From assembly GCA_025934135.1 (NCBI GenBank), contig JAICYR010000010.1:1-38777 (forward strand): 38,777 nt of DNA, written 5' to 3'. The notes under the pieces are model-generated. The model was not told where the DNA came from. It did not search any database and was given only the letters and a program-made list of their open reading frames with translations. Every line of letters begins with the position of its first letter. Position 1 is the first letter of the stretch. The stretch is from Acidobacteriaceae bacterium. GTDB lineage: Bacteria > Acidobacteriota > Terriglobia > Terriglobales > Acidobacteriaceae. Positions 1 through 38,777 of this stretch are shown in pieces. Both the position numbers and the translations under genes were made by a program.

Positions 1-2050
<2,050 letters not shown>

Positions 2051-2082
2051 GGTGGCGTAGCTAGCGGGCCGGGCTGCTGCAT

Positions 2083-2110
2083 GCAGTCCCGGCGAAGCAC
2101 GCGGGACTGC
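2083..2110 (+). terminator. Strong intergenic hairpin between the first two esterase genes
   Basis: A perfect 9-bp stem (GCAGTCCCG at 2083-2091 with CGGGACTGC at 2102-2110) encloses a 10-base loop. It begins 33 bases after the stop of the CE1-like gene. Only a weak T-rich stretch (GTTTC) follows, so it may be a partial terminator or an mRNA-stabilising or processing hairpin rather than a complete intrinsic terminator. It also argues against starting the next gene as far upstream as 2081. Confidence 0.45.
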
Positions 2111-2179
2111 GTTTCAATCTCCCGCGAAAGGTATGGAGACGGCCACAAGATATTGATTCGCGATTTGGGAAAACTCTGC

Positions 2180-3727
2180 ATGAGATGTCACCGATTTTTG
2201 ATTGTTCTAATCGCCGCCTGCTTCGCTGTGATCACCTGCGGAGCGCAGGCCAGGAGCGCCTGCTCCGCTCTCAACAGCCTGAAGATAGATGGCGTCGAGA
2301 TCACAGGGGCGACTGAGGTCCCTGCAAATACTCCCCTGCCGTCTTCGTATCCGCGCTACACCGGCCCGCTGCCCGAGCATTGCCGCGTTGAAGGCGTGAT
2401 TCACCGGCGCAAGGGGGTTGACGGCGTCGAGTACGGTATCGGTTTTGCTGTCGCCCTGCCAGCGGAAGGCGCATGGAACGGGGATTTCATGATGCAGGGT
2501 GGAGGAGGCAGCAACGGCATCATCAACTATCCAGCCGGGAACTTTTACGCGGGTGACAAATCGGCGCTCGAACGAGGCTTCGCGGTCGCCAGCACCGATA
2601 CAGGACACAGATCCCGGACGGGCTTTGACTTCTCGTTCATGCGCGATCAGCAGGCGTATCTGGACTTCGCCTATCAGGCCAACGCCGAAGTGGCAGGCGT
2701 GGCCAAGCGGATCATCACGCGCTACTACGGCCGGCCGGCTGCTTACTCTTATTTCGTCGGGTGCTCGACCGGCGGACGCGAGGGGATGATCCTCTCGCAG
2801 CGCTTCCCAACGGTCTTCAACGGCATCGTCGTCGGCGACCCAGCGATGCGCACCGGCCTTTCCAATCTCGCTATCGGCCAGTGGATCCCCGTGGCCTGGA
2901 ACCAGGCGGCTCCGAAGGACGCCTCGGGCAAACCGGAGATCGAAAAGCTCTTTACGGACGCGGATCGCAAGCTGGTCATCGATGCGCTGATGAAGAAGTG
3001 CGACGCGCTTGATGGCCTGGCGGACGGGATGATTTTCGATCCTCTCGGCTGCCATTTTGATCCGGAGGAGATCGCATGCAAGCCGGGGCAGCGGGAAGGC
3101 TGCCTGGCTCCGGAGAAAGCTGCCGCGATCAGAAAGGCCTTCGCGGGTCCGAAGAACGCTTACGGCACTCAGGTGTATCCGGGATTCTTCTACGACTCGG
3201 GGATCGCAGCTTCCGGTCCGCTGCCGGGATTGCTGAATCCGCATTCCCGCGGACTCTTCGGACCGGTCACAACGGCAACCACTTTGGATGTGGACAAGGC
3301 AGCTCTCCACGCCTCCGAACCGCTGGTTGAGCCTGCGGCGACGAACCTCCCCACCTTTTCGGGTAACGGCGGGAAGCTGATCTTTTTCCACGGCGACAGC
3401 GACCCGTGGTTCTCGCCGCTCGACACGTTTGAGTACTATCAGTCGCTCGCCGCAGCCAATGGCGGAGCCGAACAGGTGGCGACGTGGAGCCGGTTCTTCT
3501 TCGTTCCCGGCATGAGCCACTGTGGCGGTGGCCCCTCGCTGGACCATTTCGACATGCTGGACGCGGTAGTGAATTGGGTTGAGAAAGGTACGGCTCCGAA
3601 TTCGGTTATCGCCACCGGAAAGGCCTTTCCGAAAAGAAGCCGCCCGCTGTGTGCCTATCCCACACACGCGCAATACAGTGGTCATGGAAACACGCAGGAT
3701 GCCAGCAGTTTTGTGTGCAGCAAGTGA
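2180..3727 (+). CDS. Tannase/feruloyl esterase family protein
   Basis: This 515-residue protein is of the tannase and feruloyl esterase family (Pfam Tannase), which hydrolyses galloyl or feruloyl esters of plant polymers. The start is placed at the ATG at 2180 because it gives a classic Sec signal (MRCHRFLIVLIAACFAVITCGAQA). The frame is open further upstream but crosses a hairpin, and the ribosome binding site at 2180 is weak. The family's CS-D-HC signature is complete: Cys195-Ser196 in GCSTGG, Asp408 in HGDSDPWFSP, and His447-Cys448 in GMSHCGGG. The two Cys normally form a disulfide joining the nucleophile and His. A segment like the family's calcium-binding lid (DALDGLADGMIFDP) is also present. 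It lies between two other secreted esterase genes. Confidence 0.9.
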   Translation: MRCHRFLIVLIAACFAVITCGAQARSACSALNSLKIDGVEITGATEVPANTPLPSSYPRYTGPLPEHCRVEGVIHRRKGVDGVEYGIGFAVALPAEGAWNGDFMMQGGGGSNGIINYPAGNFYAGDKSALERGFAVASTDTGHRSRTGFDFSFMRDQQAYLDFAYQANAEVAGVAKRIITRYYGRPAAYSYFVGCSTGGREGMILSQRFPTVFNGIVVGDPAMRTGLSNLAIGQWIPVAWNQAAPKDASGKPEIEKLFTDADRKLVIDALMKKCDALDGLADGMIFDPLGCHFDPEEIACKPGQREGCLAPEKAAAIRKAFAGPKNAYGTQVYPGFFYDSGIAASGPLPGLLNPHSRGLFGPVTTATTLDVDKAALHASEPLVEPAATNLPTFSGNGGKLIFFHGDSDPWFSPLDTFEYYQSLAAANGGAEQVATWSRFFFVPGMSHCGGGPSLDHFDMLDAVVNWVEKGTAPNSVIATGKAFPKRSRPLCAYPTHAQYSGHGNTQDASSFVCSK

Positions 3728-3786
3728 GAACACGGGACATTTTGCAAAAGGACCTGATAGCCGGGCTGCTGATGCGAAGCCGCCGC

Positions 3787-3793
3787 AAGGAGG
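3787..3793 (+). promoter_or_regulatory. Ribosome binding site fixing a TTG start
   Basis: A full AAGGAGG lies 7 bases before a TTG at 3801 and just downstream of the tannase-family stop. The TTG opens a textbook signal peptide. In-frame ATG or GTG starts upstream overlap the previous gene and give no signal peptide at the N-terminus. Confidence 0.85.
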
Positions 3794-3800
3794 AAAAATC

Positions 3801-5804
3801 TTGACAAAGCTGGGACTTACTTCTGCCGCGGCCGCTGCGCTTGGCATTCTGCTCACCGGAGCGAGTGCATTCGGACAGAATGCTCCACCTCCATTTCCCA
3901 CCGCACCTTCGCCGAATGCTCCGCTGCCGTTCGTGAGCCCCATCTTCGGGGACAACATGGTGCTGCAGCGTGGCAAGGCGGATACGATCTGGGGTTGGTC
4001 CAAGCCCGGCGACACCATCCGTGTCCAGATCGGCAGCCACGAAGCGACAGGTACTGCCGGTGCGGACCACCGCTGGCAGGTCAGGATCAAACCGCCCGCT
4101 CCCGGCGGTCCTTACACGCTGACCATTTCCGGTCCGCAGACTCTTGAACTGCACAATGTGCTGGTAGGAGATGTCTGGCTGTGTGGCGGCCAGTCGAATA
4201 TGGAACTGCCGCTGCGTTTTACGGCGAACGCGAAGGAAGTGGCGAAGGCGGCGAATGATCCGGAGATTCGTTACTTCACCGTCGCCGGCCGTCCTGCCTA
4301 CCGGCCCACCAACCTCATCGGTGGATCGTGGCGTGCGGTCACGCCTGCCACCGCCGAGTGGCTCTCCGCCGTTGCGTTCTACTTTGGCAGAAAGGTTCAG
4401 CGGCAGACGCATATTCCCATCGGTTTGGTGGTCGATGCCGTCGGTGGATCGCCTGCCGAGGCCTGGACCAGTGCTGCCGCGCTTCACACGATGGGAGACT
4501 TCGATGTCCCCCTTGCCGACCTTCAGCGTCTGGCCGACTCCGGCGCGCCCGAGTACGGCAATTACATCATGCACTGGTATGACAAGTACGACACCGGGAT
4601 CAAACAAAAATGGTTCGCACCGGAGACGAACGAGACAGACTGGAAATCCGTTCACGTGCCCGGCGGCTTCGCTGAGTTGGGCGTGCCTGACACCCCCGCG
4701 GTAGTTTGGTTCCGCAGGAAAATCACCCTGCCCGACCCGCTTCCGGCTGGCCGTGCGGCAATTCATTTGGGCGAGATCGAGCGCATGGATACCGTGTATG
4801 TGAACGGAACTGAAGTCGGCGGGAGTGCGTGGGTCGAGAATCCGCGCGTCTACTACCTGCGCCCCGGAGTGCTGAAACCGGGAGAAAATCTGATCGCCAT
4901 TCGCGTCTTCAAAACGAAGCCGGACGGCGGCTTCCTGGGAAAGCCGGAGGAGTTGCAACTCGTCCTGGGTGAGCAGAAGATTCCGCTGGCCGGCGAGTGG
5001 AAGGCGAAGCTCAGCGTCGATGCGCGGCCACCGCATCCCATGCCTATCGGTTACGAAAACTGGCCGGTGATGCCGACGGTTCTCTACAAGGGAATGCTCG
5101 AGCCGATCACGCCGCTCTCGATCACCGGCGCGATCTGGTATCAGGGCGCGCAGAACTCCCCGCGCGGGTACCAGTATCGGCGGCTGCTTCCCGTCATGAT
5201 CGCCGACTGGCGTCGAGCTTTCGGGCAGGGAGACTTTCCCTTCTACATCGTCAGCTTGCCTGCCTTCGGCCCCCGCAGCGCCACACCGACGGACGATGCC
5301 TGGGCCGAGACACGCGAGTCGCAGGCCATCGCCGCCGCCACTGTGCCCAACTCCTGTCTCGCGGTCACCATCGACACCGGCGACCCGAACAGCCTGCATC
5401 CGAAGCAGAAGGAGCCCGTGGGGGACCGTCTTGCCCGCTGTGCACTGGCCAAGTACTACCACCAGCATGTCGTCTCTTCGGGGCCAACGCTCAAGTCAGT
5501 CCAGCGAGAGCCCGGGTCCATTGTGCTGCACTTCGCGCATACGGACGGCGGGTTGGTCGTCAAAGGAGACAAACTCGGCGAGTTTTCGATCGCGGGCGAC
5601 GACCGAAAGTGGTACTGGGCCGATGGGCGGATCAAAGGCAATACCGTCATCGTATCGTCGCCATCGGTACCCCATCCGACGCAGGTTCGGTATGCGTGGC
5701 AGTCAAATCCCGAGGCCACGCTCTTCAACGGTTCAGGCCTGCCGGCGGGGCCCTTCCGGACGGACGACTGGTCCGGCATAACCCAAAACGCTCGGCCTTA
5801 TTGA
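3801..5804 (+). CDS. Sialate O-acetylesterase-like SGNH esterase
   Basis: This 667-residue exported protein is of the sialate O-acetylesterase (SASA) type, an SGNH hydrolase that removes O-acetyl groups from sugars. In plant-degrading bacteria relatives act on acetylated hemicellulose or pectin rather than sialic acid, and that is inferred here from context. It starts at TTG 3801 with a Sec signal (LGLTSAAAAALGILLTGASAFGQ). An N-terminal beta domain follows (FGDNMVLQRGK), then block I with GGQSNME (Ser132). A jelly-roll insertion lies around WFRRKITLP to LIAIRVF. A conserved GAIWYQGAQN segment follows, and the Asp528/His533 pair sits in DPNSLHPKQK. It lies 73 bases after the tannase-family gene and 85 before the GH9 gene, so the run is probably co-transcribed. 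It is the third esterase fold in a row. Confidence 0.88.
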   Translation: MTKLGLTSAAAAALGILLTGASAFGQNAPPPFPTAPSPNAPLPFVSPIFGDNMVLQRGKADTIWGWSKPGDTIRVQIGSHEATGTAGADHRWQVRIKPPAPGGPYTLTISGPQTLELHNVLVGDVWLCGGQSNMELPLRFTANAKEVAKAANDPEIRYFTVAGRPAYRPTNLIGGSWRAVTPATAEWLSAVAFYFGRKVQRQTHIPIGLVVDAVGGSPAEAWTSAAALHTMGDFDVPLADLQRLADSGAPEYGNYIMHWYDKYDTGIKQKWFAPETNETDWKSVHVPGGFAELGVPDTPAVVWFRRKITLPDPLPAGRAAIHLGEIERMDTVYVNGTEVGGSAWVENPRVYYLRPGVLKPGENLIAIRVFKTKPDGGFLGKPEELQLVLGEQKIPLAGEWKAKLSVDARPPHPMPIGYENWPVMPTVLYKGMLEPITPLSITGAIWYQGAQNSPRGYQYRRLLPVMIADWRRAFGQGDFPFYIVSLPAFGPRSATPTDDAWAETRESQAIAAATVPNSCLAVTIDTGDPNSLHPKQKEPVGDRLARCALAKYYHQHVVSSGPTLKSVQREPGSIVLHFAHTDGGLVVKGDKLGEFSIAGDDRKWYWADGRIKGNTVIVSSPSVPHPTQVRYAWQSNPEATLFNGSGLPAGPFRTDDWSGITQNARPY

Positions 5805-5889
5805 GCCTGCGAACCACTTGCGACGTTACGAGCGGCGTTTCATATCGCCGCACACCAAGATCGAGTTACCAAGTAAAAGGTGGACCCCA

Positions 5890-8466
5890 ATGCAATTTCG
5901 AACACGAACAGTTCTGGCTGTTTTCTCGCTCATTCCGCTGCTCCTGACTCTTCCGGCTTCCGGGGCGGACTCGACCCTTCAAATGAAGGTCACGTCGAAC
6001 GGCTATCTGAAAGCGCGAGGTGTCAGCGTCATGCTCTACGATAGCGCCTTCAGTCCCGTTTTCTTCGACCAGAAAGACGCGGGCATGCAAATCATCCTGC
6101 ACGGCCATCGCGTGGCTACGAACGGCAGCCTGCGCCTGCTCGCCACCCCGGAGCAGTGGGACGTCATTCCGACGATCAAAGCGCATCAGCCCGATCGGGA
6201 ACACGATCGTCTCACAGCCGATCTGTCGTATCCCGATTACCACCTGAACTATCACGTCGTGGTTGCCGCCGAGCCGGGCGGATTCCGCGTGAGCGTGGAC
6301 CTCGATCAACCGCTGCCGCAGAGTCTGGTCGGACGCGCCGGCTACAATCTCGAGTTCCTGCCATCCATTTACATGGATAAGCCATACACGGTAGACAACA
6401 AGAGCTTCGGCGTAATGCCGCGGTATCCCGAAGACAGGATGACCACCGCTCCACCCAGGCCCCACGATCCGGAGCGGGTATGGTACGTCGAGCAATGGCA
6501 CAAAGCAGAGGGTTATACCGAGCCGTTGCCCTTTGCCTCCGGGCAGACAATCACCCTGGCTGCGAACGATCCGCTCGACTGCATCTCCATCACTTCGGAC
6601 TCCGGCCCGCTTCAACTCTTCGACGGTCGTGACAAGGCGCAGAACGGATGGTTCGTGGTTCGCACGCTGATCTCCGCGGGCAAAACGAAAGACGCCATCG
6701 TGTGGCATGTGCGGCCCAATTACATTCCGAACTGGACCCGGCCGCCGGTGATCGCGCACAGCCAGGCCGGATATGCGCCCAATTTTCCGAAGATCGCCAT
6801 TCTCGAACTCGATCCAGACTTCGACGCGCCTAAAACGGCGAAACTGCTACGGCTTTCTGATGACGGCTCGTTTCACGAAGTATTTACGGGACCGGTCTCG
6901 AAGCCCACGCCCTGGCTGCGCTACGTCTACTCGAAGTTCGATTTCTCGTCAGTGAAACAACCCGGCCTCTATGCCATCGAGTACGGCGGGCAGTGCAGCG
7001 ATGTCTTTCCCATCGCCGAAAACGTCTACGACAAGACCTGGCAGACATCGCTCGATGGCTTTCTCGCCGTGCAAATGGATCACGTCTCCGTGCAGGATGG
7101 CTACCACATGTGGCACGGCGTGGCCCATCTCGACGATGCGCGCCAGGCTCCGCCCAATACGCCGCACTTTGACGGCTACGATATGGGGCCCGACACTTAT
7201 TCGCCGTATAAGCCGGGCGAGCACATCCCGGGCCTGAACGTCGGCGGATGGTTCGACGCCGGCGATTTCGATAACGACGACTATGGTCAGTACGCGACGA
7301 TTCAGAACCTTTCGCTGGCCTGGAGCACCTTTCATATGAAGTGGGATCAGCTCGCCGTGGACGAGAAGGCGCGCTCCGTCGAGATGCACCGCCCTGACGG
7401 GATTCCGGATGTCGTGCAGCAGGTGGAGCATGGGGTACTTCAGCAACTCGCGCAAATCCGGGCTGTCGGGCACCCGTTCACCGGGATCCAGTCGGCGTGG
7501 CTCTCGCAATACACCTTCGTTGGCGATGCTGCCTCGCAGACGGACAACCGCCTGTATGACCCCAAGCTCTCGCCCGATCAGATTCAGGGCAACTATTCCG
7601 GGAAGCCGGATGACCGCTGGGCATGGACTCGCTACACGATGTTCAACCAGTACGGCGCAACCGCATCGCTGGCCGCCGCCTCCGTCGTACTCCGCGGCTG
7701 GAACGATCCGCTGGCGAAGGAGTGCCTCAATACCGCTATCAAGCTCTGGAATGATGAGAAGACGCACCCTGCGCCCAAGCCTCCGCGGATGTTTCCCGGC
7801 ATGAGTTCGGCGGCGGACTGGTCGGCCGCGCTCCAGCTGATGATCGCGACCGACGGTGCCGAGCCGTACAAGAAGCGCGTCGAGGAACTGTTCCCCTCCA
7901 TGCTCAGTCACATGGGCTTCGGCGGGTGGACGGCCGTGCGCGCGCTGCCGTATCTGGATGCCAGTTACAAGACCCGCTTCAAAACAGCGCTTCAGGTTTG
8001 GCTGCCGGAGCTGAACCGCCAACTCGATGCAACACCCTTTGGCGTGCCGCCCACGCGCGGCGATTGGGGGGGCGCGGAACAAGTGGCCAACTTCGGCGCC
8101 GAGATGTACTTCCTGCACGAGGCGTTTCCTGGCCTCGTCGGCCCGGAATATACCCTGCGCGCTGCCAACTACCTGCTCGGCATGCACCCGGTTTCGAGCG
8201 AGTCTTATATCGCTGCCATCGGCACAGCCTCAAAGCTGCATACCTATTCGAACAATCGCGGCGATAACTCGTATATTCCGGGAGGCATGATTCCCGGGTA
8301 CATCGTGATCAAGCCGGACTTCCCGGAGTGCATTCCGGATTTCGGAATGCTCTGGTTTGAAGATGAAACCACCGTCTCAGCGGCCAGTAGCTGGATTCTG
8401 GAGGCGAATGCAGCTGAGGCCATCGTAAGGGAAAAGACCGCCAGGAACGGTGATCCAAAGAGATGA
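5890..8466 (+). CDS. Glycoside hydrolase family 9 endoglucanase
   Basis: This 858-residue exported protein has an N-terminal signal (MQFRTRTVLAVFSLIPLLLTLPASGA). Residues about 30-280 form a beta-rich region of no family I recognise. A CelD-type Ig-like domain follows at about 286-375 (IAHSQAGYAPNFPKIAIL), then a C-terminal GH9 (alpha/alpha)6 barrel. GH9 enzymes are inverting endoglucanases acting on cellulose, xyloglucan or mixed-linkage glucan. The catalytic-base motif is clear: GGWFDAGDFD with Asp456 and Asp459. The general acid is most likely Glu826 in WFEDETTVSAASSW. The ATG at 5890 is chosen because it begins the signal peptide and follows AAAGGTGGA. The unassigned N-terminal 250 residues make it longer than usual. 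It ends the esterase run, suggesting that backbone cleavage is coupled to deacylation. Confidence 0.88.
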   Translation: MQFRTRTVLAVFSLIPLLLTLPASGADSTLQMKVTSNGYLKARGVSVMLYDSAFSPVFFDQKDAGMQIILHGHRVATNGSLRLLATPEQWDVIPTIKAHQPDREHDRLTADLSYPDYHLNYHVVVAAEPGGFRVSVDLDQPLPQSLVGRAGYNLEFLPSIYMDKPYTVDNKSFGVMPRYPEDRMTTAPPRPHDPERVWYVEQWHKAEGYTEPLPFASGQTITLAANDPLDCISITSDSGPLQLFDGRDKAQNGWFVVRTLISAGKTKDAIVWHVRPNYIPNWTRPPVIAHSQAGYAPNFPKIAILELDPDFDAPKTAKLLRLSDDGSFHEVFTGPVSKPTPWLRYVYSKFDFSSVKQPGLYAIEYGGQCSDVFPIAENVYDKTWQTSLDGFLAVQMDHVSVQDGYHMWHGVAHLDDARQAPPNTPHFDGYDMGPDTYSPYKPGEHIPGLNVGGWFDAGDFDNDDYGQYATIQNLSLAWSTFHMKWDQLAVDEKARSVEMHRPDGIPDVVQQVEHGVLQQLAQIRAVGHPFTGIQSAWLSQYTFVGDAASQTDNRLYDPKLSPDQIQGNYSGKPDDRWAWTRYTMFNQYGATASLAAASVVLRGWNDPLAKECLNTAIKLWNDEKTHPAPKPPRMFPGMSSAADWSAALQLMIATDGAEPYKKRVEELFPSMLSHMGFGGWTAVRALPYLDASYKTRFKTALQVWLPELNRQLDATPFGVPPTRGDWGGAEQVANFGAEMYFLHEAFPGLVGPEYTLRAANYLLGMHPVSSESYIAAIGTASKLHTYSNNRGDNSYIPGGMIPGYIVIKPDFPECIPDFGMLWFEDETTVSAASSWILEANAAEAIVREKTARNGDPKR

Positions 8467-8719
8467 GTTCGGGCCCTTGTCTTCGCGATTATCCGCTATG
8501 ACTTACGCCTCATACTGGCCGTCGCTGCCTTACCTCAGACCACCGAACCTGTAGAACCTGTCCTTACTGGCGGGCGTGGCCGTATGTCTCCTCGGTTACG
8601 CCTTCGGCCATCCAACAAATCAATCGCCGGATCGCGACCGGTTCTCTCGCTCTGTCGTTTGAATTCACTACCGATGTAGAATCTGACGTTGAAATGCAGA
8701 GTGTGTGGGAAAGTTCCGT

Positions 8720-10483
8720 ATGAACCGCCGCGAATTCCTGGTCGCGCTCACAGCGAGTGTCGCGGGCGTTGGTGTTTCCAGAGCGCAGGTAAGTGGGGGA
8801 ATGGCGTCGCGGGGAGTTCGGCCCCAGCCGCGAGGAAAGCCCTCGGGCTTGCCGTTTCATGCGCGCTTGACTGACGTGGCGGCCAGCGCGGGCCTCAACG
8901 CGCCGGTGATTTACGGACCGCTCAACCACATGGATTACATCCTGGAGTCGATGGGCTGCGGCGTCGCGTTCATCGACTATGACAACGATGGCTGGCTGGA
9001 TATCTTTCTGTTGTCGGGGACACGCCGCGAGGGTCCTGTGTCAGGCGCGACCAACCGGCTTTACAAGAACAACCGCGATGGCACATTCACTGATGTAACG
9101 GAAAAAGCAGGGCTGGTGCGCCAGGGCTGGGCGTTTGGAGTCACGGTTGGTGATTACAACAACGACGGTTTCGACGACTTGTTTATTACCTGCTGGCCGC
9201 AGAACATCCTTTACCGCAATAACGGCGACGGTAGTTTTACGGATGTGACGAAGCAGGCGGGGCTGCTACATCCGGGGAACCGCTGGGGTACCGGATGCAC
9301 GTGGGTGGACTATGACCGCGACGGCCATTTGGACCTGTTCGTCTCCAATTACCTGGTGTTCGATTTTGGAAAAATTCCGCCCACGGGCAAGGACCCCAAT
9401 TGTGATTACAAAGGCGTGCCTGTGAATTGCGGGCCGCGCGGTCTGGTCCCTGAACGACCCATGCTCTACCACAATAATGGCGACGGGACTTTCACCGAGG
9501 TTACGGAGAGTTCCGGCGTTGGGGCCGTAGCGCCGGCGTACGGGCTGACTGCAGTGGGCGCGGACCTGGACGGCGATGGCTGGCAGGAGATTTACGTCGC
9601 GTGCGACTCGACTCCGAGCCAACTGTTCCATCACCGCAAGGATGGCACCTTCGAGGAAGTCGGATTGGAGTCCGGCCTAGCGGTCAACGAGGACGGGAGA
9701 GAGCAAGCCGGAATGGGCATCGCGGTCGGCGACCTCAATACCGATGGTCTGCTGGATGTACTGAAAACCCATTTTGCAGAGGACACCGCGGCTCTCTATC
9801 AAAACATAGGCGATCTGCAATTTAACGATGTCACGCTGCGCTCCGGCCTGGGCGTTGAGACACGGTATGTGAGTTGGGGTGACGGCATGGTCGACCTGGA
9901 CAACGACGGTCTGCCGGACATTTTCTGGGTGACCGGCAGCACTTTCCCCGAAGTAGAGCGGAAATTTCCAGAGTTTCCTTTCAAATCGCCTCGCATCTTA
10001 TTCCGGAATCTCGGCGGCGGCCGATTTGAAGAGCTTCTGGACGGCGCGGGCCCGGGTGTCGCTGAAGAGCATGCGAGCCGTGGAGTGGCTTTCGGTGATT
10101 TCGACAACGACGGCGATTTGGACATCCTGATCATGAACATCAACGAGCCGCCGTCGCTCTTACGGAATGATGTCAGCGGATCGGCGCATTGGCTCAAAGT
10201 GAAGCTGGTGGGAACTCGCTCGAACACCAGCGCCATTGGATCCGTGGTTACGGCGGTATATGGAAAGAGCCGGCAGTCGCAGGCAGTGATGGCCTCAAGC
10301 AGCTATCTTTCCTGCGGCGACCGGCGCTTGCACTTCGGCTTGGGAAAGGCGGTTACGGCGGACCTGGATATTATGTGGCCGAGCGGCGCTCGAGAATCAA
10401 TCAAGGGCGTGCGCGCCGATCACCTGATAACTGTGAAGGAGGGCGTTGGGGTAATTGCGCAGGAGCAATTTGGCCATGGCTAA
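8720..10483 (+). CDS. Tat-exported FG-GAP/VCBS propeller with ASPIC/UnbV domain
   Basis: This 587-residue protein is of the CRTAC1/UnbV-like family. The N-terminus is a Tat signal (NRREFLVALTASVAGVGVS). Seven calcium-type repeats of the form D-x-[DN]-x-D-G follow (DYDNDGWLD, DYNNDGFDD, DYDRDGHLD, DLDGDGWQE, DLNTDGLLD, DLDNDGLPD, DFDNDGDLD), which predicts a seven-bladed integrin-alpha-like beta-propeller. A C-terminal ASPIC/UnbV domain runs from about 490 to 575 (HWLKVKLVGTRSN to LDIMWPSGARE). A two-cysteine loop (CDYKGVPVNC) sits between blades. The ATG at 8720 is preferred over an in-frame GTG at 8705 because it puts the twin arginine close to the start. The stop overlaps the next gene by 8 bases, implying translational coupling with the TPR protein. 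Such proteins are likely binding or scaffolding proteins, and no enzymatic role can be claimed. Confidence 0.88.
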   Translation: MNRREFLVALTASVAGVGVSRAQVSGGMASRGVRPQPRGKPSGLPFHARLTDVAASAGLNAPVIYGPLNHMDYILESMGCGVAFIDYDNDGWLDIFLLSGTRREGPVSGATNRLYKNNRDGTFTDVTEKAGLVRQGWAFGVTVGDYNNDGFDDLFITCWPQNILYRNNGDGSFTDVTKQAGLLHPGNRWGTGCTWVDYDRDGHLDLFVSNYLVFDFGKIPPTGKDPNCDYKGVPVNCGPRGLVPERPMLYHNNGDGTFTEVTESSGVGAVAPAYGLTAVGADLDGDGWQEIYVACDSTPSQLFHHRKDGTFEEVGLESGLAVNEDGREQAGMGIAVGDLNTDGLLDVLKTHFAEDTAALYQNIGDLQFNDVTLRSGLGVETRYVSWGDGMVDLDNDGLPDIFWVTGSTFPEVERKFPEFPFKSPRILFRNLGGGRFEELLDGAGPGVAEEHASRGVAFGDFDNDGDLDILIMNINEPPSLLRNDVSGSAHWLKVKLVGTRSNTSAIGSVVTAVYGKSRQSQAVMASSSYLSCGDRRLHFGLGKAVTADLDIMWPSGARESIKGVRADHLITVKEGVGVIAQEQFGHG

Positions 10484-11525
10484 ATCCCTGATCGTTCTTA
10501 TGCTGCTATTCGCAGCAGGAATTTCGCCCGCGCAGAGCCACCGACCCGGGGTGGATGCCTACCTCAGCCGCGGCGCGCAGCTCATGCAGAGCCACATGTT
10601 CCAGCAGGCAGCGGACCAGTTCAAGCAAGCGCTGGCGCTCAGCCCGCGGGACCCACGGGCACACATGCAGTACGCGATCTGCCTTCTTTCGCTCGGACGC
10701 AACAATGAAGCCCGCCAGCAATTCGAGAAGGTGCGCCAACTGGCGGGCAACTCGCGGTTTGTGGCGTACTACCTCGGACGGCTCGACCTGCTCTCGAATG
10801 ATTACCCTTCAGCGATCAAGAGGCTCACTTCAGTATCCGGCGATCCGCCATTTCCGGACACGGCATTTTATCTGGGAGAGGCATACGTCTCCTCGGGCAA
10901 TGTGGATGAGGGAATCAAATGGCTTGAGCGCGCCGCCAAGCTGCTGCCGAGCGACTACCGCGTTCATTACCGGTTGGCGCGCGCATTCTCGAGCGCGGGG
11001 CGCAGTCAGGACGCGTCGCGCGAGTACAAGCTCTACACGCTTTATCTGAACGAACATAAAAATACCGAGACGGACGTCCGCGCCTGCTCCGAGGCGTTGC
11101 GTACAAAGCCATTGAGCGCAGCGCATGAAATCTGCCAGCGAATGTTCGATCCCAATGATCCGGAGAAGCTAGTATTGCTCGGGCAAATGTATGGCGATGC
11201 GGAGGCTTACGAGGACGCGCTGGATCCGTTGCGGCGCGCTGTGCAACTCGACCCGAACTCATTCGAGGCGTGGCACGACCTGGGACTCACGTATTTCCGA
11301 CTGAAGCGATATGGGGAAGCGCGCGCGCCGCTGGAGAAGGCTGTCCGGTTGCGTCCGGAGTCCTACGGTCCGGTGGTGCTGCTGGGCGCAACGCTTTATA
11401 TGCTAAGGGACGATGCCGCGGCGCTGCCGGTGCTAGAGCACGCGCATCGCCTCAAGCCGGACGATGCTCAGACCAATGCGGTGCTGGAAAAACTCCGCGC
11501 AGAGCAGAAAAAAACTGAGCCTTGA
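10476..11525 (+). CDS. Secreted TPR-repeat protein paired with propeller
   Basis: This 349-residue protein starts within the preceding stop (overlap ATGGCTAA) with AGGAG 10 bases upstream. A Sec signal (MAKSLIVLMLLFAAGISPAQS) is followed almost entirely by tetratricopeptide repeats, such as AADQFKQALALSPRDPRAHMQYA, SAIKRL and the last repeats near EAWHDLGLTYFRLKRYGEARAPLEKAV. TPR arrays bind peptides or partner proteins. The overlap suggests this is the dedicated partner of the propeller protein encoded just upstream. It faces the minus-strand propeller gene, with only 42 bases between the two stops. Confidence 0.85.
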   Translation: MAKSLIVLMLLFAAGISPAQSHRPGVDAYLSRGAQLMQSHMFQQAADQFKQALALSPRDPRAHMQYAICLLSLGRNNEARQQFEKVRQLAGNSRFVAYYLGRLDLLSNDYPSAIKRLTSVSGDPPFPDTAFYLGEAYVSSGNVDEGIKWLERAAKLLPSDYRVHYRLARAFSSAGRSQDASREYKLYTLYLNEHKNTETDVRACSEALRTKPLSAAHEICQRMFDPNDPEKLVLLGQMYGDAEAYEDALDPLRRAVQLDPNSFEAWHDLGLTYFRLKRYGEARAPLEKAVRLRPESYGPVVLLGATLYMLRDDAAALPVLEHAHRLKPDDAQTNAVLEKLRAEQKKTEP

Positions 11526-11567
11526 GGCGCGCCGCAGGGCCGTGGCTGCGCGTGTCCAGCGAGGCGA

Positions 11568-13301
11568 CTACGATTCCTCGATGTGATGGATCTTATTGGC
11601 CGGCAAGTCCTTCAAAGTTTGCCGGACGCCGCTCGGCCAGCGTATTTCAAGCAGTTTGACTGACTTGAACGGGCCTACACCGAAGTGCGGACGCGGATCG
11701 CGGGATGCCTGATAACCGGAACTCGTCGACAACATTTCGTATTGAGAGCTTCCATCCTCGGTTGTAACTTTCAGTTGTGCGCCAATACCCATGCGATTGC
11801 TTTTGGTCCCGGTCAACTGAAACTTGATCCAATTGTTGGAATTGGATGTGACGTTGCGCAAAATCCGGGCCTTGTTGCTCAGGGCCGTTGTCACCAGGTC
11901 CAAGTGCCCGGTGTTAAACAGATCTCCGACAACGCAGCCGCGATACGGCAGCGCGACTTGCAGTGCGGTCCCACTCTGTTTTGAGACGTTCTCAAATTTC
12001 ATGTGTCCCAGATTGCGAAAGATCGAGAGCGGCTCGCCGAAGGTTCGATTGGAGAAATCCGCGATGTTGTCAAGCACGTTGCCGCGAGCTACGGACAAGT
12101 CCTTCAGGCCATCATTGTCGAAGTCTCCAACCGCGTTCGACCAGCCAGACATCTCCATCGTGTACTGCGCCAATCCGCTCCGGCCTGTGAAATCGTCAAA
12201 CATGCCCTTTCCAATGTTCCGGAATAGCGGAAAAGTCTCCAGCTCTGTGGCCGTGATCCAGATATCGGGCAAGCCATCGTTGTCCAGGTCGCGGAACTGC
12301 GCTCCCATTCCCGAGACTGCCTGACCTGTCTCGGAGAAGGCCACGCCCACGTCGAGCGCAACTTCTTCGAATGTTTTGCCTCCGATGTTATGGAAGAGAG
12401 AGTTGGGCATATTGTCATTGGCAACGAAGATGTCGACGAAGCCGTCACCGTCGTAGTCGTTGAACCCGATTCCCATTCCCTTGCAAAGCACTTTGGATAT
12501 CCCGGTTTCTTCTGAAACATCGGTGAAAGTGCCATCGCCATTGTTGTGATACAAGGTGCAATGCAGGGGCTCGTAAAACTTTGGGTGGCAGTAGGAGCGC
12601 TCCCGTCCTCCACCGAGGCAAACAGGATCTCCATCGACGTGCCAGCGGCAGTAATTTGACACGAATAAGTCGAGCTTTCCATCGTTGTCATAGTCGACCC
12701 ATCCGGCAGCCGCGCTCCACATCTTTTCGCCTTTGTAGGTAGGCATGCCTACTCCGGCCTTGTCGGTCACGTCAGTAAACGTGCCGTCCCGGTTGTTGCG
12801 ATAGAGGTGGTTCTTTGTAACGCTCGCGACAAAGATGTCCGGCCATCCATCATTGTCAAAATCGCCGACCGCCACGCCCATGTCGTAGCCGTCTCCCGCG
12901 AGGCCGGACTTCTCGGTGACGTCGGTGAATGTTCCGTCGCGATTGTTGCGGAACAGCCGATTGTAGTATTTGGGCGAATCTTTTTTGAGCGACGGGAGCG
13001 CGGCTCCGTTTACAAAGAAAATATCGAGCCAGCCGTCATTGTCATAGTCGATCAGGCCCACGCCTCCGACCATGGTTTCCGGCTGGTTCTTGTTGGGGGT
13101 TGGACAATTGTTGGTGATGAAATGCACGCCGGACTGGCTGGTAATGTCCTCAAAACGGATGGTGCTGCTGCCGCGTGCCGGCGTCCAATCCATTCTTGGA
13201 GCCACGATTCCAGCAGCAAGGCCCCGTGCGTGGGCGGGCAGGAGCAATCCCGATCCCAGCCAGCCGCAAGAACGCAAAAAATCTCGCCTGTTAAAAAACA
13301 T
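11568..13301 (-). CDS. Second Tat-exported propeller with ASPIC/UnbV domain
   Basis: This 577-residue minus-strand protein is a paralogue of the propeller at 8720-10483. It has a Tat signal (FFNRRDFLRSCGWLGSGLLL), six intact D-x-[DN]-x-D-G repeats (DYDNDGWLD, DFDNDGWPD, DYDNDGKLD, DYDGDGFVD, DLDNDGLPD, DFDNDGLKD) and a seventh degenerate copy (DLFNTGHLD). A C-terminal ASPIC/UnbV domain follows (NWIKFQLTGTKSN to LEIRWPSGVRQ). A cysteine-rich insertion (CRWHVDGDPVC, then YCHPKFYEPLHC) precedes blade four and differs from the other paralogue. The ATG at 13301 is chosen to place the Tat motif at the N-terminus; its AGGGG upstream is very close, so the start is uncertain. The minus-strand TPR gene begins 365 bases further up, and the two are probably in one unit. 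Confidence 0.86.
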   Translation of the reverse strand: MFFNRRDFLRSCGWLGSGLLLPAHARGLAAGIVAPRMDWTPARGSSTIRFEDITSQSGVHFITNNCPTPNKNQPETMVGGVGLIDYDNDGWLDIFFVNGAALPSLKKDSPKYYNRLFRNNRDGTFTDVTEKSGLAGDGYDMGVAVGDFDNDGWPDIFVASVTKNHLYRNNRDGTFTDVTDKAGVGMPTYKGEKMWSAAAGWVDYDNDGKLDLFVSNYCRWHVDGDPVCLGGGRERSYCHPKFYEPLHCTLYHNNGDGTFTDVSEETGISKVLCKGMGIGFNDYDGDGFVDIFVANDNMPNSLFHNIGGKTFEEVALDVGVAFSETGQAVSGMGAQFRDLDNDGLPDIWITATELETFPLFRNIGKGMFDDFTGRSGLAQYTMEMSGWSNAVGDFDNDGLKDLSVARGNVLDNIADFSNRTFGEPLSIFRNLGHMKFENVSKQSGTALQVALPYRGCVVGDLFNTGHLDLVTTALSNKARILRNVTSNSNNWIKFQLTGTKSNRMGIGAQLKVTTEDGSSQYEMLSTSSGYQASRDPRPHFGVGPFKSVKLLEIRWPSGVRQTLKDLPANKIHHIEES

Positions 13302-13475
13302 GACCCCTATACGATCAGGATTCTGAGTGCGGCGGCGCACTCGCAAGAGAATCTAACGAGAGAACATCCGTTCCTCGCCAACAAGTGAACTGTGTTGAAC
13401 CTCTCAGCGCGAGGCTCTAGCGTGCATCCTCAAACATGTTTTCGCGATTGTCAAGGCGCAGGGCCGAAGACTCAT

Positions 13476-14666
13476 TTAGCGGTCCGCCAAGTTCGAGCGT
13501 GACCTCAGCCGCTGGAATTCCGCGCGCTGCTGTGCGGCTTCGCGGCTTCGTCCCGCGGCGGAGAGCGCCAGCGAAAGCGCGAAATGCGCATCCGGGCTGC
13601 CCGGAGATAATCGGACCGCTGTTTGCAACTCATGCAAAGCGCGAGTGTTGTCTCCAGCGCCAAGCCAAAGTTTGCCGCATACAACGTGGGCTGCGAAATT
13701 GTCCGGGGCCAGAACAACGGCTTCCCGAGCATACTTTAAGCCCTGCTTGTAATCGCCTACGCGAAGAAATTCAAAGGCGAGTTGGATACGGGCTGTGGCT
13801 TTCTTCGGGGTCACAGCAATTTCCTGCTGGAACTCCTTCACGGCGTCCGGGGGATCTTCCTTGAGCAGATACACCCCGTACGCGTAATGCATATTGGGCT
13901 CGGAGGGGTACTCGGCAACCAGTTGCTTCAGTTCCTTTCCGGCCGCGGCCCTCTCCTGCAGCGCGACCAGAGCCTGGGCGTGGCCGACCCGCCGAATCAG
14001 GGAAGCCTGATCTTGAGGAATCGCGCTTGGCAGTTTCGGAATGCGCAGCGCCGCGAGCCCAAACGCGTCCAGAAGGTCGGTATCGGTCAGCACCGAGTCT
14101 TCTGGCATGTTGGGGTGCGCGGCTGCAATCTGGTTCGCAAGCAGTGTCAAGCGGACCAAAGCAATCTCAGGCTGTCCGAAACGGTTCTGAAGGGTTCCGT
14201 CGTCGTAGAGTGCCCTTTGGACGAATGCTGTGTTGGTGCCGAGCCCGAGGCTTATTCCTTGCTCAAATGCGGTAAGTGCATCGTGGTAATGCTCCAGCTT
14301 GAATTCGATCAGGCCCAGCATTCCGTAACCCGGACCGGGCTGTGTGTGCTCGACGGCCACAAAGTGCTGGAATGCCTCACGCGCATTGACCAATTGGTTG
14401 GAATCAAAAAACATCGTGCCCAGATACCACCATCCTTCCGACCAGGAGGGCCGGAGCGCCGTGGCTCTCTGAAAGAGCAGGATTGCTTGCGGGACCTGGT
14501 TGGCATCCATGGCCTGCTGCGCGCGCGATGCCAATTGATCGAAAGATTGTGTCTCCGCGGCCCCAGCCATCGGGCCATGCAGCGCCAGCGCGGCCAGCAG
14601 AACAACTAGCAGCCGGATCGCTCGTCCGGTCCTCTTTCGCTGAAGTTTCGATGCTTCGTTGAACAT
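13476..14666 (-). CDS. Secreted TPR protein, paralogue of the one at 18212
   Basis: This 396-residue protein has a signal peptide (RAIRLLVVLLAALALHGPMAGA) followed by TPR repeats over most of its length. The ATG at 14666 is preferred because GGAG lies 9 bases upstream; ATGs at 14681 and 14696 lack a ribosome binding site. A non-TPR segment in the middle contains LRIPKLPSAIPQDQ. The TPR protein at 18212-19312 has the close equivalent LRMPILPSAVPSDQ, and both then read YP-x-x-PN-x-HY-x-YG. The two are therefore clear paralogues encoded on opposite strands of the same cluster. It lies 174 bases upstream of the minus-strand propeller gene and is divergent from the VWFA-like gene. Confidence 0.85.
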   Translation of the reverse strand: MFNEASKLQRKRTGRAIRLLVVLLAALALHGPMAGAAETQSFDQLASRAQQAMDANQVPQAILLFQRATALRPSWSEGWWYLGTMFFDSNQLVNAREAFQHFVAVEHTQPGPGYGMLGLIEFKLEHYHDALTAFEQGISLGLGTNTAFVQRALYDDGTLQNRFGQPEIALVRLTLLANQIAAAHPNMPEDSVLTDTDLLDAFGLAALRIPKLPSAIPQDQASLIRRVGHAQALVALQERAAAGKELKQLVAEYPSEPNMHYAYGVYLLKEDPPDAVKEFQQEIAVTPKKATARIQLAFEFLRVGDYKQGLKYAREAVVLAPDNFAAHVVCGKLWLGAGDNTRALHELQTAVRLSPGSPDAHFALSLALSAAGRSREAAQQRAEFQRLRSRSNLADR

Positions 14667-14774
14667 GAACTGGTACTCCATATTACGCCGTCGCATAGGG
14701 GAGGGCCCGTCGTAAATCCATTGGTCTTTGAGGCGGAGTGCTTGCGTTCCGGCGGGCACCTGAGTGGATGCGAA

Positions 14775-14804
14775 TATGCTTGCAGTTTGGAGCGTGATTA
14801 TAAT
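14775..14804 (+). promoter_or_regulatory. Possible promoter of the VWFA-TPR-TPR unit
   Basis: A perfect TATAAT at 14799-14804 lies 35 bases before the ATG at 14840, within the divergent gap to the minus-strand TPR gene. The -35 region is poor: TATGCT at 18 bases is the best match at usable spacing. I call it only on the strength of the -10 box and its position. Confidence 0.35.
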
Positions 14805-14839
14805 AGCATCGCTCGACCCTCTTGCAAGGAGCCTGAATT

Positions 14840-17041
14840 ATGAGCCGTTCGGCATTCGCTCTGGCAGCCGCGTTTTTCTGCACATGCGGCCTTGTTGCCC
14901 AAACTCCCGCCACACAACACGCGCCTGAGAATTCGACGCATCCTCCGGTCGTCCGCGTCAGCGGCGAAGAGGTGGCGCTGGACATGGTTTTTCGCGATAA
15001 GAAGGGCAAGGCAGTCGACGATATCCGTCCGGACGAAGTGCATGTTTACGAGAACGGGGTTGAGGAGCATCTCAATTCCTTCAGGTTTGTGTCAGGGACT
15101 AATGCGGCGGTCACTGATGCGGCGGCGACGGCGCCATCGGCTGGCTCGATACCGCTTGACCCGATGCGGAACATTCGGCTGGTGACTCTGGTCTTCGAGA
15201 ATCTGGATCTGCAAGGCAAAAGGTTTTTCCGTCAGGCGCTGGAAGACATTGTGAAAATGGCGCCAGAGCAGAACCTCTATTTCTCAGTTGTTGTGGTCGA
15301 TCAGAAGCTGAACATGATTCTGCCCTTCACGAATGACCGCCAGGCGCTGCTGAAAAGCGTTGACAAGTCCATGATGTGGTCTTTCACCCAATACGATAGG
15401 AATTCGGCTGAGATAGAGTCGCAACTTCATCAAACGCTCACGAACGGGGAACCCACCTCTGAGAGCAATGCGACGGGCGACGAGACTACGCCTCCCACTT
15501 TGAGCGGATCCGCAACCTCAGGGCCGAGTCAGGGCCAAATCAACAACGTTGTTAACTGGAAAATGGCAAAGATGCAGTACGATATGCTCCAGCAGGCGGA
15601 TGCCTCCCAACGCGAGGCGGGCGCCCGCGGAACCATTGATGCCCTGCTGTCGCTTGTTCGGGCGGAATCGCAATTGCCGGGGCGCAAAGTCATCCTGTAT
15701 TTCAATCCATCCCTGTTCATTCCGGAAATCGCAAAAGAGCAATACAACTACATGATCAGCGCGGCAAATCGCGCCAACATCACCTTTTACACGGTGGATC
15801 CCAAGGGACTGGTGACCTGGAGCCAGGAAAATGCGGGGCGGTCCCAGTTGAGCGGGGCATCGGGAGAGTCGCGCAACGAACAGCTTTCCGGCGGCGTTGG
15901 CGCGGTGACGCAAGCCGAGGCACAGGTGGATGAGACCGCGGAAAACGGGATACGGTCGAACCCGCTCCTCTGGTTGAAGGATTTAGCGGAGCAGACGGGG
16001 GGGGCAACCATTGCCAACACCAATGACCTCAATGCTCCGCTCAGAACGGTGATGAACGAAGTGAAGAGCTATTACGAAGCTTCCTATGATCCGCACATCA
16101 AGGTGTTGGATGGGAAGTTTCGCCGCATTTCCGTTCGCATAGACAGGCCCGGGATCATGGTCCACTCCCGGAGCGGATACTTCGCCCTGCCCCGGCTGGT
16201 GGGCGGGCAGCAGCTTTTGGCCTACGAAGTGCCTCTGCTGAAAGCGCTGAGCTCGACAACTCCCCTCGATGGAGTATCGTTCCACGCTGCAGCGGAAAGA
16301 TTCAGCGAACGAGGGCCGAATATTCAATACATGGTCACGCTGCAGGTTCCGCTGAAGGAGCTGACCTTCGCGCCGCAGAAGGACGGCAAGAGCGCTCTGC
16401 TGGACGCGCCGCTGCTCGCGGTGGTTCGAAACTCCTCAGGCGACATCGTAGAAAAATTCAGTAAGCCGTTTGCGGTGCAGGAACCACTATCAGCCGTGGA
16501 CCGCTTCAAGAAGGGATACTTGATCCAATCATTCCCGACCGAGCTTGCGCCGGGAACCTATACGTTGGAAGCGGTCATCATGGACGGGGGAGCCAACAAG
16601 ATCGGGGTGAAAAAGAGCACATTCACAGTTCCCCAGCCCACTGACAAGCTTGCGATCAGCGACGTAGTGATTGTCGACCGGGCCGATAAGCTGAAGGACA
16701 ACAAGATCGTGAATCCGTTTTATTATCCGGGAGGAAAGATTTCACCAACCCTGAATACCACTCTCAAAGGGGGCCCAGGTAACTTCCTGCCCTTCTACTT
16801 CGCTGTGTATCCTGATCCTGCGATCAAGGATTCTCCAAAACTGACGATGGCGTTTTACAAACAGGGGCAGTATCTCGGCTCAGCCGAAGCTCCATTGCCA
16901 CCGGTGGGGAAAGATGGGCGGATTCCTTACATTGCGGATCTTCCTGCCGACAAATTCACTCCAGGCTCGTATGAAATTCGCCTCGGCGTAACGCAGGGCA
17001 CCTCCACGGCGGAAGAAAAAGTAGACTTCAACGTGGACTAG
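14840..17041 (+). CDS. VWFA-related acidobacterial-type exported protein
   Basis: This 733-residue protein starts at ATG 14840, 8 bases after AAGGAG. It has a signal peptide (MSRSAFALAAAFFCTCGLVAQ). The order of segments fits the acidobacterial VWFA-related family (TIGR03436). A leading module KKGKAVDDIRPDEVHVYENG sits at 55-73, then the A-domain from 112 (IRLVTLVFENLDLQGK), with GRKVILYFNPS at 281-291 and ITFYTVDPKGL at 313-323. The place where the metal-binding DxSxS motif should be reads ENLDL, so the MIDAS is not canonical. A linker at about 200-235 is rich in Thr, Ser and Gly. The remaining C-terminal 350 residues are beta-rich and unassigned. It heads a tight plus-strand unit with two TPR genes; a binding or assembly role is inferred. 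Confidence 0.82.
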   Translation: MSRSAFALAAAFFCTCGLVAQTPATQHAPENSTHPPVVRVSGEEVALDMVFRDKKGKAVDDIRPDEVHVYENGVEEHLNSFRFVSGTNAAVTDAAATAPSAGSIPLDPMRNIRLVTLVFENLDLQGKRFFRQALEDIVKMAPEQNLYFSVVVVDQKLNMILPFTNDRQALLKSVDKSMMWSFTQYDRNSAEIESQLHQTLTNGEPTSESNATGDETTPPTLSGSATSGPSQGQINNVVNWKMAKMQYDMLQQADASQREAGARGTIDALLSLVRAESQLPGRKVILYFNPSLFIPEIAKEQYNYMISAANRANITFYTVDPKGLVTWSQENAGRSQLSGASGESRNEQLSGGVGAVTQAEAQVDETAENGIRSNPLLWLKDLAEQTGGATIANTNDLNAPLRTVMNEVKSYYEASYDPHIKVLDGKFRRISVRIDRPGIMVHSRSGYFALPRLVGGQQLLAYEVPLLKALSSTTPLDGVSFHAAAERFSERGPNIQYMVTLQVPLKELTFAPQKDGKSALLDAPLLAVVRNSSGDIVEKFSKPFAVQEPLSAVDRFKKGYLIQSFPTELAPGTYTLEAVIMDGGANKIGVKKSTFTVPQPTDKLAISDVVIVDRADKLKDNKIVNPFYYPGGKISPTLNTTLKGGPGNFLPFYFAVYPDPAIKDSPKLTMAFYKQGQYLGSAEAPLPPVGKDGRIPYIADLPADKFTPGSYEIRLGVTQGTSTAEEKVDFNVD

Positions 17042-17066
17042 GGAGAGTGAGGGATCTCCGTAGATA

Positions 17067-18215
17067 ATGGGAGTAAGAGTGGTGCGGTGGTTAACATTTG
17101 TGGTCCTGCTGGCCGTGGGAGTCGCGGCGGCACAGGATGATCCCTCGACGCAATTGCTGCGGCAGGCGGTTGAGCTTCAAAAAGCGGGCAAGCTCACGGA
17201 AGCCATCACAGACTATCGGACCTTCCTGAAGGCCCATCCGGAGGCCGCCCCGGTCCGCTCGAATCTGGGGGCGGCCCTGGCCGATGAAGGCCACTACGCT
17301 GATGCCGTTACGGAGTATACCCTCGCGCTGAAGGCTGATCCGTCGAATGACGGCATCCGCCTGAACCTGGGGCTGGCCTGGTACAAGATGGGCAATATCG
17401 CAAAGGCGGTGAGCGAGTTTGAAGTAGTGTACGGGGTGCAGTCGGCCAACGATCCCAATCATCAACGCCTCGCGCTACTACTGGCGGAGTGTTACCTGCG
17501 CCAGGGGAAAAATGACCGCGTGGTGTCGCTGCTGGACCCGATTCAGGCATCGGAGCCGAACAATTATGCTATAGATTACCTGCTCGGCACCGCCCTGCTG
17601 CACCAGGGCCAAACAATGCGCGGAGCGCTCCTGATTCAGCAACTGCTCAAAAACGGAAACACCGCCGAGGCCCATATGCTCATGGCATATACGCAATACA
17701 AGGCCCACGACAAGGGCAAGGCGCTCGTCGAGGTGAACCGCGCGATTGCACTGAACCCAAACCTGCCGGAGGCATACAGTCTTCGCGGAAGGCTGGAGTT
17801 TCTTGAGGCGAACCCGAAAGGCTCCGAGGCCTCATTTCACAAAGCCCTTGCTCAGGACCCGAACAATTTCGACGCCCTGTTGTGGCTCGGAACATTGCTT
17901 CGCCAGGAGGGCCGACTGCCTGAGGCCGAAAAGTATTTGACGCGCGCTCTGCAATTGCAACCCGCGGAGATTCGGGCCCGTTTTCAGTTTGCGCGACTGT
18001 GCTCCGACGAGGGGAATAACGAGCGCGCCGCGGAATTGCTGCAGGCGCTCATCAAGGATCATCCTGAGTACACCGAGGCGCATCGCACTCTCGCCACCAT
18101 CTATTTTCGTCTGGGGCAGCCGGCCGAGGGCCGCCGCGAGAAGAAAACTGCAGACGGAATGGACGCCGCCATTCGACAACGAAACGAAGCGCGTGGGCGG
18201 AGCATGACAAAATGA
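17067..18215 (+). CDS. Secreted TPR-repeat protein
   Basis: This 382-residue protein has a signal peptide (VVRWLTFVVLLAVGVAAAQ) and then about nine TPR-like helical repeats, including AITDYRTFLKAHPEAAPVRSN, DAVTEYTLALKADPSNDGIRLN, ALVEVNRAIALNPNLPEAYSL and EAEKYLTRALQLQP. It follows the VWFA-like gene by 25 bases and overlaps the next TPR gene by 4 bases (ATGA), so the three are surely one operon. It is a more regular TPR protein than its downstream neighbour and lacks the LPSA motif. Its probable role is periplasmic protein-protein binding. Confidence 0.85.
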   Translation: MGVRVVRWLTFVVLLAVGVAAAQDDPSTQLLRQAVELQKAGKLTEAITDYRTFLKAHPEAAPVRSNLGAALADEGHYADAVTEYTLALKADPSNDGIRLNLGLAWYKMGNIAKAVSEFEVVYGVQSANDPNHQRLALLLAECYLRQGKNDRVVSLLDPIQASEPNNYAIDYLLGTALLHQGQTMRGALLIQQLLKNGNTAEAHMLMAYTQYKAHDKGKALVEVNRAIALNPNLPEAYSLRGRLEFLEANPKGSEASFHKALAQDPNNFDALLWLGTLLRQEGRLPEAEKYLTRALQLQPAEIRARFQFARLCSDEGNNERAAELLQALIKDHPEYTEAHRTLATIYFRLGQPAEGRREKKTADGMDAAIRQRNEARGRSMTK

Positions 18216-19312
18216 AGCTGTGCAGTGTGTTCCTCCTGTGCATCGCAACGCTAGCGGCGGGCCAGCCAAGCCCCCGATCATTTGAGCATCTTTCCCAGAG
18301 CGCCCAGCAGGCGTATGCGGCCAACCGCAATGAAGAGGCATTGCGGCTCTACGCGCAAGCCGTCAAGCTGCGGCCGGAATGGGCCGAGGGCTGGTGGGCC
18401 ATCGGAATGATCAACTACGAGGAGGACCACTATCCTCAGTGCCGGGACGCGCTCACCCGCATGGTCGGCCTGGACAAGTCGGCGGCGCCCGGTTGGGCCC
18501 TTCTTGGTCTGTGCGAATTTCGTACCGGTCAATATGACCTGTCATTCCAGCACCTGAAAAAAGCCCACATGCTGGTTCCTGTCAAGGAATCCGGCGGACA
18601 ACTTCTGGCAATGGCGAATTACCATCTGGCGCTGCTGCTTACCCGTCAGGGCGCTTTCGAGTTGGCGCAGCAGATGCTAGTGGAGGTCGCCCTCAGAGTC
18701 CGCAACAACCCCGACATGGTCTTTGCCTCCGGCGTCACCTCGCTGCGCATGCCCATTTTGCCGTCTGCCGTTCCGTCGGATCAGCGAGACGTGGTGGCCA
18801 TGGCCGGAAAAGTCTTCTGGGACGTCGCGCTGGAGCACACAGGACAGGCAGAATCCGACTTCAAAGCACTTGTCGCCGCCTATCCGGACTTCCCTAATGT
18901 CCACTACTTCTACGGAACATTTCTGGCGGCGCACAGCCCCAAGCAGTGCGCTCCTGAGTTTCTGGCTGAACTCCGGGTCAATCCGAGCAGCGTACCAGCC
19001 CGGGTCCAGCTTGCGCTTCACTACATCCTCGAAGGAAAGACGGCAGAGGCCCTGAAGTATGCGAAACAGGCGGTCGCGCTAAGCCCCGACTCCGTGGGAG
19101 CGCAATTGGCGCTCGGGCAGGCGCTGCGGGGGGCCGGCCGCGATCAGGATGCCCTGACCGCGTATCAGGCTGCGGAGCGGCTCGATCCGGTGAGCCCCAA
19201 AATTCGGCTTTATCTCGCAAATGAATACCGCGCTCTCGGGCGGCCGGAAGATATGCGCCGGGAACAGTCCGAGTACCGTCGCCTGAAGGCTGAACAGCCG
19301 AACTGGCCCTGA
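18212..19312 (+). CDS. Secreted TPR protein with LPSA motif
   Basis: This 366-residue protein starts by ATGA overlap with the preceding TPR gene. The signal peptide is short (MKLCSVFLLCIATLAAGQ). TPR repeats run from about 30 to 110 and from 270 to 355, separated by a segment containing LRMPILPSAVPSDQ and YPDFPNVHYFYGTFLAA. The same segment occurs in the minus-strand TPR protein at 13476-14666, and the two align along their whole length. The conserved segment is not a TPR and may be a ligand-contact site, which is an inference. It is the last gene before the promoter of the TonB-dependent receptor. Confidence 0.85.
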   Translation: MKLCSVFLLCIATLAAGQPSPRSFEHLSQSAQQAYAANRNEEALRLYAQAVKLRPEWAEGWWAIGMINYEEDHYPQCRDALTRMVGLDKSAAPGWALLGLCEFRTGQYDLSFQHLKKAHMLVPVKESGGQLLAMANYHLALLLTRQGAFELAQQMLVEVALRVRNNPDMVFASGVTSLRMPILPSAVPSDQRDVVAMAGKVFWDVALEHTGQAESDFKALVAAYPDFPNVHYFYGTFLAAHSPKQCAPEFLAELRVNPSSVPARVQLALHYILEGKTAEALKYAKQAVALSPDSVGAQLALGQALRGAGRDQDALTAYQAAERLDPVSPKIRLYLANEYRALGRPEDMRREQSEYRRLKAEQPNWP

Positions 19313-19368
19313 TTTGCGCACCAGGCAAAGTGCTTTCGCGCGAAAATTCTCCGGCACTCCGAAACCCC

Positions 19369-19385
19369 TGCAAAAACGTTTTACA
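19369..19385 (+). promoter_or_regulatory. LacI-like operator upstream of TonB receptor
   Basis: A 17-base imperfect palindrome, TGCAAAAACGTTTTACA, has 6 of 8 arm positions paired. It resembles LacI/CcpA-family operators (TGnAAnCGnTnnCA). It ends 8 bases before the -35 box of a strong promoter, so a bound regulator could affect initiation. No LacI gene is in the window. Regulation of the receptor by a sugar-responsive LacI protein is inferred. Confidence 0.5.
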
Positions 19386-19393
19386 GATTTCTC

Positions 19394-19423
19394 TTGACAT
19401 TCTTATTTGTCTCCGGGTATAAG
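19394..19423 (+). promoter_or_regulatory. Sigma70-type promoter of the TonB receptor
   Basis: A perfect TTGACA (19394-19399) is separated by 18 bases from TATAAG (19418-19423). It is the best promoter match found in the window. Transcription from about 19430 would give a 5' leader of roughly 170 bases before the ATG at 19601. Confidence 0.75.
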
Positions 19424-19520
19424 TTCCGCCCAGTAAGACTAATTCGATTTACTACCATGTAGGTTTGCAGGCGTTAGTCTCGGGGTTTTTTCCGAATCGA
19501 CTTTTCAACCGCTCTTATGA

Positions 19521-19538
19521 ATCGTTGAAAACAACGAT
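19521..19538 (+). other. Hairpin in the TonB receptor mRNA leader
   Basis: A perfect 7-bp stem (ATCGTTG/CAACGAT) with an AAAA loop lies in the predicted 170-base leader, about 62 bases before the start codon. No T-run follows, so it is not a terminator. It may stabilise the message or be part of a leader regulator. Confidence 0.4.
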
Positions 19539-19600
19539 CACGCTGGTTTCGCGGCTTAAAGCAAGAACGATTGGCAGCTGTATTTCTTAGGAGGTTTTGT

Positions 19601-22600
19601 ATGAGTTTCTTTCGGAGTCCCATCTCTGCGTTTAGATTCTGGGCGGCGGCCGGGCTGACGCTCCTCGTCGCTATAGCCATGATTTCCACTGCCCCAACCG
19701 CGCGGGCACAGTCAAGTAGCGCAACCCTCAGCGGGACGGTTCTCGACGTCACGGGGGCGATCGTTCCAGGCGCAACCGTCACTCTGAAAAACCAGGCGAC
19801 CGGCGACAAACGTGACGCAGTCAGCAACGGCGACGGCTTCTTCAACTTCGCCGCAGTCCCTCCCGGCACTTACACGGTCAGAGTCACAAGGCAGGGCTTC
19901 GCCGCCTGGCAGGCAGGCGGCATCGTCCTGTCGTCCGGCGATAACCGCAATGTGAGAGGAATCGCGCTGAAGGTTGGCGAGGCAGACCAGACCGTGTACG
20001 TCAGCGGCACCACCACTCAGATCACTCCGACGGACTCGGGCGACAAGTCGTTCACAATTGATCAGAAAATTCTGCAAAACGTGGCCATTGTGGGTCAGAA
20101 CGCGGCGGAATTCATCAAGATCATGCCCGGCATGGCCATGACAGGCGGCGCGGTGAACACGGCCTCGTTTGCGGCGCAGGACGAGCGCACAGGAAATGGC
20201 CCGGTGGGAAACTTTTCAGCCAATGGCCAGCGCACCGGGGCCCTCGACATTACGTCGGACGGCGCGCACATTATTGACCCGGGTTGCAATTGCGGCCAGG
20301 CTGAAAATACCAACACCGAGATGACCTCGGAAGTAACGGTGATGACCTCGAACTTCGGTGCGGATTCCGCAAAAGGCCCTGTGGTTATCAACACGGTCAG
20401 CAAATCCGGCACCCAGCAGTTCCATGGCGAGGCGTACTTGTACTCGCGCTATTACGTGCTGGATGCGAATGACTGGCTGGGCAACAACGCCGGTGTAAAT
20501 TCGCAGGGTCAGCCAATCGCGCCTCGGCCCCAGACCAAATACTTCTTCCCGGGGTTCCAGATTAGCGGACCGGTCATTATCCCCAAGACTAACTTTAATC
20601 ACAATCGCGATAAGCTCTTCTTCTTCTTCGGCACCGAGTATTACAAGCAGAACGTAAACAACGGCATCTACCATGCGGTGGTTCCGACGCAGGCCATGCG
20701 CGCGGGTGACTTTACTGACGCCGCATACATGAAGGACCTTCTGGGGTCTGCGATCAATAACGTGCCGAACAACGGCGGTCCTAATGGGAGCGGGTACAGC
20801 AATGGAATGATTAATCCCGGCCAGATCGATCCAAGCGGGCAGGCGCTGATGAACATTTACCCGCTGCCCAATACGAACCCCGCGGCCAACGGAGGCTACA
20901 ACTACATCAACTCCCAGACGCGTTACTCCAACATGATTCAGTACCGCGGCAAGGTCGATTACAGCATCAACAACTCAACTAAGATCTACGTGGAATACAA
21001 CCACCAGAACGATAGCGCGGAAGAAAGCCTCGACACGCTCTGGACGGGAAATGCCCAAAGCTGGGATGATCCCACTACTCCCTACCCGACGCCGATTGTC
21101 GAGACTTCCGACTCGGAAGTCATAACAGCAAACATGACCAAGGTGTTTACGCCAACCCTCACGAACGAGGTCGTCTTCAACTGGGTCTACCTGAACCTGC
21201 CGAACAGCTTCAAGGACCCGTCGAAAGTGGAGCGCGGAAGCCTGGGCATCAATTACAACATGCTCTTTAGTCATCCTGACGAAGCCAAGCTAATCTATCC
21301 TGAGCTGACCGGCTGGGGCGATGGTATCTCCAACCAGCTCAATTCTGGGTTCGAACTGAACGGAACGGTTTATGCCAAGAAGACGCTGCCTTCCGTTGCA
21401 GATAACGTAACAAAGGTCTGGAAAACCCATAGCCTGAAGTTTGGCTTCTACTGGGAACGCACCTGGAACTCGCAGCCCGGCAACTCTCCTGTGAATGGCG
21501 TAGCCGTGTTCAGCAACTGGGGTTCGAATACCAGCGGAAACGCCTATGCTGATATGCTGCTCGGTCAAACCACGCAGTATTCGGAGCAGAACTTCAACGT
21601 CGTTCCCGCCTTCCGCTACATCTCGACTGAGTTCTATGGTCAGGATTCGTGGAAGGTTTCCAGGAGGCTCACGTTGGATTTGGGCATTCGTCTGTCGCAC
21701 CTTGGACCCTGGGTTGACACCACCGGCTACGGCTTCGCCGCGTGGTATCCGGACCTCTACGCCAAGGGTGTTGGTGGTTCGGTTGGCGGAGGCACGTTCC
21801 CTGGCATCATGTGGCACAAGGTCAACCAATCCACTCCGCTCTCCGGCTCTTCGAGCAGGCTTCTCTTCTTCAACCCGCGCCTGGGGTTCGCATGGGATGT
21901 CACTGGTTCCGGTCATACCGTGTTGCGCGGCGGATACGGTATCTACCACTTTCATGACGAGCAGAACGTGCAGAACCCAGCATACGGAATCGTGCGCGGA
22001 TCGTTCTCGTCTCCGACGCTGTGGAGCCCGGCTTTCAGCCAACTTGCCCCACAGTCCGGAGGACTCGCGATTCCAAGCGCCGTTACCGCACTGGTGCCGG
22101 GCGATAATCATGAGCCGCAAACGCAGGATTGGAGCGTTACTGTGGCGGAAAGGGCGCCCTGGAACAGCCTCGTTGAGGTGGCGTATGTCGGGAACAAGTC
22201 TGACTATTTGAGCAATTACAACAACAACTTCGATCAGATCAACGATATAGATCAGAGCGCATTGTTCCAGAAATACGGCTGGCTGCCTGACTGCTATCCG
22301 TCGGGTGCCGCGACCGACGGCGGCGCCTGCGCTGCCAGCGGTGCGGATACCGGCTACAACTCGACCGATACTCAGAATGCTCGTCCGCTCGCCGCTTACG
22401 GCGGTTTAAAGCTGATTGATCATAAGATGTATTCGAACTACAACAGCTTGCAGGTGACCTGGAATAAGCAGCAAGGCCCCCTCACCTTTCTGACGAATTA
22501 CACCTTCTCCAAGGCACTCGGAATCCGAGGCGAGAACGGATCAGCAGTTGGCAACCCCACCGACCTTAGGAACAACTACGGAACGCTTCCCAGCAACCGT

Positions 22601-23257
22601 ACGAATATCTTCAACGTAGCGTACGTGTATCAACTCCCTAACCTCACTGCTTTCTCCAACCCTTTTACGAGACAAGTAGTGAACGGCTGGCAAATATCGG
22701 GAATTACGCAGTACCAAACCGGCGCGGATTTGCAGGCGGCTATCACTTCTAATTTCGGTTACACAGCCTACATTCCTGCCGGCACAACCTTCATGGGCAA
22801 GACAATTGATAAACCTGTCCAGGCGAGCGCGCAAAATGTGCTGGGCAGTCCCGATCTTACGGTGATGCCGAAGTTAATCTGTGACCCCCGTCACGGGCTC
22901 CACGCTCACCAATACGTAAACGGTAGTTGCTTTGCCAACTTTGCGACGCCAGGCCAGCAGGGGACCTATATCTTCCCAGCCATGGCTGGACCAGGGTTCT
23001 TCAACAGCGATCTCTCGGTAACCAAGAACTTCGTCTTCGGAAATTCCGAAAGTAAGAAGGTGCAGTTCCGGTTCTCGGGCTATAACTTCCTGAACCACCC
23101 GCTGCGTACTTTCAATACCAGCAGCGATCCGGGTCTAAGCCTCCAATTTGATCAGAATGGCAACCTCAAACAGCCCGCTCCGGGAGTGAATTTCGGGTAC
23201 GCCGACTACAAAGTGGGCCACCGAATCATGCAAGGGGAGGTCAAATTTAGCTGGTAG
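19601..23257 (+). CDS. Oar-like TonB-dependent outer-membrane receptor
   Basis: This 1218-residue protein has AGGAGG 6 bases before ATG 19601, which rules out an in-frame TTG at 19571. The signal peptide ends near ARA/Q36. Residues 39-133 form a carboxypeptidase-regulatory-like domain (SGTVLDVTGAIVPGATVTL). The plug is about 145-270 (FSANGQRTGALDITSDGAHI, then VINTVSKSGTQQFHGEAY), and the rest is a large beta-barrel ending in Trp (GEVKFSW), as outer-membrane proteins do. No N-terminal TonB box could be identified. Acidobacteriota carry many such receptors, thought to import oligosaccharides or other large ligands. It is transcribed from its own promoter with a LacI-like operator and is followed by a terminator hairpin. 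A CNC pair (Cys229, Cys231) lies in the plug. Confidence 0.92.
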   Translation: MSFFRSPISAFRFWAAAGLTLLVAIAMISTAPTARAQSSSATLSGTVLDVTGAIVPGATVTLKNQATGDKRDAVSNGDGFFNFAAVPPGTYTVRVTRQGFAAWQAGGIVLSSGDNRNVRGIALKVGEADQTVYVSGTTTQITPTDSGDKSFTIDQKILQNVAIVGQNAAEFIKIMPGMAMTGGAVNTASFAAQDERTGNGPVGNFSANGQRTGALDITSDGAHIIDPGCNCGQAENTNTEMTSEVTVMTSNFGADSAKGPVVINTVSKSGTQQFHGEAYLYSRYYVLDANDWLGNNAGVNSQGQPIAPRPQTKYFFPGFQISGPVIIPKTNFNHNRDKLFFFFGTEYYKQNVNNGIYHAVVPTQAMRAGDFTDAAYMKDLLGSAINNVPNNGGPNGSGYSNGMINPGQIDPSGQALMNIYPLPNTNPAANGGYNYINSQTRYSNMIQYRGKVDYSINNSTKIYVEYNHQNDSAEESLDTLWTGNAQSWDDPTTPYPTPIVETSDSEVITANMTKVFTPTLTNEVVFNWVYLNLPNSFKDPSKVERGSLGINYNMLFSHPDEAKLIYPELTGWGDGISNQLNSGFELNGTVYAKKTLPSVADNVTKVWKTHSLKFGFYWERTWNSQPGNSPVNGVAVFSNWGSNTSGNAYADMLLGQTTQYSEQNFNVVPAFRYISTEFYGQDSWKVSRRLTLDLGIRLSHLGPWVDTTGYGFAAWYPDLYAKGVGGSVGGGTFPGIMWHKVNQSTPLSGSSSRLLFFNPRLGFAWDVTGSGHTVLRGGYGIYHFHDEQNVQNPAYGIVRGSFSSPTLWSPAFSQLAPQSGGLAIPSAVTALVPGDNHEPQTQDWSVTVAERAPWNSLVEVAYVGNKSDYLSNYNNNFDQINDIDQSALFQKYGWLPDCYPSGAATDGGACAASGADTGYNSTDTQNARPLAAYGGLKLIDHKMYSNYNSLQVTWNKQQGPLTFLTNYTFSKALGIRGENGSAVGNPTDLRNNYGTLPSNRTNIFNVAYVYQLPNLTAFSNPFTRQVVNGWQISGITQYQTGADLQAAITSNFGYTAYIPAGTTFMGKTIDKPVQASAQNVLGSPDLTVMPKLICDPRHGLHAHQYVNGSCFANFATPGQQGTYIFPAMAGPGFFNSDLSVTKNFVFGNSESKKVQFRFSGYNFLNHPLRTFNTSSDPGLSLQFDQNGNLKQPAPGVNFGYADYKVGHRIMQGEVKFSW

Positions 23258-23312
23258 ACCTCAACCCGGCGTCCTCGTCGCGGCGTTCCCGCGCGAGACT
23301 TCAACCATCACG

Positions 23313-23343
23313 AGGGCGGCCATAGAGCCGCCCTTCACTTTTG
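23313..23343 (+). terminator. Intrinsic terminator after the TonB receptor
   Basis: An 8-bp GC-rich stem (AGGGCGGC at 23313-23320 with GCCGCCCT at 23327-23334) has a 6-base loop and is followed by TCACTTTTGG. The T-run is interrupted but the stem is strong, and it lies 55 bases after the receptor stop. Confidence 0.7.
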
Positions 23344-23377
23344 GAGTATTACGAGTACGTTAAAGGATTTCTAAAAG

Positions 23378-25303
23378 ATGGGGCGACTTTTGTGGTCAGG
23401 TAGTATGTGCGGACTACTGCTTGCGTGCGCGTTCAGCTTGGGTTCGAGCGCGATAACTTCGGGGCAGGATGTCGCCCCGGCCCCGGCGGCGAACAAAAAC
23501 TTCAAAGTTGCGGTTTACATTCCCGTGAGCATTGTGGAGCGGATGCGCGATCCGCAGTATCTGGACTCCACCTGGAAGCAGATCTCCGCTGGCGTGAAGG
23601 TGGACAAGGTCTACATCGAGACCTACCGCAGCCGGGAGATGGCCGATGGGCCGCTCATTGAGAGCGTGAAGAAATTCTTCGAGAACCACGGAGTTCAGGT
23701 GGCAGGCGGCATCGCATACAGCGACCGCGATGCGGGCCAGTTCCGCTCTTTCGTCTTCACCAACCCCGCGGACCGCGCGTATGTGAAACAGGTTGCGGAG
23801 TTCACCGCGAAGCACTTCAACGAAATCATCCTCGACGACTTTTTCTTCAACAACACCAAGGACCCTTCAGACATCGCGGCCAAGGGCAATCAAAGCTGGT
23901 CCGAGTTTCGGCTGAAGCTGATGGACGAGGTCTCGCGCGACCTGATTGCGGACGCAGCGCGAAAAGTGAATCCCAAGGTAAAGATCATCATCAAGTTCCC
24001 CAATTGGTATCCGTCCTTCCAGGGGAATGGCTATGACCTGGCCGTAGAGCCCACGATCTTCAGCGGCATCTACACCGGCACGGAGACGCGCGACCCTGTG
24101 ATTACCGATCAGCAGCTCCAGCAATACGAGAGCTACGAGATCGTCCGTTACTTCGACAATGTCGCGCCTGGTCGTAACGGCGGCGGCTGGGTGGACACGT
24201 TCAGTATCCGTTACGTGGATCGCTATGCCGAGCAGTTATGGGACACAATGCTCGCCAAGGCGCCGCAGATCATGCTGTTCGAGTACTCGAATCTACTGCT
24301 GCCGGCGCAGCCAGGAGATCGCGGCGCGTGGACAGATATGCATACCAGCTTCGACTACCAAGCCTGGTGGCCGCATTCCACTCCCGACTTCGCCGCGGTT
24401 GCGGGCAAGGCCCTCAATGAGGTTGATCAGGTTATCGGAAAGCTTGGCAATCCAGTTGGAGTTGCCGTCTACCGCCCGTTGAATTCGACGGGCGAGGACT
24501 ATCTGGCGAACTATCTGGGCGAGATTGGTATTCCCGTGGAAATGGTTCCGCATTTTCCCACGCAGGCCAAGACCGTTTTGCTGACCGCCGCCGCCGCGCA
24601 TGATCCGAACATTCTCGCGGAGATCAAGGCACACCTGATGGCGGGCGGCAATGTCGTGATCACCACCGGGCTGCTGAAGAAAATGTCGGAACAGATCGCG
24701 CAAATATGTGAGCTGCGTGTGCCGGGAAATCAGCTTCTGCCGACGGAGTACTGGGGCGCGTATGGCGCCGGCAATGGCGCCAACCTGGGGACGTCCGATC
24801 CGCTAATGGTGCCGGAGGTGGACTACTTCACCAATGACGCGTGGCCTTTGGTGCGCGGAACGGCCAATGGACACGGTGCTCCCCTGCTGCTCATGGATCG
24901 CTACGGAAAGGGAGTCCTGTACGCGCTGACCATCCCTGATAACTTCAACGATCTGTATCGGCTGCCTCGGGGTGTGCTGACTGCGCTGCGGGGCTACATC
25001 GGCGGGGAACTGCCAGAGACAATGGATGCACCCAGCCAGGTGAGCCTGATGGAGTACGACAACAAAACGTTCGTGGTGCAGTCGTTCCGGGACAAGCCCA
25101 TCGTGGTGACGGTCTGGGTAAAGGGCACAGCGAACGAAATACGAAATCTGGTCACCGGCGAAATGGTGCAGGCGAGCTCTCCCCAAACGGCCGCACATCC
25201 GGGGGAATATCGCGGAATTCCAGGCACGGAGCAGCGGACCAGCTTCCAAATCAAGGTGCAACCGCATAGCTTTGTGGCGTTCACTATGGCCCGCACCCAG
25301 TAA
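23378..25303 (+). CDS. Exported glycosidase-like protein of unrecognised family
   Basis: This 641-residue protein has an N-terminal export signal. A cysteine in LLLACAFS could make it a lipoprotein, but the lipobox is imperfect. The first 320 residues read like a TIM barrel: strands FKVAVYIPVSI (42-52), KVDKVYIETYR (74-84), VQVAGGIAYSDRD, EIILDDFFFNN (149-159), KVKIIIKFPNWYP (200-212) and IMLFEYSN. Asp153/Asp154 at the end of the fourth strand and nearby acids such as Glu224 are candidate active-site residues. Residues about 360-460 look like the glutamine-amidotransferase-like domain seen in GH42-type enzymes (VLLTAAAAHDPNILAEIKAHLMAGG), followed by a beta C-terminus. I do not recognise the family, and an extracytoplasmic glycoside hydrolase is an inference. 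It has an AAAGGA ribosome binding site and lies between the receptor terminator and the second tRNA fragment. Confidence 0.6.
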   Translation: MGRLLWSGSMCGLLLACAFSLGSSAITSGQDVAPAPAANKNFKVAVYIPVSIVERMRDPQYLDSTWKQISAGVKVDKVYIETYRSREMADGPLIESVKKFFENHGVQVAGGIAYSDRDAGQFRSFVFTNPADRAYVKQVAEFTAKHFNEIILDDFFFNNTKDPSDIAAKGNQSWSEFRLKLMDEVSRDLIADAARKVNPKVKIIIKFPNWYPSFQGNGYDLAVEPTIFSGIYTGTETRDPVITDQQLQQYESYEIVRYFDNVAPGRNGGGWVDTFSIRYVDRYAEQLWDTMLAKAPQIMLFEYSNLLLPAQPGDRGAWTDMHTSFDYQAWWPHSTPDFAAVAGKALNEVDQVIGKLGNPVGVAVYRPLNSTGEDYLANYLGEIGIPVEMVPHFPTQAKTVLLTAAAAHDPNILAEIKAHLMAGGNVVITTGLLKKMSEQIAQICELRVPGNQLLPTEYWGAYGAGNGANLGTSDPLMVPEVDYFTNDAWPLVRGTANGHGAPLLLMDRYGKGVLYALTIPDNFNDLYRLPRGVLTALRGYIGGELPETMDAPSQVSLMEYDNKTFVVQSFRDKPIVVTVWVKGTANEIRNLVTGEMVQASSPQTAAHPGEYRGIPGTEQRTSFQIKVQPHSFVAFTMARTQ

Positions 25304-25325
25304 CAGCGACTCGCAGCACGGATGT

Positions 25326-25353
25326 ACGGGTTCAAATCCCGTCGGGAACGCCA
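25326..25353 (+). repeat. tRNA 3'-end fragment, direct repeat copy 2
   Basis: These 28 bases repeat 113-140 in the same orientation with one change (G134 corresponds to A25347). They have the same T-arm, the acceptor strand CGGGAAC, G and CCA. No D-arm or anticodon arm lies upstream, because the coding sequence of the preceding gene ends only 22 bases before. This copy is again a fragment. With copy 1 it delimits about 25.2 kb. Confidence 0.7.
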
Positions 25354-25431
25354 AGCGTCGGCACACCCGATGCGCCTAACCACTTTTATAGGAGAGCCCA
25401 TTGAGTGAGCCTTGGGAATTCAGAGTTCTAT

Positions 25432-25452
25432 CCAAAACCGATCGCCGATCGG
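25432..25452 (-). terminator. Intrinsic terminator of the sugar symporter gene
   Basis: Read on the minus strand, a 6-bp stem CCGATC/GATCGG with a GGC loop is followed by TTTTGG. It starts 6 bases after the symporter stop. The stem is short but well placed. Confidence 0.6.
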
Positions 25453-25458
25453 CGTCAG

Positions 25459-26790
25459 TCAACGAGCAGACACCGGAAGCAGTCCGGCTGGTTGCCGGAA
25501 GCTGAACCAGGCCACAAAAACGTAAGCGGCTAGTGGAACTAGATAGGCGACTGCTCCGCTGCCGGTGGTCTCGCCGATCCAGCCCATGAGCGGCGTGAGG
25601 ACCGCCCCGCCGACAATAGCCATGACAATGAGTGAGGCCCCCAGCTTGGCGTTGGAACCGAGGTCCTTGATGCCGAACACGAAGATGGTGGGGTACATGA
25701 CCGACATGAAAAAGCTGGTGAGGAAAATGGCCCAGAGTCCGATCCAGCCGGGAGCGAGAACGCCGATGGCCACAAGCGCGACGTTGCATAGGCTGTAGAC
25801 GCCCATCAGCCGGCCGGGCGGAATGAAGCGCATAAGCCATGCGGAGACGAACCGTCCAATGGCGAAAGCGGCGAGGGTTCCGGTAAGCAGGTAGCCGGCG
25901 GTTTTTTCCGGCTGGTGCGCGTACTGCTGGACGTAGGGGATGAAGTAGCTCCAGGTGCCGACTTGCGCTCCCACGTAGAGGAACTGGGCGATGACGGCGA
26001 AGAGCAGATTGGGATGGCGGAGCAGCGCGGGCGAGGGAAGCGCGTGGCCCTGAGGGTTGTCTTGCTCGCCTTCGCCCGCCAAGACGGGAAATCGGGTGAA
26101 AGCGATGACGATTGCCCAGGCCCACACGATGATTCCCAGGACGACGTAGGGATGGACCACGCGCATGGTTTCCGAGTGAAGATAGGCACTGTATTCGCCG
26201 AGGGCCTTGAAATGCGCGATCTGGGGCGCAGTCAATTCGATTCCGGAAAAGATGAACACAGTGCCGAGAAGGACCCCCGCGATGGAGCCGAGCGGGTTAA
26301 AGGCCTGGGAAAAGTTCAGGCGGCGCTCAGAGGTTTCCGGCGGCCCGAATTGCGCGATGAAGGGATTGGCGGCGGTTTCAAGAAATGAAAGGCCCGCAGC
26401 TACGATGAAGAGCGCGATGAGGAAGAAGGAATACCGGTCGACAATGGCCGCGGGCCAGAAGAGAATGGCCCCGGTCCCGAAAAGCGCCAGCCCGGTCAGA
26501 AATCCGGTCTTATAACCCGAACGGCGCATGAGCATCGCGGCAGGGATGGCGAAAACGAAATAGCCAAGATAAAAGGCGAACTGCACCAGTCCCGCCTGAA
26601 GCCGCGAGAGAGCGAAGGACGTCATGAACTGGCGAATGAGAACGTCGTTCAGGTTGTTGGGCACGGCCCAGAGGAAGAAGAGTCCCGTGACGAGGAAGAA
26701 GGGAAATAGTTGACCAGTTGGCAGGAAGGATTTTGCTGACGATGGAGTGGGCTTACGGCCCGCCGCGGAGCCGGCCTTAGATGCGGACAT
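25459..26790 (-). CDS. fucP: FucP-type L-fucose:H+ symporter (MFS)
   Basis: This 443-residue, twelve-helix major facilitator protein is of the FucP/GluP subfamily. Signature segments are FFLWAVPNNLNDVLIRQFM at the first helix and FLETAANPFIAQFGPPETS in the middle, followed by the RLNFSQAFNPLGS stretch. These are hallmarks of fucose, glucose and galactose symporters in this group. The ATG at 26790 is chosen over an in-frame GTG at 26805 because GGGAGAG precedes it. It is divergent from a gene set that fits L-fucose catabolism, which supports L-fucose as substrate. The subfamily also includes glucose/galactose and N-acetylglucosamine carriers, so the substrate rests on context. Confidence 0.85.
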   Translation of the reverse strand: MSASKAGSAAGRKPTPSSAKSFLPTGQLFPFFLVTGLFFLWAVPNNLNDVLIRQFMTSFALSRLQAGLVQFAFYLGYFVFAIPAAMLMRRSGYKTGFLTGLALFGTGAILFWPAAIVDRYSFFLIALFIVAAGLSFLETAANPFIAQFGPPETSERRLNFSQAFNPLGSIAGVLLGTVFIFSGIELTAPQIAHFKALGEYSAYLHSETMRVVHPYVVLGIIVWAWAIVIAFTRFPVLAGEGEQDNPQGHALPSPALLRHPNLLFAVIAQFLYVGAQVGTWSYFIPYVQQYAHQPEKTAGYLLTGTLAAFAIGRFVSAWLMRFIPPGRLMGVYSLCNVALVAIGVLAPGWIGLWAIFLTSFFMSVMYPTIFVFGIKDLGSNAKLGASLIVMAIVGGAVLTPLMGWIGETTGSGAVAYLVPLAAYVFVAWFSFRQPAGLLPVSAR

Positions 26791-26942
26791 TCGTCTCTCT
26801 CCCACCTTTTCAGGGCCCGTCCAGGCGCGGCATATTCTTGCTAATTCATCCGCTGCTGCATAAAGTAAAGTCCGGGTTCAACTATTTGCAAATCATACAT
26901 TGAGCTGAGAAATACCCTAAAACGGAGGAGAGGACTTCGGGA
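26791..26942. promoter_or_regulatory. Divergent control region of symporter and catabolic genes
   Basis: This 152-base gap separates the minus-strand symporter from the plus-strand hydrolase, so both promoters should lie here. A perfect 10-base palindrome ATTTGCAAAT at 26884-26893 sits about 50 bases before the plus-strand start and is a possible operator. I could not identify a well-spaced -35/-10 pair on either strand. No regulator gene is present nearby. Confidence 0.35.
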
Positions 26943-27791
26943 ATGCGGCTGGTGAACTTCCGGAGAGGAAACCGGATTGAATTTGGAGTGGAGCGGGACG
27001 GGTTTGTTCGCTCGCTGGCGAGTGCGGGATATGGCAGCGACGCAGAATTTTTCGCCGGCGGCGCGAAGGCGCTGGAAGCGGCGCGGGCGTTGACGGCGCA
27101 GGCAGATGCGGAACAGGTCCGGTTGGAAGATGTGCAGCTTATGGCTCCGGTCCTGCGGCCCGGAAAAATTCTGTGCGTTGGATTGAACTATCGTGACCAT
27201 GCGATTGAGTCCAACATGACGATACCCGAGGTGCCGACGATTTTTCTGAAGCTGCCGAACGCCGTGACCGGGCCGGATACGGAAATCATACTGCCGCAAA
27301 ACTCGACCCAACCCGACTATGAGGCGGAACTGGCGGCAGTGATCGGGCGCGGCGGCAAAAACGTCAGACGCGAGGACTGGAAGCAACACGTTCTGGGCTA
27401 CACGATTTTGAATGATGTGAGCGCGCGCGACGTGCAGCTTGCCACCTCGCAGTGGACTCTGGGCAAGAGCTTCGATACTTTCGCGCCGCTGGGCCCCGCG
27501 ATTGTCACCACGGACGAGATCGAAGACCCGCACACACTGGACATTGAATTATCGATCAATGGCGAGGTGCTACAGCGCTCGAACACCCGGCACCTGATTT
27601 TTAAACTGCCGGACCTGATCGCGCACCTGTCTTCCGTAATTTCTCTGGAGCCTGGAGACATTATCAGTACGGGAACCCCGGCGGGCGTGGGACTGGGGCG
27701 GACGCCGAAGCGCTGGCTCAAGCCGGGCGAAACCATCACCATAAGCATCGAGCGCCTCGGCAAACTCATCAACCGCACCGTAGCGGCGTGA
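26943..27791 (+). CDS. FAH-family hydrolase, probably 2,4-diketo-3-deoxy-L-fuconate hydrolase
   Basis: This 282-residue fumarylacetoacetate-hydrolase-family protein is of usual length. Metal-binding residues are visible: Glu127 and Glu129 in DYEAELAAVIG, and Asp158 in NDVSARDVQ. Lys175 lies in GKSFDTFAPLGP. Family members cleave or hydrate beta-diketo or 2-keto acids using Mg2+ or Mn2+. In the non-phosphorylative L-fucose route one of them splits 2,4-diketo-3-deoxy-L-fuconate into pyruvate and L-lactate, which fits the neighbouring dehydratase, SDR and lutABC genes. Ureidoglycolate lyase and fumarylpyruvate hydrolase look similar, so the assignment is contextual. An AGAGGA ribosome binding site lies 8 bases before the ATG. 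It is the first gene of the plus-strand catabolic unit. Confidence 0.8.
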   Translation: MRLVNFRRGNRIEFGVERDGFVRSLASAGYGSDAEFFAGGAKALEAARALTAQADAEQVRLEDVQLMAPVLRPGKILCVGLNYRDHAIESNMTIPEVPTIFLKLPNAVTGPDTEIILPQNSTQPDYEAELAAVIGRGGKNVRREDWKQHVLGYTILNDVSARDVQLATSQWTLGKSFDTFAPLGPAIVTTDEIEDPHTLDIELSINGEVLQRSNTRHLIFKLPDLIAHLSSVISLEPGDIISTGTPAGVGLGRTPKRWLKPGETITISIERLGKLINRTVAA

Positions 27792-27828
27792 ACACAAAGT
27801 TCTCGCTGGAAGGAAGGTCATTCTTCAA

Positions 27829-29410
<1,582 letters not shown>

Positions 29411-29432
29411 AATCTGCTCCAAGGATCTGACC

Positions 29433-30653
29433 ATGCCTGACACCCGATTGCGCATTGCCGTACGCGAATTCTCCGACTTCGAAAATGCTCTCGCTGAGCA
29501 GATAGCTCTCTATCGCGATTTGCACCCGGCGATTGAGTTTGAAGCCGTACCCCTTGATCTGCACGCGCTTCACTCCGAATTGTTTGAAAAGAGCGGCCTG
29601 CGCTCTGGCGCTTGGGACGTCGCCCACATCAGCACTGACTGGCTGGCGGAAGCGGTCGACGAGGGAATTTTGGAGGAACTCACTCCCTGGCTTCACCGCA
29701 TCCCCGTTCCCGACTGGCCGCAGGGGTGGTCGCGCTCAATTGTCGAACCGCTTTATTTCGACGAGAAGCTCTATTGCCTCCCTTGGCACGACGGCCCGGA
29801 GTGCCTGATGTACAGGCGCGATCTGTTTGAAGATCCCGCGGAGCAGGCCTCATTCCGCAATCGCTACGGTTACGAGCTTAAGCCGCCTGTCACCTGGAAC
29901 CAATTCACCGATGTCGCCCGCTTCTTTACGCGCCCACGTCAGAACCTTTACGGAACCATGTTCGCCGCCTTCCCCGATGGCCATAACACGCTCTATGATT
30001 TCGCTCTCCAACTCTGGAGCCGGGGCGGAGAATTGTATGCGCCGCTGGATGCGCCCGAAGCGATTGCCGCTCTGGATTTTTACCGCGACACAATTCGCGA
30101 CACGGAGTTGTGCTATCCCGACGCGGAGAAGCTTGATTCCACGCGGTCGGGTGATGTGTTCCTTTCCGGGGCCGTCGCGATGATGGTGAACTGGTTTGGT
30201 TTCGCGGCGCGTTGCGACCGGCCCGGATCTCCCCTTCGCGGCAAAGTCTCGATTGCGCCGATCCCCTCCAACCCTGGAAATCCGTCAGTGTCGTTGTCCG
30301 TGTTCTGGACACTTGGCATCGGCTCGGGATCGAAACACAAGGAGCAAGCTTACGATTTCCTGCACTTCCTGACGCAGCCGGAGCTTGATAAAAAAATGGT
30401 GCGCCACGGGACGGTCGGCGTGCGTCTTTCCACATGGCGCGATCCCGAAGCCCAGCAGAACACTCCCGTCTATAGCAAAATCGAAGAGATTTCACTCGGC
30501 GCGCGCACTTTGCCGCGCAGCCGCAATCTGCCCGCATTCGCCGCGTGTGTGAATGACGTCGTCACCACTGCGCTCACAACCAAGCGGCCATCTGCTGAAA
30601 TCCTGCTTGACGCCCAGCGGCGCATCGCTGCTAAGCGAATCACGTTTCGATAA
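29433..30653 (+). CDS. Solute-binding-protein-like protein without signal peptide
   Basis: This 406-residue protein resembles extracellular solute-binding proteins of ABC sugar importers (SBP type 1). Family-like segments are WDVAHISTDWLAEAVDEGIL, YCLPWHDGPECLMYRRDLF, FLSGAVAMMVNWFGF and SKHKEQAYDFLHFLTQPE. It begins MPDTRLRIAVREFSDFE directly at the first binding-protein strand, with no hydrophobic signal. The upstream extension of the reading frame does not supply one either. AAGGA 7 bases before the ATG supports this start. No permease or ATPase gene is in the window. It lies inside the L-fucose catabolic unit between the SDR and the dehydratase. A cytoplasmic binding or sensing protein is one possibility, but its role is unknown. 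Confidence 0.75.
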   Translation: MPDTRLRIAVREFSDFENALAEQIALYRDLHPAIEFEAVPLDLHALHSELFEKSGLRSGAWDVAHISTDWLAEAVDEGILEELTPWLHRIPVPDWPQGWSRSIVEPLYFDEKLYCLPWHDGPECLMYRRDLFEDPAEQASFRNRYGYELKPPVTWNQFTDVARFFTRPRQNLYGTMFAAFPDGHNTLYDFALQLWSRGGELYAPLDAPEAIAALDFYRDTIRDTELCYPDAEKLDSTRSGDVFLSGAVAMMVNWFGFAARCDRPGSPLRGKVSIAPIPSNPGNPSVSLSVFWTLGIGSGSKHKEQAYDFLHFLTQPELDKKMVRHGTVGVRLSTWRDPEAQQNTPVYSKIEEISLGARTLPRSRNLPAFAACVNDVVTTALTTKRPSAEILLDAQRRIAAKRITFR

Positions 30654-30683
30654 AGCAAGGGCTACCGTAAGTTCACACTTAGA

Positions 30684-30689
30684 GAGAGG
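30684..30689 (+). promoter_or_regulatory. Ribosome binding site for a third TTG start
   Basis: GAGAGG lies 5 bases before TTG 30695. The protein then begins MSGLKITNARVIDLRFPTS, the expected N-terminus for L-fuconate dehydratases, and no upstream ATG or GTG start fits the family better. Confidence 0.7.
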
Positions 30690-30694
30690 TTCGA

Positions 30695-31999
30695 TTGAGC
30701 GGTCTGAAGATTACAAACGCGCGCGTGATTGATCTACGCTTTCCCACCTCGCGCGAGAATATTGGCTCCGACGCGGTCAACACTGATCCGGATTATTCGG
30801 CAGCCTACTGCATTCTGGAAACGAACAATGGGCCGAAAGGATACGGCCTCACGTTCACGCTGGGGCGCGGAACCGAGCTATGCGTCGAGGCCCTTCGCTA
30901 TCTATCGCGGTTTGTTGTGGGGCGTAATTTGTCTTCCATCACGGATGACCTCGGTGCGTTTTACCGGCAGCTTACGTCGGACACGCAGTTTCGCTGGCTG
31001 GGGCCGGAAAAGGGGGTCATCCATCTGGCGACGGGGGCGCTCATCAATGCGGTGTGGGACCTGTATGCGCGAGTAGAGGGTAAGCCGCTGTGGAGGCTGC
31101 TGGCCGAAATGGACGCGGAGGAGATTGTTCGCGCCATTGATTTTCGCTACATCACTGACGTGCTTACGCCGGAAGAGGCCCTGGCTCTTCTTCGCGAGCG
31201 CCGCGCCGGTATGGAGTACCGCCTGGCCCAACTTCAAAAATCAGGCTATCCCGCCTATACCACTTCTACCGGATGGTTCGGCTTCAGCGATGAAAAAATT
31301 CTGCATCTGTGCGATGAGGCTCTGAGTGAGGGCTGGACCCACTTCAAGCTGAAAGTAGGCGGCAAACCGGAAGATGATTTGCGGCGGGCGAGACTGATGC
31401 GAGAAAGGATTGGGCCCGACAACAAATTGATGATGGACGCCAACCAGAAATGGGACGTTCAGGAAGCGATTGAGCGAACGACGGAGTTGGCCGAAGTGAA
31501 TCCGTGGTGGATGGAGGAGCCAACCAGTCCAGACGATATTCTGGGTCACGCGCGCATCCGGCGGGAAACAAAGATGAGGATCGCCACGGGTGAGCACTGC
31601 CACAATCGCGTGATGTTCAAGCAACTGATGCAGGCGAACGCAATCGACGTGTGCCAGATCGACAGTTGCCGTCTCGCCGGAGTAAATGAAAACCTCGCGG
31701 TCATGCTGATGGCGGCGAAATTCAACATCCCCGTGTGCCCCCATGCAGGGGGTGTGGGGCTTTGCGAATACGTGCAGCACCTTTCAGCGTTCGACTATCT
31801 GCGGGTCTCGGCGACCCTAGAAAACCGGGTCACGGAGTATGTGGGTCACTTGCACGAACACTTTGCCGATCCGGTGAGGATTCGCAACGCGCACTATCTG
31901 CTGCCGGAAAAGCCCGGCTACAGTGCTGAGATCTACCCCGAGACCCTGCGGGAGTACAGCTATCCTGACGGGCCGGTCTGGAATCCGGCTTACAAATAA
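30695..31999 (+). CDS. L-fuconate dehydratase (enolase superfamily)
   Basis: This 434-residue protein is of the mandelate-racemase subgroup of the enolase superfamily and closely matches the L-fuconate dehydratase / ENOSF1 type in length and motif spacing. Residues seen are the KxK pair Lys218/Lys220 (HFKLKVGG), metal ligands Asp248 (MMDANQ), Glu274 (WMEEPTSPDD) and Glu300 (TGEHCHNR), and the catalytic His350 (CPHAGGVGLCEY). The N-terminal capping segment SDAVNTDPDYSAAYCILET is also typical. It removes water from L-fuconate to give 2-keto-3-deoxy-L-fuconate. It is the strongest anchor for the pathway assignment. It starts with TTG and ends one base from the stop of the convergent lutC. Confidence 0.92.
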   Translation: MSGLKITNARVIDLRFPTSRENIGSDAVNTDPDYSAAYCILETNNGPKGYGLTFTLGRGTELCVEALRYLSRFVVGRNLSSITDDLGAFYRQLTSDTQFRWLGPEKGVIHLATGALINAVWDLYARVEGKPLWRLLAEMDAEEIVRAIDFRYITDVLTPEEALALLRERRAGMEYRLAQLQKSGYPAYTTSTGWFGFSDEKILHLCDEALSEGWTHFKLKVGGKPEDDLRRARLMRERIGPDNKLMMDANQKWDVQEAIERTTELAEVNPWWMEEPTSPDDILGHARIRRETKMRIATGEHCHNRVMFKQLMQANAIDVCQIDSCRLAGVNENLAVMLMAAKFNIPVCPHAGGVGLCEYVQHLSAFDYLRVSATLENRVTEYVGHLHEHFADPVRIRNAHYLLPEKPGYSAEIYPETLREYSYPDGPVWNPAYK

Positions 32000-32000
32000 A

Positions 32001-32636
32001 TCAGACCAATACCACATCCAGAAACCGTGGCCCGTGGACGCCCCGGATGCGCGTCATCTCGATGTCGGCCGTTGCCGACGGGCCGGAAACAAACGTCAGT
32101 GCATCCGTTGCAAGTGACTGGAGACGCGCAAACGCTTCCGGCACGGTTTCGACCACTTGGTCCTCGCGGACAACGCACAGAAGTCGGTCCGGCAAAAGCG
32201 TCAGCTTGCGCGCATCCTTTAGCACGATTGTTCCGGTATGTGCGATGGCGACTTTACAGGTAACAATCGCGCCTTCCGCCTTGTCCATGGCGTCAACTTC
32301 CGCGTCCGCTTCCGCTCGCCAACTAAGACCGTCCGGCAGCCATTCCTTCGGAAAAGCATTTGCTACCAACGCCGAGTGCTGGCCATGTTCGGCGAGCGCG
32401 ATGCGAATAGCCTCCGCAACTGTCATTGACGATGCCTGGTGTACACGTGCATCGTACTCGCGCAGACGCTCTGCGAAAGTCTCGAGGATTGCAGCGCGGT
32501 GCTTACTTGCGGACTGCTGATATTCGCGTGAAATTGCAGCATAATCCGCGACCTGCGACCTCGCCTGTACAGACGAATTGGCCTTTTGAATGCGGTCGAA
32601 AATTGCGGAGCGCGCGGCGCTGGTTGTCTCAGTCAT
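32001..32636 (-). CDS. lutC: Lactate utilization protein LutC
   Basis: This 211-residue LUD-domain protein is the third subunit of the LutABC (LldEFG) L-lactate-oxidising iron-sulfur complex. Typical features are AIAHTGTIVL in the middle, LCVVREDQVV, FVSGPSATADIEMTRIRGVHGP near the end, and the family length. The ATG at 32636 overlaps the lutB stop by 8 bases (ATGACTGA), so the two are translationally coupled. An in-frame extension upstream is antisense-like noise within lutB. Its stop is one base from the stop of the convergent fuconate dehydratase gene. Confidence 0.9.
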   Translation of the reverse strand: MTETTSAARSAIFDRIQKANSSVQARSQVADYAAISREYQQSASKHRAAILETFAERLREYDARVHQASSMTVAEAIRIALAEHGQHSALVANAFPKEWLPDGLSWRAEADAEVDAMDKAEGAIVTCKVAIAHTGTIVLKDARKLTLLPDRLLCVVREDQVVETVPEAFARLQSLATDALTFVSGPSATADIEMTRIRGVHGPRFLDVVLV

Positions 32637-34065
32637 TGCTGTTGCCTTTCTCGCGCCCCCGCCACCAATTTCGGAAGGTCTGGCTGGGCATGGGGCGCAG
32701 ATCGCGCACCGCGGTCCAGTTGCCCAACATTCCGGGCAGATGGTGGATCCAACCTTGGGAAATGAAGGGCCATTGCGCGATCCGCCCCAGGCGCTGCGCG
32801 GCCTCAAAGCGGCGGCGGGTGGCGAAAACGCGGGCCATTGCTTTCATGCCGATGGCTTCCAGGCTCGCGCCGCTCTGCTGCTCCCGCACTACGCGCCCGC
32901 GCAGGTGAATGAGAACTTCCGGGATGTTGATCTTGACCGGGCACACCTCGTAGCAGGCCCCGCAAAGTGAGGAAGCATAGGGCAGCGACTGCGAGTGTTC
33001 CATGTCGAATAACTGCGGCGTCAGGATGGCTCCGATGGGCCCCGCGTAAATCGAGCCGTACGCATGGCCGCCGGTCTGCCGATAGACCGGACACGTGTTC
33101 AGGCAGGCCCCGCAGCGGATGCAGTGCAGCGTCTCTCGCGACTCGTGGTCGGCGAGAATGCGGGTGCGCCCGTTGTCCAGCAGAACAACATGGAATTCAC
33201 GCGGCCCTTCGTCTGGGTGAACGCCGGTCCAAAGCGAATTGTAGGGATTCATCCGCTCGCCGGTAGCGGAGCGGGGCAGCAGTTGCAGAAATACTTCAAG
33301 GTCGCGGAATGTCGGGATGACTTTTTCGACGCCGGCAATTGTGATGAGCACATCCGGCAGCGTGAGGCACATACGCCCGTTGCCTTCCGACTCCACCACG
33401 CAAACGCCTCCCGTTTCCGCAATAAGAAAGTTGGCCCCGCTGAAGCCGATTTTCACCTTCAGGAACTTCTCGCGCAGATAGCGCCGCGCCGCGTCGGTGA
33501 GGTCTTCCGGCCTGTCTCCCAGTTCCTTCAGCCCCATGGCTTGCATAAAGATTTCGCGCACCTGGCGCCGGTTCTTGTGCAGCGCCGGAACCACAATGTG
33601 CGAAGGCTGGTCGTGACCGAGTTGAATAATCATGTCGGCCAGATCGGTCTCATGCGGGTGAATCCCGTTCGCTTCAAGCGCGCGGTTCAGGCCGATTTCG
33701 TCGGAGGTCATGGTCTTGACCTTGATGATCTCCCTGCCACCCTGCCGCTGAATCAGACCAACAATAATGCGGTTGGCCTCGTCGGCGTCGGCGGCCCAAT
33801 GCACATGGCCTCCAGCGGCGGTGCAGGCCGCTTCAAATTGATCGAGATAATGGTCCAGAAATCGCAGCGTGTGCGCCTTGATCGCGCTGCCCGCATCGCG
33901 CAACTGTTGCCAGTCGTGCTGCTCGGCGACTACATGCGAGCGCTTCTGAGTGATGACATCCGTGGCGTGGCGCACATTTGTGCGAAGCTGGTCATCCTTC
34001 AGCAGCATGTGCGCCGCTTTCTGAAACGATGGGGCCTCGGCCGCTTCTCCTACGCGAATGCTCAC
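32629..34065 (-). CDS. lutB: Lactate utilization iron-sulfur protein LutB
   Basis: This 478-residue protein has an N-terminal LUD domain (residues about 60-300, including VKTMTSDEIGLNRALE and GGVCVVESEGNGRM) and a C-terminal ferredoxin-like region. The cluster motifs are Cys315, Cys318, Cys321 and Cys325 (CIRCGACLNTCP) and Cys368, Cys371 and Cys375 (CGACYEVCP), binding two 4Fe-4S clusters. It starts at GTG 34065, overlapping the lutA stop by 4 bases (GTGA). With LutA and LutC it oxidises L-lactate to pyruvate on the cytoplasmic side. The convergent L-fucose pathway would be a source of that lactate. Confidence 0.93.
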   Translation of the reverse strand: MSIRVGEAAEAPSFQKAAHMLLKDDQLRTNVRHATDVITQKRSHVVAEQHDWQQLRDAGSAIKAHTLRFLDHYLDQFEAACTAAGGHVHWAADADEANRIIVGLIQRQGGREIIKVKTMTSDEIGLNRALEANGIHPHETDLADMIIQLGHDQPSHIVVPALHKNRRQVREIFMQAMGLKELGDRPEDLTDAARRYLREKFLKVKIGFSGANFLIAETGGVCVVESEGNGRMCLTLPDVLITIAGVEKVIPTFRDLEVFLQLLPRSATGERMNPYNSLWTGVHPDEGPREFHVVLLDNGRTRILADHESRETLHCIRCGACLNTCPVYRQTGGHAYGSIYAGPIGAILTPQLFDMEHSQSLPYASSLCGACYEVCPVKINIPEVLIHLRGRVVREQQSGASLEAIGMKAMARVFATRRRFEAAQRLGRIAQWPFISQGWIHHLPGMLGNWTAVRDLRPMPSQTFRNWWRGREKGNSND

Positions 34066-34802
34066 GCCATGCCCTCTTCCGTTGCCGCAAGAATCTCCGC
34101 CAGATGCACAGTCTTGGTTCCCGCGCCCTGACGATGTAGGCCGCCAAAAATGTGCATCAGACAGGAATTATCGACCGCCGTGCATACCTCGGCGCGCGTG
34201 TTCACCACGCAGCGCAGCTTGTCTTCCAGCATGGCGGCGGAAACCTCGCCGTTCTTTACGGCAAACGTGCCTCCGAAGCCGCAACACTGGTCGATTCTTT
34301 CCAAATCCACCAACTTGATACCGCGCACTTTGCGCAGCAGGCGCATAGGCAGGTCGCCCAGATGGAGGCTCCGCAACGAATGGCAGCTCGCATGGTACGT
34401 CACCCGATGCGGGTAGTATGCGCCCACGTCTTCCACACCAAGCTTGTTGACCAGCAGCTCCGTCAGCTCAAAGACGCGTGGCAACAGGTCTTCCACGTCT
34501 CTCACGAGCGCAGCGTCGCCAGCGGCCTCGGCCATTTTGGAGTAGTGGTCGCGAATCATCGCGACGCACGACGAAGAGGGAATGCAGACGGCTTCCGCAT
34601 TTTTGAAGACTTCGACGAAGCGGCGCAGGAGCGGCATGGCTTCCGGCTGGTAGCCGGTGTTGTAGTGCATCTGGCCGCAGCACGTTTGCTCAAACGGAAA
34701 CTCGACCTGATGGCCCAGCCGCTCCAGCAGCCGGACCACGCTTTTGCCGGTCTCCGGAAACAGTGTGTCGTTATAGCAGGTAATAAACAGGGAAATTCGC
34801 AT
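34062..34802 (-). CDS. lutA: Lactate utilization protein LutA
   Basis: This 246-residue protein has two CCG domains: TCCGQMHYNTGY with Cys41-Cys42, and QCCGFGGTFAVKNGEVS near residue 190. Additional cysteines lie in SSSCVAMIRDHY and DNSCLMHIF. These ligate non-cubane iron-sulfur centres in this family. The ATG at 34802 gives the normal N-terminus MRISLFITCYND and the usual family length. The frame is open much further upstream, but that DNA is the promoter and opposite-strand coding sequence of the divergent GH28-like gene. It is the first gene of lutABC. Confidence 0.9.
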   Translation of the reverse strand: MRISLFITCYNDTLFPETGKSVVRLLERLGHQVEFPFEQTCCGQMHYNTGYQPEAMPLLRRFVEVFKNAEAVCIPSSSCVAMIRDHYSKMAEAAGDAALVRDVEDLLPRVFELTELLVNKLGVEDVGAYYPHRVTYHASCHSLRSLHLGDLPMRLLRKVRGIKLVDLERIDQCCGFGGTFAVKNGEVSAAMLEDKLRCVVNTRAEVCTAVDNSCLMHIFGGLHRQGAGTKTVHLAEILAATEEGMA

Positions 34803-34830
34803 TGATCGCGGGAAATTGCCTCTCACATCC

Positions 34831-34857
34831 ATCATAGGTGTCCGTGCCGTTCGACAA
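34831..34857 (-). promoter_or_regulatory. Possible lutA promoter
   Basis: On the minus strand TTGTCG (34857-34852) and TATGAT (34836-34831) are 15 bases apart, which is shorter than ideal. They would start transcription about 20 bases before the ATG at 34802. If correct, the alternative ATG at 34832 would lie within the -10 region and is excluded. Confidence 0.35.
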
Positions 34858-34934
34858 TGCGGCAAAAAATAGCGGCGCCAACATATATATTGTTTGGGCG
34901 GGAGTCCAGAGCAAGCAACGGAGGCGAAAGATTG

Positions 34935-36557
34935 ATGAAAGCGCGCAGAGAGTTTCTCAAGATGGCGGGGGCAGGAGTAGCGGGAGCCGTAGCTATGGGC
35001 GCTCCGTCCGGCATGAGGGCAATGGCGGAACATCCTTCCGCAATGGCGGAACAGAACCCTTCCAGCGGAGTACCGACGCACACCCCGGCAATTTTCGAGG
35101 CGAGGGCTTTCGGAGCCAAGGGCGACGGCAACACCATTGACACGCCCGCGATTAACCACGCCATTGCGGCGGCGGCTGCCGCTGGCGGAGGCACAGTTCA
35201 CTTCGCGGCAGGACAATACCTCTGCTACTCCATTCGGCTTAAGAGCAACGTGGCGCTGCATCTCGATCAGGGGGCGGTGATCATCGCCGCCGATCCGCTG
35301 CCCGAAAATCAGCCCGGAGGCTACGATGATCCGGAACCGAAGCAGCCATGGGAAGCGTATCAGGACTTCGGCCACAACCATTGGCACAACAGCCTTATTT
35401 GGGGCGAAGGCCTGCACGATATCTCCATCTTCGGCTCAGGCCGCATCTGGGGACGCGGCCTCGTTCGCAGCAATGGCCCCACCAGCCGTGAGCCAAAAGG
35501 CGGCCGCATCAATGGAGTCGGCAACAAATCCATCAGTCTGAAAAATTGCCATAACGTAACCCTGCGCGGCTTTCAGATCCTCAAAGGCGGCTGGTTCGGG
35601 GTCCTCGCTACCGGCGTCGACAACCTCACCATCGATGGCCTTACCATCGATACCAACCGCGACGGCATGGATATTGACTGCTGCCGCAATGTGCGAATCT
35701 CTAATTGCGCCGTGAATTCCCCATGGGACGATGCCATCGTTCCCAAGAGCAGCTACGCGCTGGGTTACGCGCGCTCAACCGAGAACCTGGAGATCACCAA
35801 CTGCTACGTTACCGGAGCGTACCAACTCGGCACCATGCTCGACGGAACTTGGAAGAAGTTTCCGGCTGACGCGAGGGTCTCGCGAATCGGCAGGATCAAG
35901 CTAGGCACCGAATCCAACGGCGGCTTCAAGAACATCACCATCTCAAACTGCGTCTTCGAGGGCTGCCAGGGTCTCGCGCTGGAAACCGTGGACGGTGCGC
36001 TGCTGGAAGATGTAACCATCACCAACATCACAATGCGCGATATTGCCTCCGCCCCCATCTTCATGCGCCTGGGCAGCCGCCTGCGCGGGCCTGCGGAATC
36101 CACGAAAACCGGAGCGCTGCGGCGCGTCATCATCAGCAATGTTGTCTGCTCGAATTCAGCCTCCCGGCTGGGCTGCGTTATCAGCGGCGTGCCGGGACAC
36201 GAGATTGAGGACATAAAGCTGCACCACATCTATATCCAGCATCAGGGAGGGGGCACAAAAGAGCAGGCCGCCATCGTTCCTCCCGAAGATGAGCATAAGT
36301 ACCCCGAGCCGGATATGTTCGGCGCTATGCCGTCGCAGGGCTTTTACCTGCGTCATGTGAAAAACATTGAGTTGAGCGATATCGAAATCACCGCGATCTC
36401 CCCAGACGCGCGTCCCGCCTTTGTGCTCCAGGATGCGGACGTCGTGGACTTCTTTCATGTGAAGACGCCCGCCGGAACGCCCGCCATTGTTCTTCACGAC
36501 AGCAAGGATGTGCAGGCGCGATGGGTCCGGGGAGTGAAAGACGGGGCGCTGGGATGA
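34935..36557 (+). CDS. Tat-exported GH28-like parallel beta-helix protein
   Basis: This 540-residue protein has GGAGG before ATG 34935 and a Tat signal (RREFLKMAGAGVAGAVAMGA). From residue 53 it reads like a pectin-degrading GH28 polygalacturonase fold (FEARAFGAKGDGNTIDTPAINHAI). The signature NTDGxD is present as NRDGMDID (Asp243). The paired aspartates are Asp265 and Asp266 (SPWDDAIV), and RIK is at 320-322. The GHGxSIGS segment with the conserved His is replaced by YQLGTMLDG. Activity may therefore differ from classical polygalacturonases. It is divergent from lutABC. A plant-pectin or rhamnogalacturonan substrate is inferred. Confidence 0.8.
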   Translation: MKARREFLKMAGAGVAGAVAMGAPSGMRAMAEHPSAMAEQNPSSGVPTHTPAIFEARAFGAKGDGNTIDTPAINHAIAAAAAAGGGTVHFAAGQYLCYSIRLKSNVALHLDQGAVIIAADPLPENQPGGYDDPEPKQPWEAYQDFGHNHWHNSLIWGEGLHDISIFGSGRIWGRGLVRSNGPTSREPKGGRINGVGNKSISLKNCHNVTLRGFQILKGGWFGVLATGVDNLTIDGLTIDTNRDGMDIDCCRNVRISNCAVNSPWDDAIVPKSSYALGYARSTENLEITNCYVTGAYQLGTMLDGTWKKFPADARVSRIGRIKLGTESNGGFKNITISNCVFEGCQGLALETVDGALLEDVTITNITMRDIASAPIFMRLGSRLRGPAESTKTGALRRVIISNVVCSNSASRLGCVISGVPGHEIEDIKLHHIYIQHQGGGTKEQAAIVPPEDEHKYPEPDMFGAMPSQGFYLRHVKNIELSDIEITAISPDARPAFVLQDADVVDFFHVKTPAGTPAIVLHDSKDVQARWVRGVKDGALG

Positions 36558-36716
36558 AATTGTTGCTTCACTGCTTAAGTCTGCCGATGGCAACGCTGGT
36601 AGGCAGTGCGTAACTGCAATTGACACGGTTTCCACCTTGCCGCTGCGCGTCTTGTCCTATACATGGGCAGTACCCCGTTTAGCCTGTAGAATCGTCTGTT
36701 CTGTTGAGGCCTTTTT

Positions 36717-37379
36717 ATGGCATTTGACGCACCCACATCCCGCACCCGTATCAACCGGCTTCCCAAGCGCGGCGACTACTCGCGGGAGACGATTTACGGG
36801 ATTCTCGATGCGGCCTTTCTCTGCCATGTGGGCTTCGTGGTGGAGGGTCAGCCGTATGTGATTCCGACGGGCTACGGACGCGCGGGAGACACTCTCTACC
36901 TGCATGGCTCGGCGGCGAGCCGCATGTTGCGCACGCTGGCCGGTGGTGTGGACATATGCGTGACCGTAACGCTGCTGGATGGCATTGTGCTAGCGCGCTC
37001 GGCGTTCAATCACTCGATGAACTACCGTTCGGTCGTGATGCTGGGGCGGGCGACTCCGGTGGAAGGCGATGCAGAGAAGACCGAGGCGCTGCGCGTCGTT
37101 TCTGAACAAATAGTCCCCGGCAGGTGGGAGCAAGTCCGCAAGCCATCAGTGCAGGAACTGAAGGCCACAGCGGTGCTGGCGCTGCCGATTGCGGAAGCTT
37201 CGGCCAAGATTCGCACCGGGCCTCCCGTGGACGAGGAGGAAGACTACGCGCTGGACGTGTGGGCGGGTGTGCTTCCGCTAGCGATGAAGACGGGAGCGCC
37301 GGTTCCCGATCCGAGACTTGATCCGAAGTGCGCGAAGGTCCCGGAATATCTGGAGAGAGCGCGGCGAAAGCAAAGCTGA
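36717..37379 (+). CDS. Pyridoxamine-phosphate-oxidase-like flavin protein
   Basis: This 220-residue protein is of the pyridoxamine 5'-phosphate oxidase-like split-barrel family, the flavin-binding NimA-related branch. Segments that fit are RLPKRGDYSRETIYGILDAAFLCHVGF, QPYVIPTGYGRAGDTLYLHGSAASRM and NHSMNYRSVVMLGRA. It probably binds FMN or a related cofactor, and its substrate is unknown. The start ATG 36717 follows TTGAGG. No signal peptide is seen, so it is cytoplasmic. It stands alone in orientation between the GH28-like gene and the convergent glutamine synthetase gene and shows no functional link to its neighbours. Confidence 0.85.
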   Translation: MAFDAPTSRTRINRLPKRGDYSRETIYGILDAAFLCHVGFVVEGQPYVIPTGYGRAGDTLYLHGSAASRMLRTLAGGVDICVTVTLLDGIVLARSAFNHSMNYRSVVMLGRATPVEGDAEKTEALRVVSEQIVPGRWEQVRKPSVQELKATAVLALPIAEASAKIRTGPPVDEEEDYALDVWAGVLPLAMKTGAPVPDPRLDPKCAKVPEYLERARRKQS

Positions 37380-37390
37380 CTCAGCTCAAG

Positions 37391-37428
37391 AAAAACGCCC
37401 CGAACCGATGTGAGGCGGCGCGGGGCGT
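37391..37428 (-). terminator. Intrinsic terminator of the glutamine synthetase gene
   Basis: On the minus strand an 8-bp stem (ACGCCCCG/CGGGGCGT) with an 18-base loop is followed by TTTTC. It starts about 30 bases after the glutamine synthetase stop. It also lies just after the stop of the convergent flavin-protein gene and may serve both strands. Confidence 0.8.
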
Positions 37429-37457
37429 CTTGGTTAACGAGCAAACCAGGGCAGAAT

Positions 37458-38777
37458 TTAAAACTGGTTCCAGAGGAACTGGTTGTAGACCTCGTGGTGG
37501 AACTGGACTTCCGAGGGCTTGACGTAGGTCCCCAGCAGTCGCGGGCAGCGGTCGGCGGAAGCCTGTTTGAGGTCGGCGAAGCGCGCCTTTACGTCCTCGC
37601 CCAGCAGCTTGGTGGTCCAGGCCGAGTTGCGGAAGTGCTCCATCGCGGTGTAGACGTTGTCCGGTAGGTAGCGCTCCGCCTGGCGCAGGTTGGCGACCTT
37701 CGCGGTCTCGCCGTCGAGTCCCGACTTGAACAGCGAGTAGAGAACCAGATAGGGGTTGGCGTCCGGTGCGACGGAACGCACTTCGACTCGCGCCGATTTC
37801 TCATTCCCGATGGGAATGCGGACCATGGAGCCGCGATCCACGGCGGAAGCCTTGATCTGGTTCGGCGCCTCGAAGTGAGGGTCGAGGCGGCGATAGGCGT
37901 TCACGCTGGAGTTGAGCAGCAGGCAAATGTCATTGCCATGGGTCAGAATACGGTCGACAAATTCCCATGCGAAGTTGGAAAGCTTTTCCTCGCCTTTCGC
38001 GTCCCAGAAAATATTCTTGCCGTTCTTGCTGATGGAGACGTTGGTGTGCATGCCGCTGCCGTTTACGCCCACCACGGGCTTGGGCAGAAAGCTGGCGGTC
38101 ATGCCCATTTTGGTGGCCACTTGGCGGCAGATGAGCTTGTAAAGCTGGATCTGGTCGGCGGCGGTTATCACTTCGCCATAGCTGTAGTTGATCTCGAACT
38201 GCGAAGGCGCGACCTCGGGGTGGTCCTTCTCGTTCTGGAAGCCCATGGCGCGCTGGATTTCCGCCGTGGTGTCGATGAAGGTGCGCAGCGGGTCGCCGGG
38301 CAGCGAGTGGTAATAGCCGCCGGTGTTGACGTACTCAAAGCGATGGGTCTCGGAAAAATGGCGTTCGGCGTTGAGCCCGTTAAAGAGGAATCCTTCGATT
38401 TCATTGGCGGCATTCAGCGTGTAGCCGTGCTTCTCATGCAGCCCGTCGGCGTAGGTCTTGAGCACTCCGCGCATGTCGCCGGAGTAGCCGTCGCCGTTCT
38501 TGTCGATGACTTCGCCGAAGACCAGCACCTTGCCCGCTCCGAAGATGTCGGCGGGCGCGTAGTAGAAGGCGCTCCAGTCGATGCCCAGGCGAAGGTCGCT
38601 TTCGCGCTGCGCGGTAAAGCCGCGGATCGACGAGCCGTCGAAGGTGAGGTTGTCGTAGCTGCTGATCAGGAACTTCTTGTCGTAATCCAGCATGTGCAAG
38701 CGGCCTTCAAGGTCGCTGAAGAAGACGGTGACGGCCTTGATGCCCTTCTGGTCGGTCAGATACTTCAGCCGCTCTTC
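37458..38777 (-). CDS. glnA: Glutamine synthetase, N-terminus cut by window edge
   Basis: This partial minus-strand gene has 439 codons in frame to the last base of the window. The visible N-terminal part begins EERLKYLTDQKGIKAV, so only a short piece of the beginning is missing. It makes glutamine from glutamate, ammonia and ATP in the cytoplasm. Conserved stretches are SSYDNLTFDGSSIRGF, the metal-binding AANEIEGFLF, NGSGMHTNVSI, DRGSMVRIPIGNEKSARVEVRS and APDANPYLVLYSLF. The region equivalent to the adenylylation loop reads RYLPDNVYTAMEHF, so regulation by adenylylation cannot be assumed. A strong terminator follows the gene. The start codon and promoter are outside the window. Confidence 0.92.
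   Translation of the reverse strand, partial: EERLKYLTDQKGIKAVTVFFSDLEGRLHMLDYDKKFLISSYDNLTFDGSSIRGFTAQRESDLRLGIDWSAFYYAPADIFGAGKVLVFGEVIDKNGDGYSGDMRGVLKTYADGLHEKHGYTLNAANEIEGFLFNGLNAERHFSETHRFEYVNTGGYYHSLPGDPLRTFIDTTAEIQRAMGFQNEKDHPEVAPSQFEINYSYGEVITAADQIQLYKLICRQVATKMGMTASFLPKPVVGVNGSGMHTNVSISKNGKNIFWDAKGEEKLSNFAWEFVDRILTHGNDICLLLNSSVNAYRRLDPHFEAPNQIKASAVDRGSMVRIPIGNEKSARVEVRSVAPDANPYLVLYSLFKSGLDGETAKVANLRQAERYLPDNVYTAMEHFRNSAWTTKLLGEDVKARFADLKQASADRCPRLLGTYVKPSEVQFHHEVYNQFLWNQF

Follow-up and report, generated by a model that had tools for sequence, protein, structure and literature searches.

Background

What are eight neighbouring genes doing together, when their products are two propeller proteins, four TPR proteins, one VWFA-like protein and one large outer-membrane receptor, and when the DNA around them is full of genes for carbohydrate breakdown? 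Acidobacteriota are among the most abundant bacteria in soil. Relatives of the organism studied here carry many Oar-like receptors and no SusD, which raises the question of how plant polymers are captured. The stretch of DNA analysed (38,777 nucleotides, hereafter the window) is one contig from the 3.69 Mb, 300-contig genome of a soil Acidobacteriaceae bacterium. It had been proposed from the letters of the sequence that the eight genes form one contiguous system, a cell-surface assembly which captures a ligand and feeds it to the receptor. Below we call the propellers U, the TPR proteins T (with Ta and Tb as particular families), the VWFA-like protein V and the receptor O.

Gene layout

All eight genes are where the original prediction placed them, and coordinates, Pfam and NCBIfam agree with the families it named (Table 1). 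According to the open reading frames and their translations, the order is U1-TPR, then U2-Tb' on the minus strand, then V-Ta-Tb-O on the plus strand. The close couplings that had been pointed out are real: the end of U1 overlaps the start of its TPR partner by 8 bases, and the VWFA-TPR-TPR trio is tight, with a gap of 25 nt from V to Ta and an overlap of 4 bases between Ta and Tb. It also agrees that all products are predicted to be exported and that none is an obvious enzyme. As read from the translations, the leaders of U1 and U2 are of the twin-arginine type and those of the other six are Sec-type and lack a lipobox; family profiles find no enzyme-like product among the eight.

The idea of one contiguous system survives in part. 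The genes are indeed linked, but they make up two modules rather than a single uniform operon, namely V-Ta-Tb-O (14840-23257) and the separate U-TPR pairs, and the U2-Tb' pair is divergent from V-Ta-Tb-O. Tb' is 33% identical to the Tb of the window and scores 497.6 bits with the Tb-family HMM. A match of Ta to TPR_Slam (64 bits) was rejected as a general TPR cross-match, because Ta has no barrel.

Table 1. Genes of the cluster and of its surroundings in the window
Feature	Position	Strand	Evidence and remarks
Esterase PF00756 (feruloyl-esterase-like), tannase/feruloyl esterase, SASA acetylesterase, GH9-like	773..8466	+	Pfam; NF041944 partial for the first
U1	8720..10483	+	FG-GAP_3 5.2e-51, UnbV_ASPIC 6.9e-16 (Pfam); RREFL twin-arginine signal; ORF 8705-10483, ATG 8720
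TPR partner of U1	10476..11525	+	TPR_2 4e-33; ATG 10476; Sec-type signal without lipobox
U2	11568..13301	-	FG-GAP_3 and UnbV_ASPIC (Pfam); RRDFL Tat-like signal; ORF opens at 13346
Tb' (TPR, 427 aa as full ORF)	13476..14696	-	Tb paralogue, same strand as U2 and upstream of it; ORF opens at 14759
V	14840..17041	+	TIGR03436 acidobact_VWFA, 202.6 bits (cut-off 81.25); C-terminal beta-sandwich region
Ta (TPR)	17067..18215	+	Conserved partner of the O receptor class
Tb (TPR)	18212..19312	+	Immediate follower of Ta relatives elsewhere
O	19601..23257	+	PF25183 OMP_b-brl_4 2.8e-135, PF13620 CarboxypepD_reg 1.1e-20; ORF opens at TTG 19571
FucP L-fucose permease, FAA-fold hydrolase, two SDRs, enolase-superfamily sugar-acid dehydratase, LutC/LutB/LutA-type genes	25459..35417		Profiles
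Rhamnogalacturonidase	34857..36557	+	NF049898, 691.7 bits (cut-off 500)

V-Ta-Tb-O is a conserved operon

We searched 30 relatives with V and annotated the surroundings of the matches. The arrangement O-Ta-Tb-V was found in three loci (L219, L220, L221), and variants of it in others: O-Ta-Tb-V-TPR-V (L223), O-Ta-Tb-U-V-V (L224), V-V-x-O-Ta-Tb (L218), Tb-V-TPR-U beside O (L222) and V-like-U-Ta-V in a Bryobacteraceae MAG (L139). One-to-one relatives of O, Ta, Tb and V are present in other genera and families. Those of Ta occur in L218-L221, L223, L224 and L139; relatives of Tb follow Ta immediately in L218, L219, L220, L221 and L224, the HMM adding L222 and L223, and BLAST tells the two families cleanly apart. 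The two genes share 1-4 bases in the window, L218, L220, L221 and L224; in L219 a gap of 4 bases lies between them.

Because these stretches had been picked through V, we also ran a test that was blind to neighbours, in which separate sequence searches for Ta, Tb and O in the 30 relatives supplied nothing but coordinates for comparison. Each of the strongest Ta matches has a window-type O no more than 6 kb away (8/8, with a chance of about 0.7% for each), and so have 18 of all 42 Ta matches (binomial P 3e-28), and one locus of this test (G028:C4, O-Ta and then Tb) had not been picked up through V. In the reverse direction, of the 21 relatives of O with an identity of at least 35%, 9 show a match of Ta or Tb at most 6 kb away. 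About half of the related O genes are thus without Ta or Tb nearby, so O probably can work without them. Chance clustering of these genes is rejected by the control stretches (described in the next section) together with the blind test.

The association is specific to one group of receptors. A tree of 106 receptors places the window O in a clade of 13 members with support 1.0, and 8 of the 13 (the window included; the stretches had been picked through V) have Ta, Tb or a full-length V as neighbours; the remaining 93 receptors of the tree had no Ta and no full-length V next to them. O has the outer-membrane beta-barrel of a TonB-dependent receptor; it is of the large type with an N-terminal CarboxypepD_reg domain, and we call it Oar-like. 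Of 15 aligned relatives, 7 show the plug domain PF07715, which was not found in the window O itself. O matches no NCBIfam model at E 0.01 and thus does not classify as SusC, and a PDB sequence search with it found no receptor. PF25183 occurs in all 31 genomes searched, and most genomes of the class have at least 20 matches to receptors of the Oar type.

V is predicted to have a VWA fold. The core of its model (pLDDT 69.3, pTM 0.50, weaker than that of U2) aligns to VWA domains with Z 15-17, and the matches include a Bacteroides fragilis aerotolerance protein (4jdu, Z 14.9); the MIDAS motif DxSxS is absent from all 12 aligned relatives of V. Long V genes have an O within three genes in 17 cases out of 27, against 51 of 291 control genes (P 1e-6). 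A simpler second pairing, in which a long V comes directly after O, is frequent (L118, L119, L228-L234, L236). Four relatives from the same genus show weak and partial matches to V only, hence the V-Ta-Tb-O operon is patchy in its distribution.

The propellers and their TPR partners

Proteins of the CRTAC1 (ASPIC/UnbV) family have an FG-GAP propeller followed by a UnbV/ASPIC domain; Pfam places both propellers there, and structure does so for U2. The closest named relatives of the propeller come from Acidobacteriota. The AF2 model of U2 (pLDDT 85.5) has murine CRTAC1 as its best PDB match, far above all others (9etn_A, Z 42.1, 455 aligned, rmsd 2.3, 24% identity), and the match spans the propeller as well as the C-terminal domain. 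After CRTAC1 the Foldseek list continues with sugar-binding propeller lectins, which share a common fold with U2 and say nothing on its ligand.

For a survey of UnbV neighbourhoods we took 80 UnbV-centred stretches from relatives and 9 from the window's own genome, using in-house profiles and simple gene calling; 20 stretches at fixed intervals in two complete genomes (291 genes) served as control. The survey drew on the best ~150 UnbV matches, and among these a TPR gene adjoins 63 of 122 U genes in the relatives (52%; controls 14/291, 5%; P 1e-26), while O lies within three genes of 52 of the 122 (43%; controls 51/291, 18%; P 1.6e-7). For the same best ~150 matches, TPR genes make up 30% at distance 1 but about 0.5% once five or more genes lie in between the counts, and 15% of the U genes are fused to TPR. 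The arrangement O-T-U is repeated on several contigs of the window's own genome. The recurrence of the gene set in relatives, on which the original prediction had staked itself, is therefore found, as O-Ta-Tb-V and as U-TPR(-O).

We also considered whether VWFA regularly accompanies UnbV and rejected this, since a long V stood within three genes of none of the 122 U genes from the best ~150 matches; by neighbourhood counts, the partners of V are O-Ta-Tb rather than U. U does adjoin V, Ta or Tb in three loci (L222, L224, L139).

One could object that Acidobacteriota have so many TPR, UnbV, VWFA and Oar-like genes that these end up side by side by accident. The families are indeed numerous: the window's own genome has 13 UnbV, 14 VWFA over the cut-off and 34 OMP_b-brl_4 matches. 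However, abundance does not explain enrichment over controls, the decay with gene distance, a kept order with overlapping genes, the fusions or the outcome of the blind test, and we consider such an accident extremely improbable.

Some observations on U stand by themselves. In small samples, U-TPR pairs are also found in Poribacteria, Verrucomicrobiota and Gemmatimonadota, with no O nearby. A mirror-tree comparison of O and U gave a weak signal overall and none among the paralogues of one genome; we do not take it as support, and O and U seem to have swapped partners over deep time, given that, in those paralogues, the distances within O are not mirrored by those within U. We count both the pairs that live without O and the uncoupled distances against an uptake module.

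Carbohydrate context

Upstream of the cluster lie esterases, and downstream a rhamnogalacturonidase and FucP (TIGR00885, 392.7 bits, cut-off 280.4), together with LutB (TIGR00273, 480.7 bits, cut-off 444.8) and its LutC- and LutA-like neighbours, recognised by LUD and CCG domains. The set of dehydrogenases, dehydratase and hydrolase with LutABC presumably corresponds to the non-phosphorylating route for L-fucose or L-rhamnose, a route that ends in pyruvate and L-lactate. With these enzymes, the permease and the probable fucose/rhamnose pathway, the whole locus looks like a plant-wall polysaccharide locus; receptor, carbohydrate-active enzymes and sugar catabolism stand together, as in loci of the polysaccharide-utilization type. 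The cargo at the window locus would probably be fucose- or rhamnose-containing oligosaccharides.

A similar context is seen elsewhere. Beside O-T-U modules there are genes for GH30, MGH1-like proteins, melibiase, CBM6, pfkB, LacI and nucleoside hydrolase, families that are mostly outside the commonest ones of the controls, and in two cases a glycosidase gene (arabinofuranosidase-like; cyclomaltodextrinase) sits between O and T. Relatives of the cassette adjoin GH3, and also penicillin amidase or phosphodiesterase genes, so that sugar is not the sole possible substrate and the substrate may vary by locus. SusD (PF07980) was found in 0 of 31 genomes searched, with the positive control in Bacteroides detected.

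Export signals and location

Of the claim that the cluster is a cell-surface assembly feeding the receptor, the link to nutrients is supported, through the carbohydrate context here and at many loci, but presentation at the surface is not. In a simple motif scan a lipobox is present in 5% of T, 7% of V and 12% of U, over a background of 5%. As lipoboxes of T and V are rare, these proteins are at least as likely to be periplasmic as to sit at the surface, and the leaders do not support surface presentation or an anchoring of the SusD or BtuG kind. An RR motif occurs in 28% of U leaders against 10%.

Periplasmic T and V would suit a role in assembly or quality control, with Ta, Tb and V aiding the folding of the receptor or its coupling to TonB without any contact to substrate, and with U-T as an independent matter. 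Other VWA-TPR operons exist, for example those of the Bat proteins. The VWA fold of V with its match to 4jdu agrees with this, as does the fact that Ta, Tb and V are tied to the receptor clade more specifically than U. However, the related receptors that have no Ta or Tb nearby argue that folding cannot generally require them, and the loci where U adjoins V, Ta or Tb do not fit an independent U. We regard this explanation as unlikely.

The same leaders could be read in favour of export, with O secreting a protein, Ta, Tb and V serving as periplasmic targeting factors or chaperones, and the propellers or plant-wall enzymes as cargo. There is a documented precedent: secretion of the PopC protease of Myxococcus xanthus depends on Oar (PMC11658791). 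O is a large receptor with the N-terminal CarboxypepD_reg domain, and the RR motifs of U and the periplasmic look of T and V are in line with it. On the other hand, catabolic surroundings with sugar transporters and kinases recur, and the number of such receptors in most genomes of the class is what one expects for the uptake of many substrates and not for a secretion route. In our opinion export is just as unlikely as the assembly role.

The hypothesis

We favour the interpretation that the locus encodes a module with which Acidobacteriota take up nutrients across the outer membrane, centred on a single clade of Oar-like receptors, assisted by accessory proteins and dealing with plant-wall oligosaccharides; we give it a probability of about 0.55. 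The neighbouring enzymes would release from pectin or xyloglucan a fragment that contains fucose or rhamnose, and the propeller U would bind that oligosaccharide. The Ta/Tb pair and V may tether propeller, receptor and enzymes to one another in the outer envelope, on its outer or its periplasmic side, and O would import the product with energy from TonB, after which FucP and the neighbouring pathway could complete catabolism. V, Ta and Tb form an operon-like block with O, and at many loci propellers, each with its TPR partner, are added. Such a module would functionally replace SusD and the surface glycan-binding proteins.

A bolder version is that this is a capture machine of the Acidobacteriota's own, in which the TPR pair, the VWA protein without MIDAS and the CRTAC1 propeller serve Oar-like receptors in the way SusD and glycan-binding lipoproteins serve SusC. 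We offer it tentatively, as something that may be so rather than something we expect. If true, it would give the first concrete role to bacterial CRTAC1 (UnbV) and TIGR03436 proteins. Bacterial CRTAC1/UnbV, TIGR03436 VWFA and exported TPR proteins are three large families that had no assigned role; since a defined operon now connects them with a single clade of receptors, their function is directly testable.

Comparison with known systems

In the open-access literature that we searched, we found neither an account of a UnbV-TPR-receptor module nor a description of the function of TIGR03436. The families are each known; the system, and the roles of bacterial CRTAC1 and of long TIGR03436 proteins, appear to be undescribed. 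U2 resembles murine CRTAC1 and differs in its company, which here is TPR proteins and receptors. V scores as a TIGR03436 acidobacterial VWFA-related protein, of which a long subgroup is tied here to receptors, and it differs from MIDAS-bearing VWA adhesins in having no DxSxS. The Oar of Myxococcus xanthus is presumably a TonB-dependent receptor of the same type, but gene neighbourhood, accessory set and catabolic context are different here.

SusD has a TPR-like helical fold. With SusC/SusD and the utilisomes of Bacteroidota our module shares a large TonB-dependent receptor with CarboxypepD_reg, dedicated accessory genes, catabolic surroundings and many paralogues per genome; however, SusD is missing from the 31 genomes, O is without an NCBIfam match, and T, V and U come from different families, mostly without lipoprotein signals. 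In Bacteroides vitamin B12 uptake, BtuG is a beta-propeller lid on the TonB-dependent transporter BtuB (PMC10404256). A ligand-binding propeller paired with such a transporter is the common point, but BtuG is a surface lipoprotein, whereas U is a CRTAC1-type FG-GAP/UnbV protein with a Sec- or Tat-type leader, and the TPR and VWA partners are extra here. By analogy, the module may resemble SusCD or BtuB-BtuG in function while being a member of neither, because SusD is missing and the accessory proteins are unlike lipoproteins. Taken as a conserved set of scaffolds with a receptor, it looks like the phylum's own counterpart of the SusCD of gut bacteria.

Related loci and further genes of the window

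A conserved UnbV operon distinct from the modules of the window is found on a stretch from a relative (L011), and also in L019, L024, L028, L038 and L080, its gene set being common to several genera; possibly it is an electron-transfer system. As a separate observation, the neighbours of some UnbV/TPR/receptor loci include multiheme c-type cytochromes of the C554, C7 and paired-CXXCH families.

Features of the related loci and of the window
Feature	Location	Context
Second UnbV operon	L011:4601-12665	
UnbV-TPR fusion, ~1180-1235 aa		second UnbV operon (L011 and the other five loci)
UnbV protein, ~600 aa		same
280-311 aa gene, usually present		same; NQR2/RnfD-like membrane domain in L011
Additional UnbV protein		same
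Receptor with Ta and Tb relatives	G028:C4:11423-19525	
Exported protein, 641 aa	window:23378-25303	after receptor
SBP_bac_1 sugar-binding protein	window:29304-30653	among fucose-pathway genes

The exported protein has no Pfam match and only a below-threshold NCBIfam match (beta-etherase); it is possibly an undescribed glycoside hydrolase-like enzyme. No signal peptide is seen at the likely start (MPDTRLRIAV) of the sugar-binding protein.

Relatives of the window's TPR pair, Ta and Tb, accompany a receptor in another genome, as detected from coordinates alone. Without TPR genes, Oar-like receptors adjoin long TIGR03436-type proteins (~690-870 aa) in many genomes (L118, L119, L228-L234, L236), a two-gene pairing that is simpler than the TPR-containing set.
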